Assembly (NCBI RefSeq): GCF_004328645.1
Contig: NZ_CP031395.1
Coordinates: 459,501 to 523,500 of the forward strand
Direction: 5' to 3'
DNA length: 64,000 nt
Source: Hylemonella gracilis
GTDB taxonomy: Bacteria > Pseudomonadota > Gammaproteobacteria > Burkholderiales > Burkholderiaceae_C
How positions within the stretch are numbered: position 1 is the first letter of the stretch; the number at the start of each line of letters is the position of its first letter. Below the pieces are notes generated by a model, which was not told the DNA's origin, did not search any database, and saw only the letters and a program-made list of their open reading frames with translations. Below are positions 1-64,000 of this stretch, one piece after another. A program made the position numbers and the translations under genes.

Positions 1-137
1 ACCACGACTGGTTGGATGGCTGCGTAGCCTGGTGCCGGTAGAAACCGCCCAAATGCAACGCCCATAGGCGCGTCGCCTAACTCAAGCTCTGACCATCCTA
101 CAAGCGAAGAATCGCTGTATATCTCGAAACGTGGCAT
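1..137 (-). CDS. Partial hypothetical protein, N-terminal 45 residues
   Basis: An ATG at 135-137 on the minus strand opens a frame that stays open to the window edge. The visible N-terminus begins MPRFEIYSDSSLVGWSELE and continues with a plausible globular composition. An AGG-type ribosome binding site lies about 8 bases upstream of the ATG. The frame has no stop in the visible 137 bases and the codon use looks coding. The gene is truncated by the window, so length and function are unknown. It lies upstream-to-downstream in the same direction as the next three genes to the right and may belong to the same group. I do not recognise a family. Confidence 0.6.
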   Translation of the reverse strand, partial: MPRFEIYSDSSLVGWSELELGDAPMGVAFGRFLPAPGYAAIQPVV

Positions 138-276
138 AAGAATTACCTGGATTTGCTTGTCACTTTCGACCCATTGCGGTCGGTCGTGGCATTAGAAAAA
201 CAGTCGCGCAACATTCGATATAAGCAGCATCCAACAGAAAACTCTGCCAGCTTTTGGATGCCGGTTGATTGAAGGA

Positions 277-1041
277 CTAGACGCGATACGTTGGAGATGG
301 TGCAGGCATCTCAAAATAGAAGGGCAGCGACAAGCTGAGATAACTTGGCGGGGTTGGCACATCTACGGTGTCCAAAAGGGCCTGCAGTCGAGCATCCCCC
401 AAGCTCCGCGCGAGGATCTCAATGATGAGCCACTGACCGAAGTCGCTTGCATCCCCGACGACCTTAGACAACTCCTCAAACACGGCGTGCGCTGCCTTCT
501 CTGGATTGGTGGGGGCGATCTTTTCGTACAGCGAAAAATTCATCAGTAGTTCGGCAAATTGATATAGCGAGTTGCCTACACTCGGATGCATGTAGATGGA
601 TAGCTCCTCACCTGGCAATTCAGTGGGCATCTCAGCGCCCGCGTGCTCGAGAGAGAAGTGAAAGGCCATTGTGTTGCGAATCGTGTTCGTAAGACTCTTC
701 TTCCCGAAGTGCTGCTTGAGCGAAGCCAACGACTTGCATGCCGATTCGGGCAGGATACCTTCATACCGAGACGATAACGGCGACTTGAGATACCCCTTCT
801 GAACGAGCGCCCAGAATTCGCTCAACTTTCCGAAGAGTGTTCGAGCAAGGATCATTGCCTGTGCGAGTTCGGCTTGGACAACCCAAGTTGGGCCAGACGA
901 GATGTGAGAGGAAATCGCTACGAGCTTGTTGAGAACGGTGATCTCGTTGATGGCGAATGCTAATGCAATTAGCAGTGGGCGCTCATCGTCTGGGATTGTT
1001 CGAAGATCACTAATACTAAATCGAATGCGATGTAGCTTCAT
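277..1041 (-). CDS. Hypothetical protein with a HEPN-like Rx5H motif
   Basis: The predicted protein has 254 residues from the ATG at 1041; a TTG five codons upstream is the only longer option. It appears mostly helical. Around residues 121-129 it carries IRNTMAFHF, which fits the R-x(4-6)-H motif of HEPN domains such as those in AbiU2-like proteins. HEPN proteins are often RNases in toxin-antitoxin and abortive-infection systems, but the motif is short and this is inference. The DNA is AT-richer than the genes from 2242 onward, which fits recent transfer. No partner antitoxin is obvious next to it. Confidence 0.6.
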   Translation of the reverse strand: MKLHRIRFSISDLRTIPDDERPLLIALAFAINEITVLNKLVAISSHISSGPTWVVQAELAQAMILARTLFGKLSEFWALVQKGYLKSPLSSRYEGILPESACKSLASLKQHFGKKSLTNTIRNTMAFHFSLEHAGAEMPTELPGEELSIYMHPSVGNSLYQFAELLMNFSLYEKIAPTNPEKAAHAVFEELSKVVGDASDFGQWLIIEILARSLGDARLQALLDTVDVPTPPSYLSLSLPFYFEMPAPSPTYRV

Positions 1042-1268
1042 GGCTTCTAACTTCAAATTTGACCGGTGCGATACCGCGGGGCATTTTTGGTCAACGACAT
1101 GTTAGATATCGCTTCAATCACGTCTTTGACGTTGAATCGCCGCAGTCTTGCTAGTCACCCTCTACCTATTGCAGCAGTTGGGCCGCTGGAAAATCGGACG
1201 CTGGCTGTTCGACATGAACAGCCTAATACGGAACGTAGCGCTTGCGTGACACGTTAGCTCACAGAGTG

Positions 1269-1787
1269 TCAGTCCTCATTCGCGGCGATTGAGAGTACGC
1301 GCCCAACGCTGCCGCGACGCAAGGAAACATCGAAGGACTCGGCTAGGCATTCGAACGTGGTGTCATGAAACGAGAGTATGAAATGCTTGTACCGTGAAAA
1401 GCGCTCAGGTCGATGGTATGGATGAATTTGGTTCATTTTTTCAAGCGAGCGCAGCCAAGACGAATGAACTACCTCAAACGCGGCGTAGGGAGAAAGCCCA
1501 CGTGAAGCTAAGGGATGAGAGGAGAAGGCTTCGTCATTGGGTGGACCAAACATGTGAGCGTAGACCATCGAGAACTTGACCACTGCACACAGATCATCGG
1601 AATCACCTACAGAAGGAGAAAGAGCCGTCGCACAAGCCCATTCAGAGGTGAGGCGATCTTCTTCTAAGTAGAACGCGATGCGCAGCGAGTGCTCATCGGC
1701 TATGAGCATTGGACAAGGTGCGCCAATCGAGGACTGAGGCAGAGATGAGAGCTCGCGTGGATGGTCCTCACCGGATACGACATACAT
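1269..1787 (-). CDS. Conserved-looking hypothetical protein, 172 aa
   Basis: The reading frame starts at an ATG at 1787 and encodes 172 residues. The C-terminal half is rich in aromatic and histidine residues (for example HPYHRPERFSRYKHF and FILSFHDTTFECLAE). This suggests a compact alpha/beta domain with a conserved surface. There is no signal peptide or membrane segment. It lies 11 bases downstream of the 103-residue gene at 1799-2110, so the two are probably cotranscribed. I do not recognise the family. The AT-rich composition and small size resemble immunity-type or island genes, but nothing in the sequence proves this. Confidence 0.6.
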   Translation of the reverse strand: MYVVSGEDHPRELSSLPQSSIGAPCPMLIADEHSLRIAFYLEEDRLTSEWACATALSPSVGDSDDLCAVVKFSMVYAHMFGPPNDEAFSSHPLASRGLSPYAAFEVVHSSWLRSLEKMNQIHPYHRPERFSRYKHFILSFHDTTFECLAESFDVSLRRGSVGRVLSIAANED

Positions 1788-1798
1788 GAGATTTGCCT

Positions 1799-2110
1799 TT
1801 ACATTGAGTTCAATGTCTCAACGAACCCACCATAAAGCCCTAAGAGTACCGGTTCGGAAATCCCATTCACGGCAAGGCCAAACATTTTGAGGTCTTCGTC
1901 GTAAACAACCTTGTAGCCTTCCCCGGATTTGGGGCCTTCTTCGAAGACAAGCCACAGCTCTTCCGGGGTATTGTTCTGGTGGCTGTTCAGGAATCGTTGC
2001 TTTTTCGGATCGAGTAGACATTCCACTAAAGGGCGACCAGACCAAACGAACATGGAGCCCGCGTTTTTTAGGTCTTCCTCAATGAGGCGAATGATTTCCT
2101 GAGAAGTCAT
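1799..2110 (-). CDS. Small hypothetical protein, 103 aa
   Basis: The ATG at 2110 gives 103 residues beginning MTSQEIIRLIEEDLKNAG. A TTG ten codons upstream is possible but less likely. The protein is acidic, with a central segment around LWLVFEEGPKSGEGYKVVYD that looks like paired beta strands. It has no membrane segment. The overall look is that of a small single-domain immunity-like or SMI1-like protein, but no diagnostic motif is present. It precedes the 172-residue gene at 1269-1787 in the same direction. Confidence 0.55.
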   Translation of the reverse strand: MTSQEIIRLIEEDLKNAGSMFVWSGRPLVECLLDPKKQRFLNSHQNNTPEELWLVFEEGPKSGEGYKVVYDEDLKMFGLAVNGISEPVLLGLYGGFVETLNSM

Positions 2111-2241
2111 TTGGTGATGCGTAGGTGTTGTAGATCGCAAGAGTCGATTTTATGGACGCTTATCGCCTTGAACCATCCTCCGAACGAGGTATCAAATGAC
2201 CGCTGTTGTTCGGTCAGATAGACGTCCGCTTCTGGCCGTTT

Positions 2242-3264
2242 TCAGCCAACCGTACGCGCAACCGGACCTCGTTCCACGGGAAAGCACCCCAACCCCACCA
2301 ACGTCGCCTCTATCGCCACCTCCAGCGCCGTATGCGGTTCCTTCCCCAGCGTGCGCATCAGAAGCTGGTTGTCCATCCGCACTTCGGTGGACCACAGATA
2401 ACGCATCTCCATCAGCTCACGCAGCGTCGCCACGAAGGGCGAGGCCAGTCGCAGCAGCCACCAGGGGAAAGCTTTCAGCTTGGGTAGATGACCACCCCGA
2501 CGCGCCACCACACGCTGGATGGCGCGTCCGAATTCACGGCCATCGGCATCCCAATACCCGGCCATGTGGAAGCGCGCAAAGGCGGGCAGTTCATGGCGCC
2601 GCTGCAACAGGGCCAACATGGTGGCGGCCACGTCGGGCAGGTAGGCGTACTGATGTCCAACGCCCCAGGCTGACGGCAGCTGCACGGCGGCGACGGCTTG
2701 CCCCGGCTTCACCATGCCCTGGGCCAGCCAGTTGTTACCGGCCTTGGGGCCGAAGAAGTCCCCCGCTCGCACGATGATGACGCGCATCTCGCCGCTAGCT
2801 GAGGCATCGGCCAAGCGCTGCTCCAGCGCGACGCGGATGGCGCCCTTGCGGGTGGTCGGGTTTTGCGGAGCATCTTCGCGGATGGGCTGCGCGAACACAT
2901 CCGGGCCGTAGTTGTAGACCGTGCCGGGCAGCACAACCGTTGCACCTTGGGCGCGCGCCGCCTTGATCGTGTTGTCGATCATGGGCAACACCCATTCGGC
3001 CCAGCGCCGGTAGCCGGGCGGGTTGACCGCGTGGACGATGACCGAGCAGCCCTGCGCGGCCCGCATCACATCGGCCTCGTTCAGCGCGTCTCCGCCCAGC
3101 CACTCGATGCCCGCCGCGTCGACTGATTCTTTCGCGCCGCGCTTCATGGCTCGTACTTGCCAACCCGCCGCGCGCAGTTGCCGCGCTACCTCACCGCCGA
3201 TACCACCCGTGGCGCCGAGCACGAGTGCTGTATTCGTGATGCCAGTCGTATTGATGTCCTGCAT
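2242..3264 (-). CDS. NAD(P)-dependent epimerase/dehydratase family protein (extended SDR)
   Basis: The likely start is the ATG at 3264 (MQDINTTGITNTALVLGATG), giving 340 residues; an in-frame ATG 18 codons upstream would overlap the promoter region. An N-terminal Rossmann fold shows GATGGIGGEVARQL, the glycine motif of atypical extended SDRs (NmrA/epimerase type). The next strands read WLGGDALN and VIVHAVNPPGY. A tyrosine in the expected active-site region (VYNYGPDVF) follows. The gene is divergent from the LysR gene at 3362, which probably regulates it. The substrate cannot be inferred. Confidence 0.85.
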   Translation of the reverse strand: MQDINTTGITNTALVLGATGGIGGEVARQLRAAGWQVRAMKRGAKESVDAAGIEWLGGDALNEADVMRAAQGCSVIVHAVNPPGYRRWAEWVLPMIDNTIKAARAQGATVVLPGTVYNYGPDVFAQPIREDAPQNPTTRKGAIRVALEQRLADASASGEMRVIIVRAGDFFGPKAGNNWLAQGMVKPGQAVAAVQLPSAWGVGHQYAYLPDVAATMLALLQRRHELPAFARFHMAGYWDADGREFGRAIQRVVARRGGHLPKLKAFPWWLLRLASPFVATLRELMEMRYLWSTEVRMDNQLLMRTLGKEPHTALEVAIEATLVGLGCFPVERGPVARTVG

Positions 3265-3361
3265 GTCCGTTTTCCAAGAAAAGTTGCGATGGCGCCGATT
3301 CTTGGGCTGGGCCGACAAAAAGGAAATTGCCTAAATGTGCAGAGCTGCCATACATTTCCGC

Positions 3362-4258
3362 ATGACCAACACCATAGGCTGGGAGCTGTATCGGACTTTT
3401 CTGGCGGTGCTGCAGGAGGGTTCACAGTCGGGCGCCGCCCGCGCGCTGGGCCTGGCGCAGCCGACCGTGGGCCGCCACATTTCGGCGCTGGAGGAGTCGC
3501 TGGGTGTGGCGCTCTTCACGCGTTCGCAGACCGGGCTGCTGCCCACGGACCTGGCCTTGACCCTGCGCGAGGACCTGGAAGCCATGCACAGCACGGCCGC
3601 CGCGCTCGAACGCAACGCGCGCGGCCTGGGCGCAGGCATCCGGGGCGCCGTGCGTGTGTCGGCCAGCGAGGTAGTGGGCGTCGAGGTGCTGCCACCTATT
3701 CTGGTGGCCCTGCGCGAACAGCATCCGCGGCTAGAGATTGAGCTGGTGTTGAGCAACAAGGTGCAAGACCTCGTGCGGCGCGAAGCAGACATCGCGGTCC
3801 GCATGACCTCGCCGCAGCAGGACGTGCTGTTGGCCACGCGCGTGGGCGAGGTGCCCGTTGGCTTGTACGCGCACCGCAGCTACATCACCGCGCACGGCCA
3901 GCCCCAGCAGATGGCCGATCTGGCGCAGCACGCCTTGATCGGCTTCGACCAGGAGACGCCGTTCATCCGCGCCGCGAGCGAGCGACAGCCGCTCTGGAAA
4001 CGCGAGAACTTCGCCTGGCGCTGCGACAGCGACCTGGCCCAGCGGGCGCTGCTGCGAGCGGGGGCAGGCATTGGTGCCTGCCAGGTTGAATTGGCGCGGC
4101 GCGAACCGGAGCTGGTGCGCGTGCTGGCCGATGAATTTGTTTTTCCGCTGACGACTTGGGTCGTCATGCACGAAGGCCTGCGCAGCAACCCGCGCTTTCG
4201 CGCCGTCTTTGACGCGCTGGTGGAAGGCTTACGGCGCTACACCCAAGGCCAGGGTTAA
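3362..4258 (+). CDS. LysR family transcriptional regulator
   Basis: This 298-residue protein begins at the ATG at 3362; an ATG nine codons upstream exists, but the LysR helix-turn-helix starts naturally at MTNTIGWELYRTFLAV. The HTH (SQSGAARALGLAQPTVGRHI) is followed by a linker and a periplasmic-binding-protein-like effector domain. Length and domain order match the family. It is transcribed away from the epimerase gene at 2242-3264, with about 97 bases between the two starts, the usual arrangement for a LysR regulator and its target. The inducer is unknown. Confidence 0.9.
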   Translation: MTNTIGWELYRTFLAVLQEGSQSGAARALGLAQPTVGRHISALEESLGVALFTRSQTGLLPTDLALTLREDLEAMHSTAAALERNARGLGAGIRGAVRVSASEVVGVEVLPPILVALREQHPRLEIELVLSNKVQDLVRREADIAVRMTSPQQDVLLATRVGEVPVGLYAHRSYITAHGQPQQMADLAQHALIGFDQETPFIRAASERQPLWKRENFAWRCDSDLAQRALLRAGAGIGACQVELARREPELVRVLADEFVFPLTTWVVMHEGLRSNPRFRAVFDALVEGLRRYTQGQG

Positions 4259-4292
4259 GTCGCCACTCCTGAGCCGCGATTTCCGAGAAGCC

Positions 4293-4709
4293 CTAGGCTG
4301 TCGGCATGCGCTCGAAGGCCTTCAACGAAGGATCGACGGCATCCCAGACCAGCCCCCGCACGCGGTAGGTGAGCGCCTGCGGCGCGAACCGCTCCGGCTC
4401 GTCCAGGCTGGCCGCGGGGACGGCGATCAGATCCGGCATCGCGGCAAAGCGCAGGAAGACCGGCGTGCCGCAGACCGGACAGAAGGCGTGGCGCTTCACG
4501 TTGCCGCTGTCGCCCGCGACCTCCCACTGCGTGGCCTCGCCCGTGATAGTCATCTCGGCCTGCGCGGCAAAAGTCAGCCAGGAGCCATGCCCGGTGCCGC
4601 TGCGCCGCTGGCAATCACGGCATTGGCAGTGGTTCTGGAAGACGGGCACGTGCGGGGTGGTGTAGCGGATCGCGCCGCAGGCGCAGCCGCCGCTGTAGTC
4701 CAGACTCAC
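4293..4709 (-). CDS. GFA family (glutathione-dependent formaldehyde-activating enzyme-like) protein
   Basis: This 138-residue zinc protein has the GFA fold signature: GGCACGAIRY near the N-terminus, NHCQCRDCQRRSG around residues 27-39, and a C-terminal FCPVCGTPVF knuckle. Members related to Gfa bind zinc through these cysteines. Only some act on the formaldehyde-glutathione adduct, so the enzyme activity is not certain. Its start overlaps the stop of the upstream SRPBCC gene by four bases, and an ArsR gene lies just before that. The three genes therefore form one operon, probably under ArsR control. Confidence 0.88.
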   Translation of the reverse strand: MSLDYSGGCACGAIRYTTPHVPVFQNHCQCRDCQRRSGTGHGSWLTFAAQAEMTITGEATQWEVAGDSGNVKRHAFCPVCGTPVFLRFAAMPDLIAVPAASLDEPERFAPQALTYRVRGLVWDAVDPSLKAFERMPTA

Positions 4710-5188
4710 GAACAGGCCCCGCTCGTGGCCCCCTTGGCCTTGGCAAATACGTCGATGCCTTGTCCGGTCTCCAGCAGGGACTTCAGGCTGGACAGGACGA
4801 TAGGCCAGCCCTGCGTCACGCCCTTGGCCATGCCACTGCCAGCCTCGAGTTCGTCGTGGCTAACCGTGAGCCGCACCATGCCCTCGTATTCCGCCAGGTC
4901 GAAGGTCACGCGGCTGTAGGCCTCCGGGTCGTCGGCGCGCGAGGGACTGGCCCAGGTGATGACCAGGCGCTTGGGTGGCGTCACTTCGACCACTTTGCCC
5001 AACACCTGGACCGCGCGCTGTGCGTCGTCGCGCACATGCTGCCATTCGGCGCCTGGCTTCCAGTCGGAGACGTTTTCATGACCCCAGTAGCGCCGCGCGA
5101 TCTCGGGTTTCATGATGGCTTCGAACACCTTGTCCGGTGTCGAGCGGATGTAGGTCACGTAGACGAAGCTGGTCTTTTCCTTGCCCAT
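4706..5188 (-). CDS. SRPBCC domain protein of the AHSA1 type
   Basis: This 160-residue protein begins MGKEKTSFVYVTYIRSTPDKVFEAI, the opening strand and helix of START-like/AHSA1 domains. It keeps the family pattern through RYWGHENVSDWKPGAEW and LVITWASPSRAD. These proteins form a hydrophobic-ligand-binding helix-grip fold. In bacteria they commonly sit beside ArsR regulators, as here: the ArsR gene ends one base before this frame's RBS region and is transcribed in the same direction. The ligand is unknown. The stop overlaps the next gene (GFA) by four bases, so translation is coupled. Confidence 0.9.
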   Translation of the reverse strand: MGKEKTSFVYVTYIRSTPDKVFEAIMKPEIARRYWGHENVSDWKPGAEWQHVRDDAQRAVQVLGKVVEVTPPKRLVITWASPSRADDPEAYSRVTFDLAEYEGMVRLTVSHDELEAGSGMAKGVTQGWPIVLSSLKSLLETGQGIDVFAKAKGATSGACS

Positions 5189-5189
5189 G

Positions 5190-5504
5190 TCACTCTCCTT
5201 CGAGTTCCTTCTTCAGGTCGTGCAGCAGGCTGAGCCGCTGACGTTCGAATTTGCGCACCCACCGCTCGTAGACCTCGTGCAGCGGCACCGGGTTGATGAA
5301 GTGCCGCTTCTCGCGTCCGCGCCAGACGGTGCTGACCAGATTGGCGTCCTCGAGCAGCCCCAGGTGTTGCGTCACCGATTGCCGCGCCATGTCCAGGTGC
5401 TCGCAGAGCTGGCCCAGTGTCTGCCCGTTCTGCTCGCAGAGCAGATCGAGCAACCTTCTGCGTGTCGGGTCGCCCAGCGCCTTGAAAACCTTGTCAGCGT
5501 CCAT
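5190..5504 (-). CDS. ArsR family transcriptional regulator
   Basis: The ATG at 5504 gives 104 residues starting MDADKVFKALGDPTRRRLLD, the typical opening of ArsR/SmtB winged-helix regulators. A longer frame extends upstream but has no family sequence there. The recognition helix region reads LDMARQSVTQHLGLLEDANLV, and the wing follows with RGREKRHFI. No metal-binding CxC motif is seen in helix 3, so it belongs to the non-metal subgroup usually found with AHSA1 genes. It heads the operon with the SRPBCC and GFA genes and most likely represses it. Confidence 0.92.
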   Translation of the reverse strand: MDADKVFKALGDPTRRRLLDLLCEQNGQTLGQLCEHLDMARQSVTQHLGLLEDANLVSTVWRGREKRHFINPVPLHEVYERWVRKFERQRLSLLHDLKKELEGE

Positions 5505-5551
5505 TCGTGGTGTGTGTGCGCGCTCATTATATGCAGGTAAATGCCTGCATG

Positions 5552-6508
5552 TCAAACCGCTACCTGTCGCCCCACGCGGTACTGCGCCGGTGACAGGCCG
5601 GTGACGCGCTTGAAGGCGTGGCTGAAGGCGCTTTCGGAGGCATAACCCAGGTCCGCGCACCAGGCGCCGAAGGGGCGCGGGTCGCGCCGCAGGGCACGCC
5701 GTGCGAGCTGCATGCGCCACTGCGTCAGGTAAGCCAGTGGCGAGACGCCGGCCAGCGCCTTGAAGCGCACGGCAAAACCGGTGCGCGACATGGCTGCAGC
5801 ACTGGCCAGTTCTTCCAGCTGCCAATCCCGGCCCGGCTCCGCGTGCATGCGGCGCAGGGCCGGTTGCAAGCGTTCGTCGGTCATGGCGCGCAACCAGCTC
5901 GGCGGCACCTGATCGCCATGCGCGAGGTGGATGCGCAGGGCCTGGAGAAACAATATCTGCGCCAGCTGTTCCGTCATCAGGACATGGCCACTCTGCGCAG
6001 CCCCGCGTTCATGCACCAGCCGCTCCACCAGCCAGCGCAGCACGGGTGTCTCGGGCGCGTCGCCGCGCAGATGGATCAACGGCGGCAGCACCTCGGCCAG
6101 CGGCAGGCCGCGCTCGGCGTCGAGCTGCACATGGCCGCCGAGCTGCTGGAATTCCGAGCCGTCACCCAGCGTCACAACCGGGCTGCGACTGGCCCCCGCT
6201 TCGTAGGCCTCGCGGAACAGCACCCGCACGTCCTGCTCGGGTGCGGCCAGGTCGCTGGCGAGCAGAAAGCTGCGGTCCCAGTGCAGCACCACCACGTCAC
6301 CCGGGCCCAGGGCCAAGGGTTCACCGCCTTCCAGTTGCAGCCAGGCCCGGCCGCGCAGGATGGCGAAAAACTTCAGCCCTTCGGGCCGGGGCATGCGCAG
6401 GGACCAGGCGCCGCTGGCGCGCAACTCGCCCGACACCACCGTCTGGAGTTCCGCCACGCGGATCAAGTCGGACAGCGGGTCCACGCCGATTTCTGAACTT
6501 TCAATCAT
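5552..6508 (-). CDS. AraC family transcriptional regulator with cupin sensor
   Basis: The likely start is the ATG at 6508 (MIESSEIGVDPLSDLIRV), which has a GGAAG ribosome binding site; an ATG seven codons earlier lacks one. The 318-residue protein has an N-terminal cupin-type sensor domain (AraC-binding/cupin_6) with FFAILRGRAWLQLEGGEPLAL and a proline/glycine-rich barrel turn. A C-terminal double helix-turn-helix ends in the AraC signature (FGAWCADLGYASESAFSHAF). It is divergent from the SDR gene at 6644, about 135 bases away, which is its probable target. Confidence 0.92.
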   Translation of the reverse strand: MIESSEIGVDPLSDLIRVAELQTVVSGELRASGAWSLRMPRPEGLKFFAILRGRAWLQLEGGEPLALGPGDVVVLHWDRSFLLASDLAAPEQDVRVLFREAYEAGASRSPVVTLGDGSEFQQLGGHVQLDAERGLPLAEVLPPLIHLRGDAPETPVLRWLVERLVHERGAAQSGHVLMTEQLAQILFLQALRIHLAHGDQVPPSWLRAMTDERLQPALRRMHAEPGRDWQLEELASAAAMSRTGFAVRFKALAGVSPLAYLTQWRMQLARRALRRDPRPFGAWCADLGYASESAFSHAFKRVTGLSPAQYRVGRQVAV

Positions 6509-6643
6509 GATTCGCGGCTTCCGAAGCATTCAAAGTTCGACCACTTTAGCCCAAACTGCCATCCTCCGCCGAGCCTGGCGCCTGCCGAAACACCAGGCAC
6601 GACCGCCAGCCCCGCGGCCTCCACTGCTTCAAGGAATTCCAGA

Positions 6644-7669
6644 ATGAGTGCTTACACACTGCCAGTCCAGCAGCCGCTGGGCTCCGGTTTCCACGCCACC
6701 TCCACGGCAAATGAGGTGATGCGTGGCATTTCCCTCGCCGGCCGCACCGCCATCGTGACCGGCGCTTACTCCGGCCTGGGACGGGAAACGGCACGCGCCC
6801 TGGTCGCGGCCGGTGCGCGGGTTATCGCTCCCGCACGCGACGTGCCACGTGCCGAGGCGGAACTGGCTGAGATCCCCGGTGTCGAGGTCTGGCCCATGGA
6901 CCTGCTGGACCCAGCCTCCATCGACCGCTTTGCCGCCCGCTTTCTGGCCGAAGGACAAGCGCTCGATCTGCTGATCCTCAACGCGGGCATCATGGCCCTG
7001 CCCGAGCGGCAGCTCGACGCCCGCGGACTCGAGCTGCAGTTCGCGACCAACCACGTCGGCCACTTCCAGTTGACCGGGCGGCTTTGGCCAGCCCTGGCGG
7101 CAGCGGGCAAAACCACGGGCGCCCGCGTGGTCGTGGTGTCCTCGCGCGGGCACCGCTTCTCGCCCGTGGTCTTCGACGATCTTCACTTCGAGCACCGTCC
7201 CTACGAACGCTGGGCCGCCTACGGCCAGTCCAAGACGGCCAATGTGCTGTTCGCACTGGAGTTGGACCATCGCGGCCAGGCACAGGGCCTGCGGGCCTTC
7301 TCGGTTCACCCGGGCGGCATCGTGGACACCAACCTCGCCAAGCACCTGAGCCAGGACGAGTTGCGCGCCGTCGGCGCCATCGACGAACAGGGCCGCCCCG
7401 TGGTCGACGCGGCCAAGGGCTTCAAGAACGTGGCCCAAGGCGCCGCCACGCAGCTCTGGTGCGCCACCAGCCCCCGGCTCGCGGGCCTGGGCGGCCTGTA
7501 CTGCGAGGACGGCGACGTGGCGCCGCTGGTCGGCGCATCGACCGGCAGCGACTGGCACCAGGTTGCCGCACGCAGCCAGGCCGGTGTGTTCGCGCACGCC
7601 GTGGACCCGGCAGCCGCCCAGCAACTCTGGACCCTCAGCACAACGCTCACCGGCGTGACTTACCCATGA
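6644..7669 (+). CDS. Short-chain dehydrogenase/reductase, retinol dehydrogenase-like
   Basis: This 341-residue classical SDR starts at the ATG at 6644, with AAGGAA eight bases upstream. It contains the cofactor motif VTGAYSGLGRETA, the LNAGIM strand, the catalytic serine in VVVSSRGH and the YxxxK pair in YGQSKTAN. The length and the long C-terminal part match the WWOX/retinol dehydrogenase-like subgroup. The stop codon overlaps the start of the following metallo-hydrolase gene (ATGA), so the two are translationally coupled. An AraC regulator is transcribed divergently. Confidence 0.9.
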   Translation: MSAYTLPVQQPLGSGFHATSTANEVMRGISLAGRTAIVTGAYSGLGRETARALVAAGARVIAPARDVPRAEAELAEIPGVEVWPMDLLDPASIDRFAARFLAEGQALDLLILNAGIMALPERQLDARGLELQFATNHVGHFQLTGRLWPALAAAGKTTGARVVVVSSRGHRFSPVVFDDLHFEHRPYERWAAYGQSKTANVLFALELDHRGQAQGLRAFSVHPGGIVDTNLAKHLSQDELRAVGAIDEQGRPVVDAAKGFKNVAQGAATQLWCATSPRLAGLGGLYCEDGDVAPLVGASTGSDWHQVAARSQAGVFAHAVDPAAAQQLWTLSTTLTGVTYP

Positions 7670-8805
7670 ACGACTTGTCCATGAACTCCCCTCGAACCAC
7701 GCCCACCAGCGGTCGTACCCGGTTTGCCAGCGGACTGGCGCCCCTATTGGCCTTGACCTGCATGGCCTGCGGCGAAACGCCGCAGAAGACGGGCCACAGC
7801 AGCTCGCCGCAATGGAAGCACGGCCGCTTCGAAAACACCCAGCCCATCGCGCCGACCGGCCTCTGGAAAGGGTTGAAGCTGGGTTGGGCCTTCATCTTCG
7901 ACAAGCCCCAAGGCTCGGCCCCGACCGATGCCATTCCCGTGCAGGCGCTGACGCGCGACGCCCTGCTGCTGGCGCCGGACGGCAGCCTCTACCGTCTGGG
8001 ACATTCGACGCTGCTGCTGAAACTGCGCGGCCGGTTCTGGCTGACCGACCCGGTGTTCGCGCAACGTGCCTTCCCCGTGCAGTGGATGGGCCCCGCACGC
8101 TTCCACGCCCCGCCCATCGCACTCGACGCGCTGCCGCCCATCGAAGGCGTGCTGCTGTCACACGACCATTACGACCACCTGGACCACGGCAGCATCCTGG
8201 CACTGGCGGACAAGGCCCAACACTTCGTCGCGCCGCTGGGCGTGGGCGACCGCCTGATCGCCTGGGGCGTGGATCCGGCCAAGGTGTGGCAGCTGGATTG
8301 GTGGGACAGCGTCGAGATCGACGGCCTGCGTTTTGTCGCGACGCCCGCACGGCATTTCTCCGGGCGGGGACTGAGCGATGCGAACAGCACGCTGTGGTCG
8401 TCCTGGGTGGTGATTGACGGCGGGCAGCGCCTGTTCTTCAGCGGCGATGGCGGTTACTTCGATGGCTTCAAGGCCATTGGCGAACGCTACGGCCCCTTCG
8501 ACGTGACCCTGCTCGAATGCGGCGCTTACGACGAGCGCTGGGCCGAAGTCCACATGCAGCCGGAAGAGGTGCTGCAGGCCTACAAGGACCTGCGCGGCCG
8601 CTGGCTGGTGCCCATCCACAACGGCACCTTCGACCTGGGCCTGCACCCGTGGAAGGAACCGTTCGAACGCTTGAGCGCGCTGGCGCAAGCGGATGGCAAC
8701 ACGCAGCTGGCCTGGCCGGGCGTGGGCGAACGCCTGTCGCTGGCGCGGCCCGGGGAGACGCTGGGAACGGCAGACCAGGCGCCCTGGTGGCGCGACCTAC
8801 GCTGA
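7666..8805 (+). CDS. MBL-fold metal-dependent hydrolase, NAPE-PLD/UlaG-like, probably exported
   Basis: The ATG at 7666 overlaps the SDR stop and gives 379 residues; a second in-frame ATG lies five codons later. Residues 17-36 are hydrophobic and end in LTCMACGE, suggesting a signal or lipoprotein peptide, though the lipobox is imperfect. The metallo-beta-lactamase motifs are clear: LLSHDHYDHLDHGS, then ARHFSGRG, the bridging aspartate in FSGDGGYFDG and the final histidine in VPIHNGTFDL. The layout matches N-acylphosphatidylethanolamine phospholipase D-like proteins. The physiological substrate is unknown. It ends overlapping the tail of the opposing LysR gene. Confidence 0.88.
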   Translation: MNDLSMNSPRTTPTSGRTRFASGLAPLLALTCMACGETPQKTGHSSSPQWKHGRFENTQPIAPTGLWKGLKLGWAFIFDKPQGSAPTDAIPVQALTRDALLLAPDGSLYRLGHSTLLLKLRGRFWLTDPVFAQRAFPVQWMGPARFHAPPIALDALPPIEGVLLSHDHYDHLDHGSILALADKAQHFVAPLGVGDRLIAWGVDPAKVWQLDWWDSVEIDGLRFVATPARHFSGRGLSDANSTLWSSWVVIDGGQRLFFSGDGGYFDGFKAIGERYGPFDVTLLECGAYDERWAEVHMQPEEVLQAYKDLRGRWLVPIHNGTFDLGLHPWKEPFERLSALAQADGNTQLAWPGVGERLSLARPGETLGTADQAPWWRDLR

Positions 8806-9711
8806 GGCGGGCGCCCCAAGCTCCTGCGCAGTCTCGGCGACCAGGGCGCGCAGCCAGCGGTGCGCCGGGTCATGCCGGTAGCGCGCGTGCCAGGCCATTT
8901 CCATCGGGAAGGTGCCGAGGTCGACGGGTGAGGGCAAGACCTTGAGTCGGGTGTCACGCGCCAGGTGCTTGCAGATCAGGCGCGGCAAAGTCGCGCAGTA
9001 GTCCGTCACAGCGACAACCTCCGGAACAGCCAGGAAGTTGGTGACGGACACCACCACCTCGCGCTTCAGCCCTGTGCGCTGCAAGGCCTGGAACAGGCCC
9101 ACACGCAGGCGCCCCGGTGGCAGCACGTTGACGTGCTTGAGTTGTTCGTACTGTCGCTTGGTGATCTTGTTCTCGATCTGCGGATGGTCGGCCCGCACGA
9201 TGCAGGCCAGGCCATCGTCCGTCAGGTGCTGGACGATGAGGTTGTCCGGCGGGTCGGCAATGCGGCCCAGCGCCATCGCGGTCATCCCCGAAACGACCCC
9301 GGTCTCCACCAGATCGCTGCCGTAGGGCGTGAAGCGCAGCCGGATGCCAGGCGCGCGCTCGCGCAGCTTGGCCACCAGGGCCGGTACCAGCACGAATTCC
9401 ACGTAACTGTTCGGGGCGATGGTGATGAGCTGCTGCGCTCGCGTTGGGTCGAACTCCTGCTGCCCGAGGATCACCCCGTCCAGGCTGGCCAGCGCCGCCG
9501 TGATGACCGGCGCCAGTTCCTCGGCCTTGGGCGTCGGCTGCATGCCATAACGCTCGCGGATGAACAGGGGGTCGCGCAGCATCTCGCGCAGGCGATTCAG
9601 CGCGTTCGAGAGCGAGGGCTGCGTGATGCCCAGCCTTTCCGCGGCGCGGGTCACGCTGCGCTCTTCCATCAACACGGTGAAAACCGGCAGCAGGTTCAGG
9701 TCGTACTTCAC
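8797..9711 (-). CDS. LysR family transcriptional regulator, NodD/LeuO-like subgroup
   Basis: This 304-residue protein starts at a GTG (9711) with MKYDLNLLPVFTVLMEERSV, the opening typical of the NodD/NahR/LeuO subgroup. The HTH reads TRAAERLGITQPSLSNALNRL. The C-terminal effector domain is complete. It is convergent with the metallo-hydrolase gene, overlapping it by nine bases, and divergent from the glutathione S-transferase gene at 9883, with 171 bases between the starts. The glutathione S-transferase and aldo/keto reductase genes are the likely targets. Confidence 0.92.
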   Translation of the reverse strand: MKYDLNLLPVFTVLMEERSVTRAAERLGITQPSLSNALNRLREMLRDPLFIRERYGMQPTPKAEELAPVITAALASLDGVILGQQEFDPTRAQQLITIAPNSYVEFVLVPALVAKLRERAPGIRLRFTPYGSDLVETGVVSGMTAMALGRIADPPDNLIVQHLTDDGLACIVRADHPQIENKITKRQYEQLKHVNVLPPGRLRVGLFQALQRTGLKREVVVSVTNFLAVPEVVAVTDYCATLPRLICKHLARDTRLKVLPSPVDLGTFPMEMAWHARYRHDPAHRWLRALVAETAQELGAPASA

Positions 9712-9882
9712 CCAGTCATTATGTTGAATGAATATCTGGAATTCAACTAATAAATTGGATCAATAGCTCATTCCTCTCCATCATTGACCCCAGCGAAAGG
9801 TTTCCGGGTCACTCCGGGATTGCTGCAGCCCCTTCGCCCCACCTCTGACCCTGTTGCATCGAACCTTTCACTGGAGAACCCC

Positions 9883-10530
9883 ATGATCACGTTTTACGCC
9901 TACGGCGCCCCGAACCCTCACAAGGTGTCCATCGCCCTGCTCGAACTCGGCCTGAAGCACGAAATCAACGTCGTCGAGATCTGGAAGGGCGCCGGCCAGA
10001 CACCCGAGTTCCTGGCCCTCAACCCGAACGGCAAGGTGCCGGTCATCGTCGACCACGACACGGGCCTGACGATCTCTGAATCCAACGCCATCCTGCTCTA
10101 CCTGGCCGAGAAGACCGGCAAGCTGTTGCCGACCGATCCGAAGCTGCGCCAGCGCGCGCTGGAACTGCTGTTCTTCCAGGCCTCGGGCGTTGGCCCCATG
10201 TTCGGCCAGCGCGCCTGGTTCACACTGTTCGCGCAGGAGAAAGTGCCCTACGCCATCATCCGCTACCGCTATGAGGCCGAACGCCTGACCGGTGTCATCG
10301 AAAAGCTGCTGCAAGACGGCAAGCCCTGGTTCCTCGGCGACGACTACTCCATCGTCGACATCGCCTTCATGGGCTGGATCTGGACCGCAGTGCAAATGCA
10401 TTTCCCGATCGATGACTATCCGAAGCTCAAGGCCTGGTTCGACCGCATGCTGACCCGTGACTCGGTGAAGCAAGGCTTGGTCACGCCCAACCCGCTGCCG
10501 ACCTTCGGCGCACCGGCCACCGCCGACTGA
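9883..10530 (+). CDS. Glutathione S-transferase
   Basis: The ATG at 9883 (MITFYAYGAPNPHKVSIALLELG) gives 215 residues. The N-terminal thioredoxin-like domain shows the cis-proline and glutathione-binding segments NPNGKVPVIVD and LTISESNAILLYLAE. The C-terminal helical domain contains the conserved DYSIVDIAFMGW motif that stabilises the fold. The subgroup resembles the YfcG/Ure2-like bacterial GSTs. It is followed by an aldo/keto reductase gene in the same direction, so the pair may handle reactive carbonyl or electrophile stress. A LysR gene diverges upstream. Confidence 0.92.
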   Translation: MITFYAYGAPNPHKVSIALLELGLKHEINVVEIWKGAGQTPEFLALNPNGKVPVIVDHDTGLTISESNAILLYLAEKTGKLLPTDPKLRQRALELLFFQASGVGPMFGQRAWFTLFAQEKVPYAIIRYRYEAERLTGVIEKLLQDGKPWFLGDDYSIVDIAFMGWIWTAVQMHFPIDDYPKLKAWFDRMLTRDSVKQGLVTPNPLPTFGAPATAD

Positions 10531-10606
10531 TGTTCATCACCCGGGCGCGGCGGACACACCCATGCCGCGCCCAAACGAAAACTGGACTCCCGAAAGGATT
10601 TTCATC

Positions 10607-11620
10607 ATGGCACTCCAAGACCTGCTCCCTGGCCGACTCGGCTTCGGCACCGCCCCGCTGGGCAATATGTTCCGCGCCATCCCGGAGGCTGAAGCCCGGG
10701 CGACCGTCGACGCCGCCTGGAGCGACGGCATCCGCTACTTCGACAACGCGCCCTTCTATGGTGCCGGCCTCGCGGAATTCCGCATGGGCGAAGCGCTGGC
10801 CGGCAAGCCGCGCGACGACTATGTGATCAGCACCAAGGTCGGCCGCCTCGTGCTCGACGAAGTGGAAGATGTGAGCACACGCGATCTGGGCGAGAAAGGC
10901 GAGGTCTTCAAGCACGGCCGCCCGAACAAGATCGTCAATGACTACTCCGAAGACGCCACCCTGCGCTCCATCGAGGACAGCCTGAAGCGCCTGCAGACCG
11001 ATCGCATCGACATCGTCTGGGTCCATGACGTGGCCCAGGACTTTTATGGCGACGAATGGCTGGGTGTGTTCGAAAGCGCGCGCAAGGGCGCCTTCAAGGC
11101 ACTGGACCGACTGCGCGACGAAGGCGTGATCACAGCCTGGGGCCTGGGCGTGAACCGCGTGGAGCCCATTGAGCTGCTTCTGGACCTGCAGGGCCCGCGC
11201 CCGGATGGCTTCCTGCTGGCCGGTCGCTACACCTTGCTGGACCATGAACGCGCCTTGCAACGCGTGATGCCCAAGGTGAGCGAGCGGGGCCTGGGCATCG
11301 TGGTGGGCGGCCCCTACAGCTCAGGCGCCTTGGTCGGCGGGCCGAACTTCGAGTACGCGCCTGCCACGCCCGCCATCCTCGACAAGGTGGCGCGCATCAA
11401 GGCCCTGGCGGATCGCCATGGCATCAGCATGAAGGCCGCCGGCCTGCAGTTCGCCCTGGCCCATCCAGCCGTGGCGGCCGTCATTCCCGGCGCCAGCCAG
11501 CCCGGCCGCATCGCCGAGGACCGTGCCGCACTGAACGAACGGGTACCGACGGATTTCTGGCGCGAGCTGCGCGCGGCGGGTGTGGTGCATCCGACGGCGC
11601 CCTTGCCGGGCGGCGCCTGA
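10607..11620 (+). CDS. Aldo/keto reductase (sugar or pyridoxal dehydrogenase-like)
   Basis: The ATG at 10607 has AAAGGA eight bases upstream and is preferred over an ATG 15 codons earlier. The 337-residue TIM-barrel protein carries the AKR catalytic set: aspartate and tyrosine in YFDNAPFYGAG, lysine in VISTKVGR and histidine in VWVHDVAQD. NADPH-binding residues lie in the C-terminal part (AVIPGASQPGRIAED). The sequence is closest in look to the D-threo-aldose/L-fucose dehydrogenase group, which also includes pyridoxal 4-dehydrogenases. The exact substrate is not decidable. Confidence 0.9.
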   Translation: MALQDLLPGRLGFGTAPLGNMFRAIPEAEARATVDAAWSDGIRYFDNAPFYGAGLAEFRMGEALAGKPRDDYVISTKVGRLVLDEVEDVSTRDLGEKGEVFKHGRPNKIVNDYSEDATLRSIEDSLKRLQTDRIDIVWVHDVAQDFYGDEWLGVFESARKGAFKALDRLRDEGVITAWGLGVNRVEPIELLLDLQGPRPDGFLLAGRYTLLDHERALQRVMPKVSERGLGIVVGGPYSSGALVGGPNFEYAPATPAILDKVARIKALADRHGISMKAAGLQFALAHPAVAAVIPGASQPGRIAEDRAALNERVPTDFWRELRAAGVVHPTAPLPGGA

Positions 11621-11709
11621 CCGCACACGACAACGCCACGCCAAGACTCCGTGACACGCCCCATCGTCGCCTGGTCCCTGCGCGGTGTGCGCGGGGACAG
11701 TAGCGAGAT

Positions 11710-12324
11710 TCAGGTCTTGGGTTCCAATGGCTGGAACATGGTCCGTCGTGTGTTGCGGAAATGGGGCCGCGTGCGGTCGCTCCAGGGTGTGCCCCGGACC
11801 GCCAGCCAGGGCGGCGAGCCGAGCGTGCTTTCGCTCACCAGGTCATAACAAGCCAGGGAGCGCGGCCCCCCGTCGTGGTTAGTCCAGCGCTGGGCTCGCA
11901 CGCATCCGGGCACGCTGGCCAGGCCCGGCATGTGCTCGACGGCGTACCAGCGCTCGATCTCCTCCAGCCAACCCTCGTTCGCATCGGTTTCGACCACGTA
12001 ATGCGCGTGCGGCACCGCTCCCGTCGACGCACCGGACAGATCCAATTGCTTCTCCAGGCGATGCAATTCGGCCGCGGCCAGCCCGAGCACGGCCAGGCGC
12101 GCCTTCCAGGCACGCCAGACCACCTCTTCGAGCGGGAGCCGGCGCGGCAGGTTCAGATAGCCGTACACCAGATCCTGCTGCGGGTGATGCGCAAAGCGCA
12201 GCGAGGCCGCCTCCGGATAGGCGGCACGCAGCTTGCCGATCCAGTCCTCACCCAACTCGTGTTGCAATTCCCGCAGGCTGGCGCGCAACAACAGACAATC
12301 GACGGACAGGGGTGCGCTTTTCAA
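11710..12324 (-). CDS. Hypothetical protein with a dimeric alpha/beta-barrel-like C-terminus
   Basis: This 204-residue protein starts at a TTG (12324) whose TTGA overlaps the stop of the CMD-family gene, a coupled start. The C-terminal half (HAHYVVETDANEGWLEEIE, then RWYAVEHMPGLASVPG) has the pattern of small EthD/DUF4286-type dimeric alpha-beta barrels that bind small aromatic or lactone compounds. The N-terminal half (FAHHPQQDLVYGYLNLP) is unassigned. It is the last gene of the amidohydrolase-SDR-Bug-CMD operon, so a role in the same catabolic route is likely. The family assignment is tentative. Confidence 0.65.
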   Translation of the reverse strand: MKSAPLSVDCLLLRASLRELQHELGEDWIGKLRAAYPEAASLRFAHHPQQDLVYGYLNLPRRLPLEEVVWRAWKARLAVLGLAAAELHRLEKQLDLSGASTGAVPHAHYVVETDANEGWLEEIERWYAVEHMPGLASVPGCVRAQRWTNHDGGPRSLACYDLVSESTLGSPPWLAVRGTPWSDRTRPHFRNTRRTMFQPLEPKT

Positions 12325-12839
12325 TGGCCCACCTCCAGCGCCACCAGCAGGCGCGACACCATGTTGTAGGCCGCGATGGTGACCACCAGGTCGAGCAACT
12401 GGCGCTCCTCCATCGAGGATGCGAGTTGGTGCATCAGGGCCGGATCGACCTGGATGTCGCGCGTCATCTGATCCGTCAGCCGCAGTGCCGACGACTGCAG
12501 GGGACCCAGGCTCTCAATCGCGTTGAGGGACGGCAGGCGCAGCGCTTCGATGAGGGTCTCCGGCACCCCCGCGGCGCGTGCATGCGGCACATGCGCGTCG
12601 AACTCATACGGCGCGCCATTGAGCACCGCCACGCGCAGGATCACCAGTTCGCGCAGGTCCGCGGGCAAGGTGCTGCGGTTGCGCACCGCTGACAGCAGTT
12701 GCTCCCAGCCCTCGGCCATGGGCGGGCTGTTGAGCAGTACCTGGTAAAGCGGTGAGATGCGGCCGCGCGCCTGCGCGATGCGCGCCTCCAGCGCGGCCAA
12801 GTCAGGATTGGACCCGGGTGTGATGGGTGCGATGCGCAT
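12321..12839 (-). CDS. Carboxymuconolactone decarboxylase (CMD) family protein
   Basis: This 172-residue helical protein shows the CMD/AhpD-like signature segment LRELVILRVAVLNGAPYEFDAHVPHARAAG around residues 60-90 (only key parts quoted: LRELVILRVA, YEFDAHV). The CxxC pair of AhpD peroxidases is absent, so a lactone or decarboxylase-type role is more likely than a peroxidase role. It lies in a catabolic operon with a LigI-like amidohydrolase, which supports aromatic or lactone breakdown. The gap to the upstream Bug gene is nine bases. Confidence 0.85.
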   Translation of the reverse strand: MRIAPITPGSNPDLAALEARIAQARGRISPLYQVLLNSPPMAEGWEQLLSAVRNRSTLPADLRELVILRVAVLNGAPYEFDAHVPHARAAGVPETLIEALRLPSLNAIESLGPLQSSALRLTDQMTRDIQVDPALMHQLASSMEERQLLDLVVTIAAYNMVSRLLVALEVGH

Positions 12840-12848
12840 GTCGGCGGG

Positions 12849-13829
12849 TCAATCGGGCTTGATCTGTTTGGCCTTGACCACGCGGGCCCATTTGTCCGTG
12901 TCCGCGCGCAGCAGGGCCGCGAGTTCCGCGGGCGAATTCGCGCCGGGCTCGGCGCCCGAGGCTGCCAGCTTGCTGCGCACGGCCTCTTTCTGCAAGGCAT
13001 TGCGCACCGCGCGATTGACGCGATTGACTTCCGCGGCTGGCGTGCCCTTGCCCGCAAACAGGGCATACCAGTTGTCCGAGTCCACGCCGGCGATGCCCAT
13101 TTCCTTGAAGGTCTTCACTTCCGGCAGCAAAGGATGGCGGCGCGCGGAGGCAATGCCGATGGCCTTGAGCTTGCCCCCCTTGATGTGGTTGATGAGACCG
13201 GGAATGTCACCGAAGAAACCGTCCACGTGACCGGCGATCACATCGGTGATGGCGGGCGCGGCGCCTTTGTAGGGCACGTGCATGAGCTTGATGCCGGCCG
13301 CGTCATTCAGCAGTTCCATGGCCAGATGCGGCACGCTGCCCGAGCCGGAAGAGGCCATGGCCAGCGCCTCGGGGCCGCGCTTGCGCGCCGCCTCGACAAA
13401 TTCGGCGCCTGTGTTGTAGGGCGCGTTGGTGGGCACCACCAGCACCTCCACGTTGTTGACGACCAGGGACACCGGTGTCAGGTCCTTCAGCGGGTCGTAG
13501 CTCAGGCGGGGGTACAGAGAGGGATTGATGGCGACGGCGCCGACGCTGGTCAACCAAAGCGTCGCGGCATCCGGCGCGGAACGCGCCACGAACTCAGCCG
13601 CGATGGCGCCATTGCCGCCGGGCTTGTTCTCGATGATGACCGGGTGCCCCAGCTCTTGCGTCATGGCCTCACCCAGGGTGCGAGCCACGAAATCCACCGG
13701 GCCACCGGGCGGAAAGGCAACGATCAGGCGCGTGACCTTGCCTTGCGCCCGCAGGGGCAGGGCGGCACCGAACAGGGCAGCGCCGGCGCCCAATGAGAAA
13801 TTGCGGCGGTTCAGGAAATGGTGGTTCAT
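12849..13829 (-). CDS. Bug family tripartite tricarboxylate transporter substrate-binding protein
   Basis: The ATG at 13829 has GGAG six bases upstream; the protein has 326 residues. It begins MNHHFLNRRNFSLGAGAAL, with an RRNFS twin-arginine motif and a hydrophobic stretch ending near LRAQG, so export by Tat is likely. The mature protein opens VTRLIVAFPPGGPVDFVART, the classic Bug/TctC binding loop. Bug receptors bind carboxylates or aromatic acids in the periplasm. No TctA/TctB membrane genes are nearby, as is common for these orphan receptors. It sits between the SDR and CMD genes. Confidence 0.92.
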   Translation of the reverse strand: MNHHFLNRRNFSLGAGAALFGAALPLRAQGKVTRLIVAFPPGGPVDFVARTLGEAMTQELGHPVIIENKPGGNGAIAAEFVARSAPDAATLWLTSVGAVAINPSLYPRLSYDPLKDLTPVSLVVNNVEVLVVPTNAPYNTGAEFVEAARKRGPEALAMASSGSGSVPHLAMELLNDAAGIKLMHVPYKGAAPAITDVIAGHVDGFFGDIPGLINHIKGGKLKAIGIASARRHPLLPEVKTFKEMGIAGVDSDNWYALFAGKGTPAAEVNRVNRAVRNALQKEAVRSKLAASGAEPGANSPAELAALLRADTDKWARVVKAKQIKPD

Positions 13830-13901
13830 GTCGGTCTCCAAGTGGTGAGGGTGATGGGTGAGTCAGTGAGCGGCGTGATCGGTTTGCTCGGGGTTGGCAC
13901 C

Positions 13902-14744
13902 TCAATCGCAGCGCACGGACATGCCGCCGTCCACCACGATCTCGGTGCCCGTGATGAAACGGGCCTCGTCGCTGGCCAGGAAGGCGGCCGCGGTCGCCGT
14001 GTCCCGGCCGTCGCCCATGAAGGGCAAAGGGATGCGGGCCTGGCGGGCCTGCAACAGGGCCTGGAGGTCACCGCCCGCGCGCTGGCCGGCCAGGCGCGCC
14101 TCCACCATGGGCGTGTGCAACTGGCCAGGCACCACGGTGTTGACGCGGATGCCGCGGCTGGCGTATTCGACCGCCATCACCTTCGACATCTGGATCACCC
14201 CGGCCTTGGCGGCGGCGTAGGCTACCTGGGCGGCCCCGGTCCAGCGCAGGCCAGAGGTGGAGGCCACATTGACGATGACTCCCGCGCCCTGCGCCAGCAT
14301 GGCCGGCAGCACATGCTTGCTGGTCAGGAACACGCTCTTGAGGTTGAAGGCGATCTGTTGGTCCCACACCGCCTCGCTCATCTCCAAGGGACCACCCTTG
14401 GCGGAACCACCGACGTTGTTGACCAGGATGTCGATGCGGCCTTCGACTTCCAGCACGCGCCGCACCGCCGCCTCGACCGAGGCCGACTGGGTGACGTCGC
14501 ATTCACCGCCGATGAAACGCCCGGCACAGGCCGCCACCTTGTCGGCCGTGTCACTGAGCCGCCGCGCGTCCAGGTCCACGCCATGGACGATGGCGCCTTC
14601 CTGCGCGAAGCGCACGGCCACGGCACGGCCGTTGCCCCAACCGGGTCCGACGGAACCCGCGCCAGTGACCAGGGCGACCTTGCCTGCGAGACGGCCGGCC
14701 ACAGGCACGGCGAAGGGGTCGGGAATCGGGTGCGGATGCGTCAT
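13902..14744 (-). CDS. SDR family oxidoreductase
   Basis: The ATG at 14744 overlaps the amidohydrolase stop (ATGA) and gives 280 residues. The cofactor loop is unusually long (VTGAGSVGPGWGNGRAVAV). The fold then shows LVNNVGG, the catalytic serine in NVASTSGLR, and YxxxK in AYAAAKAG. It ends with the FITGTEIVVDGG element of classical 3-oxoacyl-ACP-reductase-like SDRs. The context in a catabolic operon suggests oxidation of a hydroxylated intermediate ahead of, or after, the LigI-like hydrolase. Confidence 0.92.
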   Translation of the reverse strand: MTHPHPIPDPFAVPVAGRLAGKVALVTGAGSVGPGWGNGRAVAVRFAQEGAIVHGVDLDARRLSDTADKVAACAGRFIGGECDVTQSASVEAAVRRVLEVEGRIDILVNNVGGSAKGGPLEMSEAVWDQQIAFNLKSVFLTSKHVLPAMLAQGAGVIVNVASTSGLRWTGAAQVAYAAAKAGVIQMSKVMAVEYASRGIRVNTVVPGQLHTPMVEARLAGQRAGGDLQALLQARQARIPLPFMGDGRDTATAAAFLASDEARFITGTEIVVDGGMSVRCD

Positions 14745-15646
14745 GCAGAGAAACCGTAGAAATGCAGCGGGTTGTGGACCAGCACCTGTTCCAGATGGGT
14801 CCGGTCCGGCATGACACGCGCCAGCGCGTCCACCAGCGCTCCGTCGTCCGGCACGTGGGTGTGGTTGGGGTGCGGCCAGTCCGTGCCCCACAGGCAGCGC
14901 TCGGGAAAACGCGCCACGAGTTCCCGCGCCAGGGCCTCGCCAGCAGCGTAACGACGATCGGATGGCGCCAGCGCATCGATGCGGTCGATGCCGCTGACCT
15001 TGACGCGAAACAGCGGGTTCTCCATCAGGCGCAGCAGGGCCTGGAAGTCCGCGTGCCCCGCACCCAGGGTGGCGTCGACGCGCCCCATGTGGTCGATTAC
15101 CACGGGCACCGCGCTGCGCGCCAGCGGCTGCGCCAGCATGTGGATCAGCGCGCTCTCGAAATGCACCTGCAGGTGCATGCCGACTTCAGCCAGGCGCCGG
15201 GTCAAGGCGATGATGGGTTCCACCGGGCTGGCCGCGCCCAGCCGCTGCATGAAGTTGAAGCGCACGCCCCGAAAGCCGGCGGCAGCCAGACGGCGCAACT
15301 CCGCATCGGCGACGCCGACATCGACCAGCGCGACACCCAGGTAGCGTCCCTGGCCGGCCGCGATCGCGTCCTCGACCACGCGGTTGTCCTGGCCATGCAC
15401 CATCGATTGCACGATCACGCAACGCTCGATCCCCAGATGGCGGTGCAGCGCGAACAAGGTCTCGCGCGGGGCGTCCACGGGCGTCATGTGACGCTGCGGC
15501 GCATAGGGATAGTCCGAGGCGGGGCCGAACACGTGAACGTGGGCGTCGCAGGCTCCAGCGGGCAGTTGCAAGGCGGGCTTGCTGGGCTGTCGCAGGTAGG
15601 TGAGCACAGGCTGAGGCTCGGGGGAGTGGGCTGACATCAGGGGCAT
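14741..15646 (-). CDS. Amidohydrolase family protein, LigI (2-pyrone-4,6-dicarboxylate lactonase)-like
   Basis: The start is probably the ATG at 15646 (301 residues); an ATG at 15703 would place the start inside the shared promoter, and no strong RBS distinguishes 15646 from 15637. The sequence has the metal-dependent hydrolase motifs of the LigI group: CDAHVHVFGP near the N-terminus, VVIDHMGRVD in the middle and LWGTDWPHPN near the end. LigI hydrolyses the PDC lactone in protocatechuate/gallate breakdown; relatives act on other lactones. The operon (SDR, Bug, CMD) fits uptake and breakdown of an aromatic-derived acid. A LysR gene diverges from it. Confidence 0.85.
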   Translation of the reverse strand: MPLMSAHSPEPQPVLTYLRQPSKPALQLPAGACDAHVHVFGPASDYPYAPQRHMTPVDAPRETLFALHRHLGIERCVIVQSMVHGQDNRVVEDAIAAGQGRYLGVALVDVGVADAELRRLAAAGFRGVRFNFMQRLGAASPVEPIIALTRRLAEVGMHLQVHFESALIHMLAQPLARSAVPVVIDHMGRVDATLGAGHADFQALLRLMENPLFRVKVSGIDRIDALAPSDRRYAAGEALARELVARFPERCLWGTDWPHPNHTHVPDDGALVDALARVMPDRTHLEQVLVHNPLHFYGFSA

Positions 15647-15686
15647 TATTGAAACCGGCCAAGGATTCGGGAAGTCAATGGCTTCT

Positions 15687-15697
15687 ATAGCAGCTAT
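15687..15697. promoter_or_regulatory. Candidate LysR operator (5-1-5 inverted repeat)
   Basis: ATAGCAGCTAT is a perfect 5-1-5 inverted repeat 12 bases upstream of the LysR start and between it and the amidohydrolase start. LysR operators are usually short interrupted palindromes in the shared divergent promoter. This one is shorter than the usual T-N11-A motif, so it is only a candidate. Confidence 0.3.
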
Positions 15698-15708
15698 GCT
15701 CATGTTCT

Positions 15709-16611
15709 ATGGATATGCGTCAGCTTCAGTACTTCGTCCGCGTGGTTGAATCGGGCAGCTTCAGCGCCGCGGCCGCCGCGTTGCACATGACGCAACCATC
15801 GCTGAGCCGCCAGGTCGCCCTGCTTGAAGCCGATGTGCGGCAGCGGCTGCTCACGCGCACCGGTCGCGGTGTCATGCCGACGGAGGCGGGGCTAGCCCTG
15901 CTGGCGCATGCCCGCCAGATTCTGGAAATCGCCACGCGCGCGCGCGAGGAACTGCGCGAACTCAATGCCAGTCCATCCGGACGCGTGGTGATCGGTCTGC
16001 CACCGCGCGTGGCGCTGCGCCTGAGCGCCGAACTCGTGGCGCGCTTTCGCGAGCGCCTGCCGCGCGCGGTGCTGTCGATCTCGGAAGGCTTGAGCCTGCA
16101 CCTGCGGGAATGGCTGGTGGCCGGACGGCTGGACCTCGCGTTGCTTTTCGATCCTGCGCCCTCGCCCCAGCTCAGCTACCACACGCTGCTGCAGGAGCCT
16201 TTGCTGCTGGTGGCGCCTCCGGGCACCGCGCTGCCGGCCCGTGTCGCCCTGTCCGCGTTGCCAGGCTATCCCGTGGTGTTGCCCAGCGCGCCCAATTCCA
16301 TCCGCAGCCTGGTCGAGGCCCTGCTGCTGCCGCGCGGCATCACGCTGCAGGTACTGGCCGAAGTGGGCGCGGTCCAGACGGTGCTGGCCCTGGTCGAACG
16401 CGGCGTGGGCAGCACCCTGCTGCCAGAAAGTGCGCTGAAACTGGGCTCGGGCGTGCCGTTGCCGCATGCCCCCATCGGCCCACCCGGGGTGCGCAACAAG
16501 CTGGTGCTGGCCACCCCGCTGGCGGGGCCCAACACCCGCCTGCTCAAGGAAACGCACGCCCTGCTGCTGGAACTGGACCATCGGGCCATGCTCATGGGCG
16601 CGTCCCGCTGA
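15709..16611 (+). CDS. LysR family transcriptional regulator
   Basis: This 300-residue protein starts MDMRQLQYFVRVVESGSFS; an internal ATG two codons later is equally possible. The HTH reads AAAALHMTQPSLSRQVALLE. The effector domain is complete and contains VGSTLLPESAL in the usual position. The style resembles the NAC/CbbR-like regulators of aromatic catabolic operons. It is divergent from the amidohydrolase operon (14741-15646), with a short palindrome in between, so it is the probable activator of that operon. Confidence 0.92.
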   Translation: MDMRQLQYFVRVVESGSFSAAAAALHMTQPSLSRQVALLEADVRQRLLTRTGRGVMPTEAGLALLAHARQILEIATRAREELRELNASPSGRVVIGLPPRVALRLSAELVARFRERLPRAVLSISEGLSLHLREWLVAGRLDLALLFDPAPSPQLSYHTLLQEPLLLVAPPGTALPARVALSALPGYPVVLPSAPNSIRSLVEALLLPRGITLQVLAEVGAVQTVLALVERGVGSTLLPESALKLGSGVPLPHAPIGPPGVRNKLVLATPLAGPNTRLLKETHALLLELDHRAMLMGASR

Positions 16612-16669
16612 GCGACGCGGTGCACCTCACGCGCGAGGCGATCGGCATCACCCCTGCGCGGGCCGGCGC

Positions 16670-17928
16670 TCAGAGCAGAAGCAACGCAGCGGCAGCCACC
16701 CCCGTGGGCAGCAGCGCGCCAAGCAGCAACCCACCGATGCTGATGGCCTCGTGCGTGAAGCCTTTTTTCAGCAAGGCCGCGCCGGCAGGATTGGGGGCGT
16801 TGGCGATCACGGTGAGCCCGCCCCCGCCACCGCCCCGGCCACCAGCATGTACTTGGCCTCGTCGGAAATGCCGGCGATCAGCGAGCCGAGGTACGTCAGC
16901 GCCGCGTTGTCGGTGATGGCGGTCAGCGCCATCGCGCCCCAGTACAGCTCCAGCGGCGCAAGGCTGCTGACCAAGGGCTGCAGCCACCAGGCCTGCATGC
17001 CCCCCAACACGACCAGGCCCGCCAGGAAAAAGCCCACCAGCAATGCCTCGCGCAGCACCAGCGGGCTCTGGTGGCGGGCATAGGCTTGCGTGAAGCCCAG
17101 GAACATCAGGAACAAGGCCAGGAACATGACCGGGTGGTGTGCAAGCGCGACGATACCGGCCAGCAAACCGGCATGGACCAGCACAAGCGCCCAAGGCACG
17201 TGGCGCTCCCGCCCACCCGCACCGGCCACGTCCAGCGCCACGAGGTGCGGCCGCAGCACCCAGGTCACCGCCGTGGCGTTGACGAACACGGCCACCGCGG
17301 CCTTCCAACCGAATTGGGTGAACATGAAGGTGCTGTCCCAGCCCCAGGCCTGGGCGACCATGAGCACGGGCGGGGCCGCGTACGACGTCAAGGTTCCACC
17401 GATGGAAATGTTCACGAACAAAACGCCCAACGCGAAGTACTTGGGCAGCGTTGGCACGGCCGGGCGGAACACCTGGGGGGCGAGCATGAGCGCGGCGATC
17501 GTCATCGCGGCGGGCTCCGTGACCAGCGAGCCCAGCAGGGGCACGGCGGCGAAACCCAGCCAGACCGAGGCCACGGGGGAGGACACCGGCGCGCGCAACG
17601 CGAGCATGCGAATAAAGCCTGCCACGGTCTGCATGATGGGCTTGGACGCCGCGACCACCATGACCGCGACGACAAACAAAGGCTCGGTGTAGTTGCGGCT
17701 GTCGGCGTAGGCCAGCGCTGCCCCCGCGTCCACCATCAAGGCCATCGTCACCACGAGGACGATGGCCCAGAAGCCAAACACCACCTCGACCTCGCCCAGC
17801 AGGTGGAGGAGGCCCGCATGGCGGGGAAAACGGTGGGAGAGGCGCTCGAACTGCTTGGCGAGAAAGGTGTGCAGCAGAGCCAGGGTAAAGAGGGAGGCGG
17901 CAACGGCCTCGATGGGCGTGGGTGTCAT
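16670..17928 (-). pseudogene. DUF1504 / putative Na+/H+ antiporter, frameshifted near its C-terminus
   Basis: The main frame (16807-17928, ATG at 17928) encodes 373 residues with about ten hydrophobic segments. It resembles the putative Na+/H+ antiporter family (DUF1504, NhaD-like), with motifs such as LTAITDNAALTYLGSLI. It then stops abruptly after VAGAVAGAGSP. A different frame continues directly with LTVIANAPNPAGAALLKKG and ends at 16670, which is clearly the missing C-terminus. Adding one base in the C5 run at 16821-16825 restores VAGGGLTVIANAPNPAG. The gene is therefore broken by a one-base deletion, or the run was miscalled. It is convergent with the LysR gene at 15709. Confidence 0.8.
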
Positions 17929-18012
17929 GGCAACAGGTCGTGAACAAGCCGCGCGGCGGCCCGGCCTGCGCTGTACCTGCCATGCCCGTCTGGCATGGCA
18001 CCCGGGGGTATT

Positions 18013-18426
18013 TTACCTTGCGTGCTCGGCCGCGACCGGGCGGGTCTCACCCGTGTCGATCAGCGTGCGAGTGGCATGCACCGAGGCATAGATCCAGAGG
18101 ATCTTCATGGGTTCGGTGTCCGACCTATTGCGGAAGCGATGCGGCACATTGGGCGGAATGAAGGTCGTGTCCAGCGGCTGCAGCTCGTGCACCTCGCCAT
18201 CGATGTCCAGGTAGGCGTGACCGCTGAGCAGCATCACGCTTTCCTCGCAGTTATGACTGTGGAAGGGAATGGCGGTACCAGGCGCGAACTCGGTGATGCC
18301 GTTGATGAAGGTGGTGGCACCAATCGACGGCAGCACCAGCGGTGTGGTCCGCGCGCCACCTCCGCGGTCGTGGCTCTTGAGCTGATCGGGGCGCAGCACG
18401 GCGTGCTTGAGGGCGGTGGCGGTCAT
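18013..18426 (-). CDS. Cupin domain protein
   Basis: This 137-residue single-domain cupin carries the metal-binding motif 1 in PFHSHNCEESVMLLSGHAYL and motif 2 in TFIPPNVPHRFRN. It has a good RBS (AGGAG) before the ATG at 18426. Such proteins bind or isomerise small carboxylates or regulate neighbouring catabolic genes. It follows the aldehyde dehydrogenase and Ldh genes in the same direction, 57 bases after the ALDH stop, and is probably the last gene of that operon. Confidence 0.88.
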   Translation of the reverse strand: MTATALKHAVLRPDQLKSHDRGGGARTTPLVLPSIGATTFINGITEFAPGTAIPFHSHNCEESVMLLSGHAYLDIDGEVHELQPLDTTFIPPNVPHRFRNRSDTEPMKILWIYASVHATRTLIDTGETRPVAAEHAR

Positions 18427-18483
18427 CGTGGTGTCTCCTTCGGGCGACGGCCCGGACTTTGGATCGCTCAGGGCAAGAGTCTC

Positions 18484-19857
18484 TCAGACGCGCGCGGGGC
18501 CAGTCCACACGGTCTTGATGTTGGTGAATTCGTGCAGGCCCAGCGCGCCCAGTTCGCGTCCGTAGCCCGATTCTTTGACGCCGCCGAAGGGCAGGCGCGG
18601 GTCGGACGCGACCAGGCCGTTGACGAAGACGGCACCCGCCTCAATCTCGCGGCTCAGGCGCCTTGCACGGTCCAGGTCGGTGGTCCAGAGCGCGGCCCCC
18701 AGACCGAACGGCGTGCCATTGGCCACGCGCACGGCCTCGTCGGCATCGGCCACCCGCAGAAGGGTGGCGGCCGGTCCGAACGTTTCCTCGCGCGCGGCGG
18801 TCATGTCGGGACTGACCTGGTCCAGCACGGTCGGCTGGTAGAAAGCCCCCGGACCGTCAACAGGACGGCCGCCCATCAGCAGGCGTGCGCCCTCCTTCAC
18901 CGTGGCCAACACCTGCGCATGCAATTCGTCACGCAGGCTGCGCTTGGCCATGGCACCCTGGGTGATGCCGGCGACCATCGGGTCGCCCACCACCAGTTGG
19001 CGGGTGAGTTCGCAAAAGGCCTCCGTGAAGCGAGAGGCAACGGCTTGCTCGACGATGAAACGCTTGGCGGCGATGCAGCTCTGACCCGTGTTCTGGAACC
19101 GCGCCTTGACCGCGACCTTGGCTGCCGCCTCGACATCGGCGTCGGCCAGCACGATGAACGGGTCCGAGCCGCCCAGTTCGAGCACCTGTTTCTTGAGCGC
19201 CTGCCCGGCCTGGGCCGCGATGCTGCGGCCGGCCGGCGTGGAGCCGGTGAAGGTGACGGCGGCGATGCGGGGGTCCTGGATCAGGCCGGCGACTTCGCCC
19301 GCGCCCACCAGCAAAGCAACGAACAGGCCCTCGGGCGCGCCAGCCCGGCGGAACACGTCTTCCAGGGCCAGGGCGCACTGCGGCACGTTGCTGGCGTGCT
19401 TGAGCACCAGGCCGTTGCCAGCAGCCAGCACGGGCGCGGCGGCGCGCATGACTTGCCAATACGGGTAGTTCCAGGGCATGACGGCCAGCACCACGCCCAG
19501 CGGGTCGTAGACCAGACGGCTGTCACTGGCGCCGCTGGGCACCACCTGGTCTTGCAGGAAGCCGGGGGCAGCGTCCGCGTAAAACTCGAAGTTCCAGGCG
19601 CATTTCTCCACCTCGGCTTGCGCTTCGGCCAGGGGTTTGCCCATCTCCAGCGTGGCCAGGGGCGCGAGCTCGTCCCTGGCTTCGCGCAGGACACGCGCCA
19701 CGCGGCGCAGCAAAGCCAAGCGCTCGGCCAGCGGTGTACGGGCCCAGGTCTTTTGCGCGCGCGCGGCCTGTGCCAGCCGCTGCGCCACCTGCTCGCCGCT
19801 GTGCGGCGTGTACCGGGCCAGCACGGCGTCGGTGGCGGGGTTCAGGGAAGTGATCAT
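18484..19857 (-). CDS. NAD(P)-dependent succinate-semialdehyde dehydrogenase-like aldehyde dehydrogenase
   Basis: This 457-residue protein has the ALDH fold. The general base is E227 in VLELGGSDPF and the catalytic cysteine is C261 in NTGQSCIAAKR. VMPWNYPYWQV and FGGVKESGYGREL are the usual flanking motifs. Length and motif spacing fit the GabD/Sad (succinate-semialdehyde) group. Its start overlaps the upstream Ldh-family stop (ATGA). The order Bug receptor, Ldh-type dehydrogenase, ALDH and cupin suggests oxidation of a hydroxy acid and then an aldehyde; the substrate is unknown. Confidence 0.9.
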   Translation of the reverse strand: MITSLNPATDAVLARYTPHSGEQVAQRLAQAARAQKTWARTPLAERLALLRRVARVLREARDELAPLATLEMGKPLAEAQAEVEKCAWNFEFYADAAPGFLQDQVVPSGASDSRLVYDPLGVVLAVMPWNYPYWQVMRAAAPVLAAGNGLVLKHASNVPQCALALEDVFRRAGAPEGLFVALLVGAGEVAGLIQDPRIAAVTFTGSTPAGRSIAAQAGQALKKQVLELGGSDPFIVLADADVEAAAKVAVKARFQNTGQSCIAAKRFIVEQAVASRFTEAFCELTRQLVVGDPMVAGITQGAMAKRSLRDELHAQVLATVKEGARLLMGGRPVDGPGAFYQPTVLDQVSPDMTAAREETFGPAATLLRVADADEAVRVANGTPFGLGAALWTTDLDRARRLSREIEAGAVFVNGLVASDPRLPFGGVKESGYGRELGALGLHEFTNIKTVWTGPARV

Positions 19858-20921
19858 GCCGAAGCCTTGCCCATCAGGGGGGCGATGCCGAGCTCGGTCG
19901 CCAGGACCTGCAGATCGGCCATCAGACCGTTGGCGATGGGAATGCCGGCCTCGCGGTAACGGGCACGTTTCTCATGGCTCTGCTCGCCCGGCAGCCAGAT
20001 GCGCTCCACGCCCGGCAGGCGCTGGCTGCCACGGATGTCGCGCACCAGGTGGTCCACCGCGTGCTTGAAATCGGCCGGGTCGCCGAAGGCCGAGAGGTCG
20101 ATGACCAGGATGGCCTGGCCGGTGTTGGTGACGGTCTTGAAATCGGCGTTGAAGTCGATCACGTCACGGCCCATGGCCGCGCCGCCCAGGGTGCCGGCCA
20201 GCAGGCCGACCATGAGCGCCAGCCCATAGCCCTTGTGTTCGCCAATCGGCAGCAGAAAGCCCTCGTTGGCGCGCTGGGGATCGAGCAGGGGCTTGCCCTC
20301 GCGGTCGATCATCCAGCCCACCGGCATCTGCTCCCCACGCTTGGCCTTGGCCTTGACCTTGCCGTAGGCCGCCACCGTGGTGGCCATGTCCAGCACCACG
20401 GGCGGCTCTTCGTCGGCGGGGATGCCGGCCGCGATCGGGTTGGTCGACAGCAGCATGTCCATGCCACCCCAGGGCGGCAGGTGATTGGCATTGCCCACCG
20501 CGAAGTACAGGCCCAGCATGTCGTGCTCCAGCGGGCGCCGGGCATACAACGAAGCCGGGCCGGCATGGTTGCTGTAGCGCGTGCCGACCCAGGCCACCCC
20601 GGTGTTGCGCGCCTTCTCGATGGCGATGTCCACCGCGCGCGAGACCACCAGGTGGCCCATGCCATTGTCACCGTCCACCACCGCCATGCCTGCGCGCTCC
20701 CGCACGATGCGGATGTCGGGGTGCTTGTTGATGCCCCCGGCCTGAATGCGCTTGATGTACTGCGGCAGGCGGATCACGCCATGCCCGTCCGAGCCCTGCA
20801 GATCGGCCTCCGCCATCAGGCGGGCGACCTGGGTCGCGTCCGCCTCGGGCAGCCCCTGGTTGACGAAGGCCGACTGGATGAAACGCTGGAGTGAAGCTTG
20901 GGAGACGAGGGTGGAACTCAT
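19854..20921 (-). CDS. Ldh family oxidoreductase (malate/L-lactate/ureidoglycolate dehydrogenase type)
   Basis: This 355-residue protein belongs to the NAD(P)-dependent malate/L-lactate dehydrogenase family (not the classical Rossmann LDH). Characteristic stretches are EADLQGSDGHGVIRLPQYI near the N-terminus, with the catalytic histidine, then AWVGTRYSNHAGPAS, and PVVLDMATTVAAYGKVKAK in the centre. The family oxidises 2-hydroxyacids such as ureidoglycolate, sulfolactate or malate. It lies downstream of a Bug receptor, separated by a terminator-like hairpin, and its stop overlaps the ALDH start. Confidence 0.92.
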   Translation of the reverse strand: MSSTLVSQASLQRFIQSAFVNQGLPEADATQVARLMAEADLQGSDGHGVIRLPQYIKRIQAGGINKHPDIRIVRERAGMAVVDGDNGMGHLVVSRAVDIAIEKARNTGVAWVGTRYSNHAGPASLYARRPLEHDMLGLYFAVGNANHLPPWGGMDMLLSTNPIAAGIPADEEPPVVLDMATTVAAYGKVKAKAKRGEQMPVGWMIDREGKPLLDPQRANEGFLLPIGEHKGYGLALMVGLLAGTLGGAAMGRDVIDFNADFKTVTNTGQAILVIDLSAFGDPADFKHAVDHLVRDIRGSQRLPGVERIWLPGEQSHEKRARYREAGIPIANGLMADLQVLATELGIAPLMGKASA

Positions 20922-20934
20922 GGAAACACGCGGT

Positions 20935-20960
20935 GAAAAACGCCCCGGAGAAACCGGGGC
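20935..20960 (-). terminator. Rho-independent terminator after the Bug receptor gene
   Basis: On the minus strand a GCCCCGG-tttct-CCGGGGC hairpin is followed by GTTTTTC, just downstream of the Bug gene that ends at 20982. It would separate, or attenuate, transcription into the Ldh-ALDH-cupin genes. Confidence 0.75.
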
Positions 20961-20981
20961 GCAAAGCTCAATCTCACAATC

Positions 20982-21947
20982 TCAATCGGCCGTGATCTTG
21001 TTGTCCTGGATCACCTTGCGATACAGCTCGAACTGCTTCTTGGTCGCGGCACCGAAGTCAGCGGCCGAGGTGCCCCGCGGCGTGACGCCGATGGCCGTCA
21101 GCTGCTTCTGCAGTTCCGGATCCGCCACGGCCTTGCGCACTTCGTCGTTGAGCCGCTTGATGATGGGCGCGGGCGTGCCGGCGGGCGCCACCATGGCGAA
21201 CCAGGAGTTGAAGGTGAAACCCGGCATGCCACTTTCCTGGAATGTCGGCACGCTCGGGTACTGGGGCATGCGCTCCGGCGTCGACACGGCCAGCAGGCGT
21301 AGCTTGCCGGCCTGGATCAGCGAGGTCACGGTGCCCAGGCCCTGCATGGACGCATCTACCTCGCCCGCGGCCACGCCAACCGCGGCGGGCGTCGCGCCCT
21401 TGTAGGGGATGTGCACCAGGTCCAGATTGGCGCGGCCGGCAACGAGCGCCATGGCGATGTGCTGCGGGCTGCCGTTGCCACCCGAGCCGTAGTTGAGCTT
21501 GCCGGGCGCCGCCTTGGCGGCGGCCAGGAAATCCGACAGGGTGCGGTACGGTGAATCGGCCTTGACCACCAGGCCCCATTCGATCGTGCCCACCAGGGAC
21601 ACCGGCGCGAAGTCGGTCAGGGCGTTCCAGGGTGTCTTCGGGTTCAGGTTGGGCACCATGGTCAGGATGCTGTCATTGAAGCCACCGATGGTGTAGCCGT
21701 CGGGCGTGGAACGCGCGACACGGTCGGCACCGACCAGGCCGGAAGAGCCCGGCAGGTTCTCAATCACCACACCCTGCCCCATGGAGTCGCTCATCTTCTG
21801 CGCGACTAGGCGCGCGGCGTTGTCCACCGCGCTGCCCGTGGCCAGCGGGATGATCATCTTGATCGGCTTGTTCGGATAGTTCTGGGCCATGCCGACGAGC
21901 GGCAGCGCGAGCAGAGCGGTCAACAACAGGCGATTCAGTTTTTTCAT
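20982..21947 (-). CDS. Bug family tripartite tricarboxylate transporter substrate-binding protein
   Basis: This 321-residue protein begins MKKLNRLLLTALLALPLVG, a Sec signal peptide cleaved near GMAQ, unlike the Tat-type leader of the other Bug protein in this window. The mature part starts YPNKPIKMIIPLATGSAVD and keeps the Bug binding loop and a conserved SRPDGYTIGG-like segment (STPDGYTIGGFND). It is a periplasmic binder for a carboxylate, probably feeding the Ldh and ALDH enzymes encoded downstream. A LysR gene diverges from it at 22094, 146 bases away. Confidence 0.93.
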   Translation of the reverse strand: MKKLNRLLLTALLALPLVGMAQNYPNKPIKMIIPLATGSAVDNAARLVAQKMSDSMGQGVVIENLPGSSGLVGADRVARSTPDGYTIGGFNDSILTMVPNLNPKTPWNALTDFAPVSLVGTIEWGLVVKADSPYRTLSDFLAAAKAAPGKLNYGSGGNGSPQHIAMALVAGRANLDLVHIPYKGATPAAVGVAAGEVDASMQGLGTVTSLIQAGKLRLLAVSTPERMPQYPSVPTFQESGMPGFTFNSWFAMVAPAGTPAPIIKRLNDEVRKAVADPELQKQLTAIGVTPRGTSAADFGAATKKQFELYRKVIQDNKITAD

Positions 21948-22093
21948 AAGTTCCCTAACGACGTCCTTGAAAATGGAAGCGTTTGCATGGTGTCTTGAGG
22001 CGACAGGTTTTGTCTAATGCTGAATTCGCCTCCCGCCATATCATTCAGCTATCGCTGTAACACCGGCGGCCCTCGATGTAACAACCGCCCCTC

Positions 22094-23062
22094 ATGAACC
22101 TCCGAACCCTGCGCTATTTCATCGCGATCGTTGACGCCGGCAGCCTGACGGCGGCGGCGGCGGCCATCCCGATCGCGCAGCCGGCGTTGACGCGTCAGCT
22201 GCGGGATCTGGAGCAGGAAATGGGCACGCAGCTGTTGCAGCGTCTGCCGCGCGGCGTGCGGCCGACCCCGGCGGGGGTGACTTTTTATGAATCCGCGCAG
22301 CGCATGCTGGCCGAGGCCACGCGGCTGGGCCAGCAGCTGGCCCATCACCGGCAGCGGGACAAGGCCACCATCGTGCTCGGCACGTCGCCCACGCTGGCGC
22401 AGCTGCTGCTGCCGGGGCTGTTCGAGACCTGCGTTCAGTCACTCGAGGAAGTGGAGCTGCGGTGCCGCGAAGCTTTCACCCCCACGCTGCTCGACCTGCT
22501 GACGCGCGGCATGATCGACATGGCCATCGTCACCAACCCGGAGCCTGGACGTGCGCTGTCGCTGCAGCCCTTGCTGGGGGAGCCGTTCGCGCTGGTCTCC
22601 CACACGCAGATGCGCGTCGGCCCCATCGTGTCGGTGGCTCAGCTCACGCGCATCCCCCTGCTGATGACCAGCCTGCACCGCGGCATCTTGGACCGCCAAT
22701 TGGTCCGGGTCGGCCGGTCCTTGCCCGTGCATGCGGAGATCGATTCGATCGACACCATCCGCGAACTGGTCGCGCGGGGCCGTTGGGCGACCATCATGCC
22801 GGTGTCGGTCTTCAAGGGAACGCCGCAGCACCCCCGGCACCCGCAGATCGTGATGTCCGAAATCTCAGGCGTGCAGCTCAACCGCATGCTGGTGCTGGCG
22901 ACGCGCGCGGAACCGCGTCCGCGTCCGGCGCTGGCCTTGGTGCAGGAGTTCGTGATCGCCGAGTTCTCGCGCCTGGAGCGGCAAGGCGTATTCAGTTTCG
23001 CGGAGGGTGACGGCGCCAGTGGGGAGCAGGCAGAACCGGCGGGCGCAATCCGGCGCGCTTAG
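22094..23062 (+). CDS. LysR family transcriptional regulator
   Basis: This 322-residue protein begins MNLRTLRYFIAIVDAGSLT with HTH AAAAIPIAQPALTRQLRDLE. The effector domain is complete and there is a short, charged C-terminal tail. It is divergent from the Bug receptor gene at 20982-21947. Given the Ldh-ALDH-cupin genes behind that receptor, it is the likely regulator of the whole group. The inducer is unknown. Confidence 0.92.
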   Translation: MNLRTLRYFIAIVDAGSLTAAAAAIPIAQPALTRQLRDLEQEMGTQLLQRLPRGVRPTPAGVTFYESAQRMLAEATRLGQQLAHHRQRDKATIVLGTSPTLAQLLLPGLFETCVQSLEEVELRCREAFTPTLLDLLTRGMIDMAIVTNPEPGRALSLQPLLGEPFALVSHTQMRVGPIVSVAQLTRIPLLMTSLHRGILDRQLVRVGRSLPVHAEIDSIDTIRELVARGRWATIMPVSVFKGTPQHPRHPQIVMSEISGVQLNRMLVLATRAEPRPRPALALVQEFVIAEFSRLERQGVFSFAEGDGASGEQAEPAGAIRRA

Positions 23063-23133
23063 CCGAGGATGCCGCGAGAGCGCGGGGCCAGCGGATCATG
23101 GCGAGGCCTCGGCTCGGGAGCCTCGGGAACATC

Positions 23134-23209
23134 TGGTGCGGCTGGCGGGGATCGAACCCACGACCCTTGGCTTCGGAGGCCAATACTCTATCCACTGAGC
23201 TACAGCCGC
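23134..23209 (-). tRNA. tRNA-Arg (anticodon CCG)
   Basis: The minus strand starts GCGGCTGTAGCTCAG at 23209 and ends with an encoded CCA at 23134-23136. The acceptor stem pairs GCGGCTG with CAGCCGC. The anticodon loop CTCCGAA, between the stems TTGGC and GCCAA, gives anticodon CCG for codon CGG. The T-loop GGTTCGATCC is intact. No integrase or att duplication was seen next to it. Confidence 0.97.
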
Positions 23210-23334
23210 ATTGCGTGTGCAGCCCGCGATTGTAGGCGTTTTCGCCGGCCTCGAGGCCCGGCAGCGGACAGGCCAAAGCTATAATCCGGCCCGATTGCAA
23301 GTCATCCATTCCCAGGAATTCCAAGGATCAAGAC

Positions 23335-23844
23335 ATGAGCGCACAACAACACGAAGAAGCCCACACGGGCCCGATCAAGACGCCCAAGCAGGTGATGTGG
23401 GTGTCCATGGCCGCCTTCGTGCTTCCGGTTTTCATCATCATTGGCTTGGTGTTCTTCGTGGTGTCCGACAAGAAGCCGGCCGCCGGCACGACGAACATGG
23501 AAAAGTCCGTGGCCGAGCGCATCCAGAAGGTCGGCTCCGTCGAGATTCGTGACGCCAACCGCCCGCTTAAGAGCGGCGAAGCCGTCTATCAGGCCCAGTG
23601 CATCGCCTGCCACGGCGCGGGTCTCGCCGGCGCGCCCAAGTTCGGTGACCATGCCGCCTGGGCCGCCCGCATCAAGAACAGCTTTGACAGTCTCGTGAAC
23701 TCCGCCCTCAAGGGCAAAGGCGCCATGTCGCCCCAAGGCGGTGGCGAGCACAACGACACCGAGATCGCCCGGGCGGTGGCCTTCATGGCCAATGCCGGTG
23801 GCGGCAAATTCACGGAACCGGCCGCACCGGCCGCCGCGAAGTAA
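23335..23844 (+). CDS. Membrane-anchored class I cytochrome c (cytochrome c5-like)
   Basis: This 169-residue protein has one uncleaved membrane segment at about residues 21-43, then a periplasmic linker. It has a single haem c site, C89-I-A-C92-H93, and a probable distal methionine in KGKGAMSPQGG. The fold matches the c5/CccA-type electron carriers typical of Burkholderiales, probably feeding a terminal oxidase. The ATG at 23335 has AAGGA nearby. It is a single gene with a hairpin downstream. Confidence 0.92.
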   Translation: MSAQQHEEAHTGPIKTPKQVMWVSMAAFVLPVFIIIGLVFFVVSDKKPAAGTTNMEKSVAERIQKVGSVEIRDANRPLKSGEAVYQAQCIACHGAGLAGAPKFGDHAAWAARIKNSFDSLVNSALKGKGAMSPQGGGEHNDTEIARAVAFMANAGGGKFTEPAAPAAAK

Positions 23845-23881
23845 TTGGAGTTCCCGGGCCTTGTGGCCCGTTCCACCATCA

Positions 23882-23904
23882 AAAGCCGGTCATGCACCGG
23901 CTTT
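23882..23904 (+). terminator. Putative terminator after the cytochrome c gene
   Basis: AAAGCCGGT-catgc-ACCGGCTTT forms a nine-base-pair hairpin 38 bases after the cytochrome stop. The stem ends in T residues and is followed by a moderately T-rich stretch, so termination is likely but not classical. Confidence 0.6.
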
Positions 23905-23988
23905 GTCGTTTCGGCTTTGCCATTTGTGGGCGGCCCCATCGTGAGCTGCCGAGGACCAGTCCACCATGCCCAACCCCCCGGAAGAACG

Positions 23989-24480
23989 ATGACCCCAAGC
24001 CACCGGGACTACGCCGTGCTCTTCGTCTGCACCGGCAACATCTGCCGCAGCCCCACCGCACATGGCGTATTCCTGAAACAGGTGCAGCAAGCCGGTTTGC
24101 AGCGGCGCGTGCGGGTGGATTCGGCCGGCACCCACGGCTACCACATGGGCGATCCGCCCGACGCACGCAGCCAGCACCACGCGACGCTGCGCGGTTATGA
24201 CTTGTCTGACCTGCGCGCACGCCGGATCGAGGAAGACGACTTCACACGGCATGACCTGATCCTGGCCATGGATCAGGGTCATCTGGCACTGCTCACCCAG
24301 CGTTGCCCGCCCGAGCTGCGCCACAAGCTGCAAGCCTTCACGCGATGGTGCCAGCGGCACTCAGCGGCAGAGGTGCCGGACCCCTATTACGGCGAAGCGC
24401 GAGGTTTTGAGCAGGTGCTGGACCTGGTCGAGGACGGCTGCGCCGGCCTGCTCGCGCATGTGCGCGAGCAATTGCGCTGA
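23989..24480 (+). CDS. Low-molecular-weight protein-tyrosine phosphatase
   Basis: The ATG at 23989 gives 163 residues. The active-site P-loop is C14-T-G-N-I-C-R20-S, the C(X)5R motif, at the N-terminus. The general acid aspartate is in VPDPYYGE near the C-terminus. The length is typical of LMW-PTPs. In bacteria these enzymes dephosphorylate tyrosine kinases or sugar-nucleotide enzymes of polysaccharide export, but no such genes are nearby. The upstream frame extends to 23845 without family similarity, so the internal ATG is preferred. Confidence 0.93.
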   Translation: MTPSHRDYAVLFVCTGNICRSPTAHGVFLKQVQQAGLQRRVRVDSAGTHGYHMGDPPDARSQHHATLRGYDLSDLRARRIEEDDFTRHDLILAMDQGHLALLTQRCPPELRHKLQAFTRWCQRHSAAEVPDPYYGEARGFEQVLDLVEDGCAGLLAHVREQLR

Positions 24481-24526
24481 CGCTGACGCAGACGCGAGCG
24501 CGCCCCGCCGGCACCGGCCCTGGCGA

Positions 24527-25819
24527 TCAGGGGTACAGACCGCGCAATTCGCGCGCTTCCAGCACCCGGGTACAGGCGATCACGAAGGCGGCCGTGCGCA
24601 AGGCCAGCTTGCGTTCCTGCCCCAGATCCCAAATCGCGCGGAAAGCATCGCTGAGCGCCCGGTCGAGGCGGGCGTTGATGTCGGCTTCGGTCCAGAAGAA
24701 AGACGATGCGTTCTGCACCCACTCGAAATAGCTCACGGTCACGCCACCCGCGTTGGCCAGCACGTCGGGCAGGACAAGCGTGCCACGCTCCAGCAGGATG
24801 TCCTCGGCCTGCGGGGTCGTGGGGCCGTTGGCACCTTCGACCACCAGCTTGGCACGGATGCGCCCGGCGTTGTCGGCCGTGATCTGGTTCTCCAGCGCGG
24901 CGGGCAGCATCACCTCGCACTCGACCTCCCAGAACTTGTCATTGCTGATGCGCTCGACACCGGGAAAATCCAGCAAGGTGCCCTGATGCGCGGCGATGAA
25001 CGCCGTGAGCGCGTGCGGATCGATGCCTGCAGGGTTGTAGATGCTGCCCGCCACGTCCTGGATGGCCACGATGCGCGCGCCGTTCTCCTGGAACACGCGC
25101 GCCGCCGCATTGCCCACGTTGCCGAAGCCTTGCACGGCCACGCGCGCGCCCTTCATCTCCATGCCCAGGCGTTGCATGGCTTCGCGCGCCACGACAAAGC
25201 AACCACGGCCCGTGGCATCGCGCCGCCCCAGACTGCCGCCCAGGGTGATGGGCTTGCCCGTCACCACGCCGGTGCTGGTAGCCCCGACGTTCATGGAATA
25301 GGTGTCCATCATCCAGGCCATGATGCGTTCGTTGGTGTTCACATCGGGCGCGGGGATGTCGCGCTCAGGGCCGATGATGAGGCCGATCTCGCTGGTGTAA
25401 CGACGCGTGAGGCGCTCCAGCTCGCTCATCGAAAGCTGTTTCGGATCGACACGGATGCCGCCCTTGGCGCCGCCGTAGGGCAGGTTGACGGCCGCGTTCT
25501 TCACGGTCATCCAGCCCGCCAGGGCCATGACCTCGGACAGGGTCACGCCGGGGTGGTAACGCACCCCGCCCTTGCCTGGCCCGCGCGAGACGTTGTGCTG
25601 CACGCGGTAGCCCTCAAAGTGCCGCACCGTGCCGTCGTCCATGTGGATGGGTACGTCGACGATCAGGGAACGCTTGGGACGGCGCAGGGTATCGGCCCAC
25701 ACGCTGAGCTTGCCCAAGTGGGGCAGCACGCGGTCGACCTGTTCGAGGAAGGTGGCCCAGGGCCCCAGATCGGCGGGGTTCAGGTAGGAGGGCAGGTTGG
25801 GATGGGTGGACAGACTCAT
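24527..25819 (-). CDS. Glu/Leu/Phe/Val dehydrogenase, probably glutamate dehydrogenase
   Basis: The ATG at 25819 ([19 protein letters not shown]) gives 430 residues; a longer frame upstream lacks family sequence. The catalytic lysine is in [11 protein letters not shown], after the substrate loop [11 protein letters not shown]. The NAD(P)-binding glycine motif is [17 protein letters not shown]. The length fits the catabolic NAD-type hexameric GDH family, which reversibly converts glutamate and 2-oxoglutarate. A strong hairpin lies in its leader (25841-25865). Confidence 0.93.
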
Positions 25820-25840
25820 GAGAGACTCCTGTGGATAGGG

Positions 25841-25865
25841 GCAAGCCACCCTCTTGGTGGCTTGC
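25841..25865. promoter_or_regulatory. Ten-base-pair stem in the glutamate dehydrogenase leader
   Basis: GCAAGCCACC-ctctt-GGTGGCTTGC is a perfect 10-bp stem with a 5-base loop, 22-46 bases upstream of the dehydrogenase start. It may be a leader structure, or part of a terminator for the upstream gene that ends at 25965. There is no strong T-run, so a simple terminator is less likely. Confidence 0.5.
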
Positions 25866-25964
25866 GGGCGTGATTGTGACGCCTGGGCCGGGTTCCAGAT
25901 GCCAGGACCTACGCCACCTTGGGCTTGGTGGGCTTTTGTCCGGCTTCGCTGCCTGTCACAAGAT

Positions 25965-26576
25965 TCATGCGGCCCCCGTATCGGGGGCCACGCCCTTCGT
26001 ATCCCCCGCGATGAACGCCGGACTGCGGACATAGCCGTAACGACCGGGCAGGTCCGCCGCATGCGCTGCTTCGGGCTGCCATTGCCCCGCTTCCACCAGA
26101 TCGGCGGCCAGATTCATGTCCTGGGTGTGCACCAGGCCGAAGCCCAGCGTCGTGAGCAAGTACAGCCGGCCCGCTTCATCCAGCAGGCAGTTCAGAAACG
26201 CGGCGGACACACCACTGTGTGAGCGCACGCTGGCGGTCGGCACCGCTCCGTCGTGTTGGACACCCATGCCATGCTCGCCATCCAGGCGCCAGATCCAGGG
26301 CGTGGTGTCGAGTTCCACGAACACCCGCTGTGGACCATTCTGGAAGTACCAGCAACCCCGGTCGTCGCAGGCGTAGTTGCGGTGAATGAATTCGATCAGC
26401 TTCTCGTGTTTCAGCAAGGACCCCCTGGACCCTGGCAAACCGCTGTCGAAAGCGCCTGCTGCCTGGGCCCGGTCGTCACGCATCCACCAGTTGCCGCGCG
26501 CATCCAGGCCGAGCCAGCCGTAGCAGTCAGGCACGTTGGGCCACTTGGCCATGGCTTGTCGGACGAGGTCATCCAC
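25965..26576 (-). CDS. Conserved-looking protein of unknown function (about 200 aa)
   Basis: This 203-residue soluble protein starts [31 protein letters not shown]. It contains a patch [21 protein letters not shown] near residue 80, with an acidic and aromatic surface. Its start lies eight bases inside the 3' end of the YheT-type hydrolase gene, so the two are coupled. I do not recognise a named family with certainty. Its position with a lipid or ester hydrolase suggests a housekeeping role rather than island cargo. Confidence 0.7.
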
Positions 26577-27582
26577 GGCTCGGTACCTTGGTTCGCAGGC
26601 CCGAAGCGTCCAACAGCCAGTCGCCCACGGCGCGGGGCATGTCCATCACATGGCCGGCCGGCCAGCGCCCGCAGGGGAACCCCACATGCCCACCCTGGGG
26701 CGGTTGCCAGAGCGTCACGAAGCGCCCGGCGTCCTGCGCGCGGGGCAGGCTGGACGCGGGCACGAAAGGGTCGTTGCGGGCGTTGAGCGCCAGCGCTGGC
26801 ACGCGGATGGCCGGCAGATGCGGCTTGGCCGAGGCACGATCCCAGTAGTCGTCGACATTGCGGAATCCGTGCAGGGGCGCGGTGAACACATCATCGAACT
26901 CGTACAGGGTACGCGCGCGGCCCAGCCGCTCACGGTCGAACAGACCTGGGTGCTGGTTCCATTTGGCCAGGGCCTTGGGTTTCATGGTCGAGAGGAACAT
27001 GCGCGTGTAGACCTGCCGGTTGAAACCCCGGCCTATGGCGTGCCCGCCTGCCGCCAGATCCAGGGGCGAACAGACTGCCGCCACGGCGTCCACCACCTGC
27101 GCGGCGGCCTCGCCCAATTCCCCCGCCCAGCGCAGCAAGGCATTGCCCCCCAGGGAAATGCCGACCGCGATCAGGCGCTGCCCGGGCGCGGCGAAGCGCG
27201 CGCGCAGACGTCGCAGGATCCAGTCGATTTCTTGCCAGTCCCCCGAGTGGTAGGCGCGAGGGGCGCAATTCAGTTCACCGCTGCAGCCGCGAAAGTGCGG
27301 CACGGCATAAGCCAGGCCTTGCGACCTTGCCCAACCGGCGTAGGCCTGGGCGTACTGGCTCTGAGTAGAGCCTTCCAGACCGTGGAAGAGCACCAGCAGG
27401 CCGGCCGGCGCATCACCCGTGTCCTGCAGCCAGTCCACATCGATGAAGTCGCCATCGGGCGTGTCCCACCGTTCACGGCGGAATCGAGGCGCGCGGCCTT
27501 CGACACGCTGGCCATAGAGCGCCGGCCAGATGGTCTGCAAATGGCCGCCAGGCAGCCAGAGAGGAGCACGGTAGTTCTGCAT
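26569..27582 (-). CDS. YheT family alpha/beta hydrolase
   Basis: The ATG at 27582 (MQNYRAPLWLPGGHLQTIWPAL) gives 337 residues; an upstream in-frame start has no family similarity. LPGGHLQT is the hallmark N-terminus of the YheT/EMB8 group. The fold shows LLVLFHGLEGST, the nucleophile elbow GISLGGNALLRW with serine, and a final histidine in GGHVGFPCG. The group includes carboxylesterase-like hydrolases whose physiological substrate is uncertain. It precedes the hypothetical gene at 25965 with an 8-base overlap. Confidence 0.92.
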   Translation of the reverse strand: MQNYRAPLWLPGGHLQTIWPALYGQRVEGRAPRFRRERWDTPDGDFIDVDWLQDTGDAPAGLLVLFHGLEGSTQSQYAQAYAGWARSQGLAYAVPHFRGCSGELNCAPRAYHSGDWQEIDWILRRLRARFAAPGQRLIAVGISLGGNALLRWAGELGEAAAQVVDAVAAVCSPLDLAAGGHAIGRGFNRQVYTRMFLSTMKPKALAKWNQHPGLFDRERLGRARTLYEFDDVFTAPLHGFRNVDDYWDRASAKPHLPAIRVPALALNARNDPFVPASSLPRAQDAGRFVTLWQPPQGGHVGFPCGRWPAGHVMDMPRAVGDWLLDASGLRTKVPSRG

Positions 27583-27643
27583 GGACCGCTGATTGTCCCT
27601 TGTTGACCCAAGCCCTGCCCTTGGGTTTGCGGGCGTGGGTCCA

Positions 27644-27678
27644 AAGCAAACAGCCCCGCGCATCGCTGCCGGGGCTGC
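27644..27678 (-). terminator. Terminator of the atp operon
   Basis: On the minus strand, CAGCCCCG-gcagcgatgcg-CGGGGCTG forms an eight-base-pair stem followed by TTTGCTTT, 24 bases after the atpC stop. It closes the ATP synthase operon. Confidence 0.8.
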
Positions 27679-27701
27679 TGACAAGACCGGATGGGCCGGA
27701 A

Positions 27702-28121
27702 TTACTTCTTGCGCAGGTACTTGCGCAAGGCCGCGATCTCGGCAGCCGCGATCGCCAGCTCGGACTGGGCCTTGGCCAGGTCCAGCTCGCTCTTCGCGTT
27801 CTTGATCGCCTCCTCGGCAGCCTGGCGCGCGGCGCCCGCCTTTTCCTCGTCCAGGTCCTTGCCGCGCACGGCGGTGTCGGACAGCACGGTCACGCAGTCA
27901 GGCTGCACTTCGAGGATGCCGCCCGCGACGAAGACGAACTCTTCCTTGCCGTCGGCCAGCTCGATGCGCACCGAACCGGGCTTGACGCGCGTGATCAGCG
28001 GGGTGTGACGCGGATAAATGCCGAGTTCACCCGCTTCGCCGGGCAGCGCGACGAATCGCGCCTCGCCCGAGAAGATGGACTCTTCGGCACTGACCACATC
28101 GACGTGAATAGTTGCTGCCAT
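27702..28121 (-). CDS. atpC: ATP synthase epsilon subunit
   Basis: The ATG at 28121 has GGAAAGGA in front and is preferred over the TTG two codons earlier; the protein has 139 residues. The N-terminal beta sandwich carries [18 protein letters not shown] and [14 protein letters not shown], and a C-terminal helical hairpin ([19 protein letters not shown]) completes the subunit. It caps the F1 central stalk and can inhibit ATP hydrolysis. It is the last gene of the atp operon, followed by a terminator. Confidence 0.97.
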
Positions 28122-28239
28122 GTTCAATCCTTTCCATCGTAAGCAAGCAGACGGGATGGCTGGTTAGGCGCCGCGCACAGCCGTACAAACAGTACGGCGA
28201 GCACGGCAACAACACCAGACGCCCGTGTGCGCCGCTTAC

Positions 28240-29691
<1,452 letters not shown>

Positions 29692-29694
29692 CTA

Positions 29695-30576
29695 TCAGAC
29701 GGCAGCGGCACCGGCCACGATTTCCGACAGTTCCTTGGTGATGCCAGCCTGCCGGGTCTTGTTGTAGACCAGCTTGAGCTCTTTGATCACGTTGCCGGCG
29801 TTGTCGGTCGCAGCCTTCATGGCCACCATGCGGGCGGACTGTTCGGACGCCATGTTCTCGGCCACGGCCTGGTAGACCAGCGCTTCAACATAGCGCAACA
29901 GCAGCTCATCGATGACGGCTTGCGGGTCAGGCTCGTAGAGGTAGTCCCAATCGTGCTGCGGCCCGGCCGCCTGCGTCTCGTCGCGCATCTGCTGAACGGA
30001 CAGCGGCAGCAGTTGCTGCACCACAGGCTCCTGCCGCATGGTGTTGATGAACTTGGTGTAGCAGAGGTACACCGCGTTCAGTTCGCCACGCGTGTACGCA
30101 TCGAGCAGTACCTTGACCGGACCGATCAGCTTGTCCAGATGCGGCGTGTCGCCGAGCTGGATGGACTGCGACACCACCTTGGCGCCGACGCGGTTCAGGA
30201 AACCCAGGCCCTTGTTGCCGATGGCCACCGCCCGCGTTTCGACGCCGGCAGACTGCAGTTCACGCAGTTTGCCGGTCACGGCGCGCAGCACGTTGGTGTT
30301 GAGACCGCCGCAGAGGCCTTTGTCGGTCGTCACCACGATCATGCCGGCGGCCTTGGCCTCTTCATGCGTCTGCATGAAGGGATGCACGTACTCCGGGTTG
30401 GCCCGGCCGAGGTTGGTGGCGATGTTGCGCACCTTCTCGGCGTAGGGACGGGCCGAAGCCATGCGCTGCTGTGCCTTGCGCATCTTGGACGCGGCCACCA
30501 TTTCCATGGCCTTGGTGATCTTCTTGGTGTTCTCCACCGATTTGATCTTGCCGCGTATTTCCTTGCCTGCTGCCAT
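29695..30576 (-). CDS. atpG: ATP synthase gamma subunit
   Basis: This 293-residue subunit begins [34 protein letters not shown], the conserved N-terminal helix of gamma (quoted as [20 protein letters not shown]). It ends in the matching C-terminal helix ([20 protein letters not shown]). These two helices form the rotating coiled coil inside the alpha3beta3 ring. The gene is in the standard order between atpA and atpD. Confidence 0.97.
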
Positions 30577-30605
30577 CGTGGGCTCCTAATCCTGTCGGGC
30601 CGGAA

Positions 30606-32159
<1,554 letters not shown>

Positions 32160-32201
32160 GACTCTTTCCTTCTTACTCGTTGAGGGGCGGCGCACCCGGC
32201 A

Positions 32202-32732
32202 TCAAGCCGTGAGCGCCACTTTCATTTGTTCCAGACGGGCTTTGACGGACGTGTCAAGCACCTCGTCACCCACCACCACGCGGATACCGCCGATCAGCTC
32301 GGGGTCCAGCGCCACCTTGACATTGAGCTTGCGGGCGAAGCGCTTTTCCAGCGTTGCCTTCACGCCCTCGAGCGCCGCGCCCTCAATCGGGAAGGCGCTG
32401 TAAACCTCGGCGTCCGACATGCCGCCCTGCGCGTTCTTGAGCACGCGAAACTGGGCGGCAATCTCGGGCAGGGCGCTCAGGCGGCCGTTGCCGATGACGG
32501 TGCGCAGGAAGTTCTTGGCAGCGTCGGACAGCGGCGTCTTGGCCACGCCGGCGATCAGATCGAACACCTGCGCCTCGGTCGCGCGCGGATTGCCGGCGAA
32601 CTGCTGAAGCTGGGCATTGGCCGCGATCGCGGCCAGTTCTTCAACCCAGCGGGACGCGCCTTCGAGGTCGCTCTTGACCGCAGCGAACAGCGCTTCGGCG
32701 TAGGGTCGGGCAATGGTGGCAAGTTCAGCCAT
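32202..32732 (-). CDS. atpH: ATP synthase delta subunit
   Basis: The ATG at 32732 gives 176 residues starting [19 protein letters not shown], the typical helical N-terminus; a GTG two codons earlier is possible. The C-terminal region reads [30 protein letters not shown], the conserved delta signature (quoted in part: [17 protein letters not shown]). Delta joins F1 to the peripheral b stalk. It lies between atpF and atpA. Confidence 0.96.
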
Positions 32733-32742
32733 GGTCACACCC

Positions 32743-33213
32743 TCACAGCTCAGTCTTCAGGCGACTCAGCAGATCCGCATGGACGCCAGCATTGACCTCC
32801 TTGCGAAGGATCTGCTCGGCACCCTTGACGGCCAGCGCGGCCACCTGCTCACGCAGGGCTTCGCGCGCGGCGATGGCCTGCTGCTCGGCCTCGGCCTTGG
32901 CGGCGGCGACGATCTTGTTGCCTTCCTCGCTGGCGCGGGCCTTGGCTTCCTCGATGATGTCGCGCGCGCGGCGCTCGGCATCGGCCAGGCGGGCAGCCGT
33001 TTCATTGCGAGAAGAAGCCAGCTCGGCCTCGACGCGTTTGTCGGCGGCGGCGAGATCGGCCTTGGCCTTGTCGGCGGCGGCGAGACCATCGGCAATCTTC
33101 TGGGCCCGCTCGTCAAGCGCCTTGGCGATGGGTGGCCACACGAATTTCATCGTGAACCAGACCAGGATCGCGAAGACGATTGCCTGCAGGATCAGGGTTG
33201 CATTGATATTCAC
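32743..33213 (-). CDS. atpF: ATP synthase subunit b
   Basis: This 156-residue protein starts at a GTG (33213) with [19 protein letters not shown], one membrane segment at the N-terminus. A long charged helix follows ([20 protein letters not shown]), which forms the peripheral stator stalk as a dimer. Length and layout match AtpF. It lies between atpE and atpH. Confidence 0.97.
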
Positions 33214-33247
33214 GGCTTACTCCTTTCGGGCGTGAAAGGAACCGAGA

Positions 33248-34460
<1,213 letters not shown>

Positions 34461-34483
34461 AGATCAGACCACCAACTTTTAAT

Positions 34484-35056
34484 TCAAATCCCGCGTGACT
34501 CAGCCGCATTTCGGGACATGCGCCGCATCTCTAACCATGCGGCCACGCCATGCACTTTCATCGCCACCACCAACCCGCCCACCAGGGCCAGCCAGCTCAA
34601 ACCGGGGAACAACCAGGGCGCCGCGACCAGCATGGCCACTGTCAGCGCGAGCTTGGTCAGCTCCCAAATGAAAAATCTCAGCAAAGTGACGCCCGCCGCT
34701 GCGGCATGATTGGCCACCGGCCGCGACATCACCCGCGCCAACAAGGCCGCGGGCAACACAACCGCCCCGGCGCCATACAGCACGGACCCCGCACTGGACA
34801 GCATTCCGCCTGAGGAGCCACCCCAGCCGCTCACCAGCCCGACCAGCCCCGTCAATCCCGCGACGAGCACACCCACCACAGCCTGCCAAGCGACTATGCG
34901 CCACGGCGACGCCGCCGGATACCGCTGACGCCACAGGCGCGCCTCCTCGGCGCTCAAGGGCTGGGGTTCGACCTCCTCGGCCTCGTCCCAGGAACCCTGA
35001 CTTCCCTGACGTTCGCCTTCGTTTTTGGCGTGGTTTGTCAACTTTTGCAAAGCCAC
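34484..35056 (-). CDS. atpI: ATP synthase subunit I
   Basis: The frame is open from a GTG at 35056 (190 residues); no ATG lies upstream of residue about 85. The sequence PLSAEEARLWRQRYPAASPWRIVAWQAVVG is the usual entry of betaproteobacterial AtpI (quoted here as SAEEARLWRQRYPAASPWR). Four hydrophobic segments follow, as expected for this c-ring assembly helper. The exact start is uncertain: the only -10-like box (35059-35064) lies just upstream, which would leave almost no leader for the GTG. Another frame over the same bases is a shadow. Confidence 0.85.
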   Translation of the reverse strand: MALQKLTNHAKNEGERQGSQGSWDEAEEVEPQPLSAEEARLWRQRYPAASPWRIVAWQAVVGVLVAGLTGLVGLVSGWGGSSGGMLSSAGSVLYGAGAVVLPAALLARVMSRPVANHAAAAGVTLLRFFIWELTKLALTVAMLVAAPWLFPGLSWLALVGGLVVAMKVHGVAAWLEMRRMSRNAAESRGI

Positions 35057-35058
35057 GC

Positions 35059-35087
35059 ATTATAGGTTCAAAAATTTGTCCACCCAG
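35059..35087 (-). promoter_or_regulatory. Candidate promoter of the atp operon
   Basis: TATAAT on the minus strand (35064-35059), with a weak CTGGGT -35 box 17 bases upstream, lies directly before the proposed atpI GTG. If used, transcription would begin at about 35052, inside the first codons. It may therefore be a coincidence or signal a leaderless or different atpI start. Confidence 0.25.
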
Positions 35088-35217
35088 GGTAATCCCAAGC
35101 GGCTCACCGGGGCTTCCGCGCGCGGATCGCGCCACCCCAATGGTGTCAATCCATTGGTATATGACGTTCCGACCCCATTTGCGCTGCACGATGATCTGTT
35201 CTGCGACACTGCCCCCC

Positions 35218-35508
35218 ATGACCAGCCAGCCCGACACCCCCGCCTCACGCGCCGACAGCCTGATTGAATATCCCAGCGCCTTCCCCATCAAAGTCATGGG
35301 CGCGCGGGTGGACGGTTTTGTCCATGCCGTCACCCATCTGGCCCTCGAGTTCGACCCCAGTTTCGACGCCTCGACCATCGAGCTGCGCGAAAGCAAGGGG
35401 GGCAACTACCTGGGGGTGACCATCACGGTCACGGCCACCAGCCGCGAGCAACTCGACAACCTGTACCGCGCACTGACCTCGCACCCCATGGTCAAGGTCG
35501 TGCTCTGA
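35218..35508 (+). CDS. ybeD: YbeD/DUF493 family protein
   Basis: The ATG at 35218 gives 96 residues ending in SHPMVKVVL, the typical C-terminus of the YbeD family ([19 protein letters not shown] in the middle). The longer upstream frame has no family sequence. YbeD is a small ACT-like regulator that is very often next to lipB, as here: it lies 13 bases upstream of lipB and is probably cotranscribed with lipB and lipA. It is divergent from atpI. Confidence 0.92.
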
Positions 35509-35521
35509 GTCGGCGACCGTG

Positions 35522-36208
35522 ATGGAAATCAGCGTGCTGGGCCGCGTGGACTACCTGCCTACCTACCAGGCCATGCAGGACTACACGTCACAACGCGGCC
35601 CCGACACACCGGACGCGTTGTGGCTGTGCGAGCACCCTTCCGTGTTCACGCAGGGGCTGGCGGGCAAAGCCGACCACCTGCTCGTTCCCGGCGATATCCC
35701 CGTGGTGCAAACCAACCGTGGCGGGCAGGTGACCTACCACGGACCGGGGCAGGTCATGGCCTACCCGCTGATCGATCTGCGCCGGGCGGGGTATTTCGTC
35801 AAGGAATACGTGTATCGGCTGGAGGAAGCCATCCTCCGCACCCTGGCGCATTACGGCGTCACAGGCCACCGCGTGGCCGGCGCCCCCGGCATCTATGTGC
35901 GGCTGGACGACCCCTACGGCCATGCGCCTCTTGCGCAGCGCCCGCAAAAAGGCCATATCAGTGACAAAGCGCCCGACTTCACGGGCCTGGGAAAAATCGC
36001 TGCGCTGGGCGTGAAAGTGAGCCACCACTGCACTTACCATGGCCTGGCGTTGAACGTGACCATGGACCTGGAACCCTACAACCGTATCAACCCCTGCGGC
36101 TACCCCGGGCTGCCCACGGTCGACCTTTCTACAATGGGCGTCTCCGTCGACTGGAACGACGTGGCCCAGGTGCTGGGCGACAAATTGCGCGCCCATCTCC
36201 AACCCTGA
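35522..36208 (+). CDS. lipB: Lipoyl(octanoyl) transferase
   Basis: The ATG at 35522 (a GTG directly before is also possible) gives about 228 residues. It contains the LipB acyl-transfer motifs [43 protein letters not shown] (quoted as [18 protein letters not shown]) and the final CGYPGL. The catalytic cysteine is C199 or nearby in NPCGYPGL, paired with the lysine in GVKV. LipB moves octanoate from ACP to the lipoyl domains before LipA inserts sulfur. It is followed by lipA after seven bases. Confidence 0.95.
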
Positions 36209-36215
36209 ACACACG

Positions 36216-37226
36216 ATGAACAGCCCCACCCCCGCCTCCCAGGTCGTGCGCACGGCGCAAGGTGTCGATGCCTACGATGCATCGGCCAAGCAGAAGGCCG
36301 CGGCCAAGCTGTCGCGCATTCCCGTCAAGGTCGAAGCTGGCGAAATCCTCAAGAAGCCGGAATGGATCCGCGTCAAGGCCGGATCGCCGACCACGCGCTT
36401 CTACGAAATCAAGGACATCCTGCGCGAACACAAGCTGCACACCGTCTGCGAGGAAGCCTCCTGCCCCAACATCGGCGAATGCTTTGGCAAGGGCACGGCC
36501 ACCTTCATGATCATGGGTGACAAGTGCACGCGACGTTGCCCCTTCTGCGACGTGGGCCATGGCCGGCCCGACCCACTGGACGCGGACGAACCGCTCAACC
36601 TCGCCAAGACCATCGCCGCGCTCAAGCTCAAGTACGTGGTCATCACCAGCGTGGACCGTGACGACCTGCGCGACGGTGGCGCGGGCCATTTCGTCGACTG
36701 CATCCGCCAGACCCGCGCCTTGTCGCCGCTGACGCAGATCGAGGTGCTGGTGCCCGACTTCCGCGGCCGTGACGACCGCGCGCTCGAAATCCTGAAAGCC
36801 GCACCGCCCGACGTGATGAACCACAACCTGGAAACCGTGCCGCGCCTCTACAAACAGGCCCGCCCCGGCAGCGACTACCAGTTCAGCCTGAACCTGCTCA
36901 AAAAATTCAAGGCCCTGCACCCCAACGTGCCGACCAAGAGCGGCATCATGGTGGGCCTGGGCGAGACGGACGAGGAAATCCTGGACGTGATGCGCGACAT
37001 GCGCGCGCACGACATCGACATGCTGACCATCGGCCAGTACCTCGCGCCGAGCAACAGCCATCTGCCAGTGAAGCGTTATGTACATCCGGACACCTTCAAG
37101 ATGTTCGAGGACAAGGCCTACAAGATGGGCTTCTCCCACGCCGCTGTGGGCGCGATGGTGCGCAGCTCCTACCACGCCGATCAGCAGGCGCACGCTGCGG
37201 GCGTAGGTGTGAGCGATCAGAATTAA
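36216..37226 (+). CDS. lipA: Lipoyl synthase
   Basis: This 336-residue radical SAM enzyme has the auxiliary cluster motif [13 protein letters not shown] and the radical SAM motif [13 protein letters not shown]. It keeps [14 protein letters not shown] downstream. It inserts two sulfurs into octanoyl-lipoyl domains of 2-oxo acid dehydrogenases. The stop at 37226 marks the last clearly native gene before the inserted transposon; the end of the protein ([11 protein letters not shown]) looks normal or nearly so. Confidence 0.95.
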
Positions 37227-37228
37227 AA

Positions 37229-37259
37229 GCGAAAATTTAAAATTAAGCGCGAAAATTTA
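37229..37259 (+). repeat. Two 11-base direct repeats, candidate left-end transposase sites
   Basis: GCGAAAATTTA occurs at 37229-37239 and 37249-37259, exactly 20 bases apart, directly after lipA. Spacing of about 20 bases is reasonable for TnsB-type binding sites. A related but diverged sequence occurs inverted near the right end: the complement strand reads GCGAATTTCGTTTCATT from 57410. The match is partial. Confidence 0.45.
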
Positions 37260-37276
37260 GTTTGCATCCGTTGTGA

Positions 37277-38914
37277 GTGGTGACGCTGAACCTCAATAGC
37301 GACAACAACTTACCTCGGATTTTGGCTTTCCCGAAAGGCCAAGATTTATGGCGGATAGATTGGTTCGGGGACATCGCCTTCCCCGACCGGTCTCAGCGGA
37401 GAAAGCAGCCCTCCGTCTTTCTTAACCTCTCCAAGCTCTCCCAATCTCGCTTCCAATTCGGTCCGACGGGTACCCTCCCGAGCAATACGGTCGCCTTGGC
37501 TCAGCGCCAACGGCGTGTCTGGGTGTCAGTTGGGACACTCCCACTGCTGCGAATCGGCGACATCTGGCGCGACGGACAGCCACACAGCCAACCTGACTAC
37601 GAGCTCGAGGAGTTCAAGAACCTCCAGATCACCTCCTCGACCGTTTCACTGGTCAAGGCCGGACTCAACCTGAACGAACAGGGCTTCCTGTTGCCAGTCT
37701 CCGAGCACCCCTGGCACATGCAGTGCACGCAGTCCTACTGCGTCGTGGTTGCCTTGCCAGATGGACGCCGACTCGTCATCCCGTGCATGGAATTGATCCG
37801 CTTCTACTTCGGCTCGTCCAGCGGTTTGGTCTCGAGACTGTTCTCACCGCCCCTTCAGCGCGAGAGCCTCTACAGCAGAGCCGAACATGACCTGGCAGCG
37901 GGGCACATCGTCCTACACCTTGCTGAAAGACTGTCCGGTGCGTCTGCCGCCGACATCGCCCGCATTCACCTGGACTCGCGTGCATGGCGAGCTGCAGCAC
38001 TGGTTGGAACCTCTCTCCTCAGGGCATCGACGTCACAACAGGCGATTTATCCGCAGGCAGTCTTCCCGTTTGAAGGAGAGACAGATCTGCAGGCGTCTGG
38101 GCAGTGGCTGTCATTCGGTGATCAGCCACGCGCAAGCTTCCTGGTCTACAGCCTGCGCTCGTGCTCTCACCCGTTCCCGTTTCAATCACTGCAGTACGAG
38201 GTCCCGCTGCGCCATGGCGCACCCGATGCCACGAACTCCGGATCAAAACCCAAGCCTGCATCCGCTCCTGAGGGAAAAGATCAATCACTCATCGAACGCG
38301 ATGCGTCCAATCGACTTACACCAAAGACTCGACGGTTCCAGGGTGACCAGCGCTTCCCGGATCTGATCCCAAAATCGATCTGGCGACGCGCATCCATTTC
38401 GCCGGAAGAATTCATTCAGTCGCGCAAGCGCTACTTGGCCAAGCAGGCCATAGCTGCGGCCGCGGTTGGGGATCCTGGCTCCGAGCAGCGGATTCGGTCA
38501 GTCGAATTTGCTACGGCGATTCAGTCTGCCGGCCCAGATCTGATGAGTGCACCAGAGTTTCTGCGGCCTGTGCTTCTCAATTTACTTCAAGCCACAGATG
38601 CCAAGATCGAGCTACTGACCTGCAGCGATCACGATGGCTGGACGATACCGATCCCACTGGTGGTAGACGAAGACGGGGAAATCGATCAGAGACTGTTTAC
38701 GCCAGACGCAGATTCCAGAACGCGCTTGAGACGTGTCGCGGCATTTGAAATTCGGAGGCATGACCAGTTGGAGCGTCTGATCGCCATTGAAGATGGCCTC
38801 GCCCATCAGGCAGTTGCCTCCAATACATCAGCACCCTTGCCGGAAATATTGCGCAGAGCGGCAATGGACTACTGCGCTCTCAGAGTCGAGCAAGTAGGGG
38901 AAGCCGATTCCTAA
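37277..38914 (+). CDS. Large hypothetical protein at the left end, possible distant TnsE-like protein
   Basis: This 545-residue protein starts at tandem GTG codons (37277/37280). No known motif is certain. Regions of note are DLWRIDWFGDIAFPDRSQ near the N-terminus, RRLVIPCMELIRFYFGSSSG around residue 170, a central VFPFEGETDLQASGQW and CSHPFPFQSLQYEV stretch, and a charged Arg-rich C-terminus. The order (WRI..W, an I-P-x-x-E-L-x-R helix, a central beta domain, a C-terminal DNA-binding-like part) and length recall Tn7 TnsE (about 538 residues). This is a resemblance from memory, not a tested homology. It reads inward from the left end, unlike Tn7 tnsE. Confidence 0.55.
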   Translation: MVTLNLNSDNNLPRILAFPKGQDLWRIDWFGDIAFPDRSQRRKQPSVFLNLSKLSQSRFQFGPTGTLPSNTVALAQRQRRVWVSVGTLPLLRIGDIWRDGQPHSQPDYELEEFKNLQITSSTVSLVKAGLNLNEQGFLLPVSEHPWHMQCTQSYCVVVALPDGRRLVIPCMELIRFYFGSSSGLVSRLFSPPLQRESLYSRAEHDLAAGHIVLHLAERLSGASAADIARIHLDSRAWRAAALVGTSLLRASTSQQAIYPQAVFPFEGETDLQASGQWLSFGDQPRASFLVYSLRSCSHPFPFQSLQYEVPLRHGAPDATNSGSKPKPASAPEGKDQSLIERDASNRLTPKTRRFQGDQRFPDLIPKSIWRRASISPEEFIQSRKRYLAKQAIAAAAVGDPGSEQRIRSVEFATAIQSAGPDLMSAPEFLRPVLLNLLQATDAKIELLTCSDHDGWTIPIPLVVDEDGEIDQRLFTPDADSRTRLRRVAAFEIRRHDQLERLIAIEDGLAHQAVASNTSAPLPEILRRAAMDYCALRVEQVGEADS

Positions 38915-38946
38915 CGGGTAGACCGCATTCAGGTACGACGTCGGCT

Positions 38947-40011
38947 CTAGCCAGCAGCGAGCTTCTTCAGCTTTGCCACTCGTGCCGCTACTCCCACCTT
39001 CGGGTTAACCGCCAGCGCCATCTCGTAAGCACTGATTGCTTCCGCGCCACGGCCCAGCAACTCCAGAATCTCACCCTTCGTGCGCAGCCCTGTAGCCAGC
39101 GAGTCCACGCGCGAACGCTCCACCTCTTTCAGAGCCACTTCCAGCGGAGCTAGCAACTCTTCCGCAAGCGTGCGGTTCGTCGGGTCTGCCTTCAACTCTT
39201 CTTTCGCGCCAAAGATACGCATCTCAGGCGATCCAGTAAAGAGTCGTGCTTTGCGGAATTCCGTATGGTCCAGAAAGTCCCCGGACGGGGAGTAGTTGAA
39301 TCGACCAGTGCCCTCGTGAATCACTGAGAGTTTTTCCAGAACCCCATCGTCACCGACCGCGAACGAGTACTCGTCAGCCCACCCAGTTTGGGGTTGCTTC
39401 GAGAAGAGCGCTTCCCCGCCCTGCAAATCGAATAGTTCCAGCAGGTTCCCGTCACCGTTTGGGGCATTGGCCGTCTGGATGACCACATAGCGACCACACT
39501 TAGAGATTGCCAGATTGAACACATTGGCTGAGTAGCTTCGGCTGAGCAATTTTTTGTGGGCAGTGTCGAACGCGAGCACTTCAGAGCACAGTCGGTTACC
39601 GAAATGTGCGTCGCATACAACGAACGCTCCAGTGTCTGAGACGGCGGATGCCATCGGTCGGTATAGGTCTGAGATTCGGAGAACGACCTGATCAGCCTGG
39701 TAGTCAAGCAAGACAACCGAACCATCTCGATGGTCCTGCCGCGAGTTCATGCCCGGCAGACGGTCGGTGCTCCCCACAACCCAGCGTTTATTGGGTGACT
39801 GCGACGCACGACCAATGAAGTTCAACGAATCGATCAACAGTACGCGGTCCAAAAGCTTCGAGTCACGCGCGCCTGACGCTCGGCCTTCTGGCTTGGAAGC
39901 CTCGCGGTGCGCTCGACCAGGAGAAGTGAGCGGCGCGCTCGGCTTGGCAGGCTCACCGTCTGGCGCTGAATCCTCCCCGAATAGTTTCGACCACAAAACC
40001 TTCAAAGACAT
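38947..40011 (-). CDS. Beta-propeller-like protein with a C-terminal TPR helix pair
   Basis: This 354-residue protein has a low-complexity N-terminal region (residues 10-50, Pro/Ser/Ala/Lys rich). It is followed by repeated beta-strand blocks such as GSVVLLDYQADQVVLRISDL, SYSANVFNLAISKCGRYVVI and GNLLELFDLQGGEALF, typical of WD40-like or six-bladed propellers. The last 60 residues form helices with a TPR feature (GAEAISAYEMALAVNPKVG). No signal peptide is seen. It is convergent with the 545-residue gene. Its role is unknown; propellers in defence islands often serve as recognition scaffolds. Confidence 0.7.
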   Translation of the reverse strand: MSLKVLWSKLFGEDSAPDGEPAKPSAPLTSPGRAHREASKPEGRASGARDSKLLDRVLLIDSLNFIGRASQSPNKRWVVGSTDRLPGMNSRQDHRDGSVVLLDYQADQVVLRISDLYRPMASAVSDTGAFVVCDAHFGNRLCSEVLAFDTAHKKLLSRSYSANVFNLAISKCGRYVVIQTANAPNGDGNLLELFDLQGGEALFSKQPQTGWADEYSFAVGDDGVLEKLSVIHEGTGRFNYSPSGDFLDHTEFRKARLFTGSPEMRIFGAKEELKADPTNRTLAEELLAPLEVALKEVERSRVDSLATGLRTKGEILELLGRGAEAISAYEMALAVNPKVGVAARVAKLKKLAAG

Positions 40012-40178
40012 AAAGCCTCCCGGTGCAGTTCTTCACTGTCGGAGTATGGCTGAGCGAACGACAGGAAGACGACCAATAGTCACTGTTCAAGCGTAGGACG
40101 CGACGGGCAAAATTCGCTGCACAACTACCCTCCAACACTCAAGATCCGTTCCAGACTAATCCTTGCCAAAGGCAGCTT

Positions 40179-40604
40179 CTAGGCATCAGCCAATTTTGCG
40201 GCCGCTCCTCGCCTTCCTAGTTTTCTAACCTCAGCGATGCGCACAAGCTGACTTGCCCGTGGTTTAGCGGTCCCCTTTTCCCAGTGGTAAATGGTTTGAA
40301 GCGAAACGTTGAGAATTTTTCCCATGTCAGCAGCTGACAGACCTAGCTTCTTGCGCAGGCTCGCGAAGCCCGCCGCACGAAAACGTAACTTCGGACCATC
40401 GTCCGACGTATCACTGATGGCGGAAGGCGTACTCTTGCCTAGGCGGGCAATCTTTTTTTCTTGCGCAGCCAGTTCTCGTTTGAGCTTGGCTATGTCACTA
40501 CGGTAATGGGCTACAGCCTTCTTCAGGCCTTCGACTTCTGAACGGATTTCTTTCCGAGCGAGACGCGTGATTTCTGATTTCAGAAGGCTTGAAATATTTG
40601 CCAT
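40179..40604 (-). CDS. XRE-type HTH regulator with N-terminal coiled coil
   Basis: This 141-residue protein has two parts. Residues 1-55 are a long charged helix (LARKEIRSEVEGLKKAVAHY) likely to form a coiled coil, and residues 80-125 are an XRE HTH (LRKKLGLSAADMGKILNVSL then TIYHWEKGTAKPRASQL). The spacing is that of a Cro/C1-type domain. It lies 167 bases upstream of the beta-propeller gene in the same direction and could regulate it, or act on the island as a whole. Similar coiled-coil/XRE proteins occur in other mobile islands. Confidence 0.85.
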   Translation of the reverse strand: MANISSLLKSEITRLARKEIRSEVEGLKKAVAHYRSDIAKLKRELAAQEKKIARLGKSTPSAISDTSDDGPKLRFRAAGFASLRKKLGLSAADMGKILNVSLQTIYHWEKGTAKPRASQLVRIAEVRKLGRRGAAAKLADA

Positions 40605-40710
40605 TTCGCTGCTGGTAGCTGGAGTTTAGAGAATATACATAAACACGGGCGGATGAAATGGGAACACGTGTCGCAGTATTGGGCGTAGCTGAAGTACAGA
40701 ACGCAAGCAT

Positions 40711-40923
40711 ATGGATAGTTACGGCTCCGATCTTCTTTCAGCGACACTGACATGGAAATTCGGCAGTTTCAAACCAGAATCTGCCTTTGACTACGTTGCA
40801 GATGACCGTTTTGAAGATGGCTGGTTACGGATGGATAGTCTCACCGAACGAGTGACCACAGTTATTAAAACAGGTCATTCGCAAGTCACGATCTGGCTGC
40901 GGTCGGATTCAGTGTTGCGATAG
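40711..40923 (+). CDS. Short open frame of unknown significance (70 aa)
   Basis: An ATG at 40711 opens 70 residues (MDSYGSDLLSATLTWKFGSF) with a plausible composition but no recognised family. It precedes the broken YunG-like frame in the same direction and partly overlaps it. It could be a small separate gene or a remnant of something larger that decayed. The DNA here is AT-rich island sequence. Confidence is low because no RBS or homology supports it. Confidence 0.3.
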   Translation: MDSYGSDLLSATLTWKFGSFKPESAFDYVADDRFEDGWLRMDSLTERVTTVIKTGHSQVTIWLRSDSVLR

Positions 40924-41339
40924 GATGCCAGTCATCAGCAGGCGTAGCCCTTTTATCAAGCAGGGTACACAAGATTTCATTCGTTGAAAACCCGTTCACG
41001 ACACCACTAGATCTGTACCGTGCAATCGCTCGCGTATGGTCTAAGGACACATCTAGTCCCACCGGTGCATGGTCACCTTCCAATCCTGCGCAGAATCATT
41101 GCAGCGTCACGTCGTTGGTCGTGCAGGATTGCTTCGGTGGTGACATTCTCAGTACCAAGACCGCAAACGGAACGCACTTCTACAACGTGATTTATGGCGT
41201 GAATTGGGATCTGACCTCGAGCCAATTCCCCGAACCCATTCCATACGACGACACACTCTCAACACGCGAGGCGGCACTTTCAGACACATCCACCGAAAAG
41301 TACATGCTAATCAAAATGCGGCTTACCAATGCTGTCTAG
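40869..41339 (+). pseudogene. YunG-like protein remnant lacking a start codon
   Basis: The frame is open from a stop at 40866-40868 to 41339 and reads PFTTPLDLYRAIARVWSKD, then NHCSVTSLVVQDCFGGDIL, THFYNVIYGVNWDLTSSQF and PYDDTLSTREAA. This is the full conserved core of the small YunG-type family (about 110-130 residues). No ATG or GTG occurs before it, and the first TTG (41115) lies inside the core. The gene therefore appears to have lost its start or N-terminus. It could alternatively use an unusual start such as CTG or ATA. The family's function is unknown. Confidence 0.65.
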
Positions 41340-41489
41340 CGCTTACGTTTCACTTCCGACGTCGTCTTGGTCGCTGCTCCGAAACGACAAGTTATCGACC
41401 ATCAACCGTCATTCGCGATGAACTATTGTGACGCTATTCGATGGAAGACGTACAGTTCGAAGTAGTGGTCAAAATCAGAAGGGGGGCTC

Positions 41490-43916
41490 ATGCAAGGAAT
41501 TCTAGAGACGCGAGTTCGTGGAGCCGAGCAACTCAAGACCGATGAAAACGTTCGGGCCGCAGTTCTCGGGCTCATGAGAATCACACTGCAGCATGCGTGC
41601 GTCGTGCTGGGCGAGTGGATCGCGAACACCCTCCGGGCTGACCCCTCGAAGCTACAAAAATTTACTGGGGTTGACCTAAAGGACTTCGTCGCACCCGCAG
41701 ACGGTGAACTCATTGGGTTGCTGTCCGAACTGCTAGTGGCGGTCGAGAACTTAGGGTGGAAGTCTGCCGGCCGCCAGTATTGGGAGACAGCTTCCCTGTC
41801 CGATCCGCTCAGGCGCCTCGTCGGGAAGTCGAGGGCGAACGTCGAAACGGTACTGCTGGCATTTGTGCGTGAGCGCAATGATGGCGTCGAAGGACACGGT
41901 CTGCCTGGCGGCTACGATCCAGAGGCGGACGTGGCCGTCATTCGTGGCCTGATCGCAAGGGCTGCGCCATTCCTCCCAATAGTCGCCGATGATAGCGAAA
42001 CACTACTGATCCCTCCCCTAGGCGGGCGCGACGGCACGCCACTCAAGACGTTGAAGCTCTATGGTGGTGACCCAATTTGCTACCGACGCTTGATCGCGAC
42101 CTCCGCCGGCAAGATCAGAGTCGAGGCCCAGATTTCTCGCGCGCTTCTCAAGCGAGAACCTGTCATCTTCGAGGTTCCAAACTTGCTTTTGGAACTGCCG
42201 GCGCGATCGGCGCCCGAGTACTCCATTTGCGAGCCAGGATGGGCACCGGATTGGCGGCCATTTGTACTCATTCCTGACAGGTTGGCTGCCATTCAGGAAT
42301 TCACTGGTCGTACGGTGGAATTGACCTCGCTCGAAGAATGGGCGGACGACATGGACTCACGCCGGTGCATGGTTCACGGTGACGGCGGCATGGGGAAGAC
42401 GACTCTAGTCATCGAATTCTTGCACCGTCTTCTGGAAGGTGAGACTGAGGTCAAGTGGCGCCCAGAGCTGATCACGTTCTACACCGCGAAGAAAACGCGT
42501 TGGGGACTTCAAGGTTTGGAACACATATCGGCGCAGGATGTTGGTGTCGCGGACGTTGCCGTCGAGATCGCGCGTCTTCACTCCACCAAGCCCCTAGATA
42601 GATCCTGGTACGACAAGAGTCCCAAGGAAGTAGTCCAGAAGCTCGCAGGCCTGCAAGCGCAAATGCACTTGAAGAGGGATGACCATCTGATCATCCTCGA
42701 CAACACCGAGACGATGGCCAAGAACGATGATGATATTCGCGCACTTGGCTCACAGATCAACGAATTGAGCAAGCATGTCGGTCGCGTTATCCTGACCTCG
42801 CGACGTCGTGAGCAGATCGAAGCGTTTCCCATTCAGACAGAAAGCTGGTCGCCAGAGGAGGGGTTGGAGTTTTTGAAGAAACGGGGGCGAACGCTCAAGT
42901 GTCAGTCGATCATCCTTGCAGGTCCATCGACCTTGAAGACGTACTCCAAGGCGCTCAACAACAAGCCGATCGCGCTAGAAGTTTTTGCCCAGGCCGCTTC
43001 CGCACCAGGGGAGAGTCTGGAGCGCTCCTTCGAACGCGTCCAGCGGATGCAACGTCAAGACCTCGGGCAGTTCTTGTACGACGATGCATGGACCCGCTTG
43101 GCGCCCGATATGCGGCACGTGATGTTGCTGATGAGCCGTATTGGCGATGTGATCGACCAATACATCATTCAGCTCTGCTGTCGTGTGGCCAACGTGAATG
43201 TGGCGGCTGCGAGCGAGGCCATCGAGGAGAGCAAAGGCATCGGAACGGTGACGAAGATTCAGGGGATCCTGCAAGTTGCTTTCAACCCTGAGTTCTCGAA
43301 CTACTGCGCCGAGCGCACAGAGGTATTAGATGGAAAAATCGTTCCGTCGCCGGAGAACGTAAGCTGGATTCAAAAGCGTTACCGAGAATTCGTCACTGAT
43401 GCTTCGGCCCAGGTGCGGGACCGAAACACGCGTGCATTTGTGGTCCCGTCCGCGCGCGCAGCCTGGAAGAGTTTTCAAGACGGCAACATCGATCAGGCCT
43501 TTGTGCACTACGAAGCGGCCTGCTCTGAGGATCCGGACAATGGCTACCTCTACGACAGGTTCGCATACGCGCTGTTCAGCCAGCGTCGATACGACGCTGC
43601 GCTCGAGAAGGCAATGAGAGCAACCGTGCTGCTTCCAGACGAGCCTGAGCCCTGGTTCACTCGAGGTTTGGTTGAAGCGCGCCTGGGGCGTGCTGACGAC
43701 GCGGTCAAGGATTTGAATCGCGCGGAGTCACTCGGAAAGCCAAAGCACCTCTGTGAACTGCAGCGAGCATACGCGCACGTCCACTCTGATCCCAAGGATT
43801 TTGAAAGTGCGTCGCAGTGCGTCGAACGCGCTCTCAGACTCGCTCCGAAAGACAGGTTCCTCGGCAGGTTTGTCGCAGAGGCAACGGCGTTCAAGAACCG
43901 CTGGCTGCGCGATTGA
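41490..43916 (+). CDS. HEPN-NB-ARC-TPR (STAND) protein, candidate anti-phage sensor
   Basis: This 808-residue protein has three parts. Residues 1-150 are helical, with FVRERNDGVEGHGL (R129-x6-H136), a HEPN-type nuclease motif. Residues about 255-500 form a STAND/NB-ARC NTPase with P-loop MVHGDGGMGKTTLVIEF (297-305) and Walker B HLIILDNTET (399-407), then a GxP-like NNKPIALEV. From about residue 665 TPR units follow (GNIDQAFVHYEAACSEDPD, RRYDAALEKAMRATVLLPD). STAND proteins of the Avs type bind a phage protein through such repeats and then switch on an N-terminal effector. The ATG at 41490 has a strong RBS. It is a single gene. Confidence 0.8.
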   Translation: MQGILETRVRGAEQLKTDENVRAAVLGLMRITLQHACVVLGEWIANTLRADPSKLQKFTGVDLKDFVAPADGELIGLLSELLVAVENLGWKSAGRQYWETASLSDPLRRLVGKSRANVETVLLAFVRERNDGVEGHGLPGGYDPEADVAVIRGLIARAAPFLPIVADDSETLLIPPLGGRDGTPLKTLKLYGGDPICYRRLIATSAGKIRVEAQISRALLKREPVIFEVPNLLLELPARSAPEYSICEPGWAPDWRPFVLIPDRLAAIQEFTGRTVELTSLEEWADDMDSRRCMVHGDGGMGKTTLVIEFLHRLLEGETEVKWRPELITFYTAKKTRWGLQGLEHISAQDVGVADVAVEIARLHSTKPLDRSWYDKSPKEVVQKLAGLQAQMHLKRDDHLIILDNTETMAKNDDDIRALGSQINELSKHVGRVILTSRRREQIEAFPIQTESWSPEEGLEFLKKRGRTLKCQSIILAGPSTLKTYSKALNNKPIALEVFAQAASAPGESLERSFERVQRMQRQDLGQFLYDDAWTRLAPDMRHVMLLMSRIGDVIDQYIIQLCCRVANVNVAAASEAIEESKGIGTVTKIQGILQVAFNPEFSNYCAERTEVLDGKIVPSPENVSWIQKRYREFVTDASAQVRDRNTRAFVVPSARAAWKSFQDGNIDQAFVHYEAACSEDPDNGYLYDRFAYALFSQRRYDAALEKAMRATVLLPDEPEPWFTRGLVEARLGRADDAVKDLNRAESLGKPKHLCELQRAYAHVHSDPKDFESASQCVERALRLAPKDRFLGRFVAEATAFKNRWLRD

Positions 43917-44542
43917 GAGCCCGAGCCACACCCCGTTTTCGCCTAGACTACCTGCTCGGGCAGTTTCATGGCTATGAACTCTACGCTGCCGGACTTAGTT
44001 GTAATCAAGCTCTCAGCCCCTTGCAGACTGATTGCAGCCAGCAATGCATGAGATTGGCGTTGGCAGCGTGGCCCGCTCCGAGACTAAGTCGGTGACGTCG
44101 ACCGCCACGATGAGTTGATGCGCCGCATCCACAATTGCCTGCCCGGCAACCATGTGAATAACCGATATCGGGAATCTTAGTCAGGAATTCTCGACGCTCT
44201 TGCGGTTTTCAGGCGTGTCCTGTACTGTGGAGTCAGCCACTGGAACGCCACATGTTCAACCTCGCACACCAGCCACTCCTGCAGCCGCACGTCGGCCGAG
44301 TGCCTGCGCACGAGTTGACGTCCTCCATCAAGCGCTCCGTCTTGGCCATGTCCATGCGCTTCTCCTACGACGCACGAGTTTGCCGCGCGGCCAGCAGCAA
44401 GCGGTTCACACACCCTGTGCGAACCCGAACCTGCAAAGCCGCCACACCAGCGAATTCCGTCCAGGAGTTCAGGCAAACGCGAGACACCGCTGACGACGCG
44501 TAGACGCCCGGGCTCCTGACTCACCAGTCAAAGGAGCCCATC
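43917..44542. other. 626-base interval without a supported gene
   Basis: No frame here shows convincing coding features. The minus-strand stretch at about 44210-44350 contains a readable piece (RRHSADVRLQEWLVCEVEH) that changes frame relative to an upstream MDMAKTERLMEDVN. This may be a decayed small gene or chance. A good RBS for the next gene (AAGGAG) sits at 44531-44536. Confidence 0.5.
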
Positions 44543-45088
44543 GTGAACTCACAACAATCCGTTTCCCTCAAAGAACTTCAGGCGCTTTATCCCTACCAGT
44601 TCATCAACCCAGCTGATGTGGACGTTGCCAAGGGCTGGATGCCCATCTTTGCCAAGCTCTGCGCCGACGTGGACCAGACGCTGGGACAGGACAAACTGGG
44701 CTTTCACTGGAGTCAGATCAAGGAGAAGTTCGGATCGGCGCGGTTCTACTACCGCTTCGGGCGCCGCAAATCCGGTACTCGACTGGATATCTGGACGCCC
44801 CAGGGTGTCTTGAGCCAGGAGATCTCGCCCAAACGCAAGGTCAAAACTGAAAAGGATCGCAGCTTCCAGGACATCAGCAGTGCCATCTTGCAGCTGATCG
44901 ATGCTGCCCAAGTCGCGACCAAGAACGTTTGCCTGGCCTGCGGCGCGCCGGGTAGTCCGGACGTCGATATTGGATACCTCTTGGTGCTATGCCCAGAGCA
45001 CCAGGCGCGGCGCCGCAAATTGGACAGCCAGGACGGGCTGATTGACTGGGAAACGCTTGAAGACCAGGACAACCAAGGGAGCACGTGA
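44543..45088 (+). CDS. Small Cys/His protein of unknown function in the island
   Basis: This 181-residue protein starts at a GTG (44543) with AAGGAG upstream. It contains KGWMPIFAKLCADVDQTLGQ and FHWSQIKEKFGSARFYYRF, a conserved-looking central block. C-terminal CLACGAPGSPDVDIG and LVLCPEHQARRR give a CxxC...CxxH zinc-knuckle pattern. The next gene (metallophosphoesterase) starts two bases after its stop, so they form a pair. I do not recognise the family. The pair may be a small defence or toxin-like module. Confidence 0.7.
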   Translation: MNSQQSVSLKELQALYPYQFINPADVDVAKGWMPIFAKLCADVDQTLGQDKLGFHWSQIKEKFGSARFYYRFGRRKSGTRLDIWTPQGVLSQEISPKRKVKTEKDRSFQDISSAILQLIDAAQVATKNVCLACGAPGSPDVDIGYLLVLCPEHQARRRKLDSQDGLIDWETLEDQDNQGST

Positions 45089-45090
45089 CC

Positions 45091-45903
45091 ATGACCAAGC
45101 TCCTGATCTTGAGTGATCTGCACAACGACATTCAGCCCATGCGTGCGGAGGTGGATGGCCGCCGGATTGATGCCGACGCCGACGTCGTGGTTCTCGCCGG
45201 CGACATCCATGAAGGCGTGCAAGCACCGATCTGGGCGCGCCAGGCTTTCCCGGACAAGGAGATCATCCTCGTGGCCGGTAACCACGAGTTCTACGGTCGC
45301 TACTGGAACAAGAACCTGCGCAAGCTACGGCTGAAGTCAGCCGAGCTGGGAATTCATTTCCTGGAGGATGACGCCGTGGAATTGTTCGGGATTCGGTTCT
45401 TGGGCTGTACCTTGTGGACCGATTTCGCTCTGTACGGCTCAGACCAGTCGCGGGACTACATGGCTAAAGCACAAGACCGCATGAACGACTACCAACGGAT
45501 CAAGCTGGACCGTTTACCGGGTGAAAACCGGGAGTGGAAAGAACTGCGTCGCACCCAGCTGATTCCGCTGCTCGCGCGGCGTCGCCACGAGGCGAGTGTG
45601 CAATGGCTGGATCGAGAGCTCACAGCAGGTAGTCCGGAGAAGACGGTGGTCGTGACTCACCACGCGCCCCATGAGCAATCGGTACCCGCAGAGTACAAGG
45701 GACACCCGCTAAGCCCTGCCTACGCGTCAGACTTGTCGCACCTGCTCGGGCGCTCCATGCTCTGGATTCACGGGCACATCCACTTCAACGCGGATTACAT
45801 GGTCGGTTCGACCCGGGTGATCTGCAATCCCCGTGGATATTCCTATGCCAAGCGGGAAGACATGAACAAGGAGTTTCGACCGGATTTGATTGTCGCGGTG
45901 TGA
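45091..45903 (+). CDS. Calcineurin-like metallophosphoesterase
   Basis: The ATG at 45091 gives 270 residues and fits the AAGGGA RBS better than the GTG at 45085. The metallophosphoesterase motifs are complete: LSDLHNDI, VVVLAGDIHEG, VAGNHEFYG, VVVTHHAPHE and WIHGHIHFNADY. These bind two metals for phosphodiester or phosphomonoester hydrolysis. The substrate is unknown. It directly follows the Cys/His protein gene and lies back-to-back with the seven-gene operon that ends at 45912. Confidence 0.88.
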   Translation: MTKLLILSDLHNDIQPMRAEVDGRRIDADADVVVLAGDIHEGVQAPIWARQAFPDKEIILVAGNHEFYGRYWNKNLRKLRLKSAELGIHFLEDDAVELFGIRFLGCTLWTDFALYGSDQSRDYMAKAQDRMNDYQRIKLDRLPGENREWKELRRTQLIPLLARRRHEASVQWLDRELTAGSPEKTVVVTHHAPHEQSVPAEYKGHPLSPAYASDLSHLLGRSMLWIHGHIHFNADYMVGSTRVICNPRGYSYAKREDMNKEFRPDLIVAV

Positions 45904-45911
45904 GATGGGTG

Positions 45912-46418
45912 TCAACGTATAGAGAGCCAATTCAATATCTGTTGGACACAGGCATTTATTTCATTTGAAGTCGTGTCTATCTTCAACCCGGATTGGAGCG
46001 GTACTGAACGTCCGAACATCTTCACAGTAAAGTCCTGCTCCGCTGCGTCCATGCCAGCAAGCCCGCTCCGGCTAATACCGCCTTTAGATCGCACTGCCCA
46101 GCGCTCTATGCGCACGGCCTCGCTGCAATCAAGCTCAACAAGGCGAACGCCAGCCTGTATTTGACTCAAGACCCAGTGCAAATATCGCCCTTCGATAATT
46201 ATCTTTCCAGAATGAGTATTGGCCACCCCCACTGTCTCGGCATCAATCTTGAGATGCTCTTCATACGGCAAATCACCTAAAGAAACTGATAGTTGACGCG
46301 CGCGTTCTTTGACGATCTCGCCACAGTGCCGAATTTGACAGTTTCCCAAATGCGGCGCCAACGCTTTTGCGATCGTAGTCTTTCCGCTCGAACTTCGACC
46401 GTATAGAGCGATGATCAT
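45912..46418 (-). CDS. Small P-loop nucleotide kinase (cytidylate kinase-like)
   Basis: This 168-residue protein starts MIIALYGRSSSGKTTIAKAL, a Walker A (GRSSSGKT) at the extreme N-terminus. It has a strand-plus-hydrophobic pattern (KIIIEGRYLHWVLSQIQ) and a basic lid segment (RIERWAVRSKGGISRSGLA). Size and layout resemble CMP/dNMP kinases and related kinases of DNA-hypermodification pathways. Its start overlaps the stop of the upstream methyltransferase gene (ATGA). It is the last gene of the seven-gene operon. Its acceptor is unknown: a free nucleotide, a modified base in DNA or another small molecule. Confidence 0.75.
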   Translation of the reverse strand: MIIALYGRSSSGKTTIAKALAPHLGNCQIRHCGEIVKERARQLSVSLGDLPYEEHLKIDAETVGVANTHSGKIIIEGRYLHWVLSQIQAGVRLVELDCSEAVRIERWAVRSKGGISRSGLAGMDAAEQDFTVKMFGRSVPLQSGLKIDTTSNEINACVQQILNWLSIR

Positions 46419-47575
46419 CGTTTTACGAATATGGAAATGAACTCCACTGGCTCAGTGGCTTGTCGATCAGAAAGACGCCTCCTAGTAGGCGTTCTCCCAA
46501 CGGGCCCCCAAATTTGGGGCGCCATAGCTTCAAACAACTCGAAGGCTTGCTTTGCCGCACCAGGATACTTTCGTGACTCCCCAAGGACAACGGCACATGC
46601 TCTGCCTGGTTTCAGCACCCTAATCATTTCTTTCCAGCAGACATCCATATCCAGTAGATATTCACTGAGGAGATTACGCCTCTTGCGCTTGTAGCGTGCT
46701 CCAATTTCATCGTTTTTGTCTTCAGACAAGTCCCAGTTCATCCACATATAGAGCAGCCTATGCGCGAGGGCGTAATCGATCATTCCTGCATAGGGCGGCG
46801 ACGTAACAATTAGATCTACGCTGTTCGATGGAACATCTAATTTCCGGGCATCGCCATGGATAATTTTTCCGCTCACTTCCGTGCACGGATTACTTGCCTG
46901 GATCATTGAGGTGGCAAGAATTCGCTCCAAAAAAATCGAAGCGGCATTGTGATCAGCTGGTTGCGCTGGCTTAACATTGTCTGCGATCCAACCCCAGTGA
47001 TGCCTACGTGGTTTACCTCCCGAGGTCGGGGCACTTATCGTAGATGCGCACGCGAACAAAACATCGCTGAAGATTAGTGTTAACAAATGGCGTTGGTCAC
47101 TGTCTACGCGTTCAATCAACTTCCACAGGTAACGCAACTGAGCCAGAGTACCGTCAGAGTACCAAGCGGCCAACTCGGGACTCGAGCCCTCTCCTTGAGC
47201 TCCAACCTCACTCGATTGACAGAGATGTGGCCATGCGAGTTCACCTGCGATTGCGTCACGTAAATCTATACGCAATGGATTCTTGAGCGCCCGCATCTTT
47301 GCTTCAGCAATAAAGACGCAAGCACGGGTCTGGTCATTGCCGAGTGCGCACCGATTGAGGGTGAGCGCCTCAATGACCGTTGTGCCACTTCCTACAAACG
47401 GATCGAAAACTAGCTCACCGGGCGAAGACAGAATTTGGATTAAATGTGCAGGAATTTGCGGAATAAAGTTACCCGCAAAACGGTGCACGGTATGAATAGA
47501 GCTTTCACGGGTGCCTGTGCTGGGAAATGACCAATTCACGCGATCCAGTTCAGCGACAGCAGTCTTTAAATTCAA
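46415..47575 (-). CDS. SPPY-type DNA methyltransferase (first of a pair)
   Basis: The frame begins at a TTG (47575) that overlaps the HD gene's stop (TTGA), giving 386 residues. The SAM-binding motif I is DPFVGSGTT at residues 58-66. The catalytic motif IV is VTSPPYAGMIDYA at 259-262, preceded by a long insertion. SPPY is typical of N4-cytosine methyltransferases. Motif I precedes motif IV, with about 190 residues between them. The second methyltransferase of this operon has the same order and spacing. The target site and whether it protects or activates are unknown. Confidence 0.85.
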   Translation of the reverse strand: MNLKTAVAELDRVNWSFPSTGTRESSIHTVHRFAGNFIPQIPAHLIQILSSPGELVFDPFVGSGTTVIEALTLNRCALGNDQTRACVFIAEAKMRALKNPLRIDLRDAIAGELAWPHLCQSSEVGAQGEGSSPELAAWYSDGTLAQLRYLWKLIERVDSDQRHLLTLIFSDVLFACASTISAPTSGGKPRRHHWGWIADNVKPAQPADHNAASIFLERILATSMIQASNPCTEVSGKIIHGDARKLDVPSNSVDLIVTSPPYAGMIDYALAHRLLYMWMNWDLSEDKNDEIGARYKRKRRNLLSEYLLDMDVCWKEMIRVLKPGRACAVVLGESRKYPGAAKQAFELFEAMAPQIWGPVGRTPTRRRLSDRQATEPVEFISIFVKR

Positions 47576-48855
47576 ATCAGTGTTCCTTGACCAACATCCT
47601 CGGCACTAGCATCCGTTGACTCTGAAAGCACCTGAGACTGAAAGAATTCTGAAGCAAAGTCGCGAATTGCAATAAGCTGAGATCCGGCAAAAGCTTTCTG
47701 AGTAGGAGAGCCGATGCCCAGCAGCCATTTCTTCGACGTGGCTCCGAAAATTTCTGTTGAGCCATCTTCAAACTCAACACTAAGTTTGCGCTCACGCTTA
47801 TCCTTAATGCGATATGCAAACACGGGGCGCTTGATTTCTTTGGCCAATCTCTCGGAGAACGCCATCACTTGGGAATAATTTGGAACAGATCCCGCAAGCC
47901 ACAGTAAAGGAGCCATTTGCCAGAGCTCTCCAGCCGCCCATCGATCTACTGTGTCTCTCGTTTCTTTGACTTTGGAATGCATAAGCCGCGATATCAAGTC
48001 GACGTCTGTCATGTTCCAGTCTTGATCAGTGAATTCTTCAGCTTGCATTGCATGCACGGTTGCATGCAACAGCATCACCTTTGTTGTGAAATCAGGCTGC
48101 GCCAACATCAAGTGGGTATATACATTGCGTCTAAGCTTTATCCAATTTACAAGAGCATTTCGTGCGTCAAGAGCAAAGATTGGATTGCCTGAATTGTTTG
48201 CCCCCATGAGGCATCGCGATAGGCGGACGGGTGCTCCTTTGTCAATTTCTATTCCCATGTGAAACGCAATCCGGTGGAGATTGTCAATATTGTCAAGATC
48301 AATCTCTCCTGCCACGGCCGGCCCCAGGGGCCCTCTGCCTGCGATGGTCTCAGTAATGACTTTCAGATACTTGTCGGCCTGGCTACCAAATATTTGAGTA
48401 CACCAATCTTGAATGCCCGTCTCCCGACCGCGAAGGACTTGCTTATTGACGCCACCGACATCTGATGGATTGCTGGCTATAAGTTCGTAAAGCTTGCCTT
48501 CGTGATTAAACGTGGAATCAACATAGGCGAATGCCTCTTCGACAAGATGACCGAATGCAGTAATTGCCCAATCGTGCATAAGTGCGGCGGCTTGAAGAGC
48601 AATGCGCTCGCCTGGATCTAGTGCGTTCGAGAAGCCGACGATAGTTGAAAGATAAGCTGTGCCAAGCACGTGCTCAAATCTATTGAGTCCTGCAATCCCT
48701 GGAAGCGCCATCGAATCGATGTTGGAGAGTCGAATGTGGCGCATGCGCTGAACTACTGGCGCACGCATAAGATCAGATAGCTCTGGACTAAAACTTATTG
48801 GCCCATAGAGGGCATCCAATACTTGGACTTGTCCGAAGCCCTTTTGCCAGCTCAT
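47572..48855 (-). CDS. SAMHD1/dNTPase-like HD-domain hydrolase
   Basis: This 427-residue protein begins with the entry typical of dGTPase/SAMHD1 proteins: LYGPISFSPELSDLMRAP and VVQRMRHIRLSN. The HD metal ligands follow in NRFEHVLGTAYL (H62), AALMHDWAITAFGHLVEEAF (H94, D95, H103) and EIDLDNIDNLHRIAF (D186-D191). Such enzymes hydrolyse dNTPs or related nucleotides; some starve phages of DNA precursors. The C-terminal 150 residues are unassigned. ATGA overlaps link it to its neighbours. Confidence 0.85.
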   Translation of the reverse strand: MSWQKGFGQVQVLDALYGPISFSPELSDLMRAPVVQRMRHIRLSNIDSMALPGIAGLNRFEHVLGTAYLSTIVGFSNALDPGERIALQAAALMHDWAITAFGHLVEEAFAYVDSTFNHEGKLYELIASNPSDVGGVNKQVLRGRETGIQDWCTQIFGSQADKYLKVITETIAGRGPLGPAVAGEIDLDNIDNLHRIAFHMGIEIDKGAPVRLSRCLMGANNSGNPIFALDARNALVNWIKLRRNVYTHLMLAQPDFTTKVMLLHATVHAMQAEEFTDQDWNMTDVDLISRLMHSKVKETRDTVDRWAAGELWQMAPLLWLAGSVPNYSQVMAFSERLAKEIKRPVFAYRIKDKRERKLSVEFEDGSTEIFGATSKKWLLGIGSPTQKAFAGSQLIAIRDFASEFFQSQVLSESTDASAEDVGQGTLI

Positions 48856-50126
48856 TGTAAATTCTCACCCGTTTTTTCGATCTTGATCAGATCGCAATAT
48901 GAGGCAAGAAGCCCCCAATCAGCTGCCTCCTGCGCCGTCTCCACAAAGACAGTGAACATACCTTCCCACATTCTTTCAGATGGCACAACATGGCGGACGA
49001 ACACACGGTATTGCTCACGTGATTCAAGATCTGCCAAGGCATAGCAATCTTCATAGATGACCAGCATTGGTTGGCGGCCCGCTCCCTTGGCCGCTTGATC
49101 TTTGATCTTGTTAAAAGCAACGGACGACGCAGTATGCAGACCCGCGAATGACTCCCCTGACGTCACATGTTGGACCCCGAAATTTCGCGTCAAAGATGTA
49201 GTCGCCTCCATGTAAATGGAATCTGCGTAGCCGAAATGTCGCGTGTACGCATCTACCACCACGATTTTTGATCGAATATCGTGCCACTTAGTAGTCGAAT
49301 TCTTCCCAATGTGATTCTGTAAGTACTTCACAAATTCCAGTGGATGACGAGATGCCGTCATGTATTGGACGAGCTTGCCGTCCTCCAAGAACGCGGTGGC
49401 CAACTCCGCCAATATGTGGTTTGCACGCCCATGCTGAGACAGCGAGATCGCCACGGATGCTGGTTGTTCAGCGGACGCGTCTACTGCTTCACCTTCTGGA
49501 TTTATTATCTTGTGAACCTTTGCTTGCAACGTTTCAGACAAGGGGATACCCGTCCACTCCCACGGCTTCGTATTGTTAAACCGCCTATAAGCGGACTTTA
49601 TGAACCGAAAAATTGAGAGATGCTTAGGGCTAGCTGAATCTACAAAAAGTGCAAAACGCATGTAGATTTTGTAGATCCGCCAGAAAGTCAAAACCAAAGC
49701 GACTACAAGAAATGAAAACGCTGAAACTGCAAGAATATTGGCGGTAAATTTAGACCATCCATAGGATGTACCAAACACTTGAGCCAAAAGGCACAGAATC
49801 ACCGCTGGCAAACAGAGCAACAGAATCTGGAACAGCCGGTTCGTCAAATATGGGGACTTTCGATCCCTTCCGATTAGCGTGTAGAACCCTATTAGAAATG
49901 CGAGCAAAACGCCTGTTGCAGTAAGCGTATCTTTGGGAGAGGGAAATTCGTACCCCAGCAACTGCCAAGTATTGGCGCTTGTCGCCTCAACGCTGGATGT
50001 CGTTGATGTAGGCATAGGAGCCGCTTCGCTGTTAGCGGCACTTATGGGTAACGACGCAATTGGGGCGTTTGCCGTTTGGGTTGCACTACTGCCACTCGGC
50101 GCAGGGATAGTCGGTACTGTTGTCAT
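48852..50126 (-). CDS. Membrane protein with a degenerate RecA-like C-terminal domain
   Basis: This 424-residue protein has a Pro/Ser/Thr/Ala-rich N-terminus (residues 1-55), then three membrane helices at about 68-86, 98-118 and 129-148, and a basic linker. Residues about 225-400 look like a RecA/KaiC-type sheet: VAISLSQHGRANHILAELAT, LVQYMTASRHPLEFVKYLQ, KIVVVDAYTRHFG, and a Walker B-like PMLVIYEDCYALAD (353-361). No classical Walker A lysine is present in the first block. It may be a membrane-tethered sensor or effector. I recognise no named family. Confidence 0.7.
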   Translation of the reverse strand: MTTVPTIPAPSGSSATQTANAPIASLPISAANSEAAPMPTSTTSSVEATSANTWQLLGYEFPSPKDTLTATGVLLAFLIGFYTLIGRDRKSPYLTNRLFQILLLCLPAVILCLLAQVFGTSYGWSKFTANILAVSAFSFLVVALVLTFWRIYKIYMRFALFVDSASPKHLSIFRFIKSAYRRFNNTKPWEWTGIPLSETLQAKVHKIINPEGEAVDASAEQPASVAISLSQHGRANHILAELATAFLEDGKLVQYMTASRHPLEFVKYLQNHIGKNSTTKWHDIRSKIVVVDAYTRHFGYADSIYMEATTSLTRNFGVQHVTSGESFAGLHTASSVAFNKIKDQAAKGAGRQPMLVIYEDCYALADLESREQYRVFVRHVVPSERMWEGMFTVFVETAQEAADWGLLASYCDLIKIEKTGENLQ

Positions 50127-50788
50127 ACCAGGTCACCCAACCGAACTCGCTTCGAAATATTCAAAAGCAAGCGACTTTTACTCAACTCTTCATCAATTGC
50201 TTTCCCCCACAACTCCAATTGACTGAATAACGTTGCACCCTCTAGCTCCACATTGTTTACTTGGCGGATGCATTTTTGCTCCAATGCCATCTCAGAAATA
50301 CCATTAGTCTTTAGCTCCTGCACCGCACTGGCACGGGATTCGATATCGTAGACAGGCAATTTCAGCTCAAGGCCGTGTTGCTTCAAGGTACTCTCTAGGA
50401 TTCTTGTTGCCTGGGGCCCCTGTTCCGGCCAGCCCCCCTGATAACCCGCGTACCCTAGAGCAATATTACGAATACCGGTTTGTCGCGCGATATTCACCCC
50501 GGTTACTACGTAAGCGCTTTGGCAAGGAAGGCATGTCTGCTTGTGAAAGAAATGCTGCGTCCCACGCAATGCCGGTTGAGGGATTTGCAGCCACTCAGTA
50601 TCGGGGGGAAGTAACGAGGCAAGCTCACGTAACCGTTGCTCGACATTGTTGATACCAAAAAGGTGATCAGCTGTGATCGTGACGAGCTTCAGAGAGTGCC
50701 CAGCACGATGTAGTCGGAGCGCGGCGAGAGTGGAGTCTCGCCCTCCGGAAAACATCAAAATCACCTGCTCAGTAGCCGACTCTGCCAT
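50123..50788 (-). CDS. PP-loop ATPase (QueC/ThiI-type superfamily)
   Basis: This 221-residue protein carries the PP-loop motif LMFSGGRDSTLAALRL (SGGRDS at 14-19), which binds ATP and adenylates a substrate. A CLPCQ motif (C86, C89) and C173 in EQKCIRQ suggest a metal or sulfur site. PP-loop enzymes include QueC (7-cyano-7-deazaguanine synthase), tRNA thiolases and Dnd/Qat-type proteins. In defence they can modify DNA, tRNA or proteins. Its stop overlaps the membrane-protein start. A 74-base gap separates it from the upstream methyltransferase gene. Confidence 0.8.
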   Translation of the reverse strand: MAESATEQVILMFSGGRDSTLAALRLHRAGHSLKLVTITADHLFGINNVEQRLRELASLLPPDTEWLQIPQPALRGTQHFFHKQTCLPCQSAYVVTGVNIARQTGIRNIALGYAGYQGGWPEQGPQATRILESTLKQHGLELKLPVYDIESRASAVQELKTNGISEMALEQKCIRQVNNVELEGATLFSQLELWGKAIDEELSKSRLLLNISKRVRLGDLV

Positions 50789-50862
50789 CTCCCATCCCCC
50801 CTGTTCCTATATTGGAAAGTACATTGGAAAAGGCATTCTGCCACGCATATAGTGGCGGTGTG

Positions 50863-52284
50863 TCAGGCTACTTTCTTGGTGATCAGCACGCGCTCTTCAC
50901 TCATTGTTGCGCCCTGTGAATTACGCTGAGGAGTTCGCTTCTGCGGAATAGAGCGCTGCAAATGGCCTTGAGTATTCATTCCAAAGCGCCGTAAAAAATC
51001 GGCGGTGATCTCCCCGAGTGGAAGACGCACCCCTCCCACCATTCGATCTCCAAGCGTCCAGATGGCGATACCTCCTGTGCACAACAAACTTGACGCGCTC
51101 TTCAATGTGCGTTCGTAGTCACTCAAGAAGGCAAGGGATTTACTCAGGAGATCCCGCCGGCCGAGGGCCTGAAGGTTGCCAATGAATTCTTTCGCGGCAA
51201 CTGAGGTAGTGCACAAAGCATCCGCGCACTCAAGGCTTCCTCTAAGACTCCCCCCCAAACTTCGACCGTCAATGGCATACGCGTTTTGAAATGAAGTCTT
51301 CCCCGATGGGAGGTCTACTTCAGGAATCCAGCGTAGCTGCAAGTAGGAAAACTGCCCATAGGAAACAGTGGATCGATTGTCTCCATATGGAGGCGATGAA
51401 ATTATCAGCTGTGCAAACGCTCTCTTGTTTCTGGAAAACTCATTTACGGTGCCACAATAGGTTCTGATTGATCGCGTAACGCGGCCTCGGTGTAGCACCC
51501 CCCGATTGCTCAATTCTTCGGCATGCCAGGTCACACGTAGTACCGAATCCTGAACCACGTTTTGAAAATACTCAACTGCGTCTGAGATTTTCGAGAGTTC
51601 TTCTGGGGGGCGAATATGAAGCTTATACGTTGAGCTGCGACTATTACTCACGGCTCGAACAGTCTCCGCAAATGACAACCACATTAGCCTACGAGCCCAC
51701 AGGTTGGATTCGTCGCAGATTGCGCGGCGGATCCGAGAAAGTTGAATTGCCGCAGGATCATTGAACCATTTGTGCAATTCTGGGAAATCGACATCAATGG
51801 ATTTCCCACGATCGTTTGAGACCCTGCGCAGCATTAAATTTACCTTTGTGGCATATGCTTTGCCAAGAAGAGGACCACTCTTGGCTTGACAAGCAAGAAT
51901 TGCCAATGGATTGAGATCAATGCCTGTGAAATTCAAATCTCGGGCAAGACTCTCAACCAAAGTGGTTCCGGCGCCGACAAACGGATCCAAGACGTTGGTA
52001 ATTTTCGGGTTCGCGCGAAGTGCGGCATCAAGCAAGTCCCCTTGCATTTGTGGAACCATCATCGCAGGATATTTGATCAGGCCATGAAGGCCATACCTAT
52101 ACGATTGCTGGTGATAGTCCCATGGTGAATTGGCCAACTCACTCGTGTTAAAGGACACCGACGCCGCTTCGTTGTCCCCCTCAATCGATAAATCGGTTGA
52201 GACAACGTGATGAGGTTTTGTCATGAGCTCCGTTGATGGTGCAAAGATCGCGTCCTCCGGCGCGGAGTTCAGCTTCTCACTCAT
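50863..52284 (-). CDS. SPPY-type DNA methyltransferase (second of a pair)
   Basis: This 473-residue protein has motif I as VLDPFVGAGTTLVES (100-108) and motif IV as IISSPPYGDNRSTVSYG (297-300), with the same motif order and spacing as the methyltransferase at 46415. The region between has RRLMWLSFAETVRAVSNSRS, matching the equivalent insertion in the other protein. The two are clearly related but diverged. They could methylate the two strands of an asymmetric site. The ATG (52284) overlaps the HTH gene's stop. Confidence 0.85.
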   Translation of the reverse strand: MSEKLNSAPEDAIFAPSTELMTKPHHVVSTDLSIEGDNEAASVSFNTSELANSPWDYHQQSYRYGLHGLIKYPAMMVPQMQGDLLDAALRANPKITNVLDPFVGAGTTLVESLARDLNFTGIDLNPLAILACQAKSGPLLGKAYATKVNLMLRRVSNDRGKSIDVDFPELHKWFNDPAAIQLSRIRRAICDESNLWARRLMWLSFAETVRAVSNSRSSTYKLHIRPPEELSKISDAVEYFQNVVQDSVLRVTWHAEELSNRGVLHRGRVTRSIRTYCGTVNEFSRNKRAFAQLIISSPPYGDNRSTVSYGQFSYLQLRWIPEVDLPSGKTSFQNAYAIDGRSLGGSLRGSLECADALCTTSVAAKEFIGNLQALGRRDLLSKSLAFLSDYERTLKSASSLLCTGGIAIWTLGDRMVGGVRLPLGEITADFLRRFGMNTQGHLQRSIPQKRTPQRNSQGATMSEERVLITKKVA

Positions 52285-52631
52285 TCCAGACCTCCTGAGT
52301 TGACTCGAGGGTTCACCGCTAACGCTCCGATGTAGTGATCTAAGAATTGCACCAAAGCCAAAAGTACGTTCCTTGTATGTTGCAGATCCTCCCGAGTCAT
52401 CACGGAAATTGATTCAGGGGCCATTTCATTTATTTCGTTTTCTGCAGATTTAGCGCCCCATACACCCAGCACGGCTTTAGTTCTTGGGATTGCGCGACCT
52501 GACTGAGACACGCGCCACAGGGTTGCGGGACTCAGGCCAACTGCCTCAGCTGCGCTCTCAACAGAGCCATATTTACGAATCGCCTGCTGTGCAACAAGCT
52601 GTAGCTTGCTGTCGGGGGTGGACTTGGGCAC
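52281..52631 (-). CDS. Small HTH regulator heading the seven-gene operon
   Basis: The best start is a GTG at 52631, with AAGGA nine bases upstream, giving about 116 residues; a longer frame from 52694 adds an unlikely leader. The HTH reads KYGSVESAAEAVGLSPATLWRVS, a compact domain with AAEAVGLS-PATLWR as the recognition helix region. A helical C-terminal part follows. It probably controls the operon, because two copies of a 9-base motif lie in its promoter and a related pair lies inside its own gene (52422-52442). Confidence 0.7.
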   Translation of the reverse strand: MPKSTPDSKLQLVAQQAIRKYGSVESAAEAVGLSPATLWRVSQSGRAIPRTKAVLGVWGAKSAENEINEMAPESISVMTREDLQHTRNVLLALVQFLDHYIGALAVNPRVNSGGLE

Positions 52632-52664
52632 CTTGGAACATCCTTGTGGAATCAATATACCCCA

Positions 52665-52690
52665 TAAATGAAATAAACGAAATGAATAAA
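52665..52690 (+). promoter_or_regulatory. Tandem 9-base repeats, candidate operator of the seven-gene operon
   Basis: TAAATGAAA-TAAACGAAA-TGAATAAAA lies just upstream of the HTH start. Two 9-base units differ by one base, with a third partial unit. On the opposite strand the same pair of units occurs within the HTH gene (52422-52442) as AAACGAAATAAATGAAA. Operator use is inferred. Confidence 0.4.
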
Positions 52691-52825
52691 ACACTATGAA
52701 GGTCCAAATTCCCGCTATCTCAGCGCAATTGAGTAAGAGGAGATTTCGGAGTTCAGCTCGATAGGCGAGAGATTGGACAGCTCAGACTTCTCAACCTCAC
52801 TGGGGACAGTCCATCAACTCAAGGG

Positions 52826-53839
52826 CTACTGAAACCGAGAACGCCAATCTGCGAACTTTTCGATCAACTCTTGATACCAAGCCGGCGGCTCGTTGAAGTC
52901 CTTCCCCAAGTGGTTGTACCGAATCGCCCTGGCCAGCCAGGCGACTTCCAACCTTCCTGCTAGATCCACCATCAACCAGGAAACCAGCTGCACCAGGTGA
53001 TGCCGCTCCATCAGCGGCATCGTCTCGAGGCCGATCCGTCCCGAGACCTTCACCAGGTCCGTCACCTGCAGCTCCCCGCAGACATGCTGGCGCAAGGTGA
53101 CTGTCTTGTGGCGAGTCAACATCAGCCGGACCAGCTGATGCATGACCCGCATCACGTCTAGATCCACACTCTGGGTTTCCTCCTCCGCAATGGCGCGGCA
53201 CAGCGCGGCATGGAAATCCAGAGCATCCTCGTCATAGCTCCAAATCTCCTCTCTCGGCGAATCAGCGAGTGGGCAACCACAGGCGTGGCAATTGCCCATG
53301 GACCCCACCTCGGAAACCTTGCCTTGCCCCATCTCCATGCGGTGGAAGATGACTGGTGCACCACACTGGGCACATCGGTCCCTGAGCATCACCTGGTGCC
53401 GGATGCACATCGTGTTGAAGGACACTCGCCAGGACCTACGGTAATAGGGCTTCTCGTCCTCGGCCAAGCAGACAGGGCAGAACTGCAAGCCGAAACCTTC
53501 CCGCTTGCGGTGGTACATCATCAGCGTCTGGATCCAAGGCAACGTTCCCGCAGCCCTGAATTTCGGGTACAGCACCCCTTCATACGCGCGCAAGGTCGTG
53601 GCGTGAGCAACTTGCCGCAGCGTGCCCGTCCTATCCGCCAACTCATTGACCAGCCAGTCTGGTCCCAGGCGATCAACATCCCGGTTCCAGACCTGGCGCT
53701 GTCCACCAAAGATCAGGTTGCAGAAGGTCTGCACCTTCAGGCCATGCCCCCAAGCCAGGCGGACCAGCCAGGAGGTCAGCAACTCATCGGGATACGGCTT
53801 GTACCGGATGGGCCACAACGACGAGGTCAGGCCCTTCAT
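52826..53839 (-). CDS. tniQ: TniQ/TnsD-type target selector
   Basis: The ATG at 53839 gives 337 residues; a GTG 17 codons upstream is possible. It has a TniQ domain: SLWPIRYKPYPDELLTSWLVRLAWGHGL (quoted as PYPDELLTSWLVRLAWGHG), with zinc pairs in LQFCPVCLAEDEKPY, CIRHQVMLRDRCAQCGAP and NCHACGCPLAD. TniQ proteins recognise the attachment target and recruit TnsC. Eight bases separate it from the upstream tnsC frame. It is the innermost gene of the transposition module. Confidence 0.9.
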   Translation of the reverse strand: MKGLTSSLWPIRYKPYPDELLTSWLVRLAWGHGLKVQTFCNLIFGGQRQVWNRDVDRLGPDWLVNELADRTGTLRQVAHATTLRAYEGVLYPKFRAAGTLPWIQTLMMYHRKREGFGLQFCPVCLAEDEKPYYRRSWRVSFNTMCIRHQVMLRDRCAQCGAPVIFHRMEMGQGKVSEVGSMGNCHACGCPLADSPREEIWSYDEDALDFHAALCRAIAEEETQSVDLDVMRVMHQLVRLMLTRHKTVTLRQHVCGELQVTDLVKVSGRIGLETMPLMERHHLVQLVSWLMVDLAGRLEVAWLARAIRYNHLGKDFNEPPAWYQELIEKFADWRSRFQ

Positions 53840-53847
53840 GACGGTCG

Positions 53848-54746
53848 TTAAAACCGGCGGTGCTGCTTGCGCCGAGAGGGCGGTACCCACCGGATGGCGC
53901 GGATGCTCTCAAGCGTGATTTCCTCGGTCCTACTGCGGATCGCATCGACCGCCAGCTCTTTGAAGAGATCGCACAGATCACCCAGCGTGCCTTCACTGCG
54001 CAGGCACATCTCGCTCATCTTTTCGGGGATTTGAGGTCCGATGGCTTGCGCAAGGGGGTACGCCGCTCCAAGGTCGCCAGCAGAGTGCCCACCTCCCTGC
54101 CTGGCCTCCAAAGAGGCAACTCCTCGGGCATGAACCGGCTCGACATCTGCGGATCGGCCACGAAGGCGTTGTACGCATCCTCGATACCGGCCGCGATGAT
54201 CGACACCTTGGACTCATTGCCCAGACTCTTGAGCGCGTTGCGAAAATCCCTTTGCCGGTTCAGACTGCCTGCAATCAGGTGGTGGATTTCGTCCACGATG
54301 AGCACCTTGACCCCCAGCTCCCGGAAGAGATGCTTCACCTGGGAATTCTTCTCCTGGACCGAGGAACTCGGCTTGTAGGTCGCCATCAGCGCGTCCAGGA
54401 TCCGAGAATAGAAGGCGGAGACATCCGGCGCCGGCGGCGCTTCGACCATCACCACCGGGCATGTCGTTACCTCGGCGGCCGGGTCCAGATCCGGAGGATG
54501 CAAGGACATGAACCGCTCAAGGATGGAGGTCTTGCCATTGAAGGAGGGTGCCACCAGCAGCATGTTGGGCATGCGGGTGATCCGCGGGTAGTCCAGCAGA
54601 TCCTCCATCCTGGCCAGAATCTCCTTGGCCCGGTCGTAGGTCATCCAGGTTCCCTCCCGGATGGCTCGAATGCGTACATCATCTGGTTCGCCCAGCAGGC
54701 GCTCGGCCTCCGGACTCAAACGGGATTTGAGCTCAGACGTCGCCAT
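53848..54746 (-). pseudogene. tnsC: TnsC/TniB ATPase, frameshifted before its C-terminal domain
   Basis: The main frame (ATG at 54746, to 54015) encodes 243 residues with Walker A-like LLVAPSFNGKTSILERF, Walker B VLIVDEIHHLIAG, and sensor region SIIAAGIEDAYNAF. It ends with LRKPSDLKSPKR. The next frame (53848-54111) continues exactly where the family should: PEKMSEMCLRSEGTLGDLCD, and ends IRWVPPSRRKQHRRF. One extra base in the G4 run at 54025-54028 joins them. Alternatively, a -1 frameshift at AAAAG (minus strand) would give both forms. TnsC bridges TniQ and the transposase. Confidence 0.82.
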
Positions 54747-56662
54747 CACTCGTCATCCAAGGCTTCGATGTCGTCGGGGTCGTAACCGCGCACGGACGGA
54801 GGAGGAGCACTGGACGCCGCAGGCTGGGAAACCGTCGGCATGGTCTGTTTCTTGGTCTCGCGCTGCTTGGCGTGTTCCACCCTGCGCTGCGCCTCGCGCC
54901 TGGCCGTCTTGGTCTTGGCGGCCGCTTCGGCCTCAATGGCCCGCTGCTCGTTCAGGATGGCAAACACCAGCTTTTCGTTTTCGGGATCGATGCCCTTTGC
55001 CTTCGCTGCGCGCTGGGCATTGCGCAACTCCCAGATGCTCACCGGCGGCAGACTCGTGTCCCGGTAGGGAATGGCACAGAACCGACCACTCAGCTCATCG
55101 AAGAAGTAGAGCTGGCTGACGTCTCGCGGGTCTCGGTGAAAACGGAATGTGCGCTTGTGTTTGGGGAATTCAGGATGCGGCGCGTTGATCCACGGCCGCA
55201 GGACATCGTGGTAGTAGTGCACGTTGTCGATCACCACGCCATAGCCCTGCACCGGCCGCTCGACGTACGGCGTGAAATGGATCCGCAAGGTTTCCTCGTC
55301 CAACCGGCGTGCCGGCAATCCGCGCCCTGGTTTCTTCTTCGTGCCCAGCAGTCCCTCACGGAACTTCACCAACGGGGGCATGCCGATGCCGGTGTGCACC
55401 TCGCGGTGATAGCGGGCAAAGAAGAGGATCAGCCACCGCTCGATCTCCGCAAAGGTCATGCAAGCGTTGCCCTCGGCGTCGTACTCGCCTTTTTCATCAG
55501 GCCCGGAGAAGGTTGAACCTTTTACGCTTTTGAGACCCTGCGTGACCGTGCCCATCAGGCGTTCGATGTGGGCGCCATACCGCGGCTTTTTGACCGGCCG
55601 CAGGTGGATGTCGATGTCATATTCCCGGCAAGCCATCTTCAACATGTCGCCACGGAACTCCTTGGCGTTGTCCATGTGGATAGCGCCCATCACGCCCCAA
55701 CATGGCCACTCAATGTGTTCTGCGATTGTCAGATGCCGGAGCCAAGCTTCTTTCGGAAGAATGGCATGGGCGATGCACATGCCGGCCGACATGGCCGACG
55801 GCGGGTCCAAGGTCAGGTACATGCCCAGGCACACCCGGCTATCAACGTCGATCGCCAGAGTGATCCACGCCCTGTTAATCGGCTTGCGGTGCTCGTCATC
55901 GACGATGATCACCGGCAGCAAGGTATGGTCGATCTGAACAATCGCGAGAGGCCACTCCGCATCCGGAATAGTGCCCTTGGCGGGGTCGTGCAGGGCAAAG
56001 GCCGCTGCCTCACCAAGACGCCTGCGCGTGCGCTCGCGACCGGACGTCTGCTTCAGGCGGAGCCTGATGGTGTTGGTTGCTGGTAGACGCAGGCCGGCAT
56101 TCGAACAGCGGCGACGGATCTCCAGAACGGTTTCGGTGATCGAAGGCTTCTGCTCTGTGTCGTGGAAGCTCTCTATCGTGTCGCGGATGATGGCTTCGAC
56201 CTCGGGCGAGATGCGCCGCCCCGCCTTGCCGCCTCCGGCGCGGCCCCGCATAGGCAGCAGTGAGGAAAGAAGCCCAGTGCGTCTGAAAGCATCCAGCCAC
56301 CGGTAGACGGTCGCCCGATTGACGCCTGCGTCGATAGCGATCTGCTCAGCCGTCTTGGTTCCGTACAACGACTGGTTGACCAGCAGCGGCTCAAGCCACT
56401 TTCTGCGTTGCTCCGCGATCGCCCAATCCGACTCGGGGATCTTCGACAGATCGATCTCTACGGACTCAGCGCCGCTGGCAGTGGAGATAGGCTGGGGAGG
56501 CCGCAGATCGCCAATAGTCAGCAAGACTTTCGCACCTGTCTCCAGATCCTTCGCCAATATCTTGTTCAGATCGGCGACCTCGAGAATGGCGTAGTCCCGG
56601 TCATTGCTGCTGACGATCGCCCCTTTGCTCAGCGGCAGTTGGTTGGGGATCACCTTGGCCAT
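54746..56662 (-). CDS. tnsB: TnsB/TniA-type DDE transposase
   Basis: This 638-residue protein has an N-terminal DNA-binding region with an HTH (QIAIDAGVNRATVYRWLDAF). The DDE core follows with D245 in VQIDHTLLP, D331 in IHMDNAKEFRG and E367 in HIERLMGTV. A Mu-transposase C-terminal beta barrel and a charged tail complete it. The three catalytic residues are present and normally spaced. Its stop overlaps the tnsC start (TGATG). Its start lies 13 bases inside the tnsA gene. Confidence 0.94.
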   Translation of the reverse strand: MAKVIPNQLPLSKGAIVSSNDRDYAILEVADLNKILAKDLETGAKVLLTIGDLRPPQPISTASGAESVEIDLSKIPESDWAIAEQRRKWLEPLLVNQSLYGTKTAEQIAIDAGVNRATVYRWLDAFRRTGLLSSLLPMRGRAGGGKAGRRISPEVEAIIRDTIESFHDTEQKPSITETVLEIRRRCSNAGLRLPATNTIRLRLKQTSGRERTRRRLGEAAAFALHDPAKGTIPDAEWPLAIVQIDHTLLPVIIVDDEHRKPINRAWITLAIDVDSRVCLGMYLTLDPPSAMSAGMCIAHAILPKEAWLRHLTIAEHIEWPCWGVMGAIHMDNAKEFRGDMLKMACREYDIDIHLRPVKKPRYGAHIERLMGTVTQGLKSVKGSTFSGPDEKGEYDAEGNACMTFAEIERWLILFFARYHREVHTGIGMPPLVKFREGLLGTKKKPGRGLPARRLDEETLRIHFTPYVERPVQGYGVVIDNVHYYHDVLRPWINAPHPEFPKHKRTFRFHRDPRDVSQLYFFDELSGRFCAIPYRDTSLPPVSIWELRNAQRAAKAKGIDPENEKLVFAILNEQRAIEAEAAAKTKTARREAQRRVEHAKQRETKKQTMPTVSQPAASSAPPPSVRGYDPDDIEALDDE

Positions 56663-57315
56663 GCGTCATCTCCACCTCGGGCAATGAGTACCTCACTCCC
56701 GAATGGCACGTCCAAGTCAGTCACCAGATGCCCTGACAGGAGCATCGACCAAATGACCGGCAACCAGTGCAGCTTGTCATCTTCTGTCTGAGCAAGTTGC
56801 TCCAGCACCTGGTGATGGGATCGGGGAGTCTCGTCAACGCAGTCGAGCACACGTTCGATGTCTGCGACCGCTGGGCTGGTGTTTCTGTATGCGCGCAGGA
56901 ATTTGAGATTCGCCAGGCGGGGTGTTCGAATCTGGCGCTGGTCGACGATCTTGAACTCCCAGCCCTGCTCCTCGGCAAACCGCTTCGCGCAATCGAATTT
57001 GAAGGCGTATTTGTCGGCGTTCCTCGCCAGGTCGTCCGTGTGCTTGACGTCCACGAGGGTTCTTTTGGGCTCCTGCCCGGACACGGCATCCGGGTGGTAG
57101 CGCACCAGCACATCCGGCACATAGCCACGGGGCACACCTGGGACGGGCACCCTGACAGGTTGAGGTTCGAAGGAGTGAACTGCCGGGTCGAAGTCGAGCA
57201 GCAGAAAGTAGTCCTTCTCGAGCAAGGACTCGAAAGCATCGATCTCGGCGTTCTTGCGGCTGGAATAGCTGCCCGTCACCACCAGATGATTTTTGGGAAT
57301 CTTGCGGACCGGCAT
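56650..57315 (-). CDS. tnsA: TnsA-type endonuclease
   Basis: The ATG at 57315 has AAAGGG upstream and gives 221 residues; an earlier frame start (57348) is less likely. It has the TnsA endonuclease core: AEIDAFESLLEKDYF, VPGVPRGYVPDVLVRY with aspartate, and RTLVDVKHTDDLARN with the D-x-K pair. A winged C-terminal part follows. TnsA cuts the 5' ends so that the element moves by cut and paste. It is the outermost gene at the right end, the Tn7 order. Confidence 0.92.
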   Translation of the reverse strand: MPVRKIPKNHLVVTGSYSSRKNAEIDAFESLLEKDYFLLLDFDPAVHSFEPQPVRVPVPGVPRGYVPDVLVRYHPDAVSGQEPKRTLVDVKHTDDLARNADKYAFKFDCAKRFAEEQGWEFKIVDQRQIRTPRLANLKFLRAYRNTSPAVADIERVLDCVDETPRSHHQVLEQLAQTEDDKLHWLPVIWSMLLSGHLVTDLDVPFGSEVLIARGGDDAWPR

Positions 57316-57410
57316 CCAGACCCTTTCACGATCACCCCACGATCGCACTAGCTTCTGGATTCTGTCGCATTCAATTCTGAAAGAAAAGTCCTAGAATGAA
57401 ACGAAATTCG

Positions 57411-57436
57411 CTACTGACCAGGCTTCCCGTCAGTAG
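57411..57436. repeat. Inverted repeat just outside tnsA, possible right-end feature
   Basis: CTACTGAC-caggcttccc-GTCAGTAG is a perfect 8-base inverted repeat, 95 bases beyond the tnsA start. It may belong to the transposon's right end or to the native leader of the next gene. No equivalent copy was found at the left end. Confidence 0.5.
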
Positions 57437-57460
57437 GCGTCTGACACCGCGGCAAGCCGG

Positions 57461-57480
57461 CGCCCGCCCGCCCGCCCGCC
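57461..57480 (+). repeat. Tetranucleotide repeat (CGCC)x5
   Basis: Five perfect copies of CGCC lie 82 bases upstream of the zf-TFIIB gene. This may change in length by slippage and so alter spacing in the leader. It is outside any coding frame. Confidence 0.8.
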
Positions 57481-57562
57481 GTGCCAAGTTTCCCGCTGGA
57501 TTCCAACACCACAACAGGCCAGCCATTTCCCCCGACCTGTCTTCCATTGGAAAGGAATCCGC

Positions 57563-57862
57563 ATGCAATGTCCCGTCTGCTCGAGCACACGGCTGGTGAT
57601 GTCCGAACGCCAGGGCATCGAAATCGACTACTGCCCGCAATGCCGCGGCGTGTGGCTGGACCGTGGTGAGCTCGACAAGATCATCGACCGCTCGCAGGGT
57701 GTGGCACCCGGCGCCGCATCGCCAGCGCGCGTCCAGACAGCGATGCAGCAACCCTACGCGCCTCAACCCCCACAGCCGCAGCCTTACCCGCCGCAACAAG
57801 GCACGTATTACCGCAAGAAGAAGCGGGAAGGGTTTCTGTCCGACATCTTTGACTTCGACTGA
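57563..57862 (+). CDS. zf-TFIIB domain protein
   Basis: This 99-residue protein starts MQCPVCSSTRLVMSERQGIE, with a two-cysteine-pair zinc ribbon: CPVC and, after 20 residues, YCPQCRGVWLDRGELDKII. A Pro/Gln/Tyr-rich linker (QQPYAPQPPQPQPYPPQQG) and a charged, aromatic C-terminal end (KREGFLSDIFDFD) follow. It is a small cytosolic protein of the widespread zf-TFIIB/YubB type; its role is unknown. It is the first native gene right of the transposon. Confidence 0.9.
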   Translation: MQCPVCSSTRLVMSERQGIEIDYCPQCRGVWLDRGELDKIIDRSQGVAPGAASPARVQTAMQQPYAPQPPQPQPYPPQQGTYYRKKKREGFLSDIFDFD

Positions 57863-57872
57863 AACGCCCGGC

Positions 57873-58553
57873 ATGTCCTCGCCCACCGCCTCGCCCTTGT
57901 CACTGCGCGACTACGGCCCCTCGCACGGCAGCCACGCGCACACGCACCACCAACTGCTGGTGGGATTGGAGGGCGTGCTGGAGCTTGAAGTCGAGGGCCG
58001 CGGCCACTGGATCGCGGCGGGCGACGCCGTGCTGATTGCCCCGGGTGACCGTCACGATTTCGAGTCGCCCCGGGGCAGCCGTTGCCTGGTGCTGGACAGC
58101 GACCATCCGGCCTGGGCGGGCTGCGCGGCCCAACCGCATCGGCCCGCCCAGGTCGCGGCATTGGCGAACTACTTGCTGCAGGCCTGGCCGCAGCCCCTGG
58201 CCCTGAGCCATGCGCCCGCGCTGCTGCTGGAAGCCTGGCGCCGGCCAGGGACGAAGGCCCGGGTGCAACGCCCCATCGACTGGCTGGCGCTGAGCGCCTG
58301 GGTGCAGGCCCGGCTGGACCGCCCGCTGGGCGTCGCCGACCTGGCGCGGCAGGCGCACCTGAGCCCCTCACAGTTCGCCACGCGCTGCCAGCAAACCCAA
58401 GGCATGGGCCCGCTGGCCTGGTTGCGGAGCCAGCGGCTGGCCCAGGCGCGGGCATTGCGCGACGCGGGTTGGTCTGTTCAGGAAACAGCGCGGCGCACGG
58501 GCTACCGTTCTCCCTCCGCGCTCACGGCCGCCCTGCGCCGCGCCGGCATGTAG
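57873..58553 (+). CDS. AraC family regulator with cupin-like sensor
   Basis: The ATG at 57873 gives 226 residues; the longer upstream frame overlaps the zf gene and has no family sequence. It has an N-terminal cupin-like ligand domain (HAHTHHQLLVGLEGVLELEV and GDAVLIAPGDRHDFES). A single AraC HTH pair ends the protein (GVADLARQAHLSPSQFATRC, TARRTGYRSPSALTAALRRAG). It resembles short regulators of export genes and precedes an EamA transporter by 80 bases. Confidence 0.9.
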   Translation: MSSPTASPLSLRDYGPSHGSHAHTHHQLLVGLEGVLELEVEGRGHWIAAGDAVLIAPGDRHDFESPRGSRCLVLDSDHPAWAGCAAQPHRPAQVAALANYLLQAWPQPLALSHAPALLLEAWRRPGTKARVQRPIDWLALSAWVQARLDRPLGVADLARQAHLSPSQFATRCQQTQGMGPLAWLRSQRLAQARALRDAGWSVQETARRTGYRSPSALTAALRRAGM

Positions 58554-58633
58554 CGCGCCGGCCCCAGACCCGACCGGCAAAACGCGACGACCGATCCGCG
58601 ATCCGCGACGATCGCTTTTTTTACACTGGCGCC

Positions 58634-59491
58634 ATGCACGCCAATCTTCATGCCCTGGGCGCGATCGCCCTCTGGGCCTCCCTGGCCGCACTGGGCGTCA
58701 CGCTCCAGCACGTGCCCCCGTTTCTGCTGACCGGCCTGGCCCTGCTGATCGGCAGCCTGCCCGCCTGGCCGGCCCTGCCGGGGTTGCTGCGACAGGGCAA
58801 GTTGCCGCTGTCCACGCTGGCACTGGGCATCTACGGCCTGTTCGGCTTCCATTTCCTGCTCTTCGTGTCGCTGCGGCTGGCGCCGCCCGTGCAAGCCAAT
58901 CTGATCAACTACCTGTGGCCGCTGCTGATCGTGGTGATGGCGCCGCTGTTCCTGCGCGAGCTCACGCTCAAACCCCTGCATCTGGTGGCGGCGCTGCTCG
59001 GTTTCGCGGGCGCGGCCATCGCCATCCTGGGCGGCGGCGCCGCGCTTGCCGTGGATGGGGGCGCGTGGCATTGGGGCTATTTGCTGGCGCTGGCTTCGGC
59101 CTTTGTGTGGGCCAGCTACTCGCTGCTGACACGACGCGTGGCCGCCTTTCCGACCTCGGCCATCGGCCTGTTCGGTCTGGTCTCGGGTCTGCTGTCCCTG
59201 CTCTGCCATGTCGTGCTGGAATCCACCGCGCCCTCGTTCTCGGCGCTGGCCCCGCGCGACTGGCTGCTGCTGACCCTGCTGGGCCTGGGCCCGCTGGGCG
59301 CCGCCTTCTTTCTCTGGGACTACGCGCTCAAGCGCGGTGACGCGCGACAAATCGGGGTATTGAGCTACCTCACACCCCTGGGTTCGACCGCGTTGTTGAT
59401 GCTGGTCAGCGGTCAACCCTGGCGCTGGAGCATCGCGGCAGCGGCGGTGCTCATCATTGGCGCGGCGCTGATCAGCACGCGGGCCCGCTGA
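58634..59491 (+). CDS. EamA family (DMT superfamily) transporter
   Basis: The ATG at 58634 gives 285 residues with ten hydrophobic segments arranged as two EamA repeats. Repeated features are ANLINYLWPLLIVVMAPLFL and ILGGGAALAVDG, with a C-terminal LTPLGSTALLMLVSGQPW. Such proteins export amino acids or related metabolites. The adjacent AraC regulator probably controls it. Confidence 0.92.
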   Translation: MHANLHALGAIALWASLAALGVTLQHVPPFLLTGLALLIGSLPAWPALPGLLRQGKLPLSTLALGIYGLFGFHFLLFVSLRLAPPVQANLINYLWPLLIVVMAPLFLRELTLKPLHLVAALLGFAGAAIAILGGGAALAVDGGAWHWGYLLALASAFVWASYSLLTRRVAAFPTSAIGLFGLVSGLLSLLCHVVLESTAPSFSALAPRDWLLLTLLGLGPLGAAFFLWDYALKRGDARQIGVLSYLTPLGSTALLMLVSGQPWRWSIAAAAVLIIGAALISTRAR

Positions 59492-59504
59492 GAGGTCCAG
59501 CGCT

Positions 59505-61292
59505 TCAGGAACCCATCAAGGCCGAGGGTGTTTCCGACTCGAGCACCTGTCGCGCCCAGGGCGCGATCTTGGCCGCGTCGGCGCGCAGCACTTCTTGCTT
59601 GACCGCGAGGATCTGCGCCGGATGCATGGAAAAGCTGCGTAGGCCCAGACCCAGCAGCAGGCGTGTCATGCCCACGTCGCCCGCCATCTCACCGCAGACG
59701 CTGATCTCCTTGCCCTGCGCCCGGCCCTCGGCGATGGTGTCCGCGACCAGACGCAGCACCGCCGGGTGCAATGGGTCATACAGATGGGCGACGGATTCAT
59801 CGGCGCGATCGATGGCCAGCGTGTACTGGATCAGGTCATTGGTGCCGATGGACAGGTAATCGAAGTAGCGCAGAAAGGTCTTGAGCATCAGCGCGGCGGC
59901 CGGGATCTCGATCATCGCGCCGACCTGCACGGCGCCCTGGCGCCGACCTTCGCGGTGCAGCTCGGCGCGCGCCTGCTCCAGCAGGGACAAGGTCTGACGG
60001 ATCTCGCCGAGGTGCGCCAGCATGGGCACCAACATCTTGACCGGCCCGTGCGCCGCGGCACGCAGGATGGCGCGCAACTGCGTGAGGAACATGGCCGGAT
60101 CCGCCAGACTCCAGCGGATGGCCCGCAGACCGAGCGCCGGGTTCAGGTGCTTGCCCTCTTGTGCACCGCCGTCCATCGGCTTGTCGGCGCCAATGTCCAC
60201 CGTGCGGATGGTCACTGGCAGGCCGTTCATGCCTTCGACCGCGCGGCGATAGGCCTGGTACTGCTCTTCCTCGTCGGGCAGGCGGCCTTGGCGGCCCATA
60301 AAGAGGAACTCGCTGCGGAACAAACCCACACCCGCCGCACCCGCGCGCACGGCGGCGGCGGCATCCTCGGGCATTTCGATGTTGGCCAGCAGATCCACCG
60401 GCTCTCCGTCGAGCGTGATGGCCGGCGTGTCGCGCAGGCGCACCAGGCGGCTGCGCGCCAGTTCGTGCTCACGCTGCTTGTACTGGTATTCGGCCAGGAT
60501 GATGGGCGACGGGTCCACGATGACCACGCCCGCGTTGCCATCGATGATGATCCAGTCGTCCTGTCGCACCAGCTGGCTGGCTGAGCGTGCGCCCACCACG
60601 GCGGGGATGTCCATGCTGCGCGCCACGATGGCGGTGTGCGAGGTCTTGCCGCCCACGTCGGTGATGAAACCGGTGAACACCCCCTGCTTGAACTGCAGCA
60701 TGTCGGACGGTGAGAGCTCGTGCGCCACCAGCACCAAGGCGCTCTTGTCGATCAACTCCGCGTCACCCGACTCCGCATTCGGCAGGCCGGCGGACACGGC
60801 CGCAGCGGGCATGTAGAGCGAGGCGCTGCCACCCTGCATTTCCTCCTGCATCGCGCGCAGGACTTTCTCGGTGATCTGTTCGAGGTCAGCCTTGCGCTCG
60901 CGCAGGTACTCGTCCTCCATCTCGTCGAACTGGCGGGCCATCACCTCCAGTTGCGAAGTCAACGCCCACTCGGCGTTGTAGAGGCGCTCGCGCACCCAAT
61001 GCTTGACACCGCCGATGATTTCCTCGTCCTGCAACAGCATCAGATGCACGTCCAGCAGGGCCCTCAACTCGGGCGGGGCCTCCTTCGGGCCGAGCTGCTC
61101 CACGCTCTGCTGCAAGCGCTGGATTTCCTTGATGACAGCGTTGCGCCCCCGGCGCACGCGGTTGATCTCGCCCTCCACCTGGTCAGGCTCGATGAAGTAA
61201 TGCGCCACGTCCACGCGGCTGGACGCCACCAGCACGGCGCGCCCGATGGCGATGCCGCGCGTGACCGCCAGGCCATGGATGGAAAAGGTCAC
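59505..61292 (-). CDS. ptsI: Phosphoenolpyruvate-protein phosphotransferase (enzyme I)
   Basis: The GTG at 61292 (GGAGA upstream) gives 595 residues. The phosphorylated histidine is H219 in GGKTSHTAIVARSMDIP. The PEP-binding domain carries IGTNDLIQYTLAIDRADE and the cysteine in EISVCGEMAGD. Enzyme I accepts phosphate from PEP and passes it to HPr. It follows the HPr and EIIA(Man) genes in the same direction. No PTS permease is in the window, so the set is likely regulatory, as in many betaproteobacteria. Confidence 0.96.
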   Translation of the reverse strand: MTFSIHGLAVTRGIAIGRAVLVASSRVDVAHYFIEPDQVEGEINRVRRGRNAVIKEIQRLQQSVEQLGPKEAPPELRALLDVHLMLLQDEEIIGGVKHWVRERLYNAEWALTSQLEVMARQFDEMEDEYLRERKADLEQITEKVLRAMQEEMQGGSASLYMPAAAVSAGLPNAESGDAELIDKSALVLVAHELSPSDMLQFKQGVFTGFITDVGGKTSHTAIVARSMDIPAVVGARSASQLVRQDDWIIIDGNAGVVIVDPSPIILAEYQYKQREHELARSRLVRLRDTPAITLDGEPVDLLANIEMPEDAAAAVRAGAAGVGLFRSEFLFMGRQGRLPDEEEQYQAYRRAVEGMNGLPVTIRTVDIGADKPMDGGAQEGKHLNPALGLRAIRWSLADPAMFLTQLRAILRAAAHGPVKMLVPMLAHLGEIRQTLSLLEQARAELHREGRRQGAVQVGAMIEIPAAALMLKTFLRYFDYLSIGTNDLIQYTLAIDRADESVAHLYDPLHPAVLRLVADTIAEGRAQGKEISVCGEMAGDVGMTRLLLGLGLRSFSMHPAQILAVKQEVLRADAAKIAPWARQVLESETPSALMGS

Positions 61293-61454
61293 GGGAAGTC
61301 TCCGAACGGTCTTGCCACGGGGCCGCCTGCGCCCGGCAGTCCACGCTTCGCGCGGACAGGCAAAACCCGGCCGCGGAACGCGGCACGGCGCAGGGCCCGC
61401 ATGCACTTGAAAGACCGGTGCTGCCGCACGCAGTGGGCGACCTTGGGAGTCATT

Positions 61455-61724
61455 TCATTCGCCTTCGCCGAACTTGTCGTCGATCAGCGCCAGCAGCGCC
61501 TCGATCGCCTCCTGCGCGCGCTCGCCTTCGGCCTCGATCTCGATGGCCGAACCCAGGCCCGCCGCCAGCATCATGACGCCCATGATGCTTTTGGCGTTGA
61601 CGCGGCGCTCGCCGCGCGCCAGCCAGACATCACAGGGGAAACTGCCCGCCAGCTTGGTGAGCTTGGCCGAGGCGCGGGCATGCAAGCCCAGCTTGTTGCT
61701 GATGGTGGCGGGTGCCTTAGCCAT
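61455..61724 (-). CDS. ptsH: Phosphocarrier protein HPr
   Basis: This 89-residue protein has H15 in NKLGLHARASAKLTKLA, the phosphorylation site, and S46 in NAKSIMGVMMLAAGLGS, the HPr kinase site. It passes phosphate from enzyme I to EIIA(Man). The presence of S46 suggests control by HprK, as is common in beta- and alphaproteobacteria. It lies between the EIIA and ptsI genes. Confidence 0.97.
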   Translation of the reverse strand: MAKAPATISNKLGLHARASAKLTKLAGSFPCDVWLARGERRVNAKSIMGVMMLAAGLGSAIEIEAEGERAQEAIEALLALIDDKFGEGE

Positions 61725-61785
61725 GCTTATTCTCCATACGCTTGTTCCTTCCTCCTCGGTCCACGCGGGATACGCCGGACATCAC

Positions 61786-62199
61786 TCACATAACTTCACG
61801 CACGCCCTGGCTGCCGCTCTGCAGGGCCCGGTTGACCAGGGCGTCCAAGGGCTCCTGCTGGTAGTTCACGGCTCGCCACAGCATGGGCAGGTTGACGCCC
61901 GCCAACAATCGGGCCTGTCCCGCACCTTGCGCATTCAAAGTCCGCAGCAATTGCGTCGCCACATTGCAAGGCGTGGCGCCCAGCACGTCGCTCAACAGCA
62001 GCAGCGGCAGGCCACCCAGGGTTGCCACCGCCTCGCGCGCCAGCGTCAGGCTGCGCTCGGCAGCAGTGTCGGCCTGCACGTCCAGGGCCAGCACACCATG
62101 CACGCGGTCGGGAAACACATGGGCCACGCAGGTCTGCAAAGCACTGGCCAGGGGCGCATGGGCGATGATGACGATGCCATTCATAAATTCACGATCCAT
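61786..62199 (-). CDS. PTS system EIIA(Man)-type component
   Basis: The ATG at 62199 (GAGGGAGA upstream) gives 137 residues; a later ATG at 62184 is also possible. The phosphohistidine lies in GIVIIAHAPLASALQTC, near the N-terminus. VLALDVQADTAAE and LLLLSDVLGATPCNVATQLL are typical of mannose-type EIIA domains. No EIIB, C or D genes are near, so it is probably an orphan regulatory EIIA that works with HPr and EI. Confidence 0.93.
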   Translation of the reverse strand: MDREFMNGIVIIAHAPLASALQTCVAHVFPDRVHGVLALDVQADTAAERSLTLAREAVATLGGLPLLLLSDVLGATPCNVATQLLRTLNAQGAGQARLLAGVNLPMLWRAVNYQQEPLDALVNRALQSGSQGVREVM

Positions 62200-62264
62200 T
62201 ATGGCGTCTCCCTCGCGATCCAGGCCCAAGCCCTCCGTCTTGCGCACCTAAACCTTGCGACGCC

Positions 62265-63536
62265 TCAAGGAATTTCAGTTGCTCTCGGCGCCTTGCGCCA
62301 GAGGAACCAGACGTAGGACAGCAGGTTGCACCCCAGCATCACACCAAAAGCCCCCCGATAGGCCTGGACCCCCGTCCAGTCCAGGGCGCGCAAGGCGTCG
62401 ACCAGCAGGCCTATGCCCCATTGCACGACAAACACGCCACCAAAAATCACGAGGTTGTAGGCCGAGAGCGCCCGCCCGGCGAGTTCGGGTGCGAACGCCA
62501 GCCCCACGGCCGGCTGGGCCAAAGACAGCACGCTGGAACACAGGCAGAACAGCGCTAGCAGCCAGGCCGCATGCACGCCCATGGATGGCCCCGCGACCAC
62601 GAGCAGCGCCAGCATGGACAGGCTCGCGGGCACGCCCCAGGCGATCAGGCGTTCGACCTCCACGCCGCGCCGGGTCAGCCGGGGCAGCAACAGGCCCCAG
62701 AGCCAGAACGCCGTGAGCATGCACAGGTTGATGCCGAACAGACCGGTGGCCGCCTGCCTGGCGGTGTAGCCACCCACCTGCATCATCCAGGGCACGGCCC
62801 AGAGGGTCTGCACGGCCAGCAGGCTGCCATAGTTGAAGAAACCCAGCGGCGTGAGCCTGCGGAAATAAGGGTGCCGCAGCACATCGCCATAACGCCCGGA
62901 CCGGCTTGCGGGCGATGACTGCACCGGGGAGAGCTGCCAGTCGGGCGTCTTCCAGGCGATCACGACCATGGCGAGCAGCAGCAGCACCGCCAGCCCCCAA
63001 AACAAAGGCCGCCAACCATAGACCGGCAGCAGCCACTGCACAGGCAAGGTGGACGCCACCATGCCCATGGAACCGGTCATCAGCATCCAGGAGTTGGCGC
63101 GCATCTGGGTGGCTGGCGTGAACCACCGGCGGTACCCCGTCATGGGCGCCATCAGGCCGGCAGCCAGGCCCACGCCGCACAACACCCGCGCCAGCAACAG
63201 CGCGGCAAAACCCGTGCTCAGCGCGAACATCGCGCAGCCGCCGACCGCCACGGCCGTGAAACCGAGGATCACGGTGCGCGGGCCGTGGCGGTCCAGCCAG
63301 CGCCCCAGCGGCAATTGCATGGCCGCGAAGCCGAGAAAGTAGCCCCCGGCCAGCAGGCCCAGGTCGCGCGCGCCGAGTTGGAACTCCTGCGTCAAGGTAG
63401 GCGACAACGTGGCGGTAGCGGCGCGAATCAGGGCCGAGAAGAAATAGGCGAAGGCAAAAGCCAGGAAGATCCAGATGGCCTGGCGGCGATTCGTAACCAG
63501 CATGGGACTCGGATTGTCGGTCCGGAACTCACTCAA
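62265..63536 (-). CDS. MFS transporter
   Basis: This 423-residue protein has twelve hydrophobic segments. The loop 2-3 motif is LPLGRWLDRHGPRTVIL, the MFS signature A. It is typical of the NarK/drug or organic-acid exporter-like major facilitators. Its start overlaps the stop of the partial gene at 63529 by eight bases. The substrate is unknown. Confidence 0.92.
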   Translation of the reverse strand: MSEFRTDNPSPMLVTNRRQAIWIFLAFAFAYFFSALIRAATATLSPTLTQEFQLGARDLGLLAGGYFLGFAAMQLPLGRWLDRHGPRTVILGFTAVAVGGCAMFALSTGFAALLLARVLCGVGLAAGLMAPMTGYRRWFTPATQMRANSWMLMTGSMGMVASTLPVQWLLPVYGWRPLFWGLAVLLLLAMVVIAWKTPDWQLSPVQSSPASRSGRYGDVLRHPYFRRLTPLGFFNYGSLLAVQTLWAVPWMMQVGGYTARQAATGLFGINLCMLTAFWLWGLLLPRLTRRGVEVERLIAWGVPASLSMLALLVVAGPSMGVHAAWLLALFCLCSSVLSLAQPAVGLAFAPELAGRALSAYNLVIFGGVFVVQWGIGLLVDALRALDWTGVQAYRGAFGVMLGCNLLSYVWFLWRKAPRATEIP

Positions 63537-64000
63537 AGGCCAGACTGCCGAAGAAGGGCTCCGTCATGGCCTGACTGAGTCGCTCGGCGTAGACCGCGGC
63601 ATGGTAGAGCCGGCCACCGCGCGCGAACCACACCGCCTGCACGTTCAAAGCGTGCCCGGGCGAACCTTGCGCCGGCGCGAGGGCTGCGCCGTCCCCGGAG
63701 CTTTGGCGCCCCCGGGCCAGCAGCTGCGTGCCTTCGGGCTGGGCGTCCGCGCCCTTGAGCGGGAAGGGCTTGCGGCTGCCCCCCTGCGCATGGACGCTGG
63801 CCAGCACATGCGTCTGCCATTGGGCGAGCACGGCCATCAAGGCTTGGTGCGAGCTCGGCACCGCCACGGCGATCGCGAACAGACCGCCATCCGCCTCGCA
63901 GCCGAGCATGGTCACCATCACCTCATAACCCGCCATGCGCTGAGGGCGCGTGGCGCGGTCCGGCTTGCAGGGCAACAAGGCCTGCAAGACCACTTCGTCC
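63529..64000 (-). CDS. Hypothetical protein, N-terminus outside the window
   Basis: The frame runs past the window edge and reads DEVVLQALLPCKPDRATRP at the start of the visible part, then GYEVMVTMLGCEADGGLFAIA. The C-terminal region (NVQAVWFARGGRLYHAAVYA) looks like a folded domain. No family is certain. The stop lies eight bases inside the MFS gene, so the two are coupled. Confidence 0.7.
   Translation of the reverse strand, partial: DEVVLQALLPCKPDRATRPQRMAGYEVMVTMLGCEADGGLFAIAVAVPSSHQALMAVLAQWQTHVLASVHAQGGSRKPFPLKGADAQPEGTQLLARGRQSSGDGAALAPAQGSPGHALNVQAVWFARGGRLYHAAVYAERLSQAMTEPFFGSLAFE

Follow-up and report, generated by a model that had tools for sequence, protein, structure and literature searches.

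A conserved gene set with SPPY methyltransferases, a SAMHD1-like phosphohydrolase and a YcfA-like PP-loop protein beside Tn7-like genes: a possible genetic-conflict module

We analysed a window of 64,000 nt from Hylemonella gracilis, i.e. the whole stretch of DNA considered here. Seven open reading frames, all on the minus strand, span positions 45912-52694, and the genes of a Tn7-like element adjoin them directly upstream. The features are as follows, with the basis of the assignment in brackets:

45912..46418, minus strand: small P-loop kinase-like protein, (d)NMP-kinase-like (AAA_18)
46415..47575, minus strand: MT2, SPPY DNA methyltransferase (Pfam N6_N4_Mtase)
47572..48855, minus strand: HD, SAMHD1-like phosphohydrolase with intact catalytic residues (PDB sequence matches and motif)
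48852..50126, minus strand: MEM, membrane protein with a C-terminal RecA/KaiC-fold domain without Walker A (fold and hydrophobic segments)
50123..50788, minus strand: PP, YcfA-like PP-loop ATPase, predicted sulfur transferase, CxxC...C (sequence, fold and motif)
50863..52284, minus strand: MT1, SPPY DNA methyltransferase (PADLOC MTase_II PDLC03360)
52281..52694, minus strand: HTH, small helix-turn-helix protein, probable regulator heading the operon (HTH families, all under cut-off)
52826..57348, minus strand: TniQ, TniB/TnsC, TnsB-like and TnsA genes of the Tn7-like element
37208..37259, plus strand: possible left end of the Tn7-like element, with two 19-base direct repeats

The seven minus-strand reading frames bear out the operon that a sequence-only reading had proposed, apart from its edge: the HTH reading frame begins at 52694 (GTG), and the previously assigned start at 52631 is a later in-frame GTG. 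Five of the six junctions are indeed 4-base overlaps (ATGA at four of them, TTGA at HD/MT2), and the sixth, between MT1 and the PP-loop gene, is a 74-base gap. The reported AT-rich composition was also found, with G+C values of 0.488-0.512 across the seven genes compared with 0.636 for the window minus the operon. In a 1-kb profile the values are 0.48-0.51 over 46000-52999, and 0.50 is reached once more at 40000. Predicted promoters and terminators within 45500-53000 showed no excess over shuffled sequence.

TnsA, TnsB-like, TniB/TnsC and TniQ genes are all present directly upstream, in agreement with the Tn7-like element that had been claimed, and the operon is therefore probably its cargo. 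The two 19-base direct repeats (37221-37259) coincide with a drop in G+C and may represent the left end of this element; a search for a matching right end found none. The operon is also adjoined by a TPR protein, with NTPase matches under the cut-off, and by a gene pair with a metallophosphoesterase that matches the PADLOC candidate PDC-S10.

Among the matches listed, the nearest to PP by sequence as well as by fold is YcfA, which belongs to the 6-thioguanine cluster of Erwinia amylovora (PDB 9kq6, 9kq7, 9kq9, 9kqd), with 22% identity. PP has three conserved cysteines (a CxxC plus a distal C), as in [4Fe-4S] PP-loop thiolases. They are invariant in 30/30 aligned PP sequences, and the corresponding patterns occur in 120/120 and 119/120 of the best 120 of 173 PP homologs. 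In the alignment, YcfA itself lacks a cysteine at the CxxC position. The alignment of PP to a TtcA-like thiolase is weak and pairs the CxxC stretch alone (probability 9). A QueC domain scored 15.9 bits, under the Pfam cut-off of 22, and was precomputed for 3 of the best 120 of 173 homologs. The assignment as a PP-loop ATPase stands; instead of the generic modifying role attributed to it earlier, the likeness to YcfA points to a sulfur transferase acting on a purine nucleotide.

The best PDB sequence matches of HD are the phosphohydrolase 2q14 (1.4e-10) and SAMHD1 chains (1.3e-5), in agreement with its earlier description as a SAMHD1-like hydrolase. The catalytic residues H...HD...D are kept in 28/28 aligned HD sequences and are invariant in seven of seven sequences, one from the window, two from close relatives and four from the distant HD loci. 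Looser catalytic patterns were found in 120, 114 and 115 of the best 120 of 251 HD homologs. No PADLOC model matched HD at E 0.1.

MEM has three hydrophobic segments and a RecA/KaiC fold with no Walker A, so that its previous reading as a membrane protein with a degenerate RecA domain was retained. The Walker A motif GxxxxGK[ST] occurs in 0/120 of the best 120 of 161 MEM homologs, and sequence comparison of MEM with the PDB returned nothing under E 0.76. Both MT1 and MT2 contain SPPY and DPFxG, as expected of the two SPPY methyltransferases that had been announced. MT1 matches the PADLOC model MTase_II PDLC03360 with 302 bits over residues 46-471 of 473, and Mad2 weakly. For the kinase, the general AAA_18 cut-off was passed (38.9 bits), while no specific kinase family was confirmed: TIGR02173 stayed under its cut-off, and the match to PHROG 139 (deoxynucleoside monophosphate kinase) was weak.

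We searched with a profile of 28 MEM homologs through viral contigs and a collection of 84,980 species, each represented by a single genome. Three loci were retrieved from the species collection, probably an underestimate because that scan used two peptide patterns only, and one from the viral contigs. The four relatives are the alphaproteobacterial loci of Hyphomicrobium (L002), Bosea (L003) and Rhodoplanes (L004) and the IMG/VR contig L005. In all four, the genes for the PP-loop protein, MEM, HD, MT2, the kinase and a second SPPY methyltransferase follow each other in this order on one strand. Judged by candidate starts, neighbouring genes overlap or are almost contiguous. The window keeps the order from the PP-loop gene to the kinase, with MT1 and HTH instead in front. 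Identities between the window and the four relatives are 39-50% for the PP-loop protein, 34-42% for MEM, 42-47% for HD, 46-49% for MT2 and 31-46% for the kinase (over 85 residues only in L005). The values are 26-30% for MT1 and the second methyltransferase of the relatives, and MT1 is a movable, more diverged member of the set. HTH has no counterpart in any of the four and was rejected as a part of the system; the travelling unit comprises six genes rather than the seven first proposed.

For the best 120 homologs each of MEM (of 161), PP (of 173) and HD (of 251), we estimated the fractions encoded on common contigs, taking exactly equal sizes of the longest contigs (at least 5 kb) as a proxy for the same contig. 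Contigs of at least 5 kb numbered 90 for MEM, 72 for PP and 89 for HD, of which 38 were shared by MEM and PP, 37 by MEM and HD, and 29 by PP and HD. The chance level, obtained by shifting the sizes by 1-100 bases, had a mean of 0.3-0.5 and a maximum of 3. The distance matrices of the three pairs are correlated with r values of 0.87, 0.93 and 0.93, and with 0.79, 0.86 and 0.75 for the subsets distant from the window; 0/2000 permutations gave correlations as high. This correlation agrees with a travelling cassette and equally with shared host ancestry. Taken together, the four relatives, the contig sharing and the matching matrices show that the genes travel together elsewhere and form a unit, and a chance neighbourhood of island genes was rejected on these grounds. 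MEM matched the host alone in 399 genomes of its order, neither MEM nor PP matched any plasmid or any of 50,697 phage records, and scans of the viral contigs with MEM, PP and HD found one full copy, on the same contig every time (L005, recovered also as L008 and L011).

Searching viral contigs, plasmids and genomes with HD also yielded five loci (L012, L007, L013, L014 and L019) in which a distant HD homolog is followed by an MT2-like methyltransferase. Their further genes differ. L012 has an FAD enzyme before the pair and, behind it, a protein with a P-loop and a dCTP-deaminase-like domain. L007, on a Rhizobium etli plasmid, has a PNP-domain protein and an FAD-like frame that shares 42% identity with its L012 counterpart. 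A further methyltransferase (tested in L013) accompanies the pair in L013 and in L014, a near copy of that locus, and L019 has an AIRS-type protein, two unassigned proteins and an integrase nearby. Because distant loci share HD and MT2 while their partners differ, the pair looks like an older core with exchanged partners. Against such a core, a Bacteroides relative of HD lies among housekeeping genes without a methyltransferase. HD matched four plasmid records, of which the R. etli and Bacteroides loci were examined, and eight Listeria phage records weakly. At E 1e-20, HD matched the host and one distant relative in each of two overlapping samples, one with 369 genomes from the class and one with 398 from the phylum. 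MT2-like methyltransferases occur in 32 plasmid records, only one of which, R. etli CP001075, recurs in the four HD matches, and MT2 is thus not bound to HD. In a Priestia plasmid with such a methyltransferase, the stretch examined contains no annotated HD gene. Matches to HD outside the loci examined include Listeria and Phocaeicola.

Homology to the window kinase was not claimed for the kinase of L013/L014 (21-22% identity, opposite strand), which matches a part of a PADLOC dCTPase model. Nor was it accepted for the P-loop part of the L012 protein, of which 30 residues around Walker A alone align (probability 34); the AAA match of this protein is under the Pfam cut-off.

The surroundings of the relatives were also inspected. 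In Bosea, two genes upstream match IetA (226.8 bits) and IetS (119.9 bits), and genes for a tyrosine integrase and a resolvase lie close to the Hyphomicrobium locus. L012 is preceded by HsdR- and HsdM-type proteins, so that some copies have known defence genes (IetAS or type I restriction-modification) as neighbours, and the R. etli PNP protein matches a PADLOC effector model. In L005, a phage small terminase lies downstream of the cassette. A loader-like reading frame, recognized by reading without a domain search, precedes this cassette; terminase and candidate loader would likewise fit a role in modifying the DNA of the phage itself. This context is a conflict-gene setting, which in itself does not prove defence.

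An intact HD protein, DNA-type methyltransferases, changing nucleotide enzymes and a context of mobile elements and, in part, of defence genes together fit a module of self-marking combined with depletion or modification of nucleotides. We therefore tentatively favour a mobile genetic-conflict module, most likely directed against phages, in which methylation would mark DNA and (d)NTPs would be destroyed or altered; its reactions, trigger, direction of effect and target are all predictions, and we infer the chemistry from fold and motifs. The core would consist of the HD phosphohydrolase and, as its partner, an SPPY DNA methyltransferase. MT2 and MT1 would methylate resident DNA, and unmodified sites would reveal an invader. 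When unmodified DNA is encountered, HD would hydrolyse dNTPs. The YcfA-like PP-loop enzyme would activate a carbonyl with ATP and then insert sulfur, and together with the small kinase it could convert a purine nucleotide to a thio-analogue, so that the replication of the invader would be starved or poisoned. MEM, with its RecA fold, may serve as a non-hydrolysing platform or nucleotide sensor. Several points count against this favoured reading: the operon contains no cysteine desulfurase, no nuclease family was found among the seven genes, and MT1 lies elsewhere and is far more diverged in the four relatives. The terminase near the L005 copy, the weak alignment of PP to a TtcA-like thiolase, the lack of a cysteine at the CxxC position of YcfA and the occurrence of MT2-like methyltransferases apart from HD also speak against it. 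A bolder version, which we regard as unlikely, is a novel kind of immunity, with a weapon against nucleotides under the control of the methylation state of DNA. The HD triphosphohydrolase and the DNA methyltransferases would form a membrane-tethered complex and respond to unmethylated DNA with destruction of dNTPs and with sulfur-substituted purine nucleotides that poison replication. Its HD plus methyltransferase chassis would accept exchangeable enzymes, i.e. a thiolase, an FAD enzyme, a deaminase, an AIRS-type protein or a nucleoside phosphorylase.

A doubtful but serious alternative is a DNA hypermodification cassette, in which the PP-loop protein and the kinase would make a thio- or amino-nucleotide for the DNA of the element or of a phage, HD would clear the competing normal dNTP, and the methyltransferases would decorate the DNA. 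DatZ removes the competing normal dNTP in diaminopurine phages. A nucleotide pathway can be read from all parts, the kinase has its weak PHROG match, and L005 is a viral contig with the small terminase downstream. However, the window and three of the four relatives are bacterial, and the neighbours of the cassette there are integrase, resolvase or Tn7-like genes, not a phage replication block; a dedicated polymerase, hydroxymethylase or glycosyltransferase is absent among the seven genes, and MEM and PP matched none of the 50,697 phage records.

The PP-loop enzyme might instead modify a partner protein (MEM, HD or a methyltransferase), as the QueC-like Cap9 does with CdnD, and the nucleotide theme would then be incidental; we consider this decidedly unlikely. 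A small-molecule pathway for a thio-nucleoside antimetabolite against competitors is very unlikely. The absence of PLP enzyme, NUDIX enzyme and exporter families among the seven genes and the two DNA-type methyltransferases, superfluous to such a pathway, outweigh the role of YcfA and its staphylococcal counterpart in 6-thioguanine synthesis, as described in PMC6225789 and PMC7994395. Highly improbable, too, is a restriction-modification-like system with HD as the nuclease or a nuclease supplied from outside. The type II model does fit MT1 over nearly its full length, but HD is closest to SAMHD1-type phosphohydrolases, and the PP-loop enzyme and the kinase would be left unexplained. An ordinary type II restriction-modification system was rejected, since the seven genes include no nuclease family.

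Comparison with known systems places the operon near several of them. Compared with YcfA, PP has the CxxC, and the operon adds HD, methyltransferases and MEM. The Ycf/Tgs cluster includes a PLP-dependent sulfur-donating enzyme and a NUDIX hydrolase, according to the same two papers; neither partner is present among the seven genes, and membership was therefore rejected. The [4Fe-4S] PP-loop thiolases (TtuA, NcsA, TtcA, LarE) share the CxxC and distal C with PP, which may bind a cluster, but among the matches listed the fold of PP is less close to them than to YcfA. As QueC remained under its cut-off in PP, membership among the QueC-type defence proteins (Cap9, QatC) was rejected. HD shares its fold, judged by sequence, and its catalytic residues with SAMHD1-type dNTP triphosphohydrolases, including defensive dGTPases, but in the window it belongs to a multigene operon with methyltransferases. 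With defensive dCTP deaminases of the AvcD type the nucleotide-pool theme is common, and L012 has its dCTP-deaminase-like protein, whereas a deaminase domain is missing from the operon of the window. A predicted DNA methyltransferase, recognized by families and motifs, is shared with type II restriction-modification, but no nuclease family, and hence no cognate endonuclease, was found among the other five genes. MADS and BREX have SPPY methyltransferases in common with the operon, in addition to the weak Mad2 match, but by family matches their other parts are absent. Dnd/Ssp phosphorothioation systems have DndA/D/E-type partners; these families are absent among the seven genes, and membership was rejected.

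The sequence-only reading knew of no named system with these parts, and the protein models of PADLOC, Pfam, NCBIfam and PHROGs likewise give the set no name. Existing papers reportedly mention proteins of the PP-loop or HD type in connection with conflict systems. Our search of open-access papers, with subscription papers and bioRxiv mostly outside its scope, found no description of the set or of its parts combined in defence. Because these models and papers give the set no name or description, and defining parts of restriction-modification, Dnd/Ssp, QueC-type systems and the Ycf/Tgs cluster are lacking, we call the composition of the gene set new, its function being predicted. If the favoured reading is true, methylation-based self-marking and an attack on the nucleotide pool, two separate principles of immunity, would be joined in one module, and enzymatic nucleotide thiolation would enter phage defence. 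The pair of HD and methyltransferase with exchangeable partners would offer a starting point in the search for other systems left unnamed by the model libraries used.

Among the best 120 of 251 homologs of HD, the SAMHD1-like phosphohydrolase of the operon (P0241-P0360), the C-terminal tail ends in ACLL in 16 and in ACLF in 12, and akin endings are frequent in the same set. The recurrent ACLL/ACLF tail is possibly a docking motif. Of the five loci where a distant HD homolog is followed by a methyltransferase resembling MT2, the SPPY DNA methyltransferase of the operon, two are laid out as follows:

L012 6790-11896, all on one strand: FAD enzyme, HD, MT2-like methyltransferase, protein with a dCTP-deaminase-like domain
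L019 (G670:C17) 418-5682: HD and MT2-like genes, AIRS-type protein, 428-aa protein, 229-aa protein
L019 11847-13106: integrase

Type I RM genes immediately precede the L012 row; the C-terminus of the 428-aa protein of L019 is hydrophobic, as judged by eye.

In the window, the following features were found outside the operon:

17952-18003, minus: nhaA-I riboswitch (Rfam RF03057, 52.2 bits)
37208-37259: a 19-base direct repeat in two copies, following TGTGAGCGATCAG, with a G+C step at the site
41490-43916, plus: 808-aa TPR protein, TPR repeats above the cut-off
44543-45088, plus: 181-aa protein, no family assigned
45085-45903, plus: metallophosphoesterase

The Tn7-like element may have its left end at these repeats, for which the chance expectation is 0.02 matches. 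The TPR protein, whose AAA/STAND-type NTPase matches fall below the cut-off, is likely a conflict gene of the same element. The last two genes overlap each other and are convergent with the operon, and the metallophosphoesterase matches the PADLOC candidate PDC-S10 (41.3 bits).
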